Assembly: GCF_000367525.1 (NCBI RefSeq)
Contig: NZ_HF570956.1
Span: forward strand, 724,854-788,853
Direction of reading: 5' to 3'
DNA: 64,000 nucleotides
From: Phycicoccus elongatus Lp2
GTDB lineage: Bacteria > Actinomycetota > Actinomycetes > Actinomycetales > Dermatophilaceae
Below the pieces are notes generated by a model that was not told where the DNA came from, did not search any database, and was given only the letters and a program-made list of their open reading frames with translations. The position numbers and the translations under genes were made by a program. Shown here one piece after another: positions 1 to 64,000 of this stretch. Positions within the stretch are counted from its first letter, which is position 1, and each line of letters opens with the position of its first letter.

Positions 1-735
1 GCTGCCCGCGCCGGCGCGATCGACGCCCTCGTCGTCGGCGGGGTCGACCCGCTCGACCTCGGCGTGGCCGACGCCGGCGCGGCGCTCGCGACCCCCTTCG
101 TGGTGAGTCTGGAGATCCGGCCCTCCGCCGTGACCGCGCACGCCGATGTCGTGCTGCCGGTGGCTCCGATCGCGGAGAAGGCGGGGACGTTCGCCAACTG
201 GGAGGGCCGGACCCGGTCCTTCGAGACGGCGACACCGACCAACGCGGTCTCGGACTATCGCGCGCTGGACATGCTGGCCGACGCGATGGGCGAGTTCTTC
301 GGCGCACGCACGGCCGCAGAGGTTCGCGCCGAGATGGAGTCCCTGGGTGCCTGGAGCGGCGAACGCCCCGCGGCGCCGGCCGTCGACGCCGAGCCGGTGC
401 GCGATGTCGCCGCTGGTCAATTGGCGCTGGCGACCTGGCGACACCTGCTTGACCGTGGGTCCCTGCAGGACGGCGAGCCCTATCTCGCAGGCACCGCGCC
501 CCGGGCCACCGCCCGGATCAGCACGACCACTGCCGAGGAACTCGGACTGGTCGACGGTGAGGAGGTCGTCGTCGGCCTCGCGGACGGCACCGAGGTCACC
601 GTCCCGCTGTCCGTCACCGAGATGGCCGACCGGGTGATCTGGTTGCCGACCAACTCGCGCGGTTGCGACCTACGCGCCGCTCTGGCGGCGCCTGCCGGCG
701 ACCGAGTGACCGTCACGAAGGGAGGGGTGGCATGA
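1..735 (+). CDS. nuoG: NADH-quinone oxidoreductase subunit G, C-terminal part
   Basis: The reading frame is open from the first base, so the gene begins upstream of the window. The translated part is the end of the large Fe-S/molybdopterin-like subunit of the complex I peripheral arm: an early LVVGGVDPLDLG stretch, then ADVVLPVAPIAEKAGTFANWEGR, typical of the molybdopterin oxidoreductase-like domain of NuoG, and a C-terminal beta-barrel (ARISTTTAEELGLVDGEEV) of the dinucleotide-binding type. It ends TGA with its last codons overlapping the nuoH start (ATG at 732), indicating translational coupling in a classical nuoG-H order. Function follows from family and context. Confidence 0.93.
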   Translation, partial: AARAGAIDALVVGGVDPLDLGVADAGAALATPFVVSLEIRPSAVTAHADVVLPVAPIAEKAGTFANWEGRTRSFETATPTNAVSDYRALDMLADAMGEFFGARTAAEVRAEMESLGAWSGERPAAPAVDAEPVRDVAAGQLALATWRHLLDRGSLQDGEPYLAGTAPRATARISTTTAEELGLVDGEEVVVGLADGTEVTVPLSVTEMADRVIWLPTNSRGCDLRAALAAPAGDRVTVTKGGVA

Positions 736-2120
736 GCGCCCTGCTGACCGTCGCCCACGGCATACCGGCCCTCTTGGCCGAGGGCAAGGACAACCCGAGC
801 GCCGACTTCAGTGACACTCCACTGTGGATCACTGTCATCAAGGCGCTGTTCATCTTCGTCTACCTGCTGGTGTCGACCCTGATCGTCATCTGGTTCGAGC
901 GGCGCGTCATCGGTCGCATGCAGCAGCGTCCGGGCCCGAACCGCAATGGTCCCTTCGGCCTCCTGCAGTCGCTCGCGGACGGTATGAAGTCGATGCTCAA
1001 GGAGGACGTGCGCCCCAAGGCGGCCGACGCCCTCGTCTTCACCATCGCCCCGCTCATCACTGCGACGATGTGCTTCATCGCCTTCGCGATCATGCCGATG
1101 GGCGGTGAGGTCAACCTCTTCGGTCACCGCACTCCGCTCCAACTCACGGACACCCCGGTCGCGGTGCTGCTGGTGCTCGCCATCGCGGGCGTGGGGATCT
1201 ACGGCATCGTGCTCGCCGGCTGGTCCTCCGGCTCGACCTACCCGCTGCTCGGTGGCCTGCGTGCGAGCGCTCAGATGATCTCCTATGAGATCGCCATGGG
1301 GCTCTCCTTGGTCGCCGTCTTCCTCTACTCCGGCTCGATGTCGACCTCGCAGATCATCGGCGCGCAGAAGAACCTGTGGTTCATCGTCCCGGCGTTCTTC
1401 AGCTTCTTCGTCTACGTCATCACGATGACCGGCGAGACCAACCGCCTGCCCTTCGACCTCGCCGAGGGCGAGGGTGAGATCGTCGGTGGCTACTTCACCG
1501 AGTACTCCGGTATGCGGTTCGCGATGTTCTTCCTCGGCGAGTACATCAACATGTTCACCGTCGCCGCCCTGGCCACCACGATGTTCCTCGGTGGGCCGCT
1601 GGCGCCTCCTGGCATCGCTGCGATCAACGACGGCATGTTCAACGAGGGCTGGTGGGGCCTGCTCTGGTTCACCATCAAGCTCTGGCTGTTTATGTTCATG
1701 TTCGTCTGGCTGCGCGGCTCGCTGCCTCGTGTCCGCTACGACCAGTTCATGAAGTTCGGGTGGAAGTTCCTCATCCCGGCCACCCTCGTCTGGGTGGTCC
1801 TCGTCGCCTTCTTCCGCGGCGCCCAGAACGGCTGGCTCGGCGAGGGCGGGGTCAACTTCTTCGGCCGGACCTTCCCGGTCGCCTCGCTCGCCCTGGTCGG
1901 CGTGGTCGCGGTCGGTGCCCTCATCGTCGGCTGGTGGTGGGACAGCCGGGCAGCCGCCAAGGAGGCCGCTGCGGCCGACGCCCCGCAGTCATCCATCGAT
2001 CCGTTCGCCGGTGGTCATCCCGTGCCGCCGCTGCCCGGCCAGACGCTGGCCGAGCCGACCCGGACAGCGGCCGCGATCCGTTCCGAGGCCGTCACCGACA
2101 AGGAGGCCATCCGTGGCTGA
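732..2120 (+). CDS. nuoH: NADH-quinone oxidoreductase subunit H (membrane)
   Basis: 462-residue membrane protein from the ATG at 732, which overlaps the nuoG stop; an ORF upstream in frame is not needed. Hydrophobic helices throughout; the quinone-site region is visible as [22 protein letters not shown] near the N-terminus, and the conserved acidic loop as [19 protein letters not shown] followed by [12 protein letters not shown]. It links the peripheral arm to the antiporter-like subunits in complex I. The C-terminus is longer than in E. coli, with a hydrophilic Pro/Ala-rich tail of about 50 residues, common in actinobacterial NuoH. The 3' end overlaps nuoI by 8 bases. Confidence 0.97.
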
Positions 2121-2808
2121 CGCCAAGCCGACCCCCGCCACCGGGGAGGGCAAGTCCGGAAGTTTCCTGGGTGATCTCTTCGCCCCCATCGCTGGCTTCG
2201 GAGTCACCTTCTCGACGATGTTCCGCAAGGTCGCCACCGAGGAGTATCCCGAGGTCAAGCGCCCGACCGCGCCCCGTTTCCACGGACGGCACCAACTCAA
2301 CCGCCACCCCGACGGCCTCGAGAAGTGCGTCGGGTGTGAGTTGTGCGCGTGGGCCTGCCCGGCCGATGCCATCCTCGTCGAGGGTGCCTCCAACAACGAC
2401 GCGACGGGGGAGCGGTACAGCCCCGGTGAACGCTATGGGCGCGTCTACCAGATCAACTACTTGCGGTGCATCTTCTGCGGCTTGTGCATCGAGGCCTGCC
2501 CGACACGCGCCCTGACGATGACCAACGAGTACGAACTGGCCGACAGCAGCCGCGCCGAGTTGATCTTCACCAAGGACCAACTGCTCGCCCCCCTCCAGAA
2601 GGGCATGCTCCAGCCGCCCCACCCGATGGCCGACGGCATGGAGGAGCGCGACTACTTCCTGGGCAAGGTCACCCAGGCCACGCCCGCCCAGCAGGAGTGG
2701 GTCGAGACCTACGGCGTCGACGACCCGGCCGCGGCGGGCGCCCCGGCGGCCAAGCACCGCACCGCGCCCGGCGCCGGTGTCACGCGCGGAAAGGGAGTCG
2801 ACCGATGA
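2113..2808 (+). CDS. nuoI: NADH-quinone oxidoreductase subunit I (8Fe ferredoxin subunit)
   Basis: 231 residues from a GTG that overlaps the end of nuoH. Two complete 4Fe-4S ligand sets are visible: Cys72/75/78/82 ([12 protein letters not shown]) and Cys119/122/125/129 ([12 protein letters not shown]), binding clusters N6a and N6b that pass electrons to NuoB. N- and C-terminal extensions are hydrophilic. It is the normal neighbour between nuoH and nuoJ, and overlaps nuoJ by 4 bases. Confidence 0.97.
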
Positions 2809-3584
2809 GCAATGCTCCCGGCACCGGTGAAGCCGTCCTCTTCTGGATCCTCGGCCCGCTCGCCGTCCTCGGGTCCCTGGGCCTGATCTTCGCGAAGAAG
2901 GCAGTCCACGCCGCCCTCGGCATGGCGCTGACGATGATCATCCTCGGCATCTTCTACATCGCGCAGGATGCGCACTTCCTCGGCGTCATCCAGGTCTTCG
3001 TCTACACCGGCGCCGTGATGATGCTCTTCCTCTTCGTGCTCATGCTCGTCGGTGTGGACTCCTCCGACGGTCTGCTCGAGACCCTCAAGGGTCAGCGTCT
3101 GGCGACCGCGGTCCTCGTCCTGGGTCTGGGGGGTCTGTTGACCGCGGCGCTCGGCTCGGTCACCTACCCGGAGCCGGCCGGGGTCAAGTCGATCAACGAG
3201 GAGACCGGCAACGTCTCGGCGATGGCCGAACTGATCTTCGGTCGTTACGTCTGGGTCTTCGAGGTCACCTCAGCCCTGCTGATCACGGCCGCCCTCGGCG
3301 CCATGGTCCTGGCCCATCGCGAGCGACTGGGCAAGGGCCGCAACCAGCGCGACTGGAGCAAGCGTCGGGTGCTGCGCGGCGAGTATGTCGCCGGCCTGCC
3401 GGCCCCCGGTGTCTATGCCCGGCACAACGCGGTCGACACCCCGGCCCTGCTCCCCGACGGCACGCCCACCCCGCTGTCGGTGTCCCGCGTCCTCACGGCT
3501 CGTGACCAGGTCACGACGCCGGAGCGCTACGTCGAAGCAGAGGACCGAATCGCCGGCCAGATCGAGGAGGACTCGTCACGATGA
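2805..3584 (+). CDS. nuoJ: NADH-quinone oxidoreductase subunit J
   Basis: 259 residues from ATG 2805 (ATGA overlap with nuoI). Five hydrophobic segments lie in the first about 190 residues, with the NuoJ signature [19 protein letters not shown], which contains the pi-bulge helix implicated in coupling. The last about 70 residues are a hydrophilic tail ([20 protein letters not shown]) seen in actinobacterial NuoJ and absent from E. coli. Overlaps nuoK by 4 bases. Confidence 0.96.
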
Positions 3585-3880
3585 GCCTGGTCAACTACAT
3601 CTACCTGGCCACGATCCTGTTCTGCATCGGGGGAGCCGCGGTGCTGACCCGCCGCAACGCGATCATCGTGTTCATGGGCGTCGAGTTGATGCTCAATGCC
3701 GCCAACCTCGCCTTCGTCACCTTCGCGCGGATGCACGGCAACATCGACGGGCAGACCATCGCGCTCTTCGTCATGGTCGTGGCCGCCGCCGAAGTCGTCG
3801 TCGGGCTGGCCATCATCATGGCGATCTTCCGCGCCCGCCGCTCGGCCTCGGTCGACGACGCGAACCTGCTGAAGCTGTGA
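3581..3880 (+). CDS. nuoK: NADH-quinone oxidoreductase subunit K
   Basis: 99-residue, three-helix subunit, the usual family length. The two membrane glutamates needed for proton translocation in NuoK/MrpC proteins are visible: [11 protein letters not shown] in helix 2 and [11 protein letters not shown] in helix 3. ATGA overlap with nuoJ. Confidence 0.96.
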
Positions 3881-3891
3881 GGAGCAACGGC

Positions 3892-5820
3892 GTGCACACA
3901 CTCATCCAGTCGCTGGCGACCGAGGGCGCCGCAGCCACCGAAGGTGGCCACGCGGCATACGCCTGGTTGCTCATCGCCCTGCCGGCGCTCGGCGCGGCGA
4001 TCCTCCTGCTCGGAGGGAAGCGCACCAACAAGTTCGGCCCCGCCCTCGCGACCGGCCTGTCCTGGGCCAGCTTCGCCGTCGGCGCGGTCATCTTCGTCAC
4101 CATGCTCGGCCTGGGCGCCGAGGAGCGGGCTGCGCACGCAGAGCTGTGGAACTGGATCCCGGCCGGGCAGTTCCAGCTCAGCGCCGGCCTGCTCGTCGAC
4201 CAGTTGTCGATGAGCTTCGTCCTGCTCATCACCTTTGTCGGGTCGCTGATCCACGTCTACTCGCTGGGCTACATGGAGCACGACCCGGACAAGCGCCGGT
4301 TCTTCGCCTACCTCAATCTCTTCGTCGCCTCGATGCTCGTGCTCGTCCTGGCCGACTCCTACCTCCTCCTCTTCGTCGGTTGGGAGGGTGTCGGTCTGGC
4401 GTCCTACCTGCTCATCGGCTTCTGGAACCACAACCCGGCGTATGCGACCGCGGCCAACAAGGCCTTCTTCGTCAACCGGGTCGGTGACCTCGGGCTCTCG
4501 ATCGCGATCATGATGATGTTCGCGACCTTCGGGAAGGTCGACTTCGCGTCGGTCAACGCGGGCGTCGACGGCGCCTCCACCACCCAGCTCACCGCGATCG
4601 GCCTGCTGCTGCTCGTCGGTGCCTGCGGCAAGTCGGCCCAGTTCCCGTTGCAGTCCTGGCTCGGTGACGCGATGGCCGGCCCGACCCCGGTGTCCGCGCT
4701 CATCCACGCGGCGACCATGGTCACCGCCGGCGTCTACCTCGTCGTCCGCTCGCACGCGATCTTCGAGGGCGCCCCGAACGCCCAACTCGCCGTCGCGATC
4801 GTCGGTGCGATCACCTTGCTCTACGGCGCGATCGTCGGCTGCGCCAAGGACGACATCAAGAAGGCGCTCGCCGCCTCGACGATGTCGCAGATCGGCTACA
4901 TGATGCTCGCCGCCGGCCTGGGCCCGATCGGCTACGCCTTCGCGATCTTCCACCTGCTCACCCACGGCTTCTTCAAGGCCGGGATGTTCCTGGGGGCCGG
5001 GTCGGTCATGCACGGCATGAACGACCAGGTCGACATGCGCCGCTTCGGTCGCCTCTCCGGCGCCATGAAGGTCACCTGGGTGACCTTCGGGCTGGGCTGG
5101 CTCGCGATCCTGGGCATCCCGCCCTTCGCCGGCTTCTGGTCCAAGGACAAGATCATCGAGTCCGCCTTTGCCGTCGGCGGCACGCGCGGCTGGATCCTCG
5201 GCCTGGCCACCCTCATCGGCGCCGGCATCACCGCTTTCTACATGTCCCGCCTCTTCTTCATGACCTTCCATGGCAAGGAGAAGCGCTGGACCGACGGGCA
5301 GCACCCGCACGAGTCGCCGGCGACGATGACCGTCCCGATGATCGTGCTCTCGATCGGGTCCGGTCTGCTCGGCATGATCCTCGCCTTCGCCGGCTTCGCC
5401 CAGTGGCTGCACCCGGTCTTTGGTGGCGAGGAGCACGAGGAACACACGAACTGGCCGCTCATGGCGATCACCCTGCTCGTCGTCGCTGCCGGCCTGCTGT
5501 TGGCCTACTGGCGCTACTGGCGCGAGGAGGTGCCCAAGCGGGCACCTGAGGGGAACCTGCTCACCCAGGCCGCACGCGCGGACCTCTACCAGGACGCCAT
5601 CAACGAGGGCCTCTTCATGCGGCCCGGCATCCACCTGACGCGGGCTCTGGTCTTCACCGACACCAAGGGGGTCGACGCCACCGCCGGTGGCCTGGCCGCC
5701 ACGATCGGTGGTTTCTCCTCCCGCCTGCGGCGCCTCCAGAACGGCTATGTCCGCTCCTATGCCCTGACGATGCTCACCGGTGTCGTCGCCGTCCTCGGTG
5801 TCCTGTGGGTGATGAACTGA
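3892..5820 (+). CDS. nuoL: NADH-quinone oxidoreductase subunit L (antiporter-like)
   Basis: 642 residues from GTG 3892, chosen because a gaggag ribosome-binding sequence lies just upstream and nuoK ends at 3880; the longer open frame upstream is only the shadow of nuoJ/nuoK. Family landmarks: [19 protein letters not shown], the discontinuous helix region [23 protein letters not shown] with its conserved Lys, and [12 protein letters not shown]. The long C-terminal amphipathic lateral helix of NuoL precedes a final membrane segment. It ends overlapping nuoM by one base. Confidence 0.96.
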
Positions 5821-7361
5821 TGACCACGCTGCCCCTGCTCACCTTGATGATGGTGGTGCCGCTCGTCGGTGCCGTCGTCATTGCCGCCCTCCCGGCGGCG
5901 AGCGCCGCGTTGGCCAAGCCGATCGCCCTCGGGGCCTCGCTGGTCACTCTCGTGCTCGCGTGCGTCGGCTGGGCGCAGTGGGACGCGGCCGGCCCGCAGT
6001 TCCAGCTGACCGAGACCCACTCGTGGATCCCGCAATTCGGGGTGTCGTATGCCGTGGGCGTCGACGGCGTGGCACTGGCCCTCATCGTCATGGCCTGCGT
6101 GCTGGCACCGGTCTGCATCCTGGCTGCCTGGAACGACCTGGGTGAAGGTGCGGGGGAGGACCCGAAGCGGACGAAGACTTATTTCGCCCTGATGCTCTCG
6201 CTCCTGCCCTTCATGGTGGGTGTCTTCGCGGCGACGGACGTCTTCCTCTTCTACGTCTTCTTCGAGGCCATGCTCATCCCGGTGTACTTCCTCATCGGCC
6301 TGTTCGGCGGCCCGCGCCGCCAGTACGCCGCGATGAAGTTCATCCTCTTCAGCCTCGCCGGTGGCCTGGTCATGCTCGTCGGCGTCATCGCCCTCTACGT
6401 CCACGGCCCCGGTGGCGCCGACGGCTTCCTCGTCGAGAAGCTCATCGGCAATGTCGGCGGTTCCGTGGAGGCGCAGCGCTGGATGTTCCTCGCCTTCTTC
6501 ATCGCCTTTGCCATCAAGGCCCCGATGTGGCCGGTCCACACCTGGCTGCCGGACGCCTCGACCGAGGCTCGACCCGCGACGGCCGTGCTGCTCGTCGGTG
6601 TCCTGGACAAGGTCGGCACCTACGGGATGATCCGCTTCTGCCTCTCGCTCTTCCCGGAGGCGAGCGCGTGGGCGACGCCGGTCATCACCGTGCTGGCGGT
6701 CATCTCCGTGCTCTACGGTGCCCTGCTCGCCATTGGCCAGACGGACATGATGCGCCTGATCGCCTACACCTCGATCAGCCACTTCGGCTTCATCGTGCTG
6801 GGCATCTTCGCGCTCACCTCGACCGCTGGTGCCGGTTCGGCGCTCTACATGGTCAACCACGGCTTCTCCACGGCCGGGCTCTTCCTGCTCGCGGGCTTCC
6901 TCATCGCCCGGCGCGGGTCGAAGCGGATTCCGGACTACGGCGGCTGGCAGCGCGTGACGCCCGTCCTGGCGGGCACCTTCCTGGTCGCCGGCCTGTCGTC
7001 GCTGGCACTGCCCGGCCTGTCCAGCTTCGTCTCGGAGTTCCTCGTGCTCGCCGGCACCTTCCAGGTCAACAAGCCGGCCGCCGTGATCGCGACCCTGGGC
7101 ATCGTTCTCGCGGCGCTCTACATCCTGCTCATGTACCAGCGCATCTTCACCGGTCCCAAGCCGAACTTCACCGACAGGACGGCGCCACTGGACCTGTCCT
7201 GGCGGGAGAAGGCCGTCGTCATCCCGATCATCGCGAGTTTCCTCGTCCTCGGGTTCTACCCGAAGCCGGTCCTGGACCTCGTCAACCCCGCGGTCAAGCA
7301 GACGATGGACATCGTCGGCGCCTCTGACCCGGCCCCGACCAACGCTGGGAGTGCCAAGTGA
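5820..7361 (+). CDS. nuoM: NADH-quinone oxidoreductase subunit M (antiporter-like)
   Basis: 513 residues from ATG 5820, which shares a base with the nuoL stop. About 14 hydrophobic segments; landmarks are FFEAMLIPVYFLIGLFGG (conserved membrane Glu), KAPMWPVHTWLPDASTEA (conserved Lys and the discontinuous helix) and YTSISHFGFIVLG. A proton-channel subunit of the membrane arm. The stop overlaps the nuoN start region. Confidence 0.96.
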   Translation: MTTLPLLTLMMVVPLVGAVVIAALPAASAALAKPIALGASLVTLVLACVGWAQWDAAGPQFQLTETHSWIPQFGVSYAVGVDGVALALIVMACVLAPVCILAAWNDLGEGAGEDPKRTKTYFALMLSLLPFMVGVFAATDVFLFYVFFEAMLIPVYFLIGLFGGPRRQYAAMKFILFSLAGGLVMLVGVIALYVHGPGGADGFLVEKLIGNVGGSVEAQRWMFLAFFIAFAIKAPMWPVHTWLPDASTEARPATAVLLVGVLDKVGTYGMIRFCLSLFPEASAWATPVITVLAVISVLYGALLAIGQTDMMRLIAYTSISHFGFIVLGIFALTSTAGAGSALYMVNHGFSTAGLFLLAGFLIARRGSKRIPDYGGWQRVTPVLAGTFLVAGLSSLALPGLSSFVSEFLVLAGTFQVNKPAAVIATLGIVLAALYILLMYQRIFTGPKPNFTDRTAPLDLSWREKAVVIPIIASFLVLGFYPKPVLDLVNPAVKQTMDIVGASDPAPTNAGSAK

Positions 7362-8926
7362 TGTCCGCCGCGGTTCCGGCCGTCTTCGAGGCCGTCAAGG
7401 TCGACTACGCCGCCATCGCCCCCATGCTGGTCGTCGTCGGTGGCGCACTGATCGGGGTGCTCGTGGAGGCGGTCGCTCCGCGCTCGACCCGTTACGGCGC
7501 CCAACTGGTTCTCACCCTCGCCACGATCGCCGCGGCCCTCGTGGCGCTGTTCGTCTGGGCCGTCCCGCACAAGGCCGTCACGCTCGGGCAGTCGCTCGCC
7601 ATCGACGGTCCGGCGCTCTTCCTGCAGGCCACCCTGCTCGTCTTCGGCCTGCTCGGGGTGCTCGCCATGTCGGAGCGCTTCGGCGGCAAGTCCGCCGACG
7701 CGTTCACCCCGATGGGCGCGTCCTCGCCCGGGTCCCCGCAGGAAGCAGCCGCGACACGGGCGGGATTCGCGACATCCGAGGTGTTCCCGCTGGCGCTCTT
7801 CTCGCTCTTCGGGATGCTCATCTTCGTCGCCGCGAACGACCTCATCACGATGTTCGTGGCCCTCGAAGTTCTCTCACTGCCGCTCTACATCCTCACCGGC
7901 CTGGCTCGCCGTCGTCGCCTGTTGTCGCAGGAGGCGTCGCTGAAGTACTTCCTGCTCGGCGCCTTCAGCTCGGCCTTCTTCCTCTTCGGCGCCGCGCTGC
8001 TCTACGGCTTCTCCGGGTCCTCGGACCTCAAGCTGATCGCCCGAGCCATCACCACGAACTCCTCGCAGATGAACGGTCTGCTGCTCCCCGGCGCGATCCT
8101 CGTGCTCATCGGTCTGCTCTTCAAAGTCGGCGCCGTGCCCTTCCACTCGTGGACGCCGGACGCCTACCAGGGTGCGCCCACACCGATCACCGGCTTCATG
8201 GCGGCGGCGACGAAGGCGGCTGCCTTCGGCGCGATCCTGCGGATCGCCTACGTCGGCCTCGAGGTCTCGCGTTGGGACTGGCGGGTCGGGGTGGGCCTCA
8301 TCGCGGCCGCCACGATGATCGTCGGCGCTGTGTTGTCGGTGACCCAGACCGATGTCAAGCGGTTGCTCGCCTACTCCTCGGTCGCCCACGCAGGCTTCAT
8401 CCTCGTCGGCCTGCTGTCCTTCGACGGCAACGGCATCGCAGGCGTGATGTTCTACCTCGTCGCCTACGGTCTGGCCACTCTGGCCGCGTTCGCGATCGTG
8501 GCGATGATCCGCCAGGGCGGGTCCGAGGCAACCCACCTCTCGCAGTGGGCCGGCCTCGGTCGCAAGCACCCCGTCGTCGCCGGCATCTTCGGCCTGCTCC
8601 TGCTCGCCTTCGCCGGCATCCCGCTGACCTCGGGCTTCACGTCGAAGTTCGCGGTCTTCGCACCGGCGATTCACAGCGGCGGCACCATGGGTGTGCTTCT
8701 CGTCGTCATCGGTGTGCTCGCCAGCGCGGTCACGGCATACGTCTACTTCCGCATCATCGTCCTCATGTACTTCACGCAGGCACCCGAGGACGATGTCGTG
8801 GCATTGACCCCGTCGGTCGCCACGACGATCGTCGTCACGGTGGGCGTGCTCGCCACCCTCCTGCTCGGCATCGTCCCGGGCCTGCTGCTCCAGCTGGCCC
8901 AGGACGCCTCCACCTTCCTCCTGTGA
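7361..8926 (+). CDS. nuoN: NADH-quinone oxidoreductase subunit N (antiporter-like)
   Basis: 521 residues from the ATG at 7361; the GTG codon just before (7358) is an equally possible start and overlaps the nuoM stop. Landmarks are the FVALEVLSLPLYILTGL helix with its conserved Glu, KVGAVPFHSWTPDAYQGAP with conserved Lys, and YSSVAHAGFILVGL. Last nuo gene of the first operon; the downstream prenyl synthase start overlaps its stop, so that gene is probably cotranscribed. Confidence 0.96.
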   Translation: MSAAVPAVFEAVKVDYAAIAPMLVVVGGALIGVLVEAVAPRSTRYGAQLVLTLATIAAALVALFVWAVPHKAVTLGQSLAIDGPALFLQATLLVFGLLGVLAMSERFGGKSADAFTPMGASSPGSPQEAAATRAGFATSEVFPLALFSLFGMLIFVAANDLITMFVALEVLSLPLYILTGLARRRRLLSQEASLKYFLLGAFSSAFFLFGAALLYGFSGSSDLKLIARAITTNSSQMNGLLLPGAILVLIGLLFKVGAVPFHSWTPDAYQGAPTPITGFMAAATKAAAFGAILRIAYVGLEVSRWDWRVGVGLIAAATMIVGAVLSVTQTDVKRLLAYSSVAHAGFILVGLLSFDGNGIAGVMFYLVAYGLATLAAFAIVAMIRQGGSEATHLSQWAGLGRKHPVVAGIFGLLLLAFAGIPLTSGFTSKFAVFAPAIHSGGTMGVLLVVIGVLASAVTAYVYFRIIVLMYFTQAPEDDVVALTPSVATTIVVTVGVLATLLLGIVPGLLLQLAQDASTFLL

Positions 8927-9966
8927 GTGTGAGCCAGGTCGTGGCGCCCGGCTCGCCCGAGCGAGTGTCCGGCACACCGTCGGTGTTGGCGCTGCCCGGA
9001 GCCTCCGAGGAACTGAGGGTCACCCTCACGCAGGGTCTGGCCGCAGTCAATGCGTTGCTGGAGAGGCGGATCGACCACGCTGACCCCTTCATTGCGCAGG
9101 CCTCTGGTCATTTGGCGGCCGCCGGCGGTAAGCGCTTCCGGCCGCTGCTGACGATTCTGGCGTCCGAGCTCGGCTCGGGCGTGAACGACCAGGTGGTCGC
9201 GGCCGCCACCGGCGTCGAACTGACCCACCTCGCCTCGCTCTACCACGACGACGTCATGGACGAGGCGGACGTGCGCCGTGGAGCGCCGAGCGCCAACGCG
9301 GCATACGACAACTCCACGGCGATCCTCGTCGGTGACCTCCTCTTCGGGACGGCCTCCGACATCGTCGCGGACCTCGGCCCGGAGGCGGTCAAGATCCAGG
9401 CCCAGACCTTCATCCGGCTCTGCGCGGGCCAGATCCGCGACGACCGGCCGGCGCCGGCCGATGCCGACCCGCTCGAGTACTACCGAGGCGTGCTCGCCGA
9501 CAAGACGGGTGTGCTCATCGCGACGGCCGCGCGGTACGGCGCGATGTTCGGCGGGTGCCCGCCCGAGGTCGTCGAGACGATGCGCGTCTACGGCGAGCAC
9601 CTGGGCATGGCCTTCCAGCTCGCCGACGACCTCATCGACATCGCCAGCGACGCCGAGGAGACCGGCAAGACTCCGGGCACCGACTTGCGCGAGGGCAAGC
9701 GCACCCTGCCGGTGATTCACGCCCTGGCCTCCACGGATCCGGCCGATGATCGCCTCAAGGCGCTACTGGTCGGTGACCTCTCGAACGATGCCGACCTGGC
9801 CGAGGCGCTCACCCTCCTGCGGGCGCACCGCGCGATGGACCTGGCCCGCGAGGAAACCTATGCCGTGGCTCGGCACGCGCAGGAGATCCTCGACCCGCTC
9901 CCCGACTCCGACGCCAAGGCCGCCCTGCAGGCCCTTGCCCTCGGCGTCGTCGACCGCGTCGGCTGA
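8923..9966 (+). CDS. Long-chain polyprenyl diphosphate synthase
   Basis: 347 residues from GTG 8923 (GTGA overlap with the nuoN stop; GTG 8929 is an alternative). Trans-prenyltransferase with both aspartate-rich motifs: first LYHDDVMDEADVRRG near residue 107 and second FQLADDLIDIASD, plus GGKRFRPLL near the N-terminus. It extends allylic diphosphates with isopentenyl diphosphate. In actinobacteria the gene after nuoN generally makes the side chain of menaquinone, the electron acceptor of complex I, so the coupling makes sense. The chain length cannot be read from the sequence with certainty. Confidence 0.9.
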   Translation: MSVSQVVAPGSPERVSGTPSVLALPGASEELRVTLTQGLAAVNALLERRIDHADPFIAQASGHLAAAGGKRFRPLLTILASELGSGVNDQVVAAATGVELTHLASLYHDDVMDEADVRRGAPSANAAYDNSTAILVGDLLFGTASDIVADLGPEAVKIQAQTFIRLCAGQIRDDRPAPADADPLEYYRGVLADKTGVLIATAARYGAMFGGCPPEVVETMRVYGEHLGMAFQLADDLIDIASDAEETGKTPGTDLREGKRTLPVIHALASTDPADDRLKALLVGDLSNDADLAEALTLLRAHRAMDLAREETYAVARHAQEILDPLPDSDAKAALQALALGVVDRVG

Positions 9967-9988
9967 GCGGGTCACGAGACCCGCTCAG
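9963..9988. terminator. Bidirectional hairpin over both stop codons
   Basis: A perfect 11-bp inverted repeat (CTGAGCGGGTC / GACCCGCTCAG) with a 4-base loop (acga) covers the stop codon of the prenyl synthase on the plus strand and the stop codon of the MazF gene on the minus strand. No T-run follows, which is usual in high-GC actinobacteria. Likely terminator for both convergent genes. Confidence 0.75.
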
Positions 9989-10332
9989 AGCGCGAGGTGA
10001 AGCCTCAGCGCATCGTCCAGTGACGCCATGAGCGCACCGCTCAGCCTGCTGATCGGTGGCCCCAACCGGGAAGAGTCGAGGGCGCGCACCTGCTCGGCCT
10101 GTGCCTTGCTGTCGTGCGGAAGACCGGTGTCCCCGGACGGCAGGAGGACCTGGAACGGGTGGACCTTCAGGGTCTGGCTCGTCAGCGGGACGACGGTGAC
10201 GACCCCGCGGCCAAGGGTGCGAACCGCGCCATTGAGTCCGTCGTTACTGACGATCACGACCGGCCGTCGTTGGTTGGCCTCGGATCCACGATGCGGTTCG
10301 AGGTCGGCATACCGGATCTCACCTCGCCTCAC
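9985..10332 (-). CDS. mazF: Type II toxin, MazF/PemK family endoribonuclease
   Basis: 115 residues from a GTG whose bases overlap the stop of the upstream antitoxin remnant (GTGA). Sequence starts VRRGEIRYADLEPHRGSEANQRRPVVIVS, the hallmark MazF/PemK beginning, continues VTVVPLTSQ and ends with AQAEQVRALDSSRLG and a helix. These toxins cut RNA at short sequences. The arrangement is a normal antitoxin-toxin operon on the minus strand, but the antitoxin is incomplete (see 10329-10483), which raises the question of whether the toxin is still active. No key residue change is obvious by eye. Confidence 0.9.
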   Translation of the reverse strand: MRRGEIRYADLEPHRGSEANQRRPVVIVSNDGLNGAVRTLGRGVVTVVPLTSQTLKVHPFQVLLPSGDTGLPHDSKAQAEQVRALDSSRLGPPISRLSGALMASLDDALRLHLAL

Positions 10333-10483
10333 GCGTTGAGCCCGTCCCCCGAGGTCTTGTCCCACGCAGCGGCATCAGGCGACGCCTCCCACTCCTCGAT
10401 GGCCTCGAGATAGGCCGCCTCGAGCTGGGAGCCGCGCAAGTGGGTGATGGCGCGTTGGATGGCTTGGCTCCGCCCCGGTTCGG
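10329..10483 (-). pseudogene. Truncated antitoxin (C-terminal half only)
   Basis: The frame overlapping the mazF start reads ...GRSQAIQRAITHLRGSQL EAAYLEAIEEWEAS...SGDGLNA, the C-terminal two thirds of the antitoxin that normally precedes this MazF type. The family's N-terminal strand and ribbon-helix-helix residues, which bind DNA, are missing: the homology stops at the junction with the stop codon of the MFS gene (10484-10486), and no ATG, GTG or TTG lies in frame between the junction and the retained helix. The toxin-contacting tail is kept. Upstream, the frame is only the shadow of the MFS gene. Confidence 0.7.
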
Positions 10484-11770
10484 TCAGGTGGCGACAGTCA
10501 TGGGGCGCTTGCGGATCGAGAGGGCCAGGCCCACCGAGATGAAGCACAGTGCCGCGGCGAGCAGCCACGCCGAGTGATAGCTGCCCGACGCCGTGCGGAT
10601 CCAGCCGGCGATGCTCGCGCCGATGCCGGCGCCGACCATGTGGGCGCAGAACACCCAGCCGAAGACCATGCCCGAGTCCTTGATGCCGAAGTGCTGGCGG
10701 CACAGGGCGACCGTCGGCGGCACGGTGGCGACCCAGTCCAGGCCATAGAAGACGATGAACACCCACATCCCCGGCTCGACGTGCGGCGCCAGGACGGCGT
10801 CGATGGCGAGCAGCGACAGCCCGCGGCCGCCGTAGTAGATGGCGAGCAGCACCCGCGAGTCCATCCGGTCGGTGAGCCAGCCCGAGGCCACGGTGCCGAG
10901 GACGTCGAAGATGCCGACCAGGGCGAGCAGGCCGGCGGCCGTCGTCTGGGCCATGCCGTGGTCGTGGGCGGCGGGGATGAAGTGCGTCTGGATCAGGCCG
11001 TTGGTCGACCAACCGCACACCCAGAAGGTCAGGACGAGCGCCCAGAAGGCCCACGACCGCGAGGACTGGCGCAGGACGCGGATCGCGGCCCGCGCGGGGG
11101 ACTCGGTGGTCGCGGGCGGCGCCTCCACGGCATACCCCTCGGCCACCCCGTAAGGGAGCATGCCGCGGTCGGCGGGCTGGTCACCGAGAAAGAGCCAGAT
11201 GAGGAGGGACATGAGCAGGGCGAGACCGACGGTGACGTATGCCGCGGAGCGCCATCCGTGGTGTTCGGCGGCCCAGGCGATCGCGGGCAGGAAGATCAGC
11301 TGGCCGGTGGCGTTGGCCGCCGAGAAGACGCCCATGACCAGGCCCCGGTGGGTGTGGAACCACCGGTTGGCGACGATGGCGCCGAAGACGAGGGCCATGG
11401 CGCCGGTGCCGATGCCGATGACGAAGCCCCAGAGCAGCCAGAGCTGCCACGGGGCGGTCATGAAGGTGGTCGCCAGGCTGGCCAGCCCCACGAGGAGCAG
11501 GGACAGCGTGACGACGCGCCGCGGACCGAAGCGCTCCATCACCGCGGCAGCGAAGGGCGCTGCCAGGCCGTAGAGCACCAGGTTGAGCGAGACCGCGCCG
11601 GAGGTCGTGGCGCGGGTCCACCCGAACTCGGACTCGATCGGCTCGATGAGCACCCCGGTCGAGGAGCGGAAGGCGGCCGCGGCGACGAGGGCGCCGAGGG
11701 TGACGGCGGCGACGGTCCACGCCGGGTGCCAGCGCTGGCCGGTGCGTGGAGTGCGGGTGTCGATCGCCAT
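10484..11770 (-). CDS. MFS transporter
   Basis: 428 residues with twelve hydrophobic segments and a middle loop around residues 200-235. The MFS landmark in the loop between helices 2 and 3 is MERFGPRRVV and the equivalent in the second half is GWLTDRMDSRVLL. Overall layout resembles monocarboxylate/oxalate-formate type carriers, but substrate cannot be assigned. Its 3' end abuts the antitoxin remnant, so the gene or its end may have been placed there by the same rearrangement; the C-terminus (SIRKRPMTVAT) nevertheless looks natural. Confidence 0.85.
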   Translation of the reverse strand: MAIDTRTPRTGQRWHPAWTVAAVTLGALVAAAAFRSSTGVLIEPIESEFGWTRATTSGAVSLNLVLYGLAAPFAAAVMERFGPRRVVTLSLLLVGLASLATTFMTAPWQLWLLWGFVIGIGTGAMALVFGAIVANRWFHTHRGLVMGVFSAANATGQLIFLPAIAWAAEHHGWRSAAYVTVGLALLMSLLIWLFLGDQPADRGMLPYGVAEGYAVEAPPATTESPARAAIRVLRQSSRSWAFWALVLTFWVCGWSTNGLIQTHFIPAAHDHGMAQTTAAGLLALVGIFDVLGTVASGWLTDRMDSRVLLAIYYGGRGLSLLAIDAVLAPHVEPGMWVFIVFYGLDWVATVPPTVALCRQHFGIKDSGMVFGWVFCAHMVGAGIGASIAGWIRTASGSYHSAWLLAAALCFISVGLALSIRKRPMTVAT

Positions 11771-11868
11771 GCGCAGAATGATCGGTCATCCGTGGCGGTC
11801 GGGGCGAGCCGTGTCGACGTCGTGAGACCTCAAGAACCCCCCAACCTCAGGCACGGGGGGAGCGGGTG

Positions 11869-12435
11869 TCACTCCTCCTCTGACTCGCCCTCCGGGGGCA
11901 GTAGCCCCCCGCGTTCGGCGCGAGCCACGATGCGCCGCAGCGAGGCCTCGGCGCCGATGTGGTCGGCCAACCCCTTGGAGCGCGCCGCGCAGAAGACCTT
12001 GCCGAGGTCGGCGCGGGCCTCGACTCCCAGGTCCTGGTCGGCGTCGCGCAGGATGCTCTGCTCCTCCTCGGCGATGTGGTGGCTCATCGCCTTGGTGACC
12101 TCCTCCACGGCGTCGTCGAACTTCTGGGTGTCCAGGCCCTTGCACTCCCAGAGGGCGAGGATCGCGGCGTTGAGCTCGGCGTGCTCCTCCTCGCCGTGCT
12201 CTGCCTCGTGGGCCGTGATCGTCCGGCGGCGCTGCAGGCTGGTGTAGACGTGCTGCTCCTCGGCCTCGCCGTGCGCGAGGACGACGTCGGCGAAGCAGGC
12301 ACGCAGGACCTCGCGGTTGGCGACGTCGAGGCGGAGCTCACGCAGGAGCGCCTCGAAGAGGCGGTGGTCGTCGAGGATGAGCTGGACGATGTCGCCGGTG
12401 ACCGGCTCGGGGACGTGGGGGATCATGGCTCCCAT
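11869..12435 (-). CDS. Hemerythrin HHE-domain protein
   Basis: 188 residues; the ATG at 12426 (MIPHVPEPV) is an alternative start. An all-helical protein with metal-ligand-like residues in order: DDHRLFEALL, HGEAEEQHVY, HGEEEHAELN and SHHIAEEE, the pattern of hemerythrin-like di-iron proteins. It could bind O2 or NO, or act in iron or redox sensing; the actual ligand is unknown. The C-terminal 60 residues are acidic and unrelated to the core. Stands alone on the minus strand between two repeat-bearing gaps. Confidence 0.8.
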   Translation of the reverse strand: MGAMIPHVPEPVTGDIVQLILDDHRLFEALLRELRLDVANREVLRACFADVVLAHGEAEEQHVYTSLQRRRTITAHEAEHGEEEHAELNAAILALWECKGLDTQKFDDAVEEVTKAMSHHIAEEEQSILRDADQDLGVEARADLGKVFCAARSKGLADHIGAEASLRRIVARAERGGLLPPEGESEEE

Positions 12436-12483
12436 TCAAGGGCACGCGTGGGGTCGCGCGGGGGGATCGCTGCCGACTTCCCT

Positions 12484-12600
12484 TGCGTCCGGCAAAAGGG
12501 TTGGTGTGTGCTCGCCGCGCCGGACGTTGCGCACGGCCTTCTCGTTGTGTCCGGCGTTGTGGTTGAAATGCCGTCCACTTGCCGGACGTTGCGAGTCGCC
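12484..12600. repeat. Pair of palindromic intergenic repeats (TCCGGC/GCCGGA type)
   Basis: The gap between the hemerythrin and rarD genes holds two neighbouring elements built on TGCGTCCGGC ... GCCGGACGTTGCG. One segment, 12569-12587 (TGCCGTCCACTTGCCGGAC), is the exact reverse complement of 47314-47332 upstream of the carboxylase gene. The arms can pair to form imperfect hairpins. This looks like a dispersed REP-like family, not a gene. Confidence 0.65.
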
Positions 12601-12601
12601 C

Positions 12602-13558
12602 TCAGGGCTCGGGGTCCTCGAGGTCGGTCCGGGCGACCTGGGCCCGACCAGCGCGAGCGGAGCGCAGTGAGTCGAGGGTGAGCAGCGCGAGCGCCACCCA
12701 GACGATGCCGAACCCGACCCACAGGGCAGGCGCGACATGTTCACCGAGGAGCAGCACGCCACAGAGGAGCTGCAGCACCGGCGTCATGAACTGCAGCAGG
12801 CCGATGGTCACCAGCGGCACCCGGCGGGCGGCGGCGGCGAAGAAGAGCAGCGGTATGGCGGTGACGATCCCGGCCGAGAGGACAAGCCCCGTGTGCACGC
12901 CGCCGTGCCGTCCCAGGGTCGGGGTGCTCGCGACCTCCAGCCACGCGAGGATGCCGACCGCGACCGGTGCCAGGACGATCGTCTCGGTGGCCAGTGATTG
13001 CATCGCCGCCAGTGAGGCGCCCACGCGCTTCTTGACCAGCCCATAGGTCGCGAAGGATGCCGCGAGCACGACCGGGATCCACGGCACCACGCCACCGGCG
13101 ACGGTCAGGTAGATGGCGGCGAGGGCGCCAACGCCGACGGCGGCCCACTGCAGCCGGCGCAGTCGTTCGCCGAGGACGAGCACCCCGAGCCCGACCGTGA
13201 CGATCGGATTGAGGAAGTAGCCGAGCGCCGCCTCATAGGTGCGTCCTGACACGACCGCGAGGATGTAGACGACCCAGTTGACCGCGATGACGAGGGCGGC
13301 GACCGTGAGGCCGCCCAGGAGTCGCGGGTTGCGCAGGGTGGTCCGCATCCACCCCCAGTCGCGCCGGATGGTCAGGATGAGCCCACAGAACGCCAAGGTC
13401 CAGACGATCCGGTGGGCGAGGATCTCCCACGGGCCGCTGGGCTTGAGGGCGTGGAAGTAGAGCGGGAAGGTCCCCCAGATGGCGTAGGCCGCGGCGCCGT
13501 AGAGCGTCCCCTTGCGCAGCTCCGCGTCGGCCGAGGCGGCGGCAGGCGGCTGGGTCAC
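12602..13558 (-). CDS. rarD: RarD/EamA-family transporter
   Basis: 318 residues from GTG 13558; the longer open frame upstream has unlikely composition, and the family motif starts soon after (LRKGTLYGAAAYAIWGTFPLYF). Ten hydrophobic helices in two EamA halves; landmarks WEILAHRIVW and VVYILAVVSGRTYEAALGYFLNPI match RarD proteins. RarD-type proteins are drug/metabolite superfamily exporters; the natural substrate is not established. A pair of direct repeats lies upstream (13616-13689). Confidence 0.88.
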   Translation of the reverse strand: MTQPPAAASADAELRKGTLYGAAAYAIWGTFPLYFHALKPSGPWEILAHRIVWTLAFCGLILTIRRDWGWMRTTLRNPRLLGGLTVAALVIAVNWVVYILAVVSGRTYEAALGYFLNPIVTVGLGVLVLGERLRRLQWAAVGVGALAAIYLTVAGGVVPWIPVVLAASFATYGLVKKRVGASLAAMQSLATETIVLAPVAVGILAWLEVASTPTLGRHGGVHTGLVLSAGIVTAIPLLFFAAAARRVPLVTIGLLQFMTPVLQLLCGVLLLGEHVAPALWVGFGIVWVALALLTLDSLRSARAGRAQVARTDLEDPEP

Positions 13559-13615
13559 CGGCCGAGCGTACGCCTGAGGTGCGGCACACGCGCGAGGCGT
13601 CCGCGCGGCATACGG

Positions 13616-13689
13616 ACCTGGGGTCACAAATGGGGCGGCAGGCGGCGGGAAGCGGCCGCATCCGACGTACCTGGTGTCACAAATGGGGC
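13616..13689. repeat. Two near-identical direct repeats upstream of rarD and at the korB end
   Basis: A 21-base block containing GTCACAAATGGGGC preceded by ACCTGG occurs at 13616-13636 and again at 13669-13689 with one mismatch (start-to-start 53 bases, about five helical turns). They lie in the gap between rarD (minus, start 13558) and the korB stop (13701), so they are positioned as upstream sites for rarD. Could be operator half-sites or a dispersed repeat. Confidence 0.55.
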
Positions 13690-13700
13690 AGGGCGCAGCG

Positions 13701-14795
13701 TCAGGCGACGGTCCAGGAGTCGTTCCCGCGCAGCAGCGCGTCGAGGTCGGCATCGCCCGCCGGTCCGCCCGCGACATCCTGGGCCCCGTCGACCTGGGCC
13801 CGCACGAGGTCGTCGTAGGACGGTCGCTCGACCTGCCGGAAGATCCCCATCGGCACGTGCGTCATGTCGGCCGTGTCCAGCCGCGAGAGGGCGAAGGCCT
13901 GGCTCGGGTCGGCGGCGCCCGGCTCATGGATGACGTATGCCGCGGGGTCGGCTTCCGCTTCCGGCACGAAGACGAGGCCGCCGTCCGTGCCCCGGACCAG
14001 GACCTTGCGCTCCTCCTCGGTGCCGACCGTCACCGGCTCACCGGCACGCAGCCGCACGAGACGGGCCTCCTGCTGGGTGCGGTCCTTGATCAGGTCGAAG
14101 GCGCCATCATTGAAGATCGGGCAGTTCTGGTAGATCTCGACGAGCGCGGTGCCGCGGTGCTGGGCCGCCGCCTTGAGGATGGTCGTCAGCTCGGCGCGGT
14201 CGGACTCCATGGCGCGCGCGACGAAGGTCGCCTCCGCACCCAGGGCCAGCGACACCGGGTTGAAGGGTTGGTCCACCGACCCCATCGGCGTCGACTTGGT
14301 GACCTGCCCGACCTTGGAGGTGGGGGAGTACTGGCCCTTGGTCAGCCCGTAGATCTGGTTGTTGAAGAGCAGGATCGTCAGGTTGACGTTGCGCCGCATG
14401 GCGTGGATGAGGTGGTTGCCGCCGATCGAGAGGGCGTCGCCGTCACCGGTGACGACCCACACGGACAGGTCGGGGCGGGCGGTGACCAGGCCGGTCGCGA
14501 TCGCCGGCGCGCGTCCGTGGATCGAGTGCATGCCATAGGTCTCGACGTAGTACGGGAACCGCGAGGAGCACCCGATGCCGGAGACGAAGACGACGTTCTC
14601 GCGCTTGAGCCCGAGCTCGGGCAGGAAGCCCTGGACGGTGGCGAGGATGACGTAGTCGCCGCAGCCCGGGCACCAGCGCACCTCCTGGTCGGAGGTGAAG
14701 TCCTTCTTGGTCTGCTTGGCGGCGTCGGCCGCCAGTGCCGGCACCCCGGCCAGGCCGTTGGCCAGCAGCTGGGGCATCCCGAGGTCGATGGTCAT
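13701..14795 (-). CDS. korB: 2-oxoacid:ferredoxin oxidoreductase, beta subunit
   Basis: 364 residues, thiamine-diphosphate-binding subunit. Visible: RWCPGCGDYVILATVQGF near the N-terminus, GIGCSSRFPYYVETYGMHSIHGRAPA, and the TPP/Mg motif GDGDALSIGGNH followed by LLFNNQIYGLTKGQYSPTS. With the alpha subunit it converts a 2-oxoacid (2-oxoglutarate is typical for the KorAB pair in actinobacteria) to the acyl-CoA and reduces ferredoxin. Its ATG overlaps the korA stop by 4 bases. Confidence 0.93.
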   Translation of the reverse strand: MTIDLGMPQLLANGLAGVPALAADAAKQTKKDFTSDQEVRWCPGCGDYVILATVQGFLPELGLKRENVVFVSGIGCSSRFPYYVETYGMHSIHGRAPAIATGLVTARPDLSVWVVTGDGDALSIGGNHLIHAMRRNVNLTILLFNNQIYGLTKGQYSPTSKVGQVTKSTPMGSVDQPFNPVSLALGAEATFVARAMESDRAELTTILKAAAQHRGTALVEIYQNCPIFNDGAFDLIKDRTQQEARLVRLRAGEPVTVGTEEERKVLVRGTDGGLVFVPEAEADPAAYVIHEPGAADPSQAFALSRLDTADMTHVPMGIFRQVERPSYDDLVRAQVDGAQDVAGGPAGDADLDALLRGNDSWTVA

Positions 14796-16654
14796 GCGAG
14801 CTCCTCGATCGCCGCGGTGATGACGTCGGCGAGTTCGGTTGTCGTGAAGGGGAGTCCGCGCACAGCGGTGTGCGACCGGACGTCCACGAGGTATTTCGCG
14901 CGCAGCAGCAGCGCGAGCTGGCCGAGGTTCATCTCCGGGACGATGACCCGGTCGTATGCCGCGAGCACCTCACCGAGGTTGGCCGGGAACGGGTTGAGGT
15001 GGCGCAGGTGGGTGCGGGCAACAGCGTGTCCGGCCTTGCGCGCGGCCCGGACGGCGGCCGCGATCGGGCCGTAGGTCGAGCCCCACCCGAGCATGAGCAC
15101 CCGCGCGGACCCCGACGGGTCGTCGACCTCGAGGTCGGGCACGGTCACTCCGTCGACCTTGGCCTGGCGCAGCCGCGTCATCCGGTCGTGGTTGTCGGGG
15201 TCGTAGGAGATGTTGCCGGTGACGTCGGCCTTCTCGATGCCGCCGATCCGGTGCTCCAGCCCCGCCGTGCCGGGGACCGCCCACGGACGGGCCAGCGTCT
15301 CGGCGTCGCGCTGGTAGGGGTGGAAAACCCGGTTCCCCTGTGCGTCAACCCCATTGGGCTCGGTGGCGAACTCCACCTCGAGCGCGGGCAGCGAGGAGAC
15401 CTCGGGCACCAGCCACGGCTCCGAGCCATTGGCGAGGTAGCCGTCGGAGAGCACGAAGACGGGCGTCCGATAAGTCGTCGCGATCCGCACCGCCTCCATC
15501 GCCGCGTCGAAGCAGTCGCTCGGGGTCTGCGGCGCGACGATCGGCACCGGCGACTCGCCGTTGCGCCCGAACATCGCCTGCAGCAGGTCGGCCTGCTCGG
15601 TCTTGGTGGGCAACCCGGTCGAGGGCCCGCCGCGCTGCACGTCGACGATGACGAGCGGCAGCTCCAAGGAGACTGCCAGCCCGATCGTCTCGGACTTGAG
15701 CGCGACACCGGGACCAGAAGTCGTCGTGACCCCAAGTGCCCCACCGAAACTCGCGCCCAGCGCCATGCCGATGCCGGCGATCTCGTCCTCGGCCTGCATC
15801 GTCGTCACGCCGTGGCGCTTGAGGGACGAGAGCGTGTGCAGGATGTCGGAGGCCGGGGTGATCGGATACGACCCGAGCACCAGCGGCAGGCCGGACCGGT
15901 GAGAGGCGGCGACCAGCCCGAGCGCCAGCGCGGCATTGCCGGTGATGTTGCGGTAGGTGCCCGCCGGCATCGGAGCCGGCCCCACGGCATACGCGGAAAC
16001 GAACTCCTCGGTGGTCTCGCCGTAGGCCACGCCGGCGGCGAGCGCCTTGAGGTTGGCGGCGAGGATCTCCGGCTTGGAGCCGAACTTCTTGGCGAGGAAG
16101 TTCTCGGTCGCGTCGGTGGGGCGGGAGTACATCCAGGAGAGCAGACCGAGCGCGAACATGTTCTTCGCGCGCTCCTTCTCCTTACGGGTGAGGTCGAAGT
16201 CGGCCAACGCCTCGACGGTCATCGACGTCAGCGGCAGGCCGTGGACGTGCCACGACTCCAGCGACCCGTCCTCGAGGGGGTTGGCGGCATACCCGACCTT
16301 GGCAAGGTTGCGGGTCCCGAACTCGTCGGTGTTGGCGATGATCGTCGCCCCCCGGGGCACGTCGGCGAGGTTGGCCTTGAGCGCGGCAGGGTTCATCGCG
16401 ACGAGCACGTCGGGGGCATCCCCGGGGGTGAGCACGTCGTGATCGGCGAAGTGCAGTTGGAAACTCGAGACGCCGGGGAGGGTGCCCTGGGGGGCGCGGA
16501 TCTCGGCCGGGAAGTTGGGCAGGGTCGACAGGTCGTTGCCCATCGCGGCGGTGTCGCTGGTGAAGCGGTCGCCGGTCAACTGCATGCCGTCGCCGGAGTC
16601 CCCGGCGAAACGGATGACGACTCGGTCGATCGACTCGACGGTCTTGCTGCTCAA
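14792..16654 (-). CDS. korA: 2-oxoacid:ferredoxin oxidoreductase, alpha subunit (gamma-alpha fusion)
   Basis: 620 residues. The N-terminal about 200 residues are the gamma-type domain (VVIRFAGDSGDGMQLTGDRF), then the pyrimidine-binding alpha domain begins near residue 220 with [34 protein letters not shown] and contains TTTSGPGVALKSETIGLAV. Typical actinobacterial KorA. Divergently transcribed from nuoA2, 123 bases away. Known KorAB enzymes supply reduced ferredoxin; here this faces an NADH-module-less complex I operon. Confidence 0.93.
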   Translation of the reverse strand: MSSKTVESIDRVVIRFAGDSGDGMQLTGDRFTSDTAAMGNDLSTLPNFPAEIRAPQGTLPGVSSFQLHFADHDVLTPGDAPDVLVAMNPAALKANLADVPRGATIIANTDEFGTRNLAKVGYAANPLEDGSLESWHVHGLPLTSMTVEALADFDLTRKEKERAKNMFALGLLSWMYSRPTDATENFLAKKFGSKPEILAANLKALAAGVAYGETTEEFVSAYAVGPAPMPAGTYRNITGNAALALGLVAASHRSGLPLVLGSYPITPASDILHTLSSLKRHGVTTMQAEDEIAGIGMALGASFGGALGVTTTSGPGVALKSETIGLAVSLELPLVIVDVQRGGPSTGLPTKTEQADLLQAMFGRNGESPVPIVAPQTPSDCFDAAMEAVRIATTYRTPVFVLSDGYLANGSEPWLVPEVSSLPALEVEFATEPNGVDAQGNRVFHPYQRDAETLARPWAVPGTAGLEHRIGGIEKADVTGNISYDPDNHDRMTRLRQAKVDGVTVPDLEVDDPSGSARVLMLGWGSTYGPIAAAVRAARKAGHAVARTHLRHLNPFPANLGEVLAAYDRVIVPEMNLGQLALLLRAKYLVDVRSHTAVRGLPFTTTELADVITAAIEELA

Positions 16655-16777
16655 CGGATCACCTGGACCTGCGGGGGGTGCTGCCCCCGGGGCCGGAGGC
16701 GTTCAATCCATCCTACGACCGCGCTTAGGCCACCCTTGGTAGGCGTTCCGAGGACTGACCATCGCTAGGCTTCGCCC
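16655..16777. promoter_or_regulatory. Divergent intergenic region korA / nuoA2
   Basis: 123-base gap between two outward-facing operons, so it must contain both promoters. It is more AT-rich near nuoA2 (TTGGTA about 16737 and CTAGGC about 16766 could be -35/-10-like). A G6/C5 hairpin lies in the korA leader around 16671-16690. No operator is recognisable. Confidence 0.4.
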
Positions 16778-17146
16778 ATGACCGGCACCTCGGGCTATGT
16801 CGTCGTCACGGCGGTGATCCTCGCGGGGATCCTCCTCGTGACCGCGGGCATGACCGCGCGTCGGCTGATCGCCCCCCGGGCCGCGACCCCGGCCAAGCTC
16901 ACCACCTACGAGTCCGGCGTCGACCCGGTCGGCGTGGGCTGGGCGCAGAGCCAGATCCGCTACGTCGGCTTCGCCTTTCTCTACGTCGTCTTCGCCGTCG
17001 ACGCCGTCTACCTCTTCCCGTGGGCGCTCGTCGTCCGCCATCCGAACCTTGGCCTGCGCTCCCTTGTCGAGATCGGCGTCTTCATCGCGATCCTTGTTGT
17101 CGGCCTGGTCCACGCCGCTCGCCGCGGCCTGCTGCGCTGGGACTGA
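16778..17146 (+). CDS. nuoA: NADH-quinone oxidoreductase subunit A, second complex
   Basis: 122 residues, three hydrophobic segments. NuoA landmarks: TTYESGVDPVGVGWAQSQIRYVGFAFLYVVFAVDAVYLFPWA, with the YESG loop and conserved Asp/Glu of helix 2, and a LVEIGVFIAILVVGLVHA third helix. First gene of the second nuo operon. It is separated from its normal partner nuoB by a Pls-like gene and a peptidase gene. Confidence 0.93.
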   Translation: MTGTSGYVVVTAVILAGILLVTAGMTARRLIAPRAATPAKLTTYESGVDPVGVGWAQSQIRYVGFAFLYVVFAVDAVYLFPWALVVRHPNLGLRSLVEIGVFIAILVVGLVHAARRGLLRWD

Positions 17147-17175
17147 GCCCCGCGGCATACCGGCTGGGCACGGGG

Positions 17176-17216
17176 GTCGCCACCACACGGGTCGGGGCCG
17201 GACGTGTGGTGGCCAC
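17176..17216. terminator. Hairpin downstream of nuoA2
   Basis: Inverted repeat of 14 bases (GTCGCCACCACACG / CGTGTGGTGGCCAC, one mismatch) with a 13-base loop, 30 bases after the nuoA2 stop. It could stop or attenuate transcription before the Pls-like gene, or stabilise the nuoA2 message end. Confidence 0.55.
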
Positions 17217-17261
17217 ACCTGCCACGACCGCGTGTCGGACGCGCGGCCTGGGCGACCTCCC

Positions 17262-17321
17262 GACGACGTTCTCGAGGTGCCGGAGCGGGTCGCGCAGGAG
17301 ATCGCCACGCACTTCGGCTGA
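17262..17321 (+). pseudogene. Possible C-terminal gene remnant
   Basis: In the gap before the Pls-like gene one frame ends PPDDVLEVPERVAQEIATHFG then stop (17319-17321). The helix-like, charge-balanced tail looks like a true protein C-terminus, unlike the random frames upstream of it. No start or N-terminal part is visible, and I cannot name a family. Could be chance. Confidence 0.25.
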
Positions 17322-17386
17322 GGTGGGCGAGCCGGTCGGTGCCGGGACGACACCTGCCGTTCACCCATCTGCGGGAGAATGCCCGC

Positions 17387-20300
17387 GTGCCGATCTCCCC
17401 GTTGCTCCTGCGCGCCGATGAGGCCCCCGAGCCGCGCACACTCGTCGACATCTTTCGGGCGACCGTTGCCGCCCATCCGGACACTCTGGCGCTCGACAAC
17501 GGCCGCGAGACCCTCACGTATGCCGCGCTCGCCGACGCCGCCGATGACATCGCGGATGCCCTCGTCGCCGTCGGGGTCGAGCGTGGCGATCGGGTCGGCG
17601 TGCGGATCCCCAGCGGCACGACCGATCTCTACATCGCAATTCTCGGCATCCTGGCCGCCGGTTGCGCCTATGTGCCGGTCGACCACGACGACCCTGACGA
17701 GCGGGCCAGGGTCGTCTTCGGGGAGGCCGGCGTCGCCGCGGTCGTGACGGCGGACCTCGTCGTGCGGGCCACCGCCGGCACCATCCCGGATTCCGGAGTG
17801 CGGGAGGACCCCGACCTGACCGACGACGCCTGGATCATCTTCACCTCCGGCTCGACCGGCACGCCCAAGGGCGTGGCCGTCACGCACCGCAACGCCGCAG
17901 CCTTCGTCGACGCCGAGTCGCTGATGTTCCTCCAAGCGGCGCCGATCCGACCCGGCGACCGGGTCATGGCCGGCCTCTCGGTCGCCTTCGACGCCAGTTG
18001 CGAGGAGATGTGGCTCGCCTGGCGCTACGGCGCCTGCCTCGTGCCCGCCCCCCGCTCACTGGTGCGCTCCGGTGTCGACCTCGGTCCGTGGCTCATCGCC
18101 AACGGCATCACCATCGTGTCGACCGTGCCGACCCTCGTGCAGCTCTGGCCGCCCGATGCCCTCACCCGCGTGCGCCTGCTCATCCTCGGCGGCGAGGCCT
18201 GCCCGCCTGAGATCGGTGCCCGCCTGGCGACCCCCGAGCGCGAGGTCTGGAACACCTACGGACCCACGGAGGCCACCGTGGTCGCCTGCGGCGCCATGCT
18301 CACCGGCGAGCCGCCGGTGCGGATCGGCCTGCCCCTGGCCGGCTGGGACCTGGCCGTCGTGGACGAGTCCGGGGAGCCGGTGCCCGATGGTGAGGAAGGC
18401 GAGTTGATCATCGGAGGTGTCGGCCTCGCCCGCTACCTGGACCCCGACAAGGACGCCGTGGCGTATGCCGCGATGCCCACCCTGGGCTGGGACCGCGCCT
18501 ATCGCTCGGGAGACCGGGTGCGCTTCGACGGGGTCGGGATCGTCTTCGCGGGCCGACGCGACGAGCAGGTCAAGGTCGGTGGCCGACGGATCGAGCTCGG
18601 CGAACTCGACTCCGCCCTCCTCGGCCTGCCCGGGGTCACCGGTGGGGGAGCCGCGGTCCGCCGCAGCGCCGCCGGCAACCCGCTGCTCATCGGTTATGTC
18701 ACGGTCGACCCGAGCAGCTTCGATGCCAAGGCATCGGTCGAGTTGCTCCGCCGCGACCTGCCCGCGCCACTGGTCCCCAAACTGGCCGTCGTCGACGACA
18801 TCCCCGTGCGGACGAGCGGCAAGATCGACCGCGACGCCCTGCCCTGGCCGCTGCCGAGCGGTGCCCTGGGGGCGGGCGCAGGCGGTGTCGCCGCGGCCTA
18901 CGAAGGGACGGCGGGGTTCATCGCCGAACATTGGGAGGTGGTGCTGGGCACCGCGCCGACCTCGAGCGACGAGGACTTCTTCGACGTCGGCGGCGACAGC
19001 CTGGCCGCCGCCGAGATCATCTCGCGGCTGCGCGCGCGGTTCCCCGAAGTGACCGTCGCCGACATCTACGAGACGCCGACCCTGGCCACGCTCGCCCCGG
19101 TGCTCGATGCCATGTCCACCCCGCAGGGTCGCCTCAACCGCGATGTCGGCATCGTGCCCCGCAAGACCCAGCTCGCCCAGGTGGCCGCCACGATCGTCAA
19201 CCGCTCGGTCGGTGCGCTGCGCTGGCTGGTGTGGATCGGGCTGGGCAACGCTCTCGCCCACGAGGTGATCGGTCTCCAGTGGCTGCCCCGGGCTCCGTGG
19301 TGGCTGCTCACCCTCGGGGTGCTCCTCCTGCTCACTCCACCCGGGCGGATGGCGCTGGCGGCGCTCAGCGCCCGCCTTCTCCTGCGCGGTGTCGAGCCCG
19401 GCGCGCACCCGCGCGGCGGCAAGGTCCACCTCAAGGTCTGGCTCGCCGAGCGGATCGCCGACGAGCTCGGCGCGACGAATCTCTCCGGCGCCGGCCTGAT
19501 CAAGGCCTACGCCCGCGGACTCGGGGCGCGGATCGGCGCGGACGTGGACCTGCACTCGCTCCCGCCTGTGACCGGCATGCTCGATCTCGGGCCCGGCGCC
19601 TCGATCGAGCCGGAAGTCGACCTGCGTGGCCACTGGATCGACGGTGCCCACTTCATCCTCGGCCCGATCCGGGTGCGCGCCGGGGCCCGCGTCGGATCGC
19701 GCTCGACGCTCCTGCCGGGGGCCGACGTCGGCAAGCGTGCCGAGATCGCCCCCGGTTCAGCGGTTTTCGGCAATGTTCCTGCCGACGAGGCTTGGTCGGG
19801 AGCGCCGGCCGCCGCAAGTGGGACGGCCCGCGGGCCGTGGGCGGACGAGGCGCCACCGAGCCGTCCCGCCTGGGTGATCGGGTATGCCGTGACCGCCCTC
19901 GCGCTCGCCGGTCTCCCCCTTGTCGCGGCGCTCGCGGGCATCGCCTCCGTTGCGGGGCCGCTCGCCGACGCGCCATCCCTGGGTGTTCTCCTCGGCCGCG
20001 CCCTGCTCTGGCTGCCCGTCGCGGCGACAGTGGGTTTCCTCGTGCTCGCGGCCCTCGTGTTCCTCATCGTCCGACTCCTCGGACTCGGGCTGACCGAGGG
20101 CGCGCACCCCGTGCACTCGCGTCAGGCGTGGCAGGCCTGGACGACGTTGCGGGTCCTCGACGAGGCCCGCACGTGGCTCTTCCCGATCTACTCCTCGACG
20201 GTGACCCCGGTGTGGCTGCGTGCGCTGGGCGCGCGGATCGGCCCGGACGTCGAGGCCTCCACGGTGCTCCTCATCCCGCGGTTCACCGATGTCCGCGAGG

Positions 20301-21292
20301 GCGCCTTCCTGGCCGATGACACCCTCGTCGCGTCCTACGAGCTGGGCGGTGGGTGGCTGCGCGTCGCCGATGCCCGGGTCGGTCGGGGTGCCTTCGTCGG
20401 CAATTCGGGCATGGCCTCTCCGGGTCGCAAGGTGCCCAAGCAGGGCCTGGTCGCCGTGCTGTCCGCCGCTCCCAAGCGCACCAAGGCCAAGGCCGGCACG
20501 AGCTGGTTGGGATCGCCCCCGCAGCGTTTGCGTCGTGAGTCCGCGGACACCGACGCCACGCGCACGACCGCGCCCCCGGTGCGGCTGCGTGTGGCGCGCG
20601 CCCTCGTCGAGCTGGCGCGGGCAGTGCCGGTCTGGCTGCACCTGGCCCTCGTCGTCCTCGCCGCCGCGACCCTCGAGTGGCTCTGGCTGCGATCCGGCTG
20701 GCTTGCTGTGCTCCTCGGCGGGGTCGTGCTGGTGGCGGTCGGCGGGGTCGGGGCAGCCGTGGCGACGGTGGCCAAGTGGACCCTCATCGGCAAGGTGCGC
20801 CCGGGTAACCATCCGCTGTGGAGTTCCTTCATCTGGCGCAACGAGCTCGCCGACACCTTCACCGAGGTCATCGCCGCTCCGTGGTTCGCGCGATCCCTCA
20901 CGGGCACGCATGTCCTCAATGCGTGGTTCCGCACCCTCGGAGCCAAGGTCGGGCACGGCGTCTGGTGCGACACCTACTGGCTGCCCGAGCCCGACCTCAT
21001 CGACCTGCGGGACGGCGCCACCGTCAACGCCGGGTGCGTCGTGCAGACCCACCTCTTCCATGACCGCGTCCTGTCGATGGACACCGTGACGATCGCCGAG
21101 GGTGGCACCCTCGGACCGAACTCGGTCGTCCTGCCGGCAGCCCGGATCGGTCGGTCGGCCACCGTCGGCCCGGTCTCACTCGTCATGCGCGGCGAGTCCG
21201 TGCCCGATCGCACCCGCTGGATGGGAAACCCGGTCGGACCGTGGCTCGACGAGCCGGCCCCGCGGCATACCCTCGACCCTGATGCGGACTGA
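17387..21292 (+). CDS. Pls/PosA-type single-module NRPS (poly-amino-acid synthetase-like)
   Basis: 1,301 residues from GTG 17387. Order: adenylation domain (about 1-500; A3 FTSGSTGTPKG, A4 FDASCEEMW, A5 NTYGPTEATV, A10 SGKIDRDAL), carrier protein with Ser538 in GGDSLAAAE, then no condensation or thioesterase domain but a large membrane region with about six hydrophobic segments alternating with hexapeptide-like (left-handed beta-helix) acyltransferase segments. This is the architecture of epsilon-poly-lysine synthetase Pls and relatives. The A4 Asp binds the substrate alpha-amino group; Asp-Ala-Glu at the 235/236/239 code positions resembles codes for basic amino acids. Likely product (inference): an isopeptide-linked amino acid homopolymer or a short conjugate. 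It sits inside the second nuo operon, and its end overlaps the next gene by 11 bases. Confidence 0.85.
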   Translation: MPISPLLLRADEAPEPRTLVDIFRATVAAHPDTLALDNGRETLTYAALADAADDIADALVAVGVERGDRVGVRIPSGTTDLYIAILGILAAGCAYVPVDHDDPDERARVVFGEAGVAAVVTADLVVRATAGTIPDSGVREDPDLTDDAWIIFTSGSTGTPKGVAVTHRNAAAFVDAESLMFLQAAPIRPGDRVMAGLSVAFDASCEEMWLAWRYGACLVPAPRSLVRSGVDLGPWLIANGITIVSTVPTLVQLWPPDALTRVRLLILGGEACPPEIGARLATPEREVWNTYGPTEATVVACGAMLTGEPPVRIGLPLAGWDLAVVDESGEPVPDGEEGELIIGGVGLARYLDPDKDAVAYAAMPTLGWDRAYRSGDRVRFDGVGIVFAGRRDEQVKVGGRRIELGELDSALLGLPGVTGGGAAVRRSAAGNPLLIGYVTVDPSSFDAKASVELLRRDLPAPLVPKLAVVDDIPVRTSGKIDRDALPWPLPSGALGAGAGGVAAAYEGTAGFIAEHWEVVLGTAPTSSDEDFFDVGGDSLAAAEIISRLRARFPEVTVADIYETPTLATLAPVLDAMSTPQGRLNRDVGIVPRKTQLAQVAATIVNRSVGALRWLVWIGLGNALAHEVIGLQWLPRAPWWLLTLGVLLLLTPPGRMALAALSARLLLRGVEPGAHPRGGKVHLKVWLAERIADELGATNLSGAGLIKAYARGLGARIGADVDLHSLPPVTGMLDLGPGASIEPEVDLRGHWIDGAHFILGPIRVRAGARVGSRSTLLPGADVGKRAEIAPGSAVFGNVPADEAWSGAPAAASGTARGPWADEAPPSRPAWVIGYAVTALALAGLPLVAALAGIASVAGPLADAPSLGVLLGRALLWLPVAATVGFLVLAALVFLIVRLLGLGLTEGAHPVHSRQAWQAWTTLRVLDEARTWLFPIYSSTVTPVWLRALGARIGPDVEASTVLLIPRFTDVREGAFLADDTLVASYELGGGWLRVADARVGRGAFVGNSGMASPGRKVPKQGLVAVLSAAPKRTKAKAGTSWLGSPPQRLRRESADTDATRTTAPPVRLRVARALVELARAVPVWLHLALVVLAAATLEWLWLRSGWLAVLLGGVVLVAVGGVGAAVATVAKWTLIGKVRPGNHPLWSSFIWRNELADTFTEVIAAPWFARSLTGTHVLNAWFRTLGAKVGHGVWCDTYWLPEPDLIDLRDGATVNAGCVVQTHLFHDRVLSMDTVTIAEGGTLGPNSVVLPAARIGRSATVGPVSLVMRGESVPDRTRWMGNPVGPWLDEPAPRHTLDPDAD

Positions 21293-22595
21293 ACCGAGCG
21301 CCGACCCCTACGTTCCGGGCCACGGCGACCTGCGCTACGCGGTCGAGGAGTACGACCTCGACCTCGACTACACGATCGCCGGCAACCACCTCGCCGGGCG
21401 CACCGTCGCGCACTGTCGCACCCTCGAGGCAACCGAGGAGATCGCCTTTGACCTGTCCTCGGCGCTGCGGGTCATGTCGGTCGAGGTCACTGGCGCCACC
21501 GTCAAACGGCACGCCCACCGGGGCTCACGGCTTGTCCTGCGGTTCGACCGCCCGGTGCCGGCCGGGCACCGGCTGACCGTGACCATCGCGACCAAGGGCC
21601 ACCCGCGGCCGATGCGCGGCCCGGACGGCCTCGCCGGGTGGGAGGAACTCGCCGACGGCGTCATCGTCGCCAGCCAACCGCATGGCGCCCCGAGTTGGTT
21701 CGCCTGCAACGACCGGCCGAGCGACAAGGCGGCCTATCGGGTGACAATCGCCTGTGACGCGGCCTACACGGTCTGGGGCAACGGGCGCCTGGCTGCGCGG
21801 CGCAAGGCGGGCCGCAAGACCGCGTGGACGTGGGTCCAGTCCGAGCCGATGGCCCCCTACCTCGCCACCCTCCAGATCGGTCGGTATGCCGTGCGCGAGC
21901 TCCCCGACGCGCCGATCCCGGTGCACGTGGTCGGGCCGGCACGGTTGCGCGCCGCGATGGACAGTGCCTTCGCCGACCAGGTACGGATGATCGAGGCGAT
22001 GCAGGAGTGGTTCGGGCCGTATCCCTTCGCGGCGGGCTACACCGCGGTCGTCACGGACGACGACCTCGAGATCCCCCTGGAGAGCCAGACCCTGTCGACC
22101 TTCGGCGCCAACCTGATGAATCGGACCTGGGAGGCCCAGCGCCTGATCGCCCATGAACTCGCCCACCAGTGGTGGGGCAACTCGATGACGGCGCGGCAGT
22201 GGCGTGACATCTGGCTGCACGAGGGCTTCGCCTGCTATGCGGAGTGGCTGTGGTCACCGGTGGCGGGGTCGGAGTCGACGGACGCGCGGGCCCGGCACAA
22301 CTGGTCGCGGCTGGCTGCCCTGCCGCAGGACCTCGTGCTCGCGGCGCCGGGGCCCAAGGACATGTTCGACGATCGGGTCTACAAGCGGGGTGCGCTGACC
22401 TTGCACGCCCTGCGGGGCGAGGTGGGTGATGACACCTTCTTCGCGATCCTCAAGGGCTTCGCTGGGCGCCATCAGCACGGCTCGGTGACGACGGCGGACT
22501 TCGAGGGCCTGGCGGCGCGGGTGACCGGACGGCGGCTGACCGACCTCTTCGACGCCTGGTTGCGCTCGCCGGCCCTGCCCCAGCTGGGTGCCTGA
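21282..22595 (+). CDS. M1-family zinc metallopeptidase
   Basis: 437 residues from ATG 21282, inside the end of the NRPS-like gene, so translationally coupled. N-terminal beta-rich M1 domain (YDLDLDYTIAGNHLAGRTV), catalytic domain with zinc motif HELAH at residues 291-295 and the third ligand in HEGFACYAEW near 314. The usual GAMEN exopeptidase motif is replaced by EIPLESQ, a variant found in a subset of bacterial M1 proteins; no C-terminal ERAP-like domain, so it is half the length of PepN. Shared operon with a Pls-like gene suggests (inference) that it trims or degrades the product. No signal peptide. Confidence 0.83.
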   Translation: MRTEPSADPYVPGHGDLRYAVEEYDLDLDYTIAGNHLAGRTVAHCRTLEATEEIAFDLSSALRVMSVEVTGATVKRHAHRGSRLVLRFDRPVPAGHRLTVTIATKGHPRPMRGPDGLAGWEELADGVIVASQPHGAPSWFACNDRPSDKAAYRVTIACDAAYTVWGNGRLAARRKAGRKTAWTWVQSEPMAPYLATLQIGRYAVRELPDAPIPVHVVGPARLRAAMDSAFADQVRMIEAMQEWFGPYPFAAGYTAVVTDDDLEIPLESQTLSTFGANLMNRTWEAQRLIAHELAHQWWGNSMTARQWRDIWLHEGFACYAEWLWSPVAGSESTDARARHNWSRLAALPQDLVLAAPGPKDMFDDRVYKRGALTLHALRGEVGDDTFFAILKGFAGRHQHGSVTTADFEGLAARVTGRRLTDLFDAWLRSPALPQLGA

Positions 22596-22788
22596 CCCCC
22601 TCCCGCCGGGTTCGGGGCGGATGCTCAGCATCATGATGCCTGCATCCCTGAGGCGAGCCTTCGGCCGATTCCCCGGGATCCGGTGGGTCAACCCCCTGGC
22701 CTGACCGGCGTGGACGGGGTCGCCGACCCGGGTCGACCACGGAGGTGGGCTCGGGAGTTCCGCGCCGGGCGACACCGGGCCGACTAGG

Positions 22789-23412
22789 GTGACCAGCGTG
22801 AGCTTGCCGGTCCCCCTGCCGATGCCCACGGTCGGCCCCTTGGGTGCTCACGCACCCAAGCCGATGCGTGTCGTGCTCAACTGGGGCCGTCGCTACTCCC
22901 TCTGGGTCTTCAACTTCGGCCTGGCCTGCTGCGCCATCGAGTTCATCGCGGCCTCGATGGGGCGCCACGACTTCATGCGTTTGGGTGTCATCCCCTTCGC
23001 GCCGGGGCCTCGTCAGGCCGACCTGATGGTCGTGTCCGGCACCGTCACCGACAAGATGGCCCCGGCGATCCGGCGGCTGTATGACCAGATGCCGGAGCCG
23101 AAGTACGTCATCTCCTTCGGCGCCTGCTCGAATTCGGGTGGCCCCTACTGGGATTCCTACTCGGTGACCAAGGGGGTCGACCAGATCATCCCGGTCGATG
23201 TGTATGTTCCCGGCTGCCCACCGCGCCCCGAGGCGCTCCTCCAGGGCATCGTCAAGCTCCAGGAGAAGATCGCCGGCGAGAAGGTCACCGGCTCACTCGT
23301 CGCCGATCGCCAGCCGGGGCGCACCCCGGGTGTCGGGTATGCCGCGCACCGCACCGTGAGCGCGGCGGAGGTCGGGCGACCACTCCTCTCTCGGCCGGAG
23401 GAGGGCTCGTGA
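22789..23412 (+). CDS. nuoB: NADH-quinone oxidoreductase subunit B, second complex
   Basis: 207 residues from GTG 22789 (GTG 22798 is equally possible). All four ligands of cluster N2 are present: adjacent Cys47-Cys48 ([10 protein letters not shown]), Cys113 (FGACSNSGG) and Cys143 ([10 protein letters not shown]). The protein is extended by about 45 residues after the conserved part. NuoB normally contacts NuoD at the quinone site; nuoD is absent from this operon. Overlaps the next gene by 4 bases. Confidence 0.94.
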
Positions 23413-23846
23413 CCGAGGATCGACGTTCCTCCGGGCGCCCCGCGCCGGTCATGCTCAGCGGCTCTGCGCTGGCCCTCGGGCTGGTCGCGCTCGTGGCCGA
23501 GATCGTGCTCTTCGCGGCCATTGGGCAACTGGCGCACCACCACGCCGGCGGTGGCGTCACCGGCATTGTCGTCGCCGTTGTCGTGCTGGCGCTCGCGGCC
23601 GTGCTCTGGGGAGTCTTCATGGCCCCGAACAGCCCCCGGCGGATCAGCCTCCGGCCGCGGGTGGGCGTCTGTGGCGTGCTGGGACTGGTGCTCGGTGGCC
23701 TCCTGGTCGCGGCTGGCTGGACCGTGTGGGGTGTCGTCGTCGGTGTGTGCGGCCTCGGCCTGGCGGCTGTCCAGTGGGTGATGGGTCGCGCGCAGGAGCG
23801 GGCCGAAGCGGCCCGGACCGACTGCTTCCCCGGTGACCCGTCATGA
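23409..23846 (+). CDS. Small membrane protein, DUF2568/YrdB-like
   Basis: 145 residues with four hydrophobic segments; the centre reads [18 protein letters not shown], the signature stretch of the DUF2568 (YrdB) family. Function unknown. It overlaps nuoB by 4 bases and nuoC by 4 bases, so it is translated with them and takes exactly the place between B and C; this tight coupling suggests a part in the complex or a hitchhiker that has kept the operon intact. Confidence 0.6.
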
Positions 23847-24379
23847 TTGCGGTCCCCGACGAGCTGGAGACCGTTGACGTCGGCGAGTGGCACGCGCGCG
23901 TCGAACGAGCCCACTGCGACGGGTTCGCGATGTTCGACTGGCTGACCGCGGTGGACCGGATGGATTCCGGCACACCGGGATTCGACGTCGTGGTCCGGCT
24001 GATCGCCCTCCCGGAGGTCAACAGCGCGACCGGGCTCCGCGGCATACGACTGACGGCGCGGGTGGCCGACGGTCAGTCGCTCGCCAGCATCACCGACCTC
24101 TACGCCGGGGCGGCCTGGCACGAGCGCGAGACCTTCGAGATGTTCGGTGTCTTCTTCGACGGCTTCGCCGACCACACGGACCTCGGTCTGCGACCCCTGC
24201 TGCTGCCGGACGGCTTCGAGGGCACCCCGCTGCGCAAGTCCTTCCAGTTGGCCGCGCGCGCATCCAAGACGTGGCCCGGCGGCAAGGAACCGGGTGAGGG
24301 CCACGACACCGCCAAGTCACCCTCGCGCCGACGGGTGCAGGCCCCGGGCGTCCCGCCGCCCGAGTGGGGCCCGAGATGA
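23843..24379 (+). CDS. nuoC: NADH-quinone oxidoreductase subunit C, second complex
   Basis: 178 residues. The NuoC (30-kDa subunit) signature is clear: ITDLYAGAAWHERETFEMFGVFFDGFADHTDLGLRPLLLPD followed by GTPLRKSF. After that comes a Pro/Arg/Lys-rich tail of about 45 residues. There is no NuoD domain fused to it and no separate nuoD follows: the ATG of nuoH2 overlaps its stop by 4 bases. Confidence 0.93.
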   Translation: MIAVPDELETVDVGEWHARVERAHCDGFAMFDWLTAVDRMDSGTPGFDVVVRLIALPEVNSATGLRGIRLTARVADGQSLASITDLYAGAAWHERETFEMFGVFFDGFADHTDLGLRPLLLPDGFEGTPLRKSFQLAARASKTWPGGKEPGEGHDTAKSPSRRRVQAPGVPPPEWGPR

Positions 24380-25332
24380 CGCTGGTGGAGGTTGCCCTGC
24401 GGGCGGTGAGCGTGCTTGCCGCCTTCCTCGTGCTGCCCCTGCTCGTCGGTCAGACCGAGCACAAACTCATGGCGCACATGCAGGGCCGCCTCGGGCCGAT
24501 GTATGCCGGGGGCTTCCACGGCTGGGCCCAACTGGTCGCCGACGGGGCCAAGTTCGTGCAGAAGGAGGACATCGTCCCCGCGGCCGCGGACAAGCGGCTC
24601 TTCCGGCTCGCCCCGGCGATCGCGCTCATCCCCTACCTGGTGGCGCTGGCCGTCGTGCCGATCGCGCCGGGTGTGGCCGGCCTCGACGTACCCGCGAGCG
24701 CGATCCTCGTGCTCGTCGCGACCGGGGTGGGCGCGCTCGGCACGCTCATTGCCGGGTGGGCGAGCGCCAACAAGTACGCCCTGATCGGGGCCCTGCGGGC
24801 GGCCGCGCAACTCATCTCCTACGAGCTGCCGATCGTGCTCGCCGTCGCGTCCGTCTGCCTGGCTGGCGGCTCCCTGTCGCTGCCCACGATCACCGAGCGG
24901 TGGCAGCCGCACTGGCTGCTCTGGCAGTTGCCCGGTGCGATCGTCTTTCTCGTCGCCGCGGTCGCCGAGCTCCAGCGCCCCCCCTTCGACACCCCGGTCG
25001 CCGATGCCGAACTCGTCATGGGGCCGTGGACGGAGTACACCGGGCTCCGCTTCGCCTTCTTCCTGCTCGCCGAGTATGCCGGGATCGTCGTGCTGTCCCT
25101 CCTCTTCGCCGCGCTGTGGCTGGGTGGGTGGCACGGACCCTTCAGTGAGCACCTCGGCTGGGTGTGGACCCTGCTCAAGGGCTTCGCCGTCGCGATCCTC
25201 GTCATCTGGATGCGGGTCGCCTGGCCGCGGGTCCGCGCCGACCAACTGCAGCGCCTGGCCTGGCTCTGGCTGGTGCCCCTGGCGCTGCTCCAACTCGCCC
25301 TCACCGGCGTCGGGGTGGTGATGGGCTGGTGA
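24376..25332 (+). CDS. nuoH: NADH-quinone oxidoreductase subunit H, second complex
   Basis: 318 residues from ATG 24376 (ATGA overlap with nuoC2). Eight hydrophobic helices; [26 protein letters not shown] corresponds to the N-terminal quinone-site loop and [33 protein letters not shown] to the acidic loop. Shorter than NuoH of the first operon (462) because it lacks the C-terminal tail. The acidic loop is VADAE where operon 1 has AEGEGE, a notable divergence in a charged region thought to couple redox to pumping. Confidence 0.94.
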
Positions 25333-25868
25333 GCGCGCCCAAGGACAAGCGCGGGCGCGACGGCATACTCCCCGGGCTGCTCAAGGGGATGGCGACGACC
25401 GCCAAGTCGGTCATGCGACCCACCCACACCGCGGAGTACCCGCACGCCGAGCCGACCCTCCCGCCCCGTAGTCGCGGCGTCATCGCTCTGCTCGAGGAGA
25501 ACTGCACGAGTTGCATGCTCTGTGCGCGCGAGTGCCCCGACTGGTGCATCTACATCGACTCGCACAAGGAGACGATCCCGGCGACCACCGAGGGTGGCCG
25601 GGACCGGCAGCGCAACGTCCTCGACCGCTTCGCCATCGACTTCAGCCTGTGCATGTACTGCGGGATCTGCGTCGAGGTGTGCCCCTTCGACGCCCTCTTC
25701 TGGAGCCCACAGTTCGAATACGCCGAATACGACCTGCGCGACCTGCTCCACGAGAAGGACCGGTTGGGGGAGTGGATGGCGACGGTGCCTCCGCCACCGG
25801 CCCTCAATGAGTCCGCGGCCGACCCGGCCGAGGTGACCGCCGCCAACCGCCCGGAGCGGGGCCGATGA
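25329..25868 (+). CDS. nuoI: NADH-quinone oxidoreductase subunit I, second complex
   Basis: 179 residues from GTG 25329, overlapping the nuoH2 stop. Two full 4Fe-4S ligand sets: Cys59/62/65/69 ([12 protein letters not shown]) and Cys108/111/114/118 ([12 protein letters not shown]). With no NuoEFG in the operon, this 8Fe subunit is the outermost redox subunit encoded here and could accept electrons from a ferredoxin (inference). Overlaps nuoJ2. Confidence 0.94.
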
Positions 25869-26392
25869 CCTCGCTCGACCTTGCGTTCGGCGCCACCGGC
25901 CTGCTCGCGCTCGTCGGTGGGCTGCTCGCCGTCACCACTCGCCACGTCGTCCATGCCGCCCTCTGGCTCGTCGTCGCGCTGCTCGGCGTCGCGGGGTCAC
26001 TGCTCGTCCTGGGGTCCGAACTGGTGTCGCTCGTGCTCGTGCTCGTCTATGTCGGCGCGATCGTCGTGCTCGTCCTCTTCGCCCTCATGGTCACCCGCGC
26101 CCCGATCGGGCCGGACACCGCCCACACCGTCGGTTGGCCGCGCCGGATCGGTGGCGCCCTCAGTGGCGCCGCCGTCGCGGTGCTCCTCGGGGCGGTCCTC
26201 GTCCCCCTCGTGGGGGGCGCATCGGGTGGGGCCATCAAACGGGCCGCGGTCGACTCGACGACGGTGGCACAGGACCTCTTCGGCGTGTGGGTCTGGCCCT
26301 TCGAGATCCTCTCGCTGCTCCTGCTCGCCGCGCTCGTCGCGGCACTCGCCGTCTCCCGGATTCGACGGGACGAGACGGAGGTGCCCTCGTGA
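25865..26392 (+). CDS. nuoJ: NADH-quinone oxidoreductase subunit J, second complex
   Basis: 175 residues, five helices, with [19 protein letters not shown] as the NuoJ signature helix. It lacks the long hydrophilic C-terminal tail of the first operon's NuoJ. ATGA/GTGA overlaps on both sides. Confidence 0.92.
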
Positions 26393-26691
26393 TCCACCTC
26401 GTCGGCCCGGTCGTCCTGGCGGTCGCGCTCATCGGTCTGGGCATCATGGGCGTGCTCACCCGACGCCATCCCGTCATGGTCCTGATCGCGATCGAACTCA
26501 TCCTCGCCGGAGGGCTGGTCCTGCTCGTCACCAGCGGATTGGTCGGGGGGAGCCGCTGGTCCGGGGCCTCGGTGCTCCCCCTCTTCGTCATCACGATCGC
26601 GGCGGCCGAGACCGTCGTCGCCCTCGCGATCGTCCTCACCCTCTTCCGGCATCGCCGACGCATCGACCTCGATGACGGGAGCGAGCCGTGA
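26389..26691 (+). CDS. nuoK: NADH-quinone oxidoreductase subunit K, second complex
   Basis: 100 residues from GTG 26389. Three helices with the two expected intramembrane glutamates: IAIELILAGGL and AAAETVVALAI. Overlaps nuoJ2 and nuoL2 by 4 bases. Confidence 0.93.
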   Translation: MIHLVGPVVLAVALIGLGIMGVLTRRHPVMVLIAIELILAGGLVLLVTSGLVGGSRWSGASVLPLFVITIAAAETVVALAIVLTLFRHRRRIDLDDGSEP

Positions 26692-28640
26692 GCGCCCTAC
26701 TGCTCATCGTGGTGAGCGCCGTCATCGGCGTGGTCGTCCTGCTCACGCGGCGCTGGGCCGTCGTTGTGCGCGCGCTTGCGCCGGCCGGCAGCGGCTTCCT
26801 CGCGCTCCTCGCCGGGGGCGCGATGCTGCGCACCCAAGCGCCCGAGACGATCTCGTGGCTTCCGTCGATCGACCTCGGGGGCCTGTTCCTGCCGCTGGAC
26901 CTGGGGACGTCGAGGCCCCTCGCCGCGATCTCCTTTGTCGTCGCCCTGGTCTCGGCGGCCGTCCAGATCTACAGCACCTGGTACCTGCGCGACGACGAGC
27001 GCTACCCCGTCTTCGCCGCCACCGTTGCCCTCTTCACTGCGGCGATGTTCCTCGTCGTTCACTCCCGTGATCTCGCGCTCACCCTCGTCGGCTGGGAGGT
27101 CATGGGCTGGTGCTCCTACCTGCTCATCGGGCACTGGTCGCGCAAGGAGTCGGCCCGGCGCGCGGCCCACAAGGCCTTCCTCGTCACACGGCTCGCGGAC
27201 GTCGGTTTCGTCCTGGGTGTGGTGGGCCTCGCCACGAGCGTCGGCTCCACCGGGTATGCCGTGGTGCTCCGCTTGTGGGCGGAGCCGACGGTCTGCGATG
27301 CCTACGGCTGTGTCGGCCCGAATCCGGTGCTGCGCAACACCTTTCTCGTCCTCATCATCGTCGGAGTGCTCGGCAAGTCGGCCCAGGTGCCCTTCCAGGA
27401 CTGGTTGCCCGACGCGATGGAGGGCCCGACGCCGGCGTCGGCGCTCATCCACGCCGCGACGATGGTCGCCGCCGGCACCGTCGTGCTTGCCGGGCTCTAC
27501 CCGGCCCTCGCCCAGGCCGAGGTCGCCCGCTGGGTGCTCGGCATCGCGACCTCGGTGACCATGGTGCTTGCGGCCCTGCTCGCCATGGGGCAGAGCGACC
27601 TCAAACGGCTGCTCGCGTGGTCGACGGTCAGCCAGGTCGCCATCATGCTGTCCGCGCTGGCTGCTGCTCCGGTGATCCTCGAGCAGCAGCCCGGTGAGCC
27701 CCCCGCTGTCGGCGTCCCACCCGGGCCGGCCCTGGCCATCGTGCCGGGCGCCGCGCTCTTCCACCTGTGGTCCCATGCCCTCTTCAAGTCGCTGCTCTTC
27801 CTGGCCATCGGCCTGCTCGGCGTCATTGCCGGCGGCACCACCGCCGCCCTGCTGCGCGGAGCGGGGATGCGGACCCGACTGGGGCGCTCAGCCTTCCTCA
27901 TCGGCCTGCTGTCGCTCGCCGGCGTGCCGCTCGTCGTCGGCGGCTTCTCCAAGGAGTCCGTCATCGACACCGCCTACCAGGGCGCCAGCCAGGGCGGCCC
28001 CGGCCTGCTCGTGCTGCTGGCCCTGCTGGTGACCGTCGTGCTCACGGCGTCCTACAGCACCCGCGCGTACCTCGTCATCGCCGAACTCATCGACGTCACC
28101 GCACCAGTCGAGGCCGTGGGCGAGATGTCCGAGTCGCGGCGGCAGCGGCGATCGGAGAGCCTCGACCCCGACGGACGCGGCGCGGCCAACGCAGTGCTCG
28201 TCACCCTCGCCGTCCTCACCCTCATCGGCGGCCTGGCGCTCGCGCTCGACCTCTTCGACCTGCACGGCCTGTCCTGGGTCTGGACCCTGATCACCGTTCT
28301 GCTCATCGGCGTCGGTGCCGGATTGGCCTTCGCGCTCGGGCGCGCTGGTGACCCGGGCGTGCGTTTCGCCGGTCGGCGAGTGGCCCTCTTCGATGGCGGC
28401 TTCGGCGCCGACACGGCATACCGGGCTCTCGCGAAGCCCGTGGTGCACCTCGCGCGGATCGTCGCCTTCGTCGACACCGAGGTCATCGACGGTTACGTGC
28501 GGGGCGCGGCCGTCACCGCCCGGCTCGGTGGGGCGGTGACCGAGCGGGCGCACCGGGCAGAGCGGCTGCGCACCGGTGGGTGGCTCGTGGTGCTGGGGCT
28601 CGTGGCGGTGCTGGCCGTGGGGGTGTTCGCGTGGCGCTGA
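26688..28640 (+). CDS. nuoL: NADH-quinone oxidoreductase subunit L, second complex
   Basis: 650 residues. Landmarks LTLVGWEVMGWCSYLLIGHW (membrane Glu), [31 protein letters not shown] (Lys and discontinuous helix) and LWSHALFKSLLFL; a long lateral helix region precedes the final membrane segment. Pumping residues look intact, so the membrane arm of the second complex appears functional. Confidence 0.94.
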   Translation: MSALLLIVVSAVIGVVVLLTRRWAVVVRALAPAGSGFLALLAGGAMLRTQAPETISWLPSIDLGGLFLPLDLGTSRPLAAISFVVALVSAAVQIYSTWYLRDDERYPVFAATVALFTAAMFLVVHSRDLALTLVGWEVMGWCSYLLIGHWSRKESARRAAHKAFLVTRLADVGFVLGVVGLATSVGSTGYAVVLRLWAEPTVCDAYGCVGPNPVLRNTFLVLIIVGVLGKSAQVPFQDWLPDAMEGPTPASALIHAATMVAAGTVVLAGLYPALAQAEVARWVLGIATSVTMVLAALLAMGQSDLKRLLAWSTVSQVAIMLSALAAAPVILEQQPGEPPAVGVPPGPALAIVPGAALFHLWSHALFKSLLFLAIGLLGVIAGGTTAALLRGAGMRTRLGRSAFLIGLLSLAGVPLVVGGFSKESVIDTAYQGASQGGPGLLVLLALLVTVVLTASYSTRAYLVIAELIDVTAPVEAVGEMSESRRQRRSESLDPDGRGAANAVLVTLAVLTLIGGLALALDLFDLHGLSWVWTLITVLLIGVGAGLAFALGRAGDPGVRFAGRRVALFDGGFGADTAYRALAKPVVHLARIVAFVDTEVIDGYVRGAAVTARLGGAVTERAHRAERLRTGGWLVVLGLVAVLAVGVFAWR

Positions 28641-30196
28641 CCTTCATGCTCCTGATCCCACTCCTCGTGGGAGTCGGCCTCATCGGAGCCGGCCGCATCG
28701 TGCCGACCCCGGTCGCGCACAACGTCGCCGGCATCGCCGCGCTCATCACCTTCGGCCTGGCGATCGGCGTCGCCATCGAGCGCCCGTCCGTTGACCGGGC
28801 CTGGCTCCCCGAGCTCGGCGTCCGCAGCAGTTTCGCGGTCGACGGCATCTCGATCCCGCTCGTGCTGCTCACGGCACTGATCGGGGTGCTCGTCGTCGCG
28901 CATGCCCGTGGCGAGGTGCCCGACGGCGGCTCTGCGGCAACCTTCCTGGGTTGTCTGCTGCTCGTGGTCGGTGGTGCGCTCACGACCTTCACCGCGCGGG
29001 ACGCGATCCTCTTCTTCCTGGCGTTCGAGCTCGTGCTCATCCCGATGTGGGTGCTCATCACCCGGTTCGGCGATCCCCATCGGCCGCCTGCGCGGGCCGA
29101 GGCCGGGTGGCGCTTCGTCCTCTACACCGCCGTCGGCTCGACCCTCATGCTGGTCGGAATCCTGCTGCTCGTCGCCTCGGCGCACTCCAGCGACCTTGGC
29201 CGACTGCTCGAGGTCGCGCCGTCCCTGCCGCGCGGACGTCAACTCACGATCGCGCTGCTCCTCACGGTCGGGCTCGCCGTCAAGGTGCCCCTCTTCCCAC
29301 TGCACACCTGGCTGCCGTCTGCGCACACGATCGCCCCCACCGCCGGCTCGGTGCTGCTGGCCGCCGTGCTGCTCAAGATGGGCACCTATGGCCTCGTCCG
29401 CTTCCCGGTCGCGCTCGTGCCCGAAGGCTTCGGGATCATCGCGCCGGCCGTTGCCATCGCCGCCGTCATCTCGATCCTCTGGGGTGGACTGATCTGCCTC
29501 GTCGAGCGTGACCTCAAGCGCCTGATCGCCTACTCGTCGGTGGCGCACATGGGCTTCGTGGTCCTCGGACTGGCCACCGGCAGCGAGGTCGGTCTCCAGG
29601 CTGCGCTCTACGGCAACCTCGCCCACGGCGTCATCTCGGCCCTGCTCTTCGTCGTCGTCGGCGGCCTCAAGCGGCGCTGGGGGAGCGTCGACCTGGGCCG
29701 GGCCTGGCCGGCCCTTCGTGAGGTCGCCCCGCACCGTGGCTTCCTGCTCATCCTCGGTCTCGCAGCTGCCCTTGGGCTGCCCGGACTGGCCGGGTTCTGG
29801 GGCGAGTTCCTGGTCATCATGTCGGCCTGGGCGCCGCGCCGACCCGGCCTCGAGGATCTCTTCCACGTGTGCGCCGTCCTGGCGGCGATCGGCGGACTGT
29901 TGGCCGCGGCATACTCCCTGCGCGTCGCGCGACTGATCTGGGTCGGCGACGAGCCTGACACCCCCGCCCCCGGACAGTCGAGTGAGGAGAACACGCCGCT
30001 CGCACCTGACTCGACACCGCATGTTCTCCTCACTCGACCGTCCGGCGATGCGGCTGTCGACGTCGAGACGCGCGGGGTCGAGCGGGTCGTCCTCCTCGTG
30101 CTCGCGCTGGGCGTGATCGGTCTGGGCCTGCTGCCGTGGCTCGCCATCGACATCGCGCGACCCGCGGTTCAGCTCGTCCTGGGAGGTGCACCGTGA
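28631..30196 (+). CDS. nuoM: NADH-quinone oxidoreductase subunit M, second complex
   Basis: 521 residues from GTG 28631, overlapping the nuoL2 stop. Landmarks FFLAFELVLIPMWVLITRFG, KVPLFPLHTWLPSAHTIAPTAGSV and YSSVAHMGFVVLG. Between two late helices the hydrophilic linker is enlarged by an in-frame 72-base palindromic insert (29972-30043, see repeat entry) that is translated as 24 residues beginning GQSSEENTPLAPDS. Otherwise complete. Confidence 0.92.
   Translation: MALTFMLLIPLLVGVGLIGAGRIVPTPVAHNVAGIAALITFGLAIGVAIERPSVDRAWLPELGVRSSFAVDGISIPLVLLTALIGVLVVAHARGEVPDGGSAATFLGCLLLVVGGALTTFTARDAILFFLAFELVLIPMWVLITRFGDPHRPPARAEAGWRFVLYTAVGSTLMLVGILLLVASAHSSDLGRLLEVAPSLPRGRQLTIALLLTVGLAVKVPLFPLHTWLPSAHTIAPTAGSVLLAAVLLKMGTYGLVRFPVALVPEGFGIIAPAVAIAAVISILWGGLICLVERDLKRLIAYSSVAHMGFVVLGLATGSEVGLQAALYGNLAHGVISALLFVVVGGLKRRWGSVDLGRAWPALREVAPHRGFLLILGLAAALGLPGLAGFWGEFLVIMSAWAPRRPGLEDLFHVCAVLAAIGGLLAAAYSLRVARLIWVGDEPDTPAPGQSSEENTPLAPDSTPHVLLTRPSGDAAVDVETRGVERVVLLVLALGVIGLGLLPWLAIDIARPAVQLVLGGAP
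29972..30043. repeat. 72-base inverted repeat inserted in frame in nuoM2
   Basis: Arms of 22 bases at 29972-29993 and 30022-30043 pair with a single mismatch (shared core GTCGAGTGAGGAGAACA), enclosing a 28-base spacer. Total length 72 = 24 codons, so the frame is kept. It falls in a cytoplasm- or periplasm-exposed loop where insertion is tolerable. Such a long palindrome is not expected in coding sequence. Confidence 0.75.
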
Positions 30197-31749
30197 CCGC
30201 CCTGACCGGGTTGAGCACACTGAGCGCACTGACCGCGCAAAGCGGCGCCGTCTCGATCGACGCGCTGCGCCTGCTACCCGCCCTCGCACCGGCCCTGGGC
30301 GCGCTGTTGGTGTTGCTAGTCGACGCCCTCGCGCCCCGACGCACCCTGCCGCACCTGGTCGTCGGCGCCTTGGCCCTCCTCATGGGCGCGGCCGGCGCCA
30401 TGCCGGGAGCCCTGAGCCCCGCCCGCGAACCGGTGCTCACGCTCTGCCTTCCCGGCGGCCCGGACGGCGCCTGCCTCTGGAGCGCCGGTCCGCTGGACAG
30501 CACCCTCCAGATCGGCCTCCTCGCGGCCAGCCTGGCCGCGCTGCTGCTGCTCTCGGACCAGTGGCGGGACCTGCCCGGGGACCGCGCCGTCGACGTCGCC
30601 TTGATCCTCGCATCCGCTGCCGGAGGCGCCGCCGTCGTTGCAGCGCGTGAGCTCGGCACCTGGCTGGTCGCCCTCGAACTCGCCACCCTGCCGGTCATCG
30701 CTCTCGTCGTCCTGCGTGGCACCCGCCGCGCCGCCCATGGGGGCCTGACCCTGATGATGACCTCGCTGCTGTCCTTCGCGGTCCTCGTCGTCGGCACCGG
30801 CCTGTGGGTGATGGCGACCGGCGACGCCTCCCTCTCCGGCACCGCCATCCGCACGGCCTGGGCCCAGCCGGATCAGCGCGCCGTGCTCGTCGTCGCGATC
30901 CTGACCCTGTTCGTCGGGCTCGGCTTCAAGCTGTCGCTCGTGCCGTTCCACGCCTGGACCCCACCCACCTTCGTCAGCGGGCCCCTGCCCATCTCGGCGC
31001 TGCTCGCCACCGCGTCCAAGTTGGCTGCGGTCGGCGCCCTGCTCGCCCTCATCGCCCCCTTCGCCGGCCTCGCCGACCCCCACCCGCACGCCCTCGCCTT
31101 CGTCGTCGGCGCCCTCGCGATCGGGTCGATGCTCGTCGGCACGGTCGTCGCCTTCCGCGCGACCGACCTCGTCCGCCTTCTCGCGTGGTCGACGATCGCC
31201 CAGGCCGGCTGGGTGGTGCTCCCGCTCGCTGCCCTCACGACGGTCGGCCACCGAGCCTCCGTCGCCTACGCCCTGACGTATGCCGCGGCCGGCCTCGTCG
31301 CCTTCGCCGTCGCGACCGCCGTGCGCACGGCGGGAGGGGAGCCGGGATCGGAGCGTGGCCTCGCGGCATACCGAGGGCTGGCGCGGTCCCACCCCCATGT
31401 TGGTGGGCCGCTGATCCTTGCGTTGCTCACCCTCGCCGGACTGCCGCCGGCGATCCTGGGCCTGGTCGCCAAGGTGGTGGCCATTCGTCCCTTGCTGGCG
31501 GCCGGGCTGTGGCCACTCGCGGTGCTGGCCGTGATCGCGGTCGTGCTCGGCATCGCGGTGTATGTCCGCTGGATTGCGGTGCTGCTGGCCGCACCGGAGC
31601 ACCGAACAACCGCGGCATCCGGGAACAACGCCGGCACGGGGGTGGAGGTGCAGGTGGGGCCCGGGGCGCTGGCGGTGCTGTCCCTCGGCACGGCGCTGCT
31701 CGTGGTCGCCAGCGTCGTGCCTCAGGTGCTCTACGGTCTGCTGTCATAG
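30193..31749 (+). CDS. nuoN: NADH-quinone oxidoreductase subunit N, second complex
   Basis: 518 residues from GTG 30193 (overlaps the nuoM2 stop). Landmarks [19 protein letters not shown] (membrane Glu), [28 protein letters not shown] (Lys and discontinuous helix) and [17 protein letters not shown]. Near the C-terminus the loop [15 protein letters not shown] is encoded by a repeat shared with coxG. Last gene of the second nuo operon. Confidence 0.92.
31604..31637 (+). repeat. Short coding repeat shared with coxG (copy 1)
   Basis: The block ACAACCGCGGCA-N3-GGGAACAACGCCG in the nuoN2 C-terminal loop occurs almost unchanged at 62479-62507, in the linker of coxG, in the same reading frame (TTAA-S/T-GNNA). 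26 of 28 positions match. The two proteins are unrelated, so this is a mobile or dispersed DNA repeat, not common ancestry of the proteins. Confidence 0.6.
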
Positions 31750-31804
31750 GTCTGTTGTCCCGGACCGGGGAACGCCCCTGCTCCGTCCCGACGTTGGAGG
31801 AGAC

Positions 31805-32698
31805 ATGCACAGTCATCACAACGGCCTCAAGACCGCCGGCCTCTTCGGGCTGATCTGGGTCGTGCTGCTCGGGATGGGCGCCATCGTCGCGTCCTACACG
31901 CGCAGCAATGCGTTCATCCTCCTCTTCGCGGCGATCGGCCTGGTCACGACCTTCTGGTCGTACTGGAACTCCGACAAGATCGCGATCCGCGCCATGCACG
32001 CCCGCCCGGTCACCGAGGCCGAGGCACCCGAGATGTATCGCATCGTGCGCGAGCTCTCGGAGAAGGCCAATCAGCCGATGCCCAAGCTCTTCATCTCGCC
32101 CACCGATGCGCCGAATGCCTTTGCGACAGGACGCAATCCGCAACATGCCGCGGTGTGCTGCACCGAGGGGATCCTCCGCCTGCTCGATGAGCGCGAACTG
32201 CGGGGGGTGCTGGGGCACGAGCTCATGCACGTCTACAACCGCGACATCCTCACCGGCTCGGTCGCGGCCGCGATCGCCGGCGTCATTTCCACGGTCGGGC
32301 AGATGCTGTCCTTCGGGATGATGTTCGGCGGCGGCAGCAACAACCGTGAGGGCGGCGGTGGCAACCCGATTGCGTTGCTCGCGATGGCGATCCTGGCGCC
32401 TTTCGCGGCGATGGTCATCCAACTGGCCATCAGCCGCACCCGCGAGTACGACGCGGACGAGGACGGCGCCAAGCTCACCGGTGACCCACTCGCCCTGGCC
32501 TCGGCGCTACGCAAGCTCGAGGTCGGCACGGCGCGTGCCCCCCTCGCGCCCACCCGCCAGGTCAGTGGCGTCAGCCACATGATGATCGCCAACCCCTTCC
32601 GGGCACAGGACATCTCGCGGCTGATGTCGACCCACCCGCCGATGAGCGAGCGGATCGCGCGCCTCGAGGGCATGGCGACCGGCTACCGCCCCTACTGA
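31805..32698 (+). CDS. htpX: Zinc metalloprotease HtpX
   Basis: 297 residues from ATG 31805, with a good ribosome-binding site (ggagg) just upstream. Two N-terminal hydrophobic segments, then the M48 zinc motif HELMH at residues 138-142, two further hydrophobic segments, third ligand in [17 protein letters not shown], and the terminal [12 protein letters not shown] box. HtpX cleaves damaged membrane proteins under stress. It follows the membrane-arm operon on the same strand, 55 bases downstream. Confidence 0.94.
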
Positions 32699-32724
32699 CG
32701 GGCCCGCGTGCGAGGATCGGCGCC

Positions 32725-35190
32725 ATGGCGTCCCTGACTCGTGACGAGGCGATCACCCGGGCCGGTCTCCTCGAGGTCACCTCGATGGAGGTTGTCCTCG
32801 ACCTGACGACCGGAGCTGAGCATTTCGGATCTGTCACGACGATTCGATTCGGTTGTCGCGAACCGGGATCGGCGACCTTCGTCGAGGTCAACCCGGTCTC
32901 GCTGGCGGCGATCCGCCTCAACGGCCGTGATCTCGATCCCGGCCAACTCGACGACCGACGCTTCCCGCTGACCGACCTCGCGGCCGACAACGTCCTCGTG
33001 GTGGAGGCGACCATGGCCTACTCGCGCGACGGCCAGGGGCTTCATCGCAGTGTCGATCCGGCCGACGAGCGGGCGTATGTCTACGGGCACCTCTTCCTCG
33101 ACGCCGCGCCCTCGGTCTTCGCTTGCTTCGACCAGCCCGACCTCAAGGCCCCGTATGCCGTGACCGTCACCGCGCCCGAGGACTGGGTGGTCATCGGCAA
33201 CGGCGCCGAGACCCGCGAAGGCGCTGTCTGGACGCTGGCGAGCACCAAGCCGCTCGCGACCTACTTCGTCACGGTGTGCGCGGGTCCCTACGTGGTCGAG
33301 CGCGAAGAGCACGACGGCATACCGCTGGCGATCTACGGCCGGGCCTCGCTCGAGCCCCAGCTGCGCGAGCAGGCGGCGCAGATGTTCGAGATCACCAAGG
33401 CGAGTTTCGACTACTACCACGGGCTTTTCGGGATCCGCTATCCCTTCGGGAAGTACGACCAGGTCTTCGTCCCGGAGTTCAACGCGGGGGCGATGGAGAA
33501 CCCCGGGTGCGTCACCTTCCGGGATACCTACCTCTTTCGCGGTGCCTACACGCGCGAGCAGCTCACCGCGCGCAGCAACACGATCGCGCACGAGATGGCG
33601 CACATGTGGTTCGGCGACCTGGTGACGATGACCTGGTGGGACGACCTCTGGCTCAACGAGTCCTTCGCCGAGTACATGGCCTATCGAACCCTCATTGCCG
33701 CAACCGAATTCACCGATGCGTGGGTTGAGTTCTCCATGGAGAGCAAGCTCTGGGGGTATGCCGCGGAGCGCGCCCCGTCGACCCATCCGGTCGCGGGGTC
33801 CCCGGCGCCCGACGCCATGTCGGCCCTGCAGAACTTCGACGGGATCTCCTATGCCAAGGGCGCGTCGGTCCTGCGCCAACTCATCGCCCACATCGGTGAC
33901 GACACCTTCGTCGCCGGCGTCACGGCATACCTGAAGGGCCACGAGTTCGGCAACGGCGAGCTCCGCGAGTTCCTGGCCGCGATGTCGGCTGCGGCGGGGC
34001 GGGACCTCAGCGCGTGGAGCCGGGCCTGGCTCGAGACGGCGGGCGCCGACGTCATCTCCACCGAACTCGGCGGCGTGGTGCTGCGCCGCACACCGGAGCA
34101 GTTCCCGGCGAACCGGCCACACACCTTCGACATCGCCGGGTGGAGCGATGGCGCCGAGGTCTTCCGGGTGCCGCTGACGATCACCTTGGACCGAACCATC
34201 GACGACACCTTGGCCGCCGCACCGGCGGCCGACATCGTCATCCCGAACGCCGGCGACCTCACGTGGGCCACCGTCGACCTCGCGCCGGCCACGATGTCGG
34301 CACTCGTGCGCGGGCTCGCCACGGTGCCCGACGACCAGGCCCGGGCCGTGGCCTGGGGGGCTGTGCTCAGCGGCGTCTACCGGGGCACCGTGGATCCCCG
34401 ACTTGCGCTCGACATCTTCACGGCGGGCGGTACGCAGGAGCCCAATGACGTCGTGCTCGCCCGGGTCTCCCAGCAACTCGTGGACAGGGTGATCCCGTCC
34501 TTCCTGCCGCACGCCGCGGGAGAGACGGCCATGAGCCGGGTGGCCGGGGTCGCACTCCGGGTCCTGCGGGAGGCCGAGGCCGGATCGGGCCGATCGGTCA
34601 CGGCGGCGCGACTGCTTGCGCGGACGTCCACAGAACAGGACCGGCTCTGGGCCTGGCTCGACCGCCGTCACCTGCCGGCCGGGCTGGAGGAGGATCGAGA
34701 CTTCCGGTGGATCGTCGCGCGCAACCTCGCCGCGCAGGGGTTGCTCGACGAGGATCGGATCGAGGAGATCCGTCGTTCGGATGACACCCTCTCGGGTCGC
34801 ATGGCCGCCCTGAGTGCGCGGGCGGCCATCCCTGACGTCGCGAGCAAGGGGTGGGCCTGGACCGAGCTCACCCACAACCGCGCCCTCAGCAACTACGAGG
34901 CGGGGTCGCTGGCCGAGTCCTTCTGGGCCGCGCCGGATCCCACCCTCGTCGGTGGGTACGTCGACCGGGTCCCGGATGCCGTCGCGCGGATGTCGACCTG
35001 GATGGGTGATGACGCCCTCGAGCAGGTGGTCAGGGTCTTGTTCCCGCGCAACCTTGTCAGCCGGGAGACCGCGGCCATGGGGGAGCGTGCGCTGGCGCGC
35101 GAGGACCTCACCCCGGGGGTGCGCCGAGCACTCAGCGACCAGGCGCACGAACTCGCCGAGGCGCTGCGCAGCCGCGCCACCTTCGGCTGA
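32725..35190 (+). CDS. pepN: Aminopeptidase N (M1 family)
   Basis: 821 residues, complete. NAGAMENPG exopeptidase motif begins at residue 253, zinc motif HEMAH at 289-293 with the third ligand in LNESFAEY (Glu312), and a full C-terminal helical ERAP-like domain ending LTPGVRRALSDQAHELAEALRSRATFG. Cytosolic removal of N-terminal residues from peptides. The last about 110 residues are also present, at about 70% identity by eye, as a detached fragment at 35553-35888. Confidence 0.95.
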   Translation: MASLTRDEAITRAGLLEVTSMEVVLDLTTGAEHFGSVTTIRFGCREPGSATFVEVNPVSLAAIRLNGRDLDPGQLDDRRFPLTDLAADNVLVVEATMAYSRDGQGLHRSVDPADERAYVYGHLFLDAAPSVFACFDQPDLKAPYAVTVTAPEDWVVIGNGAETREGAVWTLASTKPLATYFVTVCAGPYVVEREEHDGIPLAIYGRASLEPQLREQAAQMFEITKASFDYYHGLFGIRYPFGKYDQVFVPEFNAGAMENPGCVTFRDTYLFRGAYTREQLTARSNTIAHEMAHMWFGDLVTMTWWDDLWLNESFAEYMAYRTLIAATEFTDAWVEFSMESKLWGYAAERAPSTHPVAGSPAPDAMSALQNFDGISYAKGASVLRQLIAHIGDDTFVAGVTAYLKGHEFGNGELREFLAAMSAAAGRDLSAWSRAWLETAGADVISTELGGVVLRRTPEQFPANRPHTFDIAGWSDGAEVFRVPLTITLDRTIDDTLAAAPAADIVIPNAGDLTWATVDLAPATMSALVRGLATVPDDQARAVAWGAVLSGVYRGTVDPRLALDIFTAGGTQEPNDVVLARVSQQLVDRVIPSFLPHAAGETAMSRVAGVALRVLREAEAGSGRSVTAARLLARTSTEQDRLWAWLDRRHLPAGLEEDRDFRWIVARNLAAQGLLDEDRIEEIRRSDDTLSGRMAALSARAAIPDVASKGWAWTELTHNRALSNYEAGSLAESFWAAPDPTLVGGYVDRVPDAVARMSTWMGDDALEQVVRVLFPRNLVSRETAAMGERALAREDLTPGVRRALSDQAHELAEALRSRATFG

Positions 35191-35305
35191 CCACTCTCCC
35201 CGTCGAGAGGGAGCACTCTCCCCGTCAACCGGACCACTCTCCCCGTCGAGAGGGAGCAAATCGCAGGCCCGACAACGCGTTGCCCGCGATTTGCTCCCTC
35301 TCGAC
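35191..35305. repeat. Direct repeats and perfect long palindrome after pepN
   Basis: Immediately after the pepN stop a 25-base block (begins CCACTCTCCCCGTCGAGA) occurs twice exactly, at 35191-35215 and 35234-35258, with a partial third copy between. The second copy runs into a perfect 20-bp inverted repeat, 35245-35264 against 35286-35305 (arm begins GTCGAGAGGGAGCAAA), whose 21-base loop itself contains the palindrome CAACGCGTTG. The hairpin could terminate pepN but is far longer than needed; its style resembles the insert in nuoM2. It borders the rearranged stretch that follows. Confidence 0.75.
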
Positions 35306-35340
35306 CGGTCGCCTGGTGCGGCGGGCTGGACGGTGAGCCG

Positions 35341-35554
35341 TCAGCGGTAGTTGGTGAAGTTGACCGCGACGTCGAGATCCGAGTCCTTGAGCAGCTTCTG
35401 GACGGCCTGGAGGTCGTCGCGCGACTTGCTCGTGGCGCGGATGGCGTCGCCCTGGATCTGGGTCTTGACCCCCCTGGGGCCCTCGTCGCGGATGATCTTG
35501 TTGATCTTCTTCGCGTTCTCCTGGTTGATGCCCTCCTTGAGTGCCACGTCCAGC
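35341..35554 (-). pseudogene. yajQ: 3' fragment of a second yajQ
   Basis: Minus-strand frame encoding the last about 70 residues of YajQ ([20 protein letters not shown] ... VNFTNYR), almost identical in protein to the complete gene at 42482-42979 but with roughly 7% nucleotide differences, mostly silent. The N-terminal 95 residues are missing. A GTG at 35547 could in principle start a 68-residue peptide. The silent-site pattern means the fragment diverged while still functional, i.e. it came from another lineage's gene or an old paralogue. Confidence 0.8.
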
Positions 35555-35888
35555 CTGGACCGAGCTGACGACCAAACAGGACCTCAGCAACTATGCCGCT
35601 CTGGCGCTGGGCGGGTCCTTCTGGGCGGCTCCTGATCCGACGCTCGTCGGCGGCTACGTCGACCGCTTCCCGGACGCCCTCGTGAGAATGTCGGGCTGGA
35701 TGGGCGACGACGCGCTCGACCGGGTCGTCAAGGCGGCCTTCCCCCGGGCGCTGGTCAGTCGCGAGACCGCGGCGATGGCCAAGCGAGCCCTCGACCGCTA
35801 CGACCTCACACCCGGCGTGCGCCGCGCGCTGACCGACCAGGCCCACGAACTCGGTGAGGCCCTGACGAGCCGGGCGACCTTTGGCTGA
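35553..35888 (+). pseudogene. pepN: 3' fragment of a second pepN
   Basis: Frame reading [20 protein letters not shown] ... GVRRALTDQAHELGEALTSRATFG, clearly the C-terminal about 111 residues of a PepN, diverged from the resident gene's end (ALAREDLTPG versus ALDRYDLTPG, for example). It begins exactly where the yajQ fragment ends (junction about 35553), and its stop overlaps the start of the AMP-ligase gene. No catalytic domain, so not an enzyme. Confidence 0.85.
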
Positions 35889-36943
35889 GACGACGTTGCT
35901 GCGCTCCCTCGTCGGCGGTGCGCATCCCGGGGCCCGGGTCGTGCTGCCCGACGGCACGCTCACCCATGCCGACCTCCTCGCAGCGGCGCGTGCCCTGGCT
36001 CCGGCGTTCGCCGGTCAGGGTCGGGTCGCCGCGCTCGCCCAGCCGACCCGCGACTTCGTCACGACCTTGGTGTCCGCGACGCTGGACGAGGTGACGCTGG
36101 TCCCCGTGCCGGACGACCTCGGTGACCGCGAGCTCGACCACATCCTCGGGGACAGCGGGGCCGTCGCCGTCGGGGCGTTGGCGGACCGCGTCCGCTCGAC
36201 CGGTGCGCCACTGGAGTCGGCCGGTGCGCTCATGCTCTACACCTCCGGCACGACCGGTGCTCCCAAGGGCGTGCCGATCTCTGCGGCCGGGATCGTGTCC
36301 TGCCTCGACGGTCTGGCCGACGCCTGGTCGTGGACCGCCGATGACGTCCTCGTCCACGGGCTGCCGCTCAATCACGTCCACGGGCTCGTCCTGGGCCTGC
36401 TCGGTGCGCTCCATCACGGCTGCGACCCCATCCACACCGGTCGCCCCACACCCGCTGCGTATGCCGCGAGTGCGGCCGCCGGGGGCACGCTCTTCTTCGG
36501 CGTCCCGACCGTCTGGGGGCGCGTGGCCGCCGACGAGGAGTCGGCCCGAGGCCAATGCGGCGTCCTTCACCGACGACGGATGGTTCGTCACCGGTGACAT
36601 CGCCGCGATCGCGCCGGACGGCTGCCACCGGATCGTCGGGAGGGAGTCCGTCGACCTGATCAAGACCGGCGGCTATCGCGTCGGGGCCGGGGAGGTCGAG
36701 ACCGAACTCCTGGCCCACCCGGACGTGGTCGAGGTGGCGGTCGTGGGGGAGCCGGACGAGGACCTGGGGCAGCGGATCGTGGCCTATGTCGTGGCCCGTG
36801 AGGGCGCCGTCATCGACGGGCCGGCGCTGTCGGACTGGATCGCCGGCCGGCGGTCGGTGCACAAGCGGCCGCGGTGGGTGCATGTGCGGGCATCGTTGCC
36901 GCGCAACCACATGGGCAAGGTCATCAAGCCTGATTTGCGGTAG
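35881..36943 (+). pseudogene. Acyl-CoA synthetase (AMP-binding) with internal deletion
   Basis: The 5' part (35881-36554, TTG start overlapping the pepN fragment) encodes an adenylate-forming enzyme N-domain with the P-loop-like TSGTTGAPKGVP and GLPLNHVHGLVLGLLGALHHG, and stops making sense after EESAR. The sequence resumes in another frame at about 36546 with RPEANAASFTDDGWFVTGDIAAIAPDG ... SVDLIKTGGYRVGAGEVETELL and runs to a normal C-terminus (NHMGKVIKPDLR, stop 36941-36943). About 100-130 residues including the YGxTE motif are missing, and the frame is broken. CGGCCCGA at the junction may have been the recombination microhomology. Translated product from the first frame would be 238 residues. 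Confidence 0.8.
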
Positions 36944-39299
36944 GGCGGACGGGGAGGTCGGCGCGCACCATGAATCCGGGAGTGTGCTCGACAGTGAAGG
37001 TGCCGCCCTCCAGGAGGACGCGCTCGCGCAGGGCCAGCAGCGACAGGCCAAGGCCACGACTGTGCCGGCGAGCCGAGATCCGGTCGCCTTCGGCAAGCTC
37101 GGGCAACTCGTTGCGGACCTCGATCCGGACCATGCCGTCAACGGGTTCGACCACCAGCGCGCAGACGGCCTCACGTGCGCCGTGGCGGATGACATTGGTG
37201 GCTGCCTCCCGCAGCACCCGATCGGCTGTGCGCACGGTGCTGGCCGGCAGGTCGGTCTCCTGCTCGACCGGGAGGGAGACCTCGGTGCGGACGGCGACGT
37301 CATGGCTGTCCAGGAGCGCCGTGACCTCCTGCACCGTCCTGGTCAGGTCCCGGCCGGGGTCACCATGCGGAAGGGCCAACGCATCGTCCGAAGTCCGCAG
37401 GACGCCGACGAGAAGGCGCAACTCGCTGAGAGCGGTGCCGGCGGCGCCCTGGACTCGGGTCAGGACGCGACGCAGGACGACCGGGTCCGCACTGGCGCCA
37501 TGACCCATGATCTGGACCCGGATCAAGGACACCTGGTGGACGACGATGTCCGTGACCTCACCCGCGAGGAGGCGACGTTCGTCATCGCGGATCGTGCGGG
37601 TCTCTGCGGTCAGGTCCGCCAGTCGACGGCTGCGGTCCCGCGCGCGGCGGAGGGCCCGCCGGACGGCCAGACCGATGCCGCCGGGCAGCACGACGAACAC
37701 CACCAGCATGGTCAGGTAGGCCTCGAGAAGCGTCCTCTCAGGAGCCGCCGACAAGGACCTCAGCAGCAGCGGATAGAGCAACGTACCGACCGCGAGCGCG
37801 TGCAGTGCGGCGGTGCGGGCTCCGAGACTCGCAGTGACGGTCACGATGGCGACGGCGGGGAGGACCTGCAAGGGGGCGCCACTCGCCCCGCCGACGGCGG
37901 CGAGCAGGGCGACGGTGCCGACCAGGACCGGCGGCAGGACCAGCCGGAGTCGCCCGGGTTGGACCGACCATACGATCATGGCTGAGACACCGACCCACAG
38001 CAGCGACTCCATCGGGTGGGGCAAGGAGTACAGGTTGCCGGCGAGGAGGCGACAGGCCACGAGCAGAGCCGCGGTGAGCGCTCGGGCCAGCCAGAGCCGC
38101 GACGGGTGCGCACGGTCCTGCGGCGCGACCGGCGCCGGCGTGGGACGAGGGCGGAGCGGCACGTTCGCGGCGAGCGACCACTGGCTGTCGGTGAGGTGCC
38201 GGTGGACCGCCCCGCCGATCAACTCGACCTGATGGCGCATCGCCGAGAGACCCAGATGCAGTGACGGGGCGTCCGAACGCCCGCCGGCGACGACCTGGTT
38301 CCGGGTGTGCACGTGCAGCCAGTCCTCGTCGACCCAAAGGGTCAACTCGACGGGGGCAGAGCGATCGGCATACCTGAGTGCATTCGTCGAGATCTCGTCG
38401 ATCAGACGAGCCACCATGCGCTCGGTGGTGGGCTCGAGGGCGAGAGAGGTGGGGCGGGGGGCGAAATCGACTCCGAAGCCGTTGTCCGCCAAGGTGGCCC
38501 GTGACTGCTCGAAGGCTTCGTCCACGGTCAGGGGTCCGACCAGGCCGCGTCCTTCCGGGTCACCATCGCTGCGCAGCACCCCCACGACGTGCCGCAGGGC
38601 GGTGAGAGCCCTCGCACATGCCTCGTCGATCGCCCGCAGCGAGTCACGCAGTCTGTCCGTGTCCGTGCTCCCGCTGACGGCAAGCACCTGCAGCGAGATC
38701 AGGGACAGTTCGCGAGCGACCGCATCGTGCAGATCATGGGCCAGACGAGCGCGCTCGGTGTCCCGCACCAGAGCGCGGGTGCTCGTGAGGGTGGTGAGTC
38801 GATCGAGCGAGGACTCCCGCAGGCGGACCTGCCACCGGGCCAGCCACCCGAGTCCGGCGCTGAGCGAGGTCAGCACCGCAATGACCACGGCCGATGCAGG
38901 GGTGAAGCCGCCCGGATCCAAGATGAAGACGGGCACCCACAGCAGGGCCTGCACGATAAGGACGAAGGCCACCCGCCGCCACGATTCAAAGGTCACCATG
39001 AGGGCAAGAGTGAGGCTGGCGACCATGAACGAACTCGCGTTGGTGGGCCACCAGATCTCCGCAGCGATGACCAGCAGGCCGAGGAGCGCCCCTCGCCACG
39101 GGTTCCAGAGGGCGATCACGGCGATCGCCGTCGCCACCGCCTCCAGGGCGAGCCCGAGCAGGCCTCCGGGCCCAGCGGCTCCTTGGGCAGCATCGACCAG
39201 GAGGGCCAGGATGACGGCTGTCGCGAGCCCCAGCCGGAGCACCTCCAAGGACGTTGCTCCGAGCCACCACCGACGGACCTCCCCGATCACGCGGCGCAT
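36924..39299 (-). CDS. Fused tandem NarL-type sensor histidine kinase
   Basis: 791 residues from ATG 39299. Two complete sensor-kinase modules in one chain. Module 1: membrane helices about 20-155, dimerisation box with the acceptor His191 (AHDLHDAVARELS), HATPase N-box DEISTNALRYA near 301-311. Module 2: membrane helices about 405-550, dimerisation box DDERRLLAGEVTDIVVHQVS where Thr583 replaces the acceptor His, HATPase N-box REAATNVIRHG and an intact G-box RGLGLSLLALRERV. Module 1's G-box is weak (HLGLSAMRHQVE). So the modules look complementary. It is divergent, 35 bases away, from the response regulator at 39335, its likely partner. Confidence 0.88.
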   Translation of the reverse strand: MRRVIGEVRRWWLGATSLEVLRLGLATAVILALLVDAAQGAAGPGGLLGLALEAVATAIAVIALWNPWRGALLGLLVIAAEIWWPTNASSFMVASLTLALMVTFESWRRVAFVLIVQALLWVPVFILDPGGFTPASAVVIAVLTSLSAGLGWLARWQVRLRESSLDRLTTLTSTRALVRDTERARLAHDLHDAVARELSLISLQVLAVSGSTDTDRLRDSLRAIDEACARALTALRHVVGVLRSDGDPEGRGLVGPLTVDEAFEQSRATLADNGFGVDFAPRPTSLALEPTTERMVARLIDEISTNALRYADRSAPVELTLWVDEDWLHVHTRNQVVAGGRSDAPSLHLGLSAMRHQVELIGGAVHRHLTDSQWSLAANVPLRPRPTPAPVAPQDRAHPSRLWLARALTAALLVACRLLAGNLYSLPHPMESLLWVGVSAMIVWSVQPGRLRLVLPPVLVGTVALLAAVGGASGAPLQVLPAVAIVTVTASLGARTAALHALAVGTLLYPLLLRSLSAAPERTLLEAYLTMLVVFVVLPGGIGLAVRRALRRARDRSRRLADLTAETRTIRDDERRLLAGEVTDIVVHQVSLIRVQIMGHGASADPVVLRRVLTRVQGAAGTALSELRLLVGVLRTSDDALALPHGDPGRDLTRTVQEVTALLDSHDVAVRTEVSLPVEQETDLPASTVRTADRVLREAATNVIRHGAREAVCALVVEPVDGMVRIEVRNELPELAEGDRISARRHSRGLGLSLLALRERVLLEGGTFTVEHTPGFMVRADLPVRPTANQA

Positions 39300-39334
39300 C
39301 GCGGCAACCTCCGAGCAGGTCCTAGGGTGGGTCC

Positions 39335-40030
39335 ATGGCCGAGTTGACCGACGCACTGGCGCCTGCGCACACGGTGCTCGTCGTCGACGACGACTTCCTC
39401 GTCCGTGAGGCCTTCAGGTCCTTCTTCGGGTCGCGCACCGATCTGGTCCTGGTCGGCGAGGCGGTCAACGGCAAGGAGGCGCTCACGGCCTACGAGGAAT
39501 GTCGTCCGGACGTGGTCCTGATGGACCTCCAGATGCCGGTCATGAGCGGCATCGATGCCATCCGCGAACTGACCAGTCGCCGTCCGGAGGCCTGCGTCGT
39601 GGCGTTGACGACGTTCGGGGGTCTGGACTACATCCTCCCCGCGTTGCGCGCCGGCGCCGCCGGCTACCTCCTCAAGGACGTGGGTGCTGAAGGACTCGTC
39701 GAGGGCATCGCCCAGGCGCTCGCCGGGGAGATGCCACTGTCGCCGTCGGTGCGACGCGCTCTGGTGGGGTCGGTTGCGGCAGAGGGCATCCCGTCGAGCG
39801 ATGGGGGATTGACTCCCCGCGAGGTCGAGGTGGTGCGCTGGCTGGCGCATGGGCTCGGCAATGGCGCGATCGCGGCGCGAATGTTCGTGTCCGAGGGCTC
39901 GGTCAAGCAATATCTCTCGCACATCGGCGCCAAGCTCGGGGTCACGTCGCGGACCCAGATCCTCGTGCGGTCGATCCAGCTCGGTGTCGTCGATGTCCAT
40001 GACCTCCCTCCGGTTGCCGAGGACGAATGA
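39335..40030 (+). CDS. Response regulator, NarL/LuxR family
   Basis: 231 residues. Receiver domain with the acid pocket VVDDD near residue 20, phospho-acceptor Asp64 (VVLMDLQMP), the Thr of VALTTFG and Lys of LLKDVG; C-terminal LuxR-type helix-turn-helix LTPREVEVVRWLAHGLGNGAIAARMFVSEGSVKQYLSHIGAKLGV. Divergent to the tandem kinase and upstream of an ABC exporter operon on the same strand, which it probably controls. Confidence 0.92.
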   Translation: MAELTDALAPAHTVLVVDDDFLVREAFRSFFGSRTDLVLVGEAVNGKEALTAYEECRPDVVLMDLQMPVMSGIDAIRELTSRRPEACVVALTTFGGLDYILPALRAGAAGYLLKDVGAEGLVEGIAQALAGEMPLSPSVRRALVGSVAAEGIPSSDGGLTPREVEVVRWLAHGLGNGAIAARMFVSEGSVKQYLSHIGAKLGVTSRTQILVRSIQLGVVDVHDLPPVAEDE

Positions 40031-40196
40031 GTCGCTGATCCGCTCGGTCGTGACGTTCACTTTCGGCCAGAATTCCCCGTTCTGGGCCGCTGCACCATTA
40101 ACGATCGGCCAGTGATCATCGCAACCACTTCCTCGGGTCGCATCGGTTGGGCTCGGATGGGTGGTGTCCGATCCACCCGATGCAAGGGGAACCGTC
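40031..40196. promoter_or_regulatory. Leader of the ABC exporter operon
   Basis: 166 bases between the response regulator and the ABC operon. It is notably more AT-rich than its surroundings and contains GGCCAGAA (40065) facing TTCTGGGCC (40080), an imperfect inverted repeat, and another CGGCCAG at about 40106, so a repeated CGGCCAG word suitable for a dimeric LuxR-type regulator. AAGGGGAA just before ATG 40197 is the ribosome-binding site. Confidence 0.45.
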
Positions 40197-41012
40197 ATGA
40201 CGATCACCATCGACCAAGCCGCACCCGTCGGCACCACGTCGACCCGACTCACCCGTCCCGCCCCGGGGCCCACCCTCCTGTCGGCCCGTGAGGTCACCAA
40301 GTCGTATGCCGTGGGGCGCCGTCGCGCCGAGATCCTCCACGGCGTCTCCCTCGGTGTCGCAGCCGGGGAGATGTGCGCCGTCATGGGCCCCTCCGGCTCC
40401 GGCAAGTCGACCCTGCTCTATTGCCTGGCCGGTCTGGAGCAGCCGACGACCGGGTCGATCGACCTGCTCGGTCGCAACCTGGCCACCGTCTCCCGTGGCG
40501 AGTTGGCGCGCCTTCGGCGCTCGGAGGTCGGTTTCGTCTTCCAGTCCTACAACCTCGTGCCCACACTCAGCGTCGGCGAGAATGTCGCGTTGCCCTGGCG
40601 TCTGCGCCGTCTCCTGCCGCCTCGCGACGCGATCCGGGAGGCGATGGCGACCCTCGGGATCGAGAGCCTGGCCAGGTCGCTGCCCATCTCGCTGTCCGGT
40701 GGTGAACAGCAGCGGGTGGCCCTCGCCCGAGTCCTGGCGCAGTCACCGCGCGTCGTCTTCGCCGACGAACCCACCGGCGCTCTCGACACGACCACCGGCC
40801 ACGTCGTGCTCGACCAACTCGCGGCCATCGCGGCGGACCCGCAACGGGCCGTCCTGATCGTCACCCACGACCCGAATGTCGCCGCCCGGTGTGATCGCGT
40901 GATGTTCATGCGTGACGGTCGCCTCGAGCGACAACTGAGCACCCCGTCCGCCGCCGATGTTGCGCTCGTCATGGCTGAGCTCAGCGACGGCTCGACCTCC
41001 TCACGGTCATGA
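40197..41012 (+). CDS. ABC transporter ATP-binding protein (MacB/LolD-like)
   Basis: 271 residues from ATG 40197, preceded by a ribosome-binding site; the GTG 36 bases upstream is less likely. Walker A GPSGSGKST near residue 64, Q-loop FVFQSYNLVPTLSVGENVALP, signature LSGGEQQRVALARVLA, Walker B RVVFADEPTGALD, H-loop VTHDPNVA. Class of energising subunits for FtsX/MacB-type export permeases. Overlaps the permease gene by 4 bases. Confidence 0.93.
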   Translation: MTITIDQAAPVGTTSTRLTRPAPGPTLLSAREVTKSYAVGRRRAEILHGVSLGVAAGEMCAVMGPSGSGKSTLLYCLAGLEQPTTGSIDLLGRNLATVSRGELARLRRSEVGFVFQSYNLVPTLSVGENVALPWRLRRLLPPRDAIREAMATLGIESLARSLPISLSGGEQQRVALARVLAQSPRVVFADEPTGALDTTTGHVVLDQLAAIAADPQRAVLIVTHDPNVAARCDRVMFMRDGRLERQLSTPSAADVALVMAELSDGSTSSRS

Positions 41013-42409
41013 ACCCGCTCCATCTCGCCGAGATCAGGGGAGCGCGCCTGGCGTGGGCCGCTGTCTCCCTGACGTTCATCGTGACGAACGCTGCCGCCGC
41101 TCTGGCGCTCCTCGTCTCCGGCAGTGCCGCGGCGGCGCACCCGGTCGGTCCCGACCAGGCGAGCGAGGTCGACTCCCTCGTGGCGCTCGGTGGCTTCAAT
41201 GCAGTCCTGGTGGCTCTGGTCGCGCTGGCGGTCATCGGCTCGGCGACCCAACTCGTCGTGTCTTCGCGCCGCGGCGCCATTGCGCGGCTGGCCCTGGCGG
41301 GAGCCACGCCACGACAGGTCGTCGGCACCGTGATGACCCAGCTCGCGGTCGTCTCCCTCGCCTCGGCGATCGTGGGTGACGTGGTGGCCATCCTCAGCCT
41401 GGACCGGGCGTTGGAGTATGTGCAGTCCGACCCCGCCACCCCCATCATCATCGAGCCCCACGTGTCGGTGTCGATGCTGCTGCTCGCCAACGGCGGCTGC
41501 CTGCTCGTCGCCCTCCTCGGCGGGCTGCGCCAGTCCCTGCTCGCCTCGCGCATCCCACCGGTCGAGGCGCTGCGGGAGGCCTCGAGGCCGGCTCGGACCC
41601 GTGTGTGGGTGGTGGCTGTCAAGGTGCTCCTGTGCGCTGCTGGCATCGCCGGGAGTCTTGCGTTGGTCGCCGACCCCACCCTGATCGACGAAAGGGACCG
41701 GATGCAGGTCGTCCTCCAGGTCAGCCTGCTCCACCTCGTCCTGGCCGGCGCTCTGCTGTCCTCCGCGGCGCCGTTCACCGTGGCCTGGCTCGCCCGGGCC
41801 TGGACCGCGATGGTCCCGGTCCGCAGCGGCACGTGGCACCTGGCCCGCAACACGGTCGTTGCCAAGGGAGACCGGCTCGCCAAGTCGGTCGTCCCCGTCA
41901 CGTTCACCGTCGGGCTCCTCATCGGCATGCTCATCATGGGCGAAACCCTCGTGGCCTCCTTGGCCGCGGGTGGCGCTCCGGTCGACGACTTCTCCTCCGA
42001 AGGCCTCGGCTCGTTGCTCGTCCTGTTGGGCCTACCCCTAGCCGTGTCGATCTCCGGTGCGGTCGGATCGCTCGTCATGATGACCCGGCAGCGGTCGGCC
42101 GAGTTGGCCCTCGACGGTGTGCTCGGCGCGACTCCCGCGCAACGGGCGGCCATCCCCGTGCTCGAGGCCCTCATCGTCACCATCACTGCGACCATGCTCG
42201 CCGCGGTCATGGTCGCGATGATGCTCGTGGTCCCCGTCCTGCACTTCGAGACCGTCCTGGGCGGTTTCGCCGTCGGCGTGCCGTGGCTCGTCGTGGTGCA
42301 GGTCGTCGGGGCCCTGGCCGCGGTCGTGGTCGCGGCGACCGCGCTACCGGCGACGCCCTCGCTGCGCCAGCCGGCGCCCAAGGTCATCGCCCGCCTCGTC
42401 GCCGACTGA
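41009..42409 (+). CDS. FtsX-like ABC transporter permease
   Basis: 466 residues with about eight to ten hydrophobic segments arranged as two FtsX-like repeats (SSRRGAIARLALAGATPRQVVGTV in the first and TRQRSAELALDGVLGATPAQRAAI in the second, each the intracellular coupling-helix region). Partner of the preceding ATPase. TCS plus MacB-like exporter pairs in Gram-positives commonly respond to antimicrobial peptides or envelope stress; the substrate here is unknown. Confidence 0.88.
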   Translation: MNPLHLAEIRGARLAWAAVSLTFIVTNAAAALALLVSGSAAAAHPVGPDQASEVDSLVALGGFNAVLVALVALAVIGSATQLVVSSRRGAIARLALAGATPRQVVGTVMTQLAVVSLASAIVGDVVAILSLDRALEYVQSDPATPIIIEPHVSVSMLLLANGGCLLVALLGGLRQSLLASRIPPVEALREASRPARTRVWVVAVKVLLCAAGIAGSLALVADPTLIDERDRMQVVLQVSLLHLVLAGALLSSAAPFTVAWLARAWTAMVPVRSGTWHLARNTVVAKGDRLAKSVVPVTFTVGLLIGMLIMGETLVASLAAGGAPVDDFSSEGLGSLLVLLGLPLAVSISGAVGSLVMMTRQRSAELALDGVLGATPAQRAAIPVLEALIVTITATMLAAVMVAMMLVVPVLHFETVLGGFAVGVPWLVVVQVVGALAAVVVAATALPATPSLRQPAPKVIARLVAD

Positions 42410-42424
42410 GTGCGAAAGGCAGAG

Positions 42425-42473
42425 CAAAGGCGAGGTATGCCGGGAGGTGATCTCCCGGCATACCTCGCCTTTG
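42425..42473. terminator. Perfect bidirectional terminator
   Basis: 22-bp perfect inverted repeat (42425-42446 with 42452-42473) and a 5-base loop gtgat, flanked by A- and T-containing ends (CAAAGG / CCTTTG), lying between the convergent permease and yajQ genes. Both arms carry the over-represented word GTATGCCG/CGGCATAC. Confidence 0.9.
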
Positions 42474-42481
42474 TCTTGGGC

Positions 42482-42979
42482 TCAGCGGTAGTTGGTGAAG
42501 TTCACCGCGACGTCGAGGTCGGACTCCTTGAGGAGCTTCTGCACGGCCTGGAGGTCATCGCGGGACTTGCTCGTCGCGCGGATCGCGTCACCCTGGATCT
42601 GGGTCTTGACCCCCCTGGGGCCCTCGTCGCGGATGATCTTGTTGATCTTCTTCGCGTTCTCCTGGTTGATGCCCTCCTTGAGGGGCACGTCCAGCTTGTA
42701 CTCCTTGCCGGAGAGGCGCGGTGCCCAGCCGTCGGGCAGGTCGAGATGCTTGAGGCTGACCCCGCGCTTGACCAGCCAGGTCTGGACCACGTCGAGGACG
42801 GCCTTGCAGCGGTCCTCGGAGTTGGCCTCCATCTTGATGACCTCGCCGGTCAGCTCGACGCTCGCGCCGACGCCCTTGAAGTCGTAGCGGTTGTGGATCT
42901 CCTTGGCGGCAGCGTTGACCGCGTTGGCGACCTCCTGCTTGTCGAAGGTGCTGACGATGTCCATGCTGGCGTCGGCCAT
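42482..42979 (-). CDS. yajQ: YajQ family cyclic-di-GMP/nucleotide-binding protein
   Basis: 165 residues, complete: MADASMDIVSTFDKQEVANAVNAAAKEIHNRYDFKG at the start and [20 protein letters not shown] at the end, both diagnostic for YajQ. Two ferredoxin-like domains. Family members bind RNA or cyclic-di-GMP. Convergent to the ABC permease and adjacent, head to head, to tRNA-Tyr. A 3' fragment of another copy lies at 35341-35554. Confidence 0.94.
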   Translation of the reverse strand: MADASMDIVSTFDKQEVANAVNAAAKEIHNRYDFKGVGASVELTGEVIKMEANSEDRCKAVLDVVQTWLVKRGVSLKHLDLPDGWAPRLSGKEYKLDVPLKEGINQENAKKINKIIRDEGPRGVKTQIQGDAIRATSKSRDDLQAVQKLLKESDLDVAVNFTNYR

Positions 42980-43044
42980 GAGGGCTCCTTGCGGGTCGAT
43001 TTATCGGTGCGGGGTCCGGCTTGCTATCCTTCCATGCGCACCAA

Positions 43045-43125
43045 GGCGGGTTGCCCGAGCGGCCAATGGGAGTGGACTGTAAATCCATCGCGAAAGCTAC
43101 GAAGGTTCGAATCCTTCACCCGCCA
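43045..43125 (+). tRNA. tRNA-Tyr (anticodon GTA)
   Basis: 81 bases, acceptor stem GGCGGGT / ACCCGCC, D-loop with AGCGGCCAATGGGAG, anticodon stem-loop GGACTGTAAATCC with GTA, long variable arm (class II, as expected for bacterial tRNA-Tyr), T-arm GAAGGTTCGAATCCTTC. No encoded CCA. Followed by a strong hairpin. Confidence 0.95.
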
Positions 43126-43134
43126 CCCAGTGCT

Positions 43135-43178
43135 CGAAAGGCCCGTGACCAGCAGGTATGCCGGTCACGGGCCTTTCG
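43135..43178. terminator. Terminator after tRNA-Tyr
   Basis: 16-bp perfect inverted repeat (CGAAAGGCCCGTGACC paired with its complement) with a 12-base loop, agcaggtatgcc, which contains the word GTATGCC. It starts 10 bases after the tRNA. Confidence 0.85.
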
Positions 43179-43234
43179 CACGCATGGGCGCACCTCAGGG
43201 GTGCGGCCTCCCGCCCCGATTGCACAATGTGGCC

Positions 43235-43291
43235 ATGGACCTTGAGAGCCTGGTGGACCGCCTGGTCTCGAGACCGGGACGGATCGGGTGA
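43235..43291 (+). other. Short leader ORF or frameshifted N-terminus of the kinase gene
   Basis: ATG 43235 opens an 18-codon frame, MDLESLVDRLVSRPGRIG, whose stop TGA overlaps the GTG of the kinase gene (GTGA). The peptide looks like the natural N-terminal helix of small P-loop kinases of this kind, but it is in a different frame. Either an indel near 43280-43290 separates the N-terminus from the rest, or it is a coupling leader. Confidence 0.4.
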
Positions 43292-43848
43292 TCGTCGGCA
43301 TCGCCGGTGCGCCGGGCGCCGGCAAGAGCACAGTCGCCGCGGCGATCGTGCAGGCCGCCCGGGAGCGAGGCGTGGCCGCCGCTCTGGTGCCGATGGACGG
43401 CTTCCATCTCGCCGACGCGAGCCTGCAGCGCCTTGGTCTGTCGGATCGCAAGGGGGCGCCCGAGACCTTTGATGGCCACGGCTACCTGGCCCTCTTGCGC
43501 CGCGTGCGAGTCGACCGCACGACGGTCTGGGCGCCGGGCTTCGAACGCGACCTCGAGCAGCCGATCGCCGGCGCCATCGCCGTCGATCCCGACGTTCGGC
43601 TGGTCGTCACCGAGGGCAACTACCTCCTCATCGATGCCGACCCCTGGCGAGAGGCGAGATCACTGCTCGATCAGGCGTGGTTCGTCGAGGTCGACGACGC
43701 CGTCCGTCGGGACCGCCTCGTGGCGCGCCATGTGGAGTTCGGCAAGGCCCGACAGGACGCCATCGACTGGGTCCAGCGGGTCGACGAACCCAACGCCCGG
43801 CTCGTCGCTGTGTCCCGATCACGCGCCGATCTCCTCGTCACCGGGTGA
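43288..43848 (+). CDS. Uridine kinase-like P-loop kinase
   Basis: 186 residues from GTG 43288. Walker A GIAGAPGAGKST at residues 4-15, PMDGFHLADASL and DRKGAPETFDGHGYLALLRRV, then VVTEGNYLLID and a lid region VRRDRLVARHVEFGK. These match the uridine kinase/pantothenate kinase/fructose kinase-like group that phosphorylates small molecules; substrate unknown. See the leader ORF entry for the possible frameshifted N-terminus; without it the protein still starts just before the P-loop and could be active. Confidence 0.8.
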   Translation: MIVGIAGAPGAGKSTVAAAIVQAARERGVAAALVPMDGFHLADASLQRLGLSDRKGAPETFDGHGYLALLRRVRVDRTTVWAPGFERDLEQPIAGAIAVDPDVRLVVTEGNYLLIDADPWREARSLLDQAWFVEVDDAVRRDRLVARHVEFGKARQDAIDWVQRVDEPNARLVAVSRSRADLLVTG

Positions 43849-43880
43849 CCCGAGTCGCGGCCCCTGCCAAGATCGGCACC

Positions 43881-44540
43881 ATGACCTTCACCGGCTTCCC
43901 CGATGCGGCCTTCGAGTTCTATGAGGGACTGGAGGCCGACAACTCCAAGGCCTACTGGCAGGACCACAAGGCCATCTACGAGACCGCCGTCAAAGGTCCT
44001 CTCACGGCACTGCTCGACGAACTCGAGCCGGAGTTCGGCCAGGCCAAGGTCTTCCGCCCCCATCGCGACGTGCGGTTCAGCGCGGACAAGAGTCCCTACA
44101 AGACCCAGCAAGGTGCCTTCCTCGGAACCGTCGTCGGGGTGGCCGGCCACTACCTCGCAGTCGATGCCAACGGACTGCTCGCCGGCGGCGGCTTCCGAGC
44201 CCACGGCACGGACCAGACCAAGCGGATGCGCGCGGCGGTCGACTCCCCGGCCGGTGCCGAGCTCGAGCGCTTGGTCATCGACCTCCGCGCGGCGGGCTTC
44301 GAGATCGCCGGCGAGCAGGTGGCCACCACGCCGCGTGGATTCGCCAAGGACCATCCCCGGATCGAGCTGCTGCGTCACAAGGAGTTGATGGCGCTCAAGC
44401 GCTTCGGGGCGCCGGCCTGGGTCTCGACCACACGAGCCCGCTCCGAAGTGGAGAAGGCATGGCGCGCGCTGGGGCCGATCAACGCCTGGTTCGCCGAGCA
44501 CGTCGGTCCCAGCACGCAGATCGGCCGGCCGCGGCGCTGA
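43881..44540 (+). CDS. DUF2461 (TIGR02453) family protein
   Basis: 219 residues from ATG 43881. Typical beginning FTGFPDAAFEFYEGLEADNSKAYW, middle FRPHRDVRFSADKSPYKTQQGAFLG and GLLAGGGFRAHGTDQTKRMRAAV, and FAKDHPRIELLRHKELMALKRF. Widespread family of unknown biochemical function. Follows the kinase gene at a 32-base distance; may form a small operon with it. Confidence 0.85.
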   Translation: MTFTGFPDAAFEFYEGLEADNSKAYWQDHKAIYETAVKGPLTALLDELEPEFGQAKVFRPHRDVRFSADKSPYKTQQGAFLGTVVGVAGHYLAVDANGLLAGGGFRAHGTDQTKRMRAAVDSPAGAELERLVIDLRAAGFEIAGEQVATTPRGFAKDHPRIELLRHKELMALKRFGAPAWVSTTRARSEVEKAWRALGPINAWFAEHVGPSTQIGRPRR

Positions 44541-44619
44541 TCCCTACCGTGAGCCGATCGTGAGGGGCAGGATGAGGCGACGGCGAGCCACGGCATACCG
44601 ATGACGAAGGAGTCACCCG

Positions 44620-46275
<1,656 letters not shown>

Positions 46276-46321
46276 CTCACAACGCAGCATCGGCGATGGC
46301 CGTGCGTGATGAGATGCTCCC

Positions 46322-47305
46322 ATGAGCCTCGTGGACCGGTTCGACGCCTTTCAGCGGCGGCACCCGGTGATCGGCTTCCCCCTGGGCGTGATCTACAAGT
46401 TCTTCGATGACTCCGGTGGCTACCTCGCGGCCCTCATCACCTATTACGCCTTCGTCTCGCTGTTTCCGCTCCTCCTGCTCCTGGCGACGGTGCTGTCCTG
46501 GGTCCTGAGCAGCAGACCGGATCTCCAGGAGGAGATCATCGAGTCGGCACTCTCGCAGTTCCCGGTTGTCGGCGACCAACTGGGGAACCCGACCGCACTC
46601 AGCGGCGGCACGGCCGGCGTCATCGTCGGCGTTCTCGTGTCCGTCTACGGGGGACTGGGAGTCGGCAACGCCGTGCAGCACGCCCTCAACACGGTGTGGG
46701 CGATTCCACGCAACAGTCGACCCAATCCGATCACGGTGCGGCTGCGCAGCCTGGTGATCGTCCTGACCGCCGGACTGGCAATCGTCGGCACGACCACCCT
46801 GTCGACCCTCGCCGCGTTGCGTGTCGGGTGGTTCGGTCCTGCGGTGTCGATCACCATCACCCTGCTCGCCAACACCCTCGTGTTGCTGGGCGTCCAACGG
46901 TGGGCGGTCGCGCGCCGCATGCCGCCCACGGCGCACATCGCGGGCGCGCTCTTCGCCGCTGCCCTCTGGCAACTGATCCAGACCTACGGTGTCGTCTACA
47001 TCGGGCGCATCGTCAAGGAGTCCTCGGTGACCAATGGCGTCGTGGGCTTCGTGCTCGGTCTGCTCGCCTTCGTCTATCTCGTCGCGGTCGCCTTCGTCCT
47101 GAGCGCCGAACTCAATGTCGTGCGCGCGCGTCGGCTCTACCCGCGCGCGCTGCTCACGCCGTTCACCGATGACGTGGATCTCACCGACGCCGACCGGCAG
47201 ACGTATGCCGCGCAGGCCCGCTCGATGCGTACCAAGGGTTACGAGGAGATCGAGGTGACCTTCCGCCGCGACGGCGGCGGCCACGAAGACAGCGACGCCG
47301 TCTGA
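46322..47305 (+). CDS. YihY/BrkB-family inner membrane protein
   Basis: 327 residues with six hydrophobic segments; signature GYLAALITYYAFVSLFPLLLLLATVL near the N-terminus and GVVYIGRIVKESSVTNGVVGFVLGLLAFVYLVAVAFVLSAELNVVRARR near the C-terminal part. Once called RNase BN, the family has no settled function. Basic and acidic C-terminal tail of about 40 residues. 46 bases after the CoA ligase. Confidence 0.87.
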   Translation: MSLVDRFDAFQRRHPVIGFPLGVIYKFFDDSGGYLAALITYYAFVSLFPLLLLLATVLSWVLSSRPDLQEEIIESALSQFPVVGDQLGNPTALSGGTAGVIVGVLVSVYGGLGVGNAVQHALNTVWAIPRNSRPNPITVRLRSLVIVLTAGLAIVGTTTLSTLAALRVGWFGPAVSITITLLANTLVLLGVQRWAVARRMPPTAHIAGALFAAALWQLIQTYGVVYIGRIVKESSVTNGVVGFVLGLLAFVYLVAVAFVLSAELNVVRARRLYPRALLTPFTDDVDLTDADRQTYAAQARSMRTKGYEEIEVTFRRDGGGHEDSDAV

Positions 47306-47311
47306 CTTCTA

Positions 47312-47417
47312 GCGTCCGGCAAGTGGACGGCACACCAACCATCGTGCCGGACGCAGGATGCCAGGCCATCTCTTGCGTCCGGTGAGTGGACGCCAGAGCA
47401 ACCACTTTGCCGGACGC
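47312..47417. repeat. Two palindromic repeats upstream of the carboxylase gene
   Basis: First hairpin: GCGTCCGGCA (47312-47321) and TGCCGGACGC (47345-47354). Second: GCGTCCGG (47375-47382) and CCGGACGC (47410-47417). They share interior words (AGTGGACG) with each other; 47314-47332 is the reverse complement of 12569-12587. A dispersed repeat pair, possibly also terminating the YihY transcript. Confidence 0.65.
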
Positions 47418-47465
47418 AGGGTGATTACTCGCGAGTTACCCGGATCACATGACAGTCTGACGCGG

Positions 47466-50400
47466 GTGACCACGTTCTCGCGGATTGCCGTCGTCAACCG
47501 AGGTGAGGCCGCGATGCGCCTCATCCACGCCGTGCGTGACCTCAACGCCGCAACTCGACAAACCGGTGGTCACCAGATCGAGGTCATCGCCCTCCACACC
47601 GAGGGCGAGAAGCGGGCGATGTTCGTCCGCGAAGCCGATGTCGCCTACGACCTCGGACCCGCGGCCAACCGCCCGTATCTCGACCACGCCCTCCTCGAGC
47701 GCGCCCTCACGCAGACCCGCGCCGATGCCGCCTGGGTCGGCTGGGGGTTCGTCGCCGAGGACGCCGCCTTCGCCGATCTCTGCGCCCGGATCGGGGTGGC
47801 GTTCATCGGTCCGAGCGGTGAGGCGATGCGCAAACTCGGCGACAAGATCGGCTCCAAGCTGATCGCCGAGGAGGTCGGCGTTCCCGTCGCCCCGTGGAGC
47901 AAGGGCGGCGTCGAGACCCTCGGCGACGCCCTCGCCGTCGCGAACGACCTCGGCTACCCGCTCATGCTCAAGGCGACCGCGGGCGGTGGGGGCCGAGGCA
48001 TCCGCAAGGTGTCGAGCGACGACGAGCTCACCGCGGCATACCAATTGACGAGGGAGGAGGCGCAGCGCGCCTTCGGCTCCGGCGTGGTCTTCCTCGAGAG
48101 CCTGGTGACCGGGGCCCGTCACGTCGAGGTGCAGGTCATCGCCGACGGGCAGGGCACCGCCTGGGCGGTCGGCGTCCGCGACTGCTCGGTGCAGCGCCGC
48201 AACCAGAAGGTCATCGAGGAGTCCGCGTCCCCGGTCATGACGCGCGATCAGGCGCAGCTGCTCAAGGACAGCGCCGAGCGCCTCGCCATCGCCGTCGGGT
48301 ATGCCGGTGCCGGCACCGTCGAGTTCCTCTTCCAACCCCAGGACGGCACCTTCGCCTTCCTCGAGGTCAACACGCGTCTCCAGGTCGAGCACCCGATCAC
48401 CGAGGAGGTGACCGGCCTGGACCTGGTCAAGCTGCAGATCCACGTCGCGCAGGGAGGGCGGCTGGAGGGCGAACGCCCGGCCGAGAACGGCCACGCCGTC
48501 GAGGCCCGCCTCAATGCCGAGGACCCGGATCGCGATTTCGCGCCGAGCCCGGGCCACATCAGCCTGCTCGAACTCCCGGCCGGCCCGGGCATCCGCGTCG
48601 ACACCGGTGTCGGAGAGGGAGATTCGATCCCGGCCGACTTCGACTCGATGATCGCCAAGATCATCGCGTGGGGACGCGACCGGGACGAGGCTCTCGCCCG
48701 GCTGCGCCGCGCCATGGATGAGACGACCGTCGTCATCGAGGGCGGCTCGACCAACAAGTCCTTCATCCTCGACCTGCTGGCCCAGCCCGAGGTCATCGAC
48801 GGCAGCGCCGACACCGGCTGGATCGACCGCGTGCGCGGCGAGGGCAGGCTGATCGCGCATCAGCACAGCGGCGTCGCTCTCGTCGCCGCTGGCATCGAGG
48901 CCTACCTCGATGAGGAGGCCGTCGAGCGCGCTCGCCTCCTGGAGACCGCACGGGGTGGCCGCCCGCAGGCCCAGCACCGCGTCGGCCAGTCGGTCGACCT
49001 CAAGTTGCGCGGTGCGGCCTACAAGGTCACCGTCCTGCGTATCGGGCCCCACCGCTTCCGCGTCGCCATCACCGGCGCCGGCACGGCCACGGTCGATGCC
49101 GATCTCGACGTGATCAACGACTATGCCAGCCGGATCCGCATCGGCGATCGCACTCACCGCCTCGTCACGGCCACCCACGGCCCGACCCAGCTCGTCGAGG
49201 TCGACGGGGTCACCCATCGCGTGAGTCGTGACGAGGGTGGCGTGTTGCGTTCTCCGGCGCCGGCACTCGTCGTCGCGACCCCCGCATCGACCGGCGACGA
49301 ACTGGCAGAGGGCGCCCCGGCCATCGTCCTCGAGTCGATGAAGATGGAGACCGTCCTGCCCGCCCCCTTCGCCGGTGTCGTGCGGGAGGTGCTCGTGGCC
49401 GCCGGCCACCAGGTGGAGACGGGCGCGCCTCTCCTGCGGATCGACCCGGTGGTCGACGACGAGGGAGCGGAGGCCGCCCCGGCTGCCGCGGAGGAGTCGG
49501 TCGACCTCGACCTGGCCTACGAAGCGGCCGACGGCAGCGATGCGCTGGCGCAGGGTCGTGCCGACATCGAGGCGATGCTGCTCGGCTATGACGTGGACCC
49601 GCAGGACGACGGTGGCACCCTGCAGCGCTACCTCGCCGAGCGCGAGCGCCGCCAGGGCGACTCGGGACTGACGAGCGAGGAGCTCGACCTGCTCGAGGTC
49701 TTTGCCGATTTCGCCGAGTTGTCCCGCAATCGCCCGGTCGGTGACGACGAACACTCCGAGAACCAGGTGCACTCGCCCCGCGAGCACTTCCACACCTACC
49801 TGCAGAGCCTCGACGCCGAACGCGGCGGCCTGCCCGAGGCCTTCCGGTCCAAGTTGGCGCGGGTGGCCCGCCACTACGACGTCAGTTCGCTCGACCGGTC
49901 ACCCGAGCTCGAGGCCGCGGTCTTCCGGATCTTCTTGGCCCAGCAACGCTCCACCCCCGATGTCCTCATCGCGACGGCTCTGCTGCAGGAGTGGATCGAC
50001 GAGCCGCCGCCCTCCGGTGACCTCGGCGACCGCGCGCGCGACGTGCTCGATCGCCTGGTCGTGGCGACCCAGTTGCGGTTCCCGGTCGTCGGCGACCTCG
50101 CGCGAAGCGTGCGTTTCCGCTGGTTCGACCAGCCGGGCGTCGATGAGGACCGCTCGAGCGTCCTGGCCAGGGTCGGCCCCGAGATCGAGGCGATCGCTGG
50201 CCTGCCGACCGGGGACGAGCGCAGTGCGCGCCTCGATGCTCTGGCCGGCATTCCCGAGCGCATCGTGTCCTTCCTCGGGCGACGATTCGAGAACGGGCTG
50301 CCCGAGACCGAGCCGATGCTTGCTGTCCTCATCAAGCGGCACTACCACGAGCACGCCATCTCCGAGGTGGGCGAGACCCAGATCCACGGGCGACCCTTTG

Positions 50401-52970
50401 CCACCGCCGACTACACCCTCGACGGCCGCTACTCGCACCTGGTGAGCACCATCGCAAATCACGACGAGTTGACTCCCGACAGCGAGTTCACCGCCGACCT
50501 CACGGCGCAGGTCGAGTCGCGGGAGGAAGGGGTCGAGGGCGTCGTCGACCTCTACCTGCACTGGCCAGAGGCGCCCGCCTCCGATGACGAGGCGTCGGCT
50601 CAATTGGCCGCCACCCTGGCTGCCCTGCCGGTCACCCACACCGTGCGCCGCATCGCCGTCGGGGTGGCCCCGGGCGATGCCCGCGAGGTGGGCTACTTCA
50701 CCTTCCGCCCCGCCGGGGATGGCGCGCTCACCGAGGACCTCCTCGTCCGCAACGTCCACCCGATGGTTGGGCGTCGCCTCAACCTCTGGCGGCTGCGCGA
50801 CTTCGACCTGACCCGCCTCGAGGGGCCGACCGATGTCCTGCTGCTCAAGGGCCAGGCCAAGGGCAACGCCGCCGACCAGCGGCTCTTCGCGTTGGCCCAG
50901 GTGCGCCAGTTCAGCGTCGCCCGCGACGAGGCCGGCAACGTTGTCGCCCTCCCGCATCTCGAGCGCGCCATCGCGAACTGTCTCGAGGGGATCCGTCGCG
51001 CCCGGGCTGCGGCGGGGTCCGGCGGCGCCCGACTGGACATGAACCACGTGTGGTTGCACGTCTGGCCGCCGGTGTCGGCCGATCTCGACCAACTCACCGC
51101 CCTCGAGAGCCGGATCGCACCGATGACGGCCGGGGCCGGCATCGAGGAACTCCGGATCGAGGGGCGTCTGGCCGGAGCCGGCGGCTCGATCACCCCGATC
51201 GTCGTCAAGTTCCGCGCCCTGCCGGGCAGCGGCATCGTCACGACCTTCGAGGAGCCCGCCACCGAGCGCCTCGCACCTCTCGACGGGTATGCCGAGAAGG
51301 TCGTCCGCGCCCGGCGGCGCGGCTTGGTCTATCCCTACGAATTGGTGTCGATGGTGGCCGGCGGTGGAGGCACGGCCGTCGAGCACGACCTCGACGCGTC
51401 CGGGCGCCTCGTCCCCGTGGACCGGCCCTACGGCCAGAACACGGCAGGCATCATCTGCGGCGTCGTCACCACCCCGACCGGCTTGCACCCCGAAGGCGTG
51501 ACCCGCGTGCTGCTCTGCGGCGACCCGCTGCGCAGCCTGGGATCGGTCGCCGAGGCCGAGTGCGCCCGGATCATGGCAGCGATCGACCTCGCCGAGGAGA
51601 TGGGTGTGCCGGTCGAGTGGTTCGCGCTGTCGGCCGGTGCCCGGATCGCGATGGACTCGGGCACGGAGAACATGGACTGGATCGCCAAAGCGCTCCGGCG
51701 GATCGTCGACTTCACCCAGGCCGGTGGCGAGATCAACGTCGTCGTCGCCGGGATCAATGTCGGCGCCCAGCCCTATTGGAACGCGGAAGCGACGATGCTC
51801 ATGCACTGCAAGGGCGTGCTCATCATGACGCCCGACTCGGCCATGGTCCTCACCGGCAAGCAGTCGCTCGACTTCTCCGGTGGCGTCTCGGCCGAGGACA
51901 ACTTCGGCATCGGTGGCTACGACCGCGTCATGGGGCCCAATGGGCAGGCGCAGTACTGGGCGAAGGACCTCGCCGAGGCCTACGGCATCCTGCTCGAGCA
52001 CTACGACCACACCTGGGTGGCGCCGGGGGAGGCCACGCCTCGCCGCGCCCAGACGAGCGATCCCACGGATCGTGACGTCACGGCATACCCCCACGACCCG
52101 AAGGACAGCGGATTCACCACGGTCGGCGACATCTTCAGCAAGCAGACCAACCCCGACCGCAAGAAGGCCTTCGACATCCGCACCCTCATGCGGTCGGTCA
52201 CCGACCAGGACCACCCGATGCTCGAGCGCTGGGCAGGGATGGCCGATGCCGAGACCTCGGTGGTCACCGACGCCCACATCGGTGGAATTCCGGTGTGCCT
52301 CATCGGGATCGAGAGCAAGTCGGTCGCGCGCCGTGGCTTCCCGCCCACGGACGGCCCGGACAGTTACACCGCCGGCACGCTCTTCCCGAAGTCGAGCAAG
52401 AAGACCGCCCGCGGTATCAACGCCGCGTCCGGCAACCGGCCGCTCGTCGTGCTGGCCAACCTGTCGGGCTTCGACGGATCTCCGGAGTCGATGCGCAAAC
52501 TGCAGTTGGAGTACGGCGCGGAGATCGGTCGCGCGATCGTCAACTTCAAGGGCCGGATCGTCTTCGTCGTCGTCTCGCGCTACCACGGCGGAGCCTTCGT
52601 GGTCTTCTCCAAAGCGCTGAACGACGACATGACCGTGCTCGCGGTCGAGGGGTCCTTCGCGTCGGTGATCGGCGGGGCACCGGCCGCCGCCGTCGTCTTC
52701 GCCCGGGACGTCGATGCGCGGACCGCCAAGGACCCGCGGGTCGCCGATCTGGAGGATCAGGTGCGCAATGCCGCCGGCTCGCAGCGCGCCGGTCTCGTCG
52801 CCCAACTCGACGAGACGAGGCAGGCGGTCCGCGCCGAAGTCCTCGGCCAGGTCGCCTCAGAATTCGACGGCGTGCACTCGATCCACCGCGCCGTCGAGGT
52901 CGGCTCGGTCGACGAGGTCATCGCTGCCCGGGACCTGCGACCACGGATCATCGCGGCGCTCGAGTCGTGA
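47466..52970 (+). CDS. Single-chain acyl-CoA carboxylase (BC-BCCP-CT fusion)
   Basis: 1,834 residues from GTG 47466. Biotin carboxylase domain about 1-450 (ATP-grasp loop KATAGGGGRGIRKV, catalytic FLEVNTRLQVEHPITEEVTG), biotinylation site ESMKME with Lys626, a central region about 700-1250 without known motif, then a carboxyltransferase domain from about 1260 (GLVYPYELVSMVAGGGGTAVEHDLD, GKQSLDFSGGVSAEDNFGIGGYDRVMGPNGQAQYW, SRYHGGAFVVFSKALNDDM). This order is that of eukaryotic acetyl-CoA carboxylase; actinobacteria usually use separate AccA/AccD proteins. Called fused acetyl/propionyl-CoA carboxylase in databases. Substrate not predictable. Its stop overlaps the next gene. Confidence 0.9.
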   Translation: MTTFSRIAVVNRGEAAMRLIHAVRDLNAATRQTGGHQIEVIALHTEGEKRAMFVREADVAYDLGPAANRPYLDHALLERALTQTRADAAWVGWGFVAEDAAFADLCARIGVAFIGPSGEAMRKLGDKIGSKLIAEEVGVPVAPWSKGGVETLGDALAVANDLGYPLMLKATAGGGGRGIRKVSSDDELTAAYQLTREEAQRAFGSGVVFLESLVTGARHVEVQVIADGQGTAWAVGVRDCSVQRRNQKVIEESASPVMTRDQAQLLKDSAERLAIAVGYAGAGTVEFLFQPQDGTFAFLEVNTRLQVEHPITEEVTGLDLVKLQIHVAQGGRLEGERPAENGHAVEARLNAEDPDRDFAPSPGHISLLELPAGPGIRVDTGVGEGDSIPADFDSMIAKIIAWGRDRDEALARLRRAMDETTVVIEGGSTNKSFILDLLAQPEVIDGSADTGWIDRVRGEGRLIAHQHSGVALVAAGIEAYLDEEAVERARLLETARGGRPQAQHRVGQSVDLKLRGAAYKVTVLRIGPHRFRVAITGAGTATVDADLDVINDYASRIRIGDRTHRLVTATHGPTQLVEVDGVTHRVSRDEGGVLRSPAPALVVATPASTGDELAEGAPAIVLESMKMETVLPAPFAGVVREVLVAAGHQVETGAPLLRIDPVVDDEGAEAAPAAAEESVDLDLAYEAADGSDALAQGRADIEAMLLGYDVDPQDDGGTLQRYLAERERRQGDSGLTSEELDLLEVFADFAELSRNRPVGDDEHSENQVHSPREHFHTYLQSLDAERGGLPEAFRSKLARVARHYDVSSLDRSPELEAAVFRIFLAQQRSTPDVLIATALLQEWIDEPPPSGDLGDRARDVLDRLVVATQLRFPVVGDLARSVRFRWFDQPGVDEDRSSVLARVGPEIEAIAGLPTGDERSARLDALAGIPERIVSFLGRRFENGLPETEPMLAVLIKRHYHEHAISEVGETQIHGRPFATADYTLDGRYSHLVSTIANHDELTPDSEFTADLTAQVESREEGVEGVVDLYLHWPEAPASDDEASAQLAATLAALPVTHTVRRIAVGVAPGDAREVGYFTFRPAGDGALTEDLLVRNVHPMVGRRLNLWRLRDFDLTRLEGPTDVLLLKGQAKGNAADQRLFALAQVRQFSVARDEAGNVVALPHLERAIANCLEGIRRARAAAGSGGARLDMNHVWLHVWPPVSADLDQLTALESRIAPMTAGAGIEELRIEGRLAGAGGSITPIVVKFRALPGSGIVTTFEEPATERLAPLDGYAEKVVRARRRGLVYPYELVSMVAGGGGTAVEHDLDASGRLVPVDRPYGQNTAGIICGVVTTPTGLHPEGVTRVLLCGDPLRSLGSVAEAECARIMAAIDLAEEMGVPVEWFALSAGARIAMDSGTENMDWIAKALRRIVDFTQAGGEINVVVAGINVGAQPYWNAEATMLMHCKGVLIMTPDSAMVLTGKQSLDFSGGVSAEDNFGIGGYDRVMGPNGQAQYWAKDLAEAYGILLEHYDHTWVAPGEATPRRAQTSDPTDRDVTAYPHDPKDSGFTTVGDIFSKQTNPDRKKAFDIRTLMRSVTDQDHPMLERWAGMADAETSVVTDAHIGGIPVCLIGIESKSVARRGFPPTDGPDSYTAGTLFPKSSKKTARGINAASGNRPLVVLANLSGFDGSPESMRKLQLEYGAEIGRAIVNFKGRIVFVVVSRYHGGAFVVFSKALNDDMTVLAVEGSFASVIGGAPAAAVVFARDVDARTAKDPRVADLEDQVRNAAGSQRAGLVAQLDETRQAVRAEVLGQVASEFDGVHSIHRAVEVGSVDEVIAARDLRPRIIAALES

Positions 52971-53572
52971 CCACGCAGCGGCCGCGTGTCGTCGCCGTCA
53001 GCCGGGACGACCAGCATCGCTTCAGCAAGGTGCCGGTCGACATGATCGTGCTGGTCGAAGGGCTCGGGGTCGACGGCGATGCGCACTCGGGGACCACGGT
53101 CCAACACCTGTCCCGGGTCCGGCGTGATCCGACGACCCCGAACCTGCGTCAGGTCCACCTGATCCACGACGAGTTGCTCGACGAGGCCCGGGCGGCGGGG
53201 CACGAGATCGGGCCGGGATCGTTGGGGGAGAACATCCTCACCGCCGGAATCGACCTGCTCGGGCTCCCGACCGACACCAGACTCCACCTCGGTGAGGCAG
53301 TGCTGCGTGTCACCGGCCTGCGCAATCCGTGCCGTCAGATCAACGACCTCTCGCCGGACCTGCTCAAGATCTGCGTCGAGCGGGCCGATGGCGTCGCGAC
53401 CGACAGCGATGTCGACCTCGGCCCCACGGGTGGAACGGTTTCGCGGGACGGACAGCCGATCCGACGCAAGGCCGGGATCATGGCCGTCGTCGAGCGCGGT
53501 GGCCAGGTGGTGCCGGGTGACGTGATCACCGTCGAGCTGCCGGATGGCCACGTGCCGCTGGAGCCGGTCTGA
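52967..53572 (+). CDS. MOSC-domain protein
   Basis: 201 residues from GTG 52967 (overlapping the carboxylase stop). MOSC features: VVAVSRDDQHRFSKVPVDMIVLVEGLGVDGDAHSG, PGSLGENIL, and RVTGLRNPCRQIND with the conserved Cys in the sulfur/molybdenum-binding position. MOSC domains carry or transfer sulfur for molybdenum cofactor chemistry. It opens the molybdoenzyme gene group that follows, 16 bases upstream of the fusion gene. Confidence 0.88.
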   Translation: MTTQRPRVVAVSRDDQHRFSKVPVDMIVLVEGLGVDGDAHSGTTVQHLSRVRRDPTTPNLRQVHLIHDELLDEARAAGHEIGPGSLGENILTAGIDLLGLPTDTRLHLGEAVLRVTGLRNPCRQINDLSPDLLKICVERADGVATDSDVDLGPTGGTVSRDGQPIRRKAGIMAVVERGGQVVPGDVITVELPDGHVPLEPV

Positions 53573-53588
53573 TGGAGGACGACCGCTG

Positions 53589-54971
53589 ATGACTGGCCCC
53601 CTGCGCGTCGAGGGTTCGACGGGTGACTGGATCCGCCCGCGACTGCTGCCCTGGGGCCGACACGGATGTCCCGCCGGGGCCGTGGTGCCAACCCGTTTCG
53701 ACCGCATCGTGCGGGTGCTGCACCCGGCGGGCGACGGTCGCACCTGGGCGGAGGTGGCCGCGACCATCGACAGGGTCATGCATGGCCTGGTGCAGTGGGC
53801 GTGCATTTCGGAGACCTTCGACGGACGTGGTCGCTCGAGAGACGTGGATCCCGAGGAGGGCTCGATCCCAGCGGGGACCTTGGGCATGGTGCTCGACCAC
53901 TGCCCCGCCAGCAGCGACGTCTTCCACGCCGTGTGGGACGGATTCGGCGCGTGGGAGGCGCCGGCTCGAGGCGAGCCCGATCAGCTGTCGCTGCCCCACC
54001 GCACCTATCGCGTGTTCACCGCACCCAAGGAGCCGGTGACGGCCTGGCCGGGTTTCAGCCCGCACTGGCCCCAGTCGGCAAACCTCATCTGGCCGGCGGA
54101 CCACTCCTGGTGCATCGCCACCGAGATCGACTGGGACTTCACGCTCATCGCCTGCGCCGAGGAGGTGGCCGCAGTCCTCCTGGCCGATCCCCGGCTCGAA
54201 GCCTTCGCGGTGGCCGCCGAGGACGACCTGAGCTGGCTCGGCGACACGGTCAACCCCCGTCCCGCCTGGCTGGAGTCCATGGCGACGGCGCAACGCCCGG
54301 CCGAGCCACCCGCGACCGCCGTCACCCACGTCGCCGGCCTGGTCCTCGCGGCGGGGGCGGGCAGTCGCTACGGAGGGCCCAAGGCCCTCGTGCGGGACCC
54401 GGACGACGACCTCACCTGGGTGGAGCGGTCGGTATGCCGTCTCGCGGCATCCGGGGTGAGAGTCATCGCCGTCGTGGTCGGGGCCGAGGCAGACGACGTG
54501 AGTGAGATTTTGCTCTCCGGTGCGTGGGCGCGGGTCTGGTCGCCCCCGGAACCGGTCTCGGTCGTCATCGTCGACGCGGACGACTGGGCGGAGGGGATGG
54601 GGGCATCGCTGCGCGCCGGGCTCGACGCGATCGCCGACGCCTTCCCTGCCGAGATCGAGGCCCTGCTCGTCACCCTCGTGGACCTGCCCGACGTGACGAG
54701 CGAGGTGCATCGCCGCGTGATCCATTCCGCAGCCCATCAAGCCCCACACCGAGGCGAGTTGGCTGCGGGACTGTGGCGCGCGGCCTACGCCGGAGTGCCG
54801 GGGCACCCGGTGCTCATCGGACGCGACCACTGGGCCGGCGTCGCCACGTCGGCGACCGGCGACCGGGGGGCGCGTGAGTATCTGGCGACCAACCAGCCCC
54901 TTCTGGTCGAGTGCGGCGACCTCGCCTCCGGTCGGGACGTGGACACCCCGGGGGGTCGTGCGCAAGGGTGA
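53589..54971 (+). CDS. Uncharacterised domain fused to MocA-type cytidylyltransferase
   Basis: 460 residues from ATG 53589. Residues 1-235 form an uncharacterised domain (GDWIRPRLLPWGRHG, VVPTRFDRIVRVLHPAGDG, FWPAD-like IWPADHSWCIATEIDWDFTLI) that I know from stand-alone actinobacterial proteins. Residues 248-460 are a nucleotidyltransferase: nucleotide-binding LAAGAGSRYGGPKAL at 253-267, ADDWAEGMGASLRAGLDAI and VDLPDVTSEVHRRVI. The latter type makes molybdopterin cytosine dinucleotide, the cofactor of xanthine dehydrogenase/CO dehydrogenase family enzymes, which fits the cox genes downstream. One continuous frame, so a true fusion. Confidence 0.82.
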   Translation: MTGPLRVEGSTGDWIRPRLLPWGRHGCPAGAVVPTRFDRIVRVLHPAGDGRTWAEVAATIDRVMHGLVQWACISETFDGRGRSRDVDPEEGSIPAGTLGMVLDHCPASSDVFHAVWDGFGAWEAPARGEPDQLSLPHRTYRVFTAPKEPVTAWPGFSPHWPQSANLIWPADHSWCIATEIDWDFTLIACAEEVAAVLLADPRLEAFAVAAEDDLSWLGDTVNPRPAWLESMATAQRPAEPPATAVTHVAGLVLAAGAGSRYGGPKALVRDPDDDLTWVERSVCRLAASGVRVIAVVVGAEADDVSEILLSGAWARVWSPPEPVSVVIVDADDWAEGMGASLRAGLDAIADAFPAEIEALLVTLVDLPDVTSEVHRRVIHSAAHQAPHRGELAAGLWRAAYAGVPGHPVLIGRDHWAGVATSATGDRGAREYLATNQPLLVECGDLASGRDVDTPGGRAQG

Positions 54972-54975
54972 CCCC

Positions 54976-55866
54976 ATGGATCCAGCCACCGCCTTCCCCG
55001 ATCCAGCATCCCTCGCGGCGGCGGTGGGCGAGACCGGATACCTCGCCGACGACGACCTCGCCACCGTGGCCTGGCTCGCGATGCGCCTCGGGCGGCCGCT
55101 CCTCATGGAGGGCGAGCCCGGCACGGGCAAGACTGCGCTCGCCGAAGCCCTCGCCGACGCCTTGGACGTGCCGCTGATCCGCTTGCAGTGCTATGAGGGC
55201 ATCGACGCGACCCAGGCCCTCTACGACTGGGACTTCCCGCGCCAGATCCTGCACGTCCGCGCCCTCGAGGCGGTGGCCGGAGGACCGCGCGATGTCGGTG
55301 AAGTGGAGGAGAGCCTCTTCGACGACCGCTTCCTGCTCGCCCGCCCGGTGCTGCGCGCCCTGCGCGAGTCGCCCTGCGTGCTGCTCGTCGACGAGATCGA
55401 CCGGGCCGACGACGAGTTCGAGGCCTTCCTCCTCGAGGTGCTCTCGACCTGGTCGGTGACCATCCCCGAGCTCGGCACCGTGGTCGCCGCGACGCCACCC
55501 GTGGTCGTGCTCACGAGCAATCGCACCCGTGAGCTCCACGACGCCCTCAAACGGCGGTGTCTCTATCACTGGGTGGAGCATCCTGGGCTCGAACGCGAGT
55601 TGGCGATCGTCCGCGCGCGCACACCCGAGGTGCCGGAGGCCCTTGCGGCACAGGTGGTCCGGGCCGTGCACGCCATGCGCTCCGACACCGAGTTGCTCAA
55701 GCCGCCGGGGGTCGCCGAGACCCTGGACTGGGCCAGGGCACTGCAGACCCTTGGCACCCGGGAGCTCGACACCGGGTCCGCTGCCCGCACCCTCGGAGTC
55801 GCCCTGAAGTATCGCGAGGATGCCCAGCGGATCTCGGCGGCGCTCGACCGGATCCTCACCCCATGA
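54976..55866 (+). CDS. coxD: CoxD-like AAA+ ATPase (MoxR family)
   Basis: 296 residues from ATG 54976. Walker A GEPGTGKT near residues 46-53, Walker B VLLVDEIDRADDEFEAFLLEVL, sensor TSNRTRELHDALKRRCLYHW. MoxR-type chaperone that in carboxydotrophs helps assemble the [CuSMoO2] centre or a related molybdenum site of the hydroxylase. Four bases from the MocA fusion, overlaps coxE. Confidence 0.9.
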   Translation: MDPATAFPDPASLAAAVGETGYLADDDLATVAWLAMRLGRPLLMEGEPGTGKTALAEALADALDVPLIRLQCYEGIDATQALYDWDFPRQILHVRALEAVAGGPRDVGEVEESLFDDRFLLARPVLRALRESPCVLLVDEIDRADDEFEAFLLEVLSTWSVTIPELGTVVAATPPVVVLTSNRTRELHDALKRRCLYHWVEHPGLERELAIVRARTPEVPEALAAQVVRAVHAMRSDTELLKPPGVAETLDWARALQTLGTRELDTGSAARTLGVALKYREDAQRISAALDRILTP

Positions 55867-56975
55867 CCACGCCAGCGGGGTGGTTCGCGTCGCCGGAGGA
55901 GATCCTCCTCGGTTTCGCGCGAGCACTGCGTGCGGCGGGCGTCGACGTGACGGCCGACCGCGAGCGCTCCTTCGTCGAGGCGGTCGCCGCCCTCGGGATG
56001 GAGGACGTCGCCCACGTGTGGCGGGCCGGGCTCGCCACCCTCTGCGGCTCGCCGACGGACCATGAGAGGTATGCCGCGGTCTTCGCCGCGTGGTTCTCCG
56101 GCCAGGTCGGAGGGCGCAAGGGTGGGGCGCCGCAGGTGCGCCCGATGACGCGGGCACCGCTGGACAACGGCGCCGGCGAGGGCGAGGCCAGTGACGACGA
56201 CACCCTCATTGCGCAGGCCTCGGCCTCCGAGATCCTGCGTCATCGCGACGTGGCGACCCTCGATGCGGCCGAGAAGGAAGCCCTCCACCAGCTCTTCGCT
56301 CGCGTGCACCCGCGCGCCCCACGGCGTCGTGGCCATCGGCGGACGCCGACCGCTCGGGGCGAACTCGACGCTCGACGCACCCTGCGTGAGTCCCTGACCC
56401 GGCTCGGGGAGCCCGGGAGGATCCACCATCGCCGTCGCCGTCCGAGACCCCGTCGGGTCGTCCTGCTCGTTGACGTCTCCGGCTCGATGGGTGCCTATGC
56501 CGACACCCTGCTCCGTCTGGCCCACCGCTTCGTCATGAGCGGAGCCCCGGTCGAGGTGTTCACCCTCGGCACCCGACTGACCCACGTGACGCGAGCACTC
56601 CGCCACCGCGATGCCGACCGCGCGATTGTCGCTGCGGGAGAGGCGATCCCGGACTGGTCCGGCGGGACCAGACTCGCCGAGGGCGTCGACGTCTTCCTCC
56701 GACGCTGGGGCCGCAAGGGCATGGCACGCGGTGCAGTCGTCGTCATCTTCAGCGACGGCTGGGAGCGGGATGCGCCGGAGGCCCTCGGCGAGCAGGTCCG
56801 CCGCCTCCAGACCCTGGCCCACCGCGTCGTCTGGGCGAACCCGCATCGGGGGAGCGCGGCCTACCAACCGATCCAGGCAGGGATCGTCGCCTGCCTGCCC
56901 CACATCGACGACTTCGTCGCCGGCCACTCGCTGGCCGCCTTCGAGGAGCTGACGGAGGTGGTGGCCCGTGCGTGA
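55863..56975 (+). CDS. coxE: CoxE-like von Willebrand factor A protein
   Basis: 370 residues from ATG 55863. C-terminal VWA domain with MIDAS motif DVSGSM at residue 204 and SGGTRLAEG, FSDGWERDAP. The N-terminal 190 residues include an Arg-rich stretch (HPRAPRRRGHRR). Works with the CoxD ATPase in metal-site maturation. ATGA overlap with coxD; overlaps the next gene by 8 bases. Confidence 0.88.
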   Translation: MTTPAGWFASPEEILLGFARALRAAGVDVTADRERSFVEAVAALGMEDVAHVWRAGLATLCGSPTDHERYAAVFAAWFSGQVGGRKGGAPQVRPMTRAPLDNGAGEGEASDDDTLIAQASASEILRHRDVATLDAAEKEALHQLFARVHPRAPRRRGHRRTPTARGELDARRTLRESLTRLGEPGRIHHRRRRPRPRRVVLLVDVSGSMGAYADTLLRLAHRFVMSGAPVEVFTLGTRLTHVTRALRHRDADRAIVAAGEAIPDWSGGTRLAEGVDVFLRRWGRKGMARGAVVVIFSDGWERDAPEALGEQVRRLQTLAHRVVWANPHRGSAAYQPIQAGIVACLPHIDDFVAGHSLAAFEELTEVVARA

Positions 56976-58098
56976 GGTCCTCGACGAACTCCTTGCCCGC
57001 TGGGAGGCGGGCCAGACCATCGGCATGGGCACCGTGGTCGCGACCTTCCAGTCGGCGCCGCGCCCACCGGGGGCCTCGATGCTCGTCACCGAGGCCGGCG
57101 AGGCCATCGGCTCGGTGTCCGGTGGGTGTGTCGAGGGCGCGGTGTATGAGTTGGCCCAGGAGGTCATGGCCTCCGGAAGCCCTGTGCTGCAGCGCTATGG
57201 CATCTCCGACGAGACCGCGCTCGGGGTCGGCCTGACGTGCGGCGGCATCCTCGACGTCCACGTCGAGCCGGTGTCACAAGACACCTTCCCCGAGTTGGGG
57301 GAGGTCGCGGCCGACATCCGTGCGGAGCGACCGGTCGCCGTCGCGACAGTTGTCACCCACCCGGATCCGGCCCGGGTGGGACGACGCGTCATCGTGCGAC
57401 CCGAAGGGGCGCCGACCCAGGGCAGCATCGGCAGCGAGCGCGCCGATGCTGCCGTCCTCGACGACGCCCGCGGCCTGCTCGCCCTCGGCGAGTCCAAGAC
57501 GCTCACCTACGGTCCGGACGGCGAGCGTCGGGGCGAGGGCATGCAGGTCTTCGTGTCGGCCCACGCCCCCCGCCCGCGGATGCTCGTCTTCGGGGCGATC
57601 GACTTCGCGGCGGCGGTTGCCGCGCAGGGGTCCTTCCTCGGGTATGCCGTGACCGTCTGCGACGCACGCCCGGTCTTCGCGACCGCCACCCGTTTCCCGG
57701 AGGCCGACGAGGTCGTCGTCAAGTGGCCCCACAAGTACCTCACCGAGGAGCGGGATGCCGGGCGGATCGATGCCCGGACGGTGATCTGCGTCCTCACCCA
57801 CGACCCGAAGTTCGACGTGCCACTGCTCGAGGTGGCCCTGCGACTGCCCGAGGTCGGCTACGTCGGCGCGATGGGGTCCCGTCGCACGCACGAGGACCGC
57901 CTGGCACGCCTGCAGGAGGCAGGACTGTCCGCAGCGGAGATCGGGCGGATGTCGTCCCCGATCGGCCTCGACCTCGGGGCCCGCACACCACAGGAAACGG
58001 CCGTGTCGATCGTCGCCGAGATCATCGCCCTGCGCTGGGGCGGACGGGGCGAGCGACTCGGCGAGCGCGGCGGCCCGATCCACCACCCCGGGGACTGA
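56968..58098 (+). CDS. coxF: XdhC/CoxI-family molybdoenzyme maturation protein
   Basis: 376 residues from GTG 56968. N-terminal XdhC domain ([34 protein letters not shown]), C-terminal Rossmann domain ([49 protein letters not shown]). Family members insert sulfur into the molybdenum cofactor or hold the cofactor before delivery to the hydroxylase. 95 bases precede coxS. Confidence 0.88.
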
Positions 58099-58193
58099 GT
58101 GGCAGCACGGCATACCCAGCGGTGACCCTTGTCACCGCGACGAGGTCACGGAAGGATCATGGGCATCGACCAATCCGCGACAAGGGAGTCAGG
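58099..58193. promoter_or_regulatory. Gap before coxS
   Basis: 95 bases between the accessory genes and the structural coxSLM genes, room for a separate promoter. GGAAGGATCATGGGC and an AAGGGAG ribosome-binding site before ATG 58194 are visible; a CGGCATAC word lies at about 58107. No clear operator. Confidence 0.35.
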
Positions 58194-58691
58194 ATGACCC
58201 GAATCACCGTCACCGTCGACGGAGCGAAGTACTCCGACGACGTCGAGCCCAGGACCTTGTTGGTCCACTACCTTCGCGAGACCCTCGGCAAGGTGGGGAC
58301 GGTGGTCGGGTGCGACACGAGCAACTGCGGCGCCTGCACCGTGCACCTCGACGGCCGCTCCGTGAAGTCCTGCAATGTCTTGGCCGTCCAGGTCGACGGC
58401 CACGAGGTGACGACGATCGAGGGGCTGGCCACCGAGGCCGGACTGCACCCGATGCAGGAGTCCTTCCACGAGCACCACGCGCTCCAGTGTGGCTACTGCA
58501 CACCGGGAATGATCATGCAGGCCATCGACGTGCTCAACACCCATCCGGACCCGACCGAGGAGCAGATCCGCCTCGGCCTCGAGGGCAACCTGTGTCGGTG
58601 CACCGGCTATCACAACATCGTCAAGGCCGTCGCTGCCGCCGCCAAGGCGCCCGGTGCGGCCGCCGTCTCGAGCAGCAAGGTCGGTGACTGA
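58194..58691 (+). CDS. coxS: Molybdenum hydroxylase small (2Fe-2S) subunit
   Basis: 165 residues from ATG 58194. Two [2Fe-2S] binding regions: plant-type ferredoxin-like [14 protein letters not shown] at the N-terminus, and [17 protein letters not shown] ... [17 protein letters not shown] at the C-terminus. Transfers electrons from CoxL towards FAD in CoxM. First gene in S-L-M order, the order usual for form II enzymes. Confidence 0.93.
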
Positions 58692-58692
58692 G

Positions 58693-61167
58693 ATGACCGC
58701 AGTGGACGAGCGCCCCGCAGAGAGTGCGGAGATCGGCAAGGCACGCCGTCGCAAGGAGGACCAGCGCCTCATCACCGGCCGCACCAAGTGGACCGACAAC
58801 ATCGTGCTCCCCGGCATGCTCCACCTGGCCATGGTCCGCAGCCCCTTCGCCCACGCGAAGGTGACGTCGATCGACACCGAGGCCGCCAAGGGCGCGACCA
58901 ATGTCGTCGCCGTCTACACCGCCGCGGACTTCCCCGACGGCATGGGCGCCTGCGCCAACGCCTGGCCGATCACGCCCGAGCAGGTCACGCCCGACCACCT
59001 GCCCATGGTGACCGAGCACGTCGCGTGCGCCGGCGAGATCGTCGCCGTCGTCGTCGCCCGATCGGCCGCGGCGGCCCGTGATGCCGCCGAACTCGTCGAT
59101 GTGGACTACGAGGAGTTGCCGGCCGTCCTCGACGCCAAGGAGGCGCTGAAGGACGAGGTCCTCGCCCACCCCGACAAGGGCACCAACAAGTCGGCCTTCT
59201 GGCGGCTGGACTCCGCCGAGGCCGGCACCGGTGGGAGCGTGGACGAGGCGATCGCCAAGGCCCGCGAGGACGGCATCGTCATCGAGCGTGAGTACCGCCA
59301 GCAGCGCCTCGTGCCCGCCTTCATGGAGCCGCGCTCCACGGTGGTGGACCCGACCGGCGAGCAGGTGACGATGTGGACCTCGACCCAGGTCCCGCACATC
59401 CTGCGCTTCCTCATCGCCGCCACGACCGGTATGCCGGAGAGCAAGATCCGCGTCATCGCCCCCGATGTGGGCGGCGGGTTCGGCGGCAAACTCCAGACCA
59501 CGCCGGAGGAGTTCATCACCCTCGCCGTCGCCCGCAAGCTGGGCAAGCCGGCGAAGTACACCGAGACCCGGTCCGAGTCGTTGCTGTCCGCGCACCATGG
59601 TCGTGACCAGTACCAGATGCTCACCCTCGCGGCGACCAAGGACGGCACCGTCACCGGCCTGAAGGTCGACCTGCTCGCCAATCTCGGCGCCTATGTGGCG
59701 ATCGTCGGTGGCGGGGTGCCGGTCCTGGGCGCGTGGATGTTCCACGCGATCTACAAGTTCCCGGCATATCAGTTCAACTGCCAGACGGTCCTGACGAACA
59801 CGACCTGGGTGGACGCCTACCGCGGCGCCGGCCGACCTGAGGCGACCTTCGCCATCGAGCGGCTGATGGACGAACTCGCCGCCGAAGTCGGGGTCGACCC
59901 GCTCGAGATCCGGGAGAAGAACTGGATCAAGCACGAGGAGTTCCCCTTCGTCTCGGTGTCGGGGATGACCTACGACTCGGGCAACTACGAAGCCGCGACG
60001 GCTCGCGCCAAGGAACTCTTCGGCTACGACGAGTTGCGGGCCGAGCAGAAGCAGCGCCGCCAGAGTGGTGACCCGGTCCAGCTCGGCATCGGCGTCTCCA
60101 CCTTCACCGAGATGTGCGGACTGGCCCCCTCGCGGGTGCTGGGTCAGCTGTCCTATGGGGCCGGGGGTTGGGAATCGGCGGCGATCCGGATGCTCCCGAC
60201 CGGCAAGGTCGAGGTCATCACTGGCACGTCTCCGCACGGCCAAGGTCACGAGACGGCGTGGAGCCAGATCGTGGCCGACCGGCTCGGTGTGCCCTTCGAC
60301 GACGTCGAGGTCCTCCATGGCGACACCGCGATCGCCTACAAGGGGCTCGACACCTATGGCTCACGCAGCCTCGTGGTGGGCGGAGAGGCCGTGGTCCGGG
60401 CCGCGGACAAGGTCATCGAGAAGGCCAAGCCGTTTGCGGCGCACCTGCTCGAGGCAAGCGTCGACGACCTCGAGTTCAAGGACGGCCGGTATGCCGTCAA
60501 GGGCACCGACAAGGGGGTCGGCATCACCGAGGTGGCTCTGGCAACCTTCGCCTCGCACAACTACCCGGACCACCTCGAGCCGGGCATCGACGCCGACGCG
60601 ACCTACGACCCGGTGGACTTCTCCTTCCCGCACGGCACGCACCTGTGCGCGATGGAGGTCGACACCGAGACGGGGGCGTCGACGATCCGCAAGTACGTCT
60701 GCGTCGACGACATCGGCCAGGTCATCAACCCGCTCATCGTCGAGGGTCAGGTCCACGGTGGCCTCGTCCAGGGGATCGCCCAAGCGCTGTGGGAGGAAGC
60801 GGTCTACGACGACAACGGCACCCTGGTGACGGGGTCCTTCGTCGACTACACGCTGCCGACGACGGCCGACACGATCAACTTCGTGACCGACAACACGACC
60901 TCGCTGGCGACGACGAACACCTTGGGAACCAAGGGCGTCGGTGAGGCGGGCACGATCGCGTCGACGCCGGCGGTGGTCAACGCGATCGTCGACGCGGTCC
61001 GTGACCGGGGCATCCACGACATCCAGATGCCGTGCACCCCCGCACGGGTCTGGGCGGCGCTGCAGTCGGCTGGCTCGGCCGAGGTCGCGCAGGCCCAACC
61101 GCACTTCCATGAGGAAGCAGCCAACAACGCCGATCCCGGCACCACGGGTGAAGGGAGCGGGTCATGA
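58693..61167 (+). CDS. coxL: Molybdenum hydroxylase large subunit, form II CoxL type
   Basis: 824 residues from ATG 58693. Cofactor-binding motifs GGGFGGK, the active-site loop AYRGAGR at residues 375-381, and the catalytic Glu751 in GVGEAGT. Form I (proven CO-oxidising) enzymes carry AYxCSFR with a copper-ligand cysteine; here that Cys is replaced, so this is a form II-like or other xanthine dehydrogenase-type enzyme whose natural substrate is not known. Complete length for the family. Overlaps coxM by 4 bases. Confidence 0.92.
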   Translation: MTAVDERPAESAEIGKARRRKEDQRLITGRTKWTDNIVLPGMLHLAMVRSPFAHAKVTSIDTEAAKGATNVVAVYTAADFPDGMGACANAWPITPEQVTPDHLPMVTEHVACAGEIVAVVVARSAAAARDAAELVDVDYEELPAVLDAKEALKDEVLAHPDKGTNKSAFWRLDSAEAGTGGSVDEAIAKAREDGIVIEREYRQQRLVPAFMEPRSTVVDPTGEQVTMWTSTQVPHILRFLIAATTGMPESKIRVIAPDVGGGFGGKLQTTPEEFITLAVARKLGKPAKYTETRSESLLSAHHGRDQYQMLTLAATKDGTVTGLKVDLLANLGAYVAIVGGGVPVLGAWMFHAIYKFPAYQFNCQTVLTNTTWVDAYRGAGRPEATFAIERLMDELAAEVGVDPLEIREKNWIKHEEFPFVSVSGMTYDSGNYEAATARAKELFGYDELRAEQKQRRQSGDPVQLGIGVSTFTEMCGLAPSRVLGQLSYGAGGWESAAIRMLPTGKVEVITGTSPHGQGHETAWSQIVADRLGVPFDDVEVLHGDTAIAYKGLDTYGSRSLVVGGEAVVRAADKVIEKAKPFAAHLLEASVDDLEFKDGRYAVKGTDKGVGITEVALATFASHNYPDHLEPGIDADATYDPVDFSFPHGTHLCAMEVDTETGASTIRKYVCVDDIGQVINPLIVEGQVHGGLVQGIAQALWEEAVYDDNGTLVTGSFVDYTLPTTADTINFVTDNTTSLATTNTLGTKGVGEAGTIASTPAVVNAIVDAVRDRGIHDIQMPCTPARVWAALQSAGSAEVAQAQPHFHEEAANNADPGTTGEGSGS

Positions 61168-62012
61168 TCCCGTCATCGTTCGAATACGTCGCCCCCACAT
61201 CCGTCGAGGATGCGCTCGCGGCGCTCGCCGAGGCCGGTGACGAGGGCAAGGTCCTGGCCGGTGGCCAGTCCCTGCTGCCGGTCCTGCGCATGCGGCTCAA
61301 CGCACCCGAGAAGGTCATCGACCTCGGGCGCGTGGAGGGCCTGCGCGGCATCCGGGAGGACGGCGACACCATCGTCATCGGCGCGATGACGACGCACGAC
61401 GAGGTGGCCAACTCCGAGCTGGTCAAGGAGCATGCGGCCCTGCTCGCCAAGGCCACGGCCGAGGTGGCCGACCCGCAGATCCGTCACCGGGGCACGCTCG
61501 GCGGCGCCATCGTCCATGCCGATCCGGCGGGAGACCTCGGAGCCCCGGTGCTCGCGCTCGACGCCGAGATGGTCATTGCCGGGCCCGGCGGCGAGCGCAC
61601 GGTCGCGGCCAAGGACTTCTTCACCGACCTCTTCGAGACGGCCGTGGGCGACGGGGAACTGCTCACCGCGATCCGGATCCCCAAGCACACCGGGTGGGGT
61701 GCGCACTACGAGAAGTTCGTGCGGGTCGCGCACCAGTGGTCGATCGTCGGCGTGGCAGCCACCGTGAAGGCCGACGGAGGCACGATCAGCGAGGCCAAGA
61801 TCGGGCTCACCAACATGGGCTCGACGCCCCTTCGGGCCGCCTCGGTCGAAGCCGCGTTGGCGGGAAAGTCGGCCAGCGACGTCGCCGATGCGTGCTCCTC
61901 GGCCGCCGACGGGACGAATCCGCCGAGCGACCTCAACGGTGACGCGGACTATCGGCGTCACCTCGCGACCGTGCTCACGAGTCGCGCGGTCGCGGCTGCT
62001 GCGGCAGGCTGA
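61164..62012 (+). CDS. coxM: Molybdenum hydroxylase medium (FAD) subunit
   Basis: 282 residues from ATG 61164. FAD-binding PCMH-type fold: VLAGGQSLLPVLRMRLNAPEKVIDLGRV and HRGTLGGAIVHADPAGDL; C-terminal CO dehydrogenase flavoprotein domain with TNMGSTPLRA. Completes the S-L-M trio. Confidence 0.92.
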   Translation: MIPSSFEYVAPTSVEDALAALAEAGDEGKVLAGGQSLLPVLRMRLNAPEKVIDLGRVEGLRGIREDGDTIVIGAMTTHDEVANSELVKEHAALLAKATAEVADPQIRHRGTLGGAIVHADPAGDLGAPVLALDAEMVIAGPGGERTVAAKDFFTDLFETAVGDGELLTAIRIPKHTGWGAHYEKFVRVAHQWSIVGVAATVKADGGTISEAKIGLTNMGSTPLRAASVEAALAGKSASDVADACSSAADGTNPPSDLNGDADYRRHLATVLTSRAVAAAAAG

Positions 62013-62016
62013 CCTC

Positions 62017-62835
62017 ATGGAGCTGACCCACGATTTCGTCGTCCCCGCCGCCATCGACCTGGTGTGGGAGACCTTCATGGACCTGGAGCGGGTCGGCGGG
62101 TGTTTCCCCGGGGCCACGGTCACCGAGGCGACGGGCGAGTCCTTTGCCGGGACCGTCAAGGTCAAGCTGGGCCCGATCGCCTTGCAGTATGCCGGGACGG
62201 GCGCTTTCGTCGAGCGTGACGATGCCGCGCACCGGGCGGTCATCGAGGCCAAGGGCAAGGACAAGAGGGGCAATGGCACGGCCGGCGCCACGGTGACCAT
62301 GCAACTGGCCCCGGCGGAGGGTGGCGCCCACACGCGGGTCGACGTGACGACCGAACTGGCGATCACCGGCAAGCCGGCGCAGTTCGGGCGTGGCGTCATG
62401 CAGGACGTCTCGGACAAGCTGCTCCAGCAGTTCATCGGCTGCATCGAGGGCCAGTTCAGCGCGCCCGCCGACCCCGGGACAACCGCGGCAACTGGGAACA
62501 ACGCCGCAGAGGGAGAGGGGCGCTCGCACGGGGAGTCGTTCGCGCAATTTCGCGCGGAGGTCGCTGACGACGAGGGCATGGCCCTGTCACCGGCCGAGGT
62601 CGCCGAGGGTCTCGGGGAGAGCCAGCCGGTCGCCGCCGCCGCACCTGCGCCGGCCCCGCGGCATACCTCTGGGGCGGCGACGACCCGACCGGCCGCCTCG
62701 CGGGCGGCAAGTGACGACTCGATCGACCTGGGGGCGACGGTGCTGCCGGTGCTCCTCAAGAGCTATGCCCCGCATGCGATCGGGGCCCTGCTGGCGATCG
62801 CCCTGGGTTATCTCATCGGGCGGCGCAGGCGCTGA
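62017..62835 (+). CDS. coxG: CoxG-like SRPBCC protein with C-terminal membrane anchor
   Basis: 272 residues from ATG 62017, four bases after coxM. Residues 1-150 form an SRPBCC/CoxG domain (LTHDFVVPAAIDLVWETFMDLERVGGCFPGA; QDVSDKLLQQFIGCIEGQFS), then a low-complexity Ala/Pro linker, then a terminal hydrophobic segment ending IGRRRR, a tail anchor. CoxG recruits CO dehydrogenase to the membrane or binds quinones. The linker carries the short repeat shared with nuoN2 (62479-62507). Confidence 0.87.
   Translation: MELTHDFVVPAAIDLVWETFMDLERVGGCFPGATVTEATGESFAGTVKVKLGPIALQYAGTGAFVERDDAAHRAVIEAKGKDKRGNGTAGATVTMQLAPAEGGAHTRVDVTTELAITGKPAQFGRGVMQDVSDKLLQQFIGCIEGQFSAPADPGTTAATGNNAAEGEGRSHGESFAQFRAEVADDEGMALSPAEVAEGLGESQPVAAAAPAPAPRHTSGAATTRPAASRAASDDSIDLGATVLPVLLKSYAPHAIGALLAIALGYLIGRRRR
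62479..62507 (+). repeat. Short coding repeat shared with nuoN2 (copy 2)
   Basis: ACAACCGCGGCA-N3-GGGAACAACGCCG in the linker after the SRPBCC domain, read as TTAATGNNA, matches nuoN2 31606-31633 in 26 of 28 bases and in the same frame. Confidence 0.6.
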
Positions 62836-63273
62836 CGCCCGTCGGGGCCGACGTGGTCCCACGGTGCGGTCGTCGCCGCCCACCGGGATGGTGGCCAACA
62901 GCAGTTCATCGACCGCACCGTGCCGGTCACCAGCGCCGACGGTGCCGGCCCGGTCCTGTCCCACATGCTCGAGCGGCTCGAGGAGCCACACCCGATCGGC
63001 GACCTGGCCCGACGTGCCGCGATGTCACCACGCACCTTCGCCCGGCCCTTCGTCGCCGAGACGGGCACGACACCGCACCAGTGGCTCACCGAGCAACGTG
63101 TGATCCGTGCCCGTGAGGTGCTCGAGGAGAGCGACCTGCCGGTCGAGCAGGTCGCGACGCGGCCCGGCTTCGGCAACGCGGCCCTGCTCTTGCAGCACTG
63201 CCAGGCGTGCACCGGGATCAGCCCCACGGCATACCGTTCCCAGCACCGCGCTCCGGCGATGACTGGAGCCTGA
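62836..63273 (+). pseudogene. AraC-type regulator remnant (GlxA/FtrA-like C-terminus)
   Basis: The frame immediately after the coxG stop reads VVAAHRDGGQQQFIDRTVPVTSADGAGPVLSHMLERLEEPHPIGDLARRAAMSPRTFARPFVAETG ... RPGFGNAALLLQHCQACTGISPTAYRSQHRAP, the linker and AraC HTH region of GATase-AraC regulators. The whole N-terminal GATase-like domain (about 190 residues) is gone. Inside the HTH several normally conserved residues differ (Arg to Pro after FA, Ala to Pro in RPGFG, Phe to Cys after QH, Arg to Cys in QAC), so it is decaying. GTG 62920 could start a 117-residue product, but function is doubtful. Confidence 0.75.
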
Positions 63274-63278
63274 GTCTT

Positions 63279-63302
63279 CACAGGACGCGCACATTTCCTG
63301 TG
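63279..63302. promoter_or_regulatory. Inverted repeat upstream of response regulator
   Basis: CACAGGA (63279-63285) and TCCTGTG (63296-63302), perfect 7-base arms with 10-base spacing (about two helical turns centre to centre), 37 bases before the ATG of the OmpR-family gene. Candidate operator or weak hairpin. Confidence 0.45.
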
Positions 63303-63338
63303 GGCGCCCCCCGCACGCGCCTCCCTAGAGTCAGTGCC

Positions 63339-64000
63339 ATGACCGCGACTCCCGCCCGCCTACTCGTCGTCGAGGACGACGAGGTCATCAACGAGTCGCT
63401 CACCCTGCGCCTCGAGGCCGAGGGGTATGCCGTGACACGCGCCTTCGACGGCCCGGGCGCCGTCGAGGCGTTCACCGCGGACCCGCCCGACGTGGTCCTC
63501 CTCGACATCATGCTTCCCGGCTTCGACGGCCTCGAGGTGTGCCGCCGCATCCAGGCCATCCGGCCCGTGCCATTGCTCATGCTCACTGCCCGCGACGACG
63601 AGACCGACATCCTCGTCGGGCTCGCGGTAGGGGCCGACGACTACGTGACCAAGCCCTTCCGCATGCGCGAGGTCGTCGCGCGCGTCCAGGCCCTGCTCCG
63701 GCGCGTCGAGCGGGCCGCCGAGCTCGCGGCGCAGCCGACCTCGACCGACCTCGTCGTCGGCGGCCTCACGGTGACCCCCAGCGCGCGACGCGTGACAGTC
63801 CAGGGGAGCGAGATCCACCTGACGCCACTGGAATTCGACCTCCTGCGGGTCCTCGCCGAGGCCCCCGGGCGGGTCTTCGAACGCGACCAGTTGCTCCGCG
63901 ACGTGTGGGGCTGGGCCGATGCCTACGGCACGCGGACCCTCGACTCCCACGTCAAGGCCCTGCGCGCCAAGATCGGTGCCGACCGGATCCGCACCGTCCA
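63339..64000 (+). CDS. OmpR/PhoB-family response regulator (3' end outside window)
   Basis: ATG 63339, open to the window end (220 codons). Receiver domain with VEDDE near residue 11, phospho-acceptor Asp56 (VVLLDIMLPG), switch LMLTARD and Lys in VTKPFRMRE; C-terminal winged helix beginning VVGGLTVTPSARRVTVQGSEIHLTPLEFDLLRVLAEAPGRVFERDQLLRDVWGW and running into the last recognition region DSHVKALRAKIG. The cognate kinase presumably follows downstream. Confidence 0.93.
   Translation, partial: MTATPARLLVVEDDEVINESLTLRLEAEGYAVTRAFDGPGAVEAFTADPPDVVLLDIMLPGFDGLEVCRRIQAIRPVPLLMLTARDDETDILVGLAVGADDYVTKPFRMREVVARVQALLRRVERAAELAAQPTSTDLVVGGLTVTPSARRVTVQGSEIHLTPLEFDLLRVLAEAPGRVFERDQLLRDVWGWADAYGTRTLDSHVKALRAKIGADRIRTV

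What the first reader, a model, noticed from the sequence alone, without database searches (positions are those of the whole stretch)
17387..21292. Pls-like poly-amino-acid synthetase gene inside a nuo operon
An A-PCP-membrane-hexapeptide NRPS of the epsilon-poly-lysine synthetase family lies between nuoA2 and nuoB2 on the same strand. A natural-product gene in the middle of a respiratory operon is unexpected. Asp-Ala-Glu at the first specificity positions resembles codes for basic amino acids. Membrane energisation and export/polymerisation at the membrane could be physically or regulatorily linked, or the cassette was inserted.
Basis: partly seen in the sequence, partly recalled or inferred. 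Interest (0 to 1): 0.7.

Follow-up and report, generated by a model that had tools for sequence, protein, structure and literature searches.

The report
Polylysine synthetase operon inside nuo genes
The window carries an ordinary pair of genes for making and breaking down the antimicrobial polymer epsilon-poly-lysine; the only unusual thing is that, in this genus and in some Knoellia relatives, the pair sits between genes of a respiratory complex.

Summary
ORF 17387-21292 (+) encodes a 1301-aa Pls/PosA-family synthetase (TIGR02353, 677 bits) between nuoA and nuoB. Its ten substrate-pocket residues equal those of the solved epsilon-poly-L-lysine synthetase 7WEW, so the predicted substrate is L-lysine. 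This pair is standard (79 of the 80 named loci kept). It is a new member of a known system; the genome holds a second pls elsewhere.

What is odd is the address. Of 90 pls-bearing family genomes, 8 have pls within about 10 kb of nuoB: 3 of 3 of the window's genus, 4 of 4 pls-bearing Knoellia, and a Tetrasphaera MAG (between nuoB and nuoC). In all four Knoellia the pls start overlaps the nuoA stop by 4 nt; in the window the gap is 240 nt. Five pls-free Knoellia have nuoA and nuoB adjacent. So the pair entered long ago and may be co-transcribed. Relatives carry unrelated genes in the same intervals, suggesting a locus that tolerates insertions. Functional coupling to respiration is possible but unproven.

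The parts
17387..21292 (+). pls: Pls/PosA-family epsilon-poly-lysine synthetase, 1301 aa
   Evidence: TIGR02353 677 bits; 50% identical (651/1304) to a Streptomyces protein annotated epsilon-poly-L-lysine synthase Pls
17387..18856 (+). adenylation domain; pocket DAESIGTVVK (residues 202, 203, 206, 245, 266, 268, 290, 298, 299, 479)
   Evidence: best solved relative 7WEW, 603.7 bits; pocket columns
18920..19096 (+). carrier (PCP) domain with DVGGDSL
   Evidence: PF00550; motif
19175..21235 (+). C-terminal membrane / left-handed beta-helix polymerisation domain, three repeats
   Evidence: TIGR02353 residues 597-1283; AlphaFold model pLDDT 80.7, pTM 0.83, three repeats of helices plus short strands; Foldseek top hits hexapeptide acyltransferases, low TM-scores
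21282..22595 (+). pldII-like M1 metallopeptidase, ATG start overlaps the pls stop by 11 nt
   Evidence: PF01433 and PF17900; HELAH(X18)E zinc motif; overlap; 43% identical to the M1 gene next to an annotated Streptomyces pls
16778..17146 (+). nuoA
   Evidence: NCBIfam NuoA hits, below the curated cut-offs
17147..17386 (+). 240-nt spacer between nuoA and pls
   Evidence: only a 34-nt match in one fetched locus besides itself
22789..23412 (+). nuoB
   Evidence: PRK06411 225.7 bits against a cut-off of 116
23409..23846 (+). DUF2568 protein between nuoB and nuoC
   Evidence: PF10823
23843..24379 (+). nuoC
   Evidence: TIGR01961 76.6 bits, below the cut-off of 122.45
24364..31749 (+). nuoH, I, J, K, L, M, N (ORF starts not refined; nuoI, L, M and N named from order and general Pfam domains)
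   Evidence: Pfam hits
13701..16654 (-). korB, korA (2-oxoacid:ferredoxin oxidoreductase type), divergent from nuoA
   Evidence: PF01855, PF01558, PF17147; PF02775; gene names recalled

Best explanation
This is a pls-pldII operon. The synthetase activates L-lysine as the adenylate, loads it on its carrier domain, and its membrane-embedded C-terminal domain joins the units through the epsilon amino group into epsilon-poly-L-lysine. The M1 peptidase, translated with it, cuts the polymer, probably as self-protection. An ancestor shared with (or a donor to or from) Knoellia acquired the pair between nuoA and nuoB, and it has since been kept there under purifying selection, possibly read on the nuo transcript. 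Shown by computation: domain content, lysine pocket, intact zinc motif, gene overlaps, position, purifying selection. Inferred: activity, product, co-transcription. Any co-expression with the complex I genes would be a consequence of the position rather than a demonstrated function.
For: TIGR02353 677 bits. Top solved relative is epsilon-poly-L-lysine synthase 7WEW at 603.7 bits; the ornithine enzyme PosA (8G95) scores 193.9 with the same query. Pocket DAESIGTVVK in 98 of 98 Pls aligned (two genomes are in it twice) and in 7WEW (read off the alignment). M1 gene within 1500 nt downstream in 79 of 80 named loci (the best 80 of 589 confirmed) and in an annotated Streptomyces pls locus with a 4-nt overlap. 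HExxHx18E in 97 of 97 loci with an M1 hit. C-terminal fold as described for PosA. dN/dS 0.18-0.27 for pls against G001, G002 and K. subterranea. pls within about 10 kb of nuoB in 8 genomes; nuoA/pls 4-nt overlap in 4 of 4 Knoellia. Papers on pls-pldII: PMC8117764 (Results section) and PMC9223678 (passages).
Against: No product or expression data. In the window the nuoA-pls gap is 240 nt and the peptidase-nuoB gap 193 nt, so co-transcription is less certain here than in Knoellia. A native pls can be silent: no polymer was detected from C. variabile cultures (PMC8117764). In G001 a Fic-containing insert separates pls from the peptidase, and no nuoA was found in the 19-kb stretch; in G117 and G115 other ORFs separate the peptidase from nuoB. 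The nuo-gene tree does not place the window's genus with Knoellia, so single vertical descent of the insertion is not clean.
Confidence: 0.88

Rival explanations
1. pls-pldII is a working member of the nuo2 operon: making the polymer is tied by transcription to the respiratory state, because Pls needs plenty of ATP and acts at the membrane.
For: 4-nt nuoA/pls overlap in 4 of 4 pls-bearing Knoellia; same position kept in two genera at similar synonymous distance (window against K. subterranea: 0.78 for pls; 0.76, 1.04 and 0.65 for nuoB, nuoC and nuoH). Papers: high ATP is essential for optimal Pls activity (PMC9205021, passages); most listed nuo genes and other oxidative phosphorylation genes are up in a high producer (PMC10157215, passages).
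Against: Only 8 of 90 pls-bearing family genomes are linked and 2 of 80 named loci. Five pls-free Knoellia have nuoA-nuoB adjacent. Unrelated genes sit in the same intervals in other genomes. nuoA ends in ACGTGA in 4 of 5 pls-free Knoellia as well, so the overlapping GTG was already available. In the high producer of PMC10157215 nuoB was down and intracellular ATP was lower. Both papers concern Streptomyces.
Confidence: 0.2
2. The insertion is neutral: the nuo2 locus of this clade tolerates passengers, and pls happened to land there once and was inherited or transferred.
For: Inserted genes differ among genomes: glyoxalase and xanthine/uracil permease in G014, ABC/FtsX genes in G091, GDSL lipase in three Knoellia examined, a LuxR-type AAA protein in G117. 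Pls relatives occur in 18 records of the plasmid collection, a weak sign of mobility: no single place covers 80% of the query and one record is 11.9 Mb long.
Against: The tight overlap in Knoellia, and retention next to the nuo genes in 7 of 7 pls-bearing genomes of the two genera.
Confidence: 0.6
3. The enzyme uses another diamino acid (ornithine, Dab, Dap, beta-lysine).
For: Pockets of this enzyme family share D at position 1 and E at position 3 whatever the diamino acid (PMC10522769, Discussion).
Against: Position 2 is Ala, the lysine type; PosA has Met and Dap/Dab enzymes Phe (PMC10522769), and the beta-lysine enzyme reads DGESISVVNK. The pocket equals 7WEW at all ten positions. The peptidase neighbour goes with pls and not with the Dab or Dap enzymes (PMC8117764).
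Confidence: 0.04
4. The gene is decaying or silent.
For: The second copy's peptidase gene matches in two frames; a native pls elsewhere was silent in culture (PMC8117764).
Against: The window copy is full length with its motifs and low dN/dS.
Confidence: 0.08

Closest known systems
Streptomyces albulus Pls / PldII (epsilon-poly-L-lysine synthetase and degrading enzyme; A domain solved as 7WEW)
   Same: A-PCP-membrane architecture (per papers), identical ten pocket residues, M1-type peptidase gene directly downstream and coupled (PMC9223678, passages)
   Different: Only the A domain of this enzyme was compared here; a full-length annotated Streptomyces Pls is 50% identical. The window pair lies between nuoA and nuoB
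Corynebacterium variabile Pls (PMC8117764)
   Same: Operon with a peptidase gene, per the paper; polymer shown after expression in S. coelicolor
   Different: No nuo context mentioned in the Results section read; sequence not compared here
PosA, delta-poly-L-ornithine synthetase of Acinetobacter baumannii (8G95-8G98)
   Same: Family and predicted C-terminal architecture
   Different: Pocket position 2 Met instead of Ala; much lower A-domain score (193.9 against 603.7 bits)
Knoellia subterranea pls locus (L029/L132)
   Same: nuoA-pls-M1-nuoB order, 73% identical Pls
   Different: pls start overlaps the nuoA stop by 4 nt instead of a 240-nt gap

Membership tests
epsilon-poly-L-lysine synthetase (Pls) | A-PCP followed by the TIGR02353 terminal domain; no condensation or thioesterase domain found | tested here: met
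epsilon-poly-L-lysine synthetase (Pls) | lysine-type pocket, identical to a confirmed Pls | tested here: met
   DAESIGTVVK; same in the 7WEW alignment
epsilon-poly-L-lysine synthetase (Pls) | three helix pairs, each followed by a left-handed beta-helix | tested here: met
   model m609e2424b2e2: three repeats of helices then short strands; Foldseek hexapeptide hits, low TM-scores. A simple hydropathy scan found the second and third pairs but not the first
epsilon-poly-L-lysine synthetase (Pls) | pldII-type M1 peptidase in operon | tested here: met
   11-nt overlap, zinc motif, 43% identity to the Streptomyces neighbour; PldII of S. albulus itself was not compared
epsilon-poly-L-lysine synthetase (Pls) | makes epsilon-linked L-lysine polymer | not testable with these tools
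   needs enzyme assay or mass spectrometry
delta-poly-L-ornithine synthetase (PosA) | Met at pocket position 2 | tested here: not met
   Ala at residue 203
nuo operon member | conserved place in nuo operons across relatives | tested here: not met
   8 of 90 pls-bearing family genomes linked; 2 of 80 named loci
nuo operon member | same strand with short or overlapping spacing | tested here: inconclusive
   4-nt overlap in 4 of 4 Knoellia, 41 nt in G002, 240 nt in the window

The most novel reading that the evidence does not exclude
In Knoellia and the window's genus, a cationic-polymer synthetase has become a co-translated member of a second, probably ferredoxin-linked, complex I operon, so that polylysine is made only when this respiratory complex is being built and ATP can be afforded: a hard-wired energy gate on antimicrobial production.
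Probability: 0.17. Interest if true: 0.5.

Novelty: new member of a known kind. Interest (0 to 1): 0.27.

Why it matters
It adds a likely epsilon-poly-lysine producer lineage (relatives of Knoellia and Tetrasphaera) and shows that the second nuo locus of this family takes up accessory genes. If co-expression with nuo is real, it would give a testable genetic handle on the reported ATP dependence of polylysine synthesis. As a gene system it is already understood.

Tried and rejected
Rejected: a new kind of natural-product system (domains, pocket, fold and partner gene all match Pls). Rejected: an insertion unique to this genome (pls is beside nuoB in G001, G002 and four Knoellia as well). Rejected: a recent arrival (synonymous distances to K. 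subterranea are alike for pls and nuo genes). Not settled: one vertical insertion versus transfer between the genera. The Pls tree joins the window's genus and Knoellia (SH-aLRT 96-97), the nuo/kor tree does not (5 of its 27 rows have under half of the columns), and the AU test does not reject a species-like Pls tree (p 0.086 and 0.078).

Led nowhere: promoter and terminator scan of 16600-23000 (0 and 0 found), Rfam on 16500-23500 (0), tRNA in 10000-30000 as an integration site (0), origin of the spacers. Literature: the search with polylysine synthetase, Knoellia, Tetrasphaera and nuo terms found 34 papers; in the 15 listed 'polylysine synthetase' occurs 0 times. Of 42 papers on poly-lysine, respiratory and operon terms, 12 were listed, one of them on this polymer by count, with no mention of NADH dehydrogenase. 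Only listings of an open-access library were seen, so absence from print is not shown.
Full report
Observation. The 17387-21292 frame is open and encodes 1301 aa. [quoted passage not shown] nuoA lies upstream and nuoB downstream on the same strand. The genome has two loci above the TIGR02353 cut-off: this one and one on the other strand at C1:2401713-2403734, the latter 69% identical to ours. The family is common: 24 of 58 relatives are over the cut-off, and 87 of 297 genomes drawn from the order have a match to the window protein at E <= 1e-200.

Substrate. The best solved relative is the epsilon-poly-L-lysine synthase A domain, 7WEW, at 603.7 bits; the ornithine enzyme PosA (8G95) reaches 193.9. 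I located the ten pocket positions by motif (the mapping of motif to pocket position is recalled from the gramicidin synthetase convention). They read DAESIGTVVK in the window and in all 98 Pls aligned, and the same ten residues can be read in 7WEW from the alignment printed. The 98 include two genomes present twice (L029/L132 and L030/L133). PMC10522769 (outline with abstract; sections 4, 8, 10, 11, 13, 14) gives Ala at position 2 as the lysine type, Met for ornithine, Phe for Dap/Dab.

C-terminal domain. The AlphaFold model of residues 590-1301, from 20 family sequences, has mean pLDDT 80.7 and pTM 0.83 and shows three repeats of helices followed by runs of short strands; residues 416-472 and 693-712 of the model are below pLDDT 50. 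Foldseek finds hexapeptide acyltransferases first, at E about 2e-4 and with low TM-scores; 17 matches reach E <= 0.001. This is the architecture PMC10522769 describes for PosA. A crude hydropathy scan found the second and third membrane pairs but missed the first.

Partner gene. ORF 21282-22595 is an M1 metallopeptidase whose ATG overlaps the pls stop by 11 nt, with HELAH(X18)E intact. Such a gene follows pls within 1500 nt in 79 of 80 named loci; L067 is the exception. In an annotated Streptomyces plasmid the gene named epsilon-poly-L-lysine synthase Pls is 50% identical to ours and is followed, with a 4-nt overlap, by an M1 gene 43% identical to ours. [quoted passage not shown] PMC9223678 (passages) calls pldII translationally coupled to pls. 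The primary paper (PMC2935060) is not held.

Place in the genome. Of 186 family genomes searched, 90 have a TIGR02353 match at E <= 1e-100. I compared positions by hand with the nuoB search: 18 of the 90 show no nuoB hit at E <= 1e-75. Of the other 72, 8 have pls on the same strand within about 10 kb of nuoB: G000, G001, G002 (the window's genus), G115, G117, G119, G120, and G091. Many of the rest are drafts with the two genes on different contigs, which could hide more. G120 has a contig of the same length, 355,889, as Knoellia subterranea, so genus g18 is taken as Knoellia; G091 likewise matches the uncultured Tetrasphaera MAG. The order nuoA-pls-peptidase-nuoB is seen in the window, G002 and the four Knoellia. 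In G117 a LuxR-type AAA protein ORF, and in G115 about 1 kb with an opposite-strand ORF, lie between the peptidase and nuoB. In G001 the nuoB side is kept, but an H+-pyrophosphatase gene lies upstream and no nuoA was found in the 19-kb stretch, and a Fic-family gene with a small ORF lies between pls and the peptidase. In G091 pls lies between nuoB and nuoC. In the named set, 2 of 80 loci have nuo genes near pls, and these are the same Knoellia and Tetrasphaera.

Spacing. In 4 of 4 pls-bearing Knoellia the pls GTG overlaps the nuoA TGA by 4 nt; the gap is 41 nt in G002 and 240 nt in the window. Against this, nuoA ends in ACGTGA in 4 of 5 pls-free Knoellia too, so the overlap may reflect where the gene landed. 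Among 23 loci with nuoA and nuoB but no pls between them, the two are adjacent in 21 (-26 to 107 nt); the exceptions are L115 (2510 nt) and L133 (2125 nt).

Passengers. The nuoA-nuoB and nuoB-nuoC intervals carry other genes in relatives: glyoxalase and xanthine/uracil permease between nuoA and nuoB, and a pyridine nucleotide oxidoreductase between nuoB and nuoC, in G014; an ABC ATPase before nuoB and ABC/FtsX genes after it in G091; GDSL lipase between nuoB and nuoC in three Knoellia examined (G019, G113, G120); the LuxR-type AAA protein in G117; in G115 an opposite-strand ORF with a DUF3558 match below its cut-off.

History. In a 30-row Pls tree the seven nuoB-side genes of the two genera form one clade (SH-aLRT 96; 97 in a 22-row tree), with G000 copy 2 plus G091 as sister. 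The nuo/kor tree groups the window's genus with G091 and G014 instead (G014, G001 and three more rows are under half filled). The AU test does not reject a species-like Pls tree (p 0.086 and 0.078). Synonymous distance window-K. subterranea is 0.78 for pls and 0.76, 1.04 and 0.65 for nuoB, nuoC and nuoH; pls dN/dS is about 0.22 (G002), 0.18 (G001), 0.27 (K. subterranea) and 0.31 (copy 2). So the arrangement is old and the gene is kept, but one insertion versus later transfer is open. Pls relatives are also found in 18 of 72,556 records of the plasmid collection at E <= 1e-100, all of actinobacterial genera by name; no single place covers 80% of the query and one record is chromosome-sized.

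Reading. The gene pair is the known epsilon-poly-lysine system. The address is a lineage trait. A link to energy supply is reasonable: a review states that Pls needs high ATP (PMC9205021, passages), and a high producer raised most oxidative phosphorylation genes (PMC10157215, passages). But in that strain nuoB was down and ATP was lower, and both papers concern Streptomyces. I rate a passenger in a permissive locus as more likely than a functional unit.

Noticed in passing
window 16778-31749: The second nuo cluster has A, B, C, H-N and a divergent korAB but no nuoD; the genome's only 49-kDa-subunit matches are at C1:833504 and C1:2714786-2715544. E, F and G were not seen among the ORFs annotated but were not searched genome-wide.
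   Followed up: partly
L111 (G000:C1:2396000-2412000): A second pls copy with the same pocket; its peptidase gene matches in two overlapping frames, as if frameshifted.
   Followed up: partly
L109 13513-15882 (-): In G001 an H+-pyrophosphatase gene lies directly upstream of pls; adenylation releases pyrophosphate, so the pairing is suggestive or a rearrangement accident.
   Followed up: no
L109 8449-9267 (-): A Fic-family gene and a small upstream ORF without a Pfam match, perhaps a toxin-antitoxin pair, between pls and its peptidase in G001.
   Followed up: no
L115, L130, L132, L133, L136: nuoA-nuoB and nuoB-nuoC intervals of this family carry varied unrelated genes.
   Followed up: partly
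window 31562-32698 (+): An M48 peptidase ORF overlaps the end of the nuoN ORF on the same strand (start not refined).
   Followed up: no
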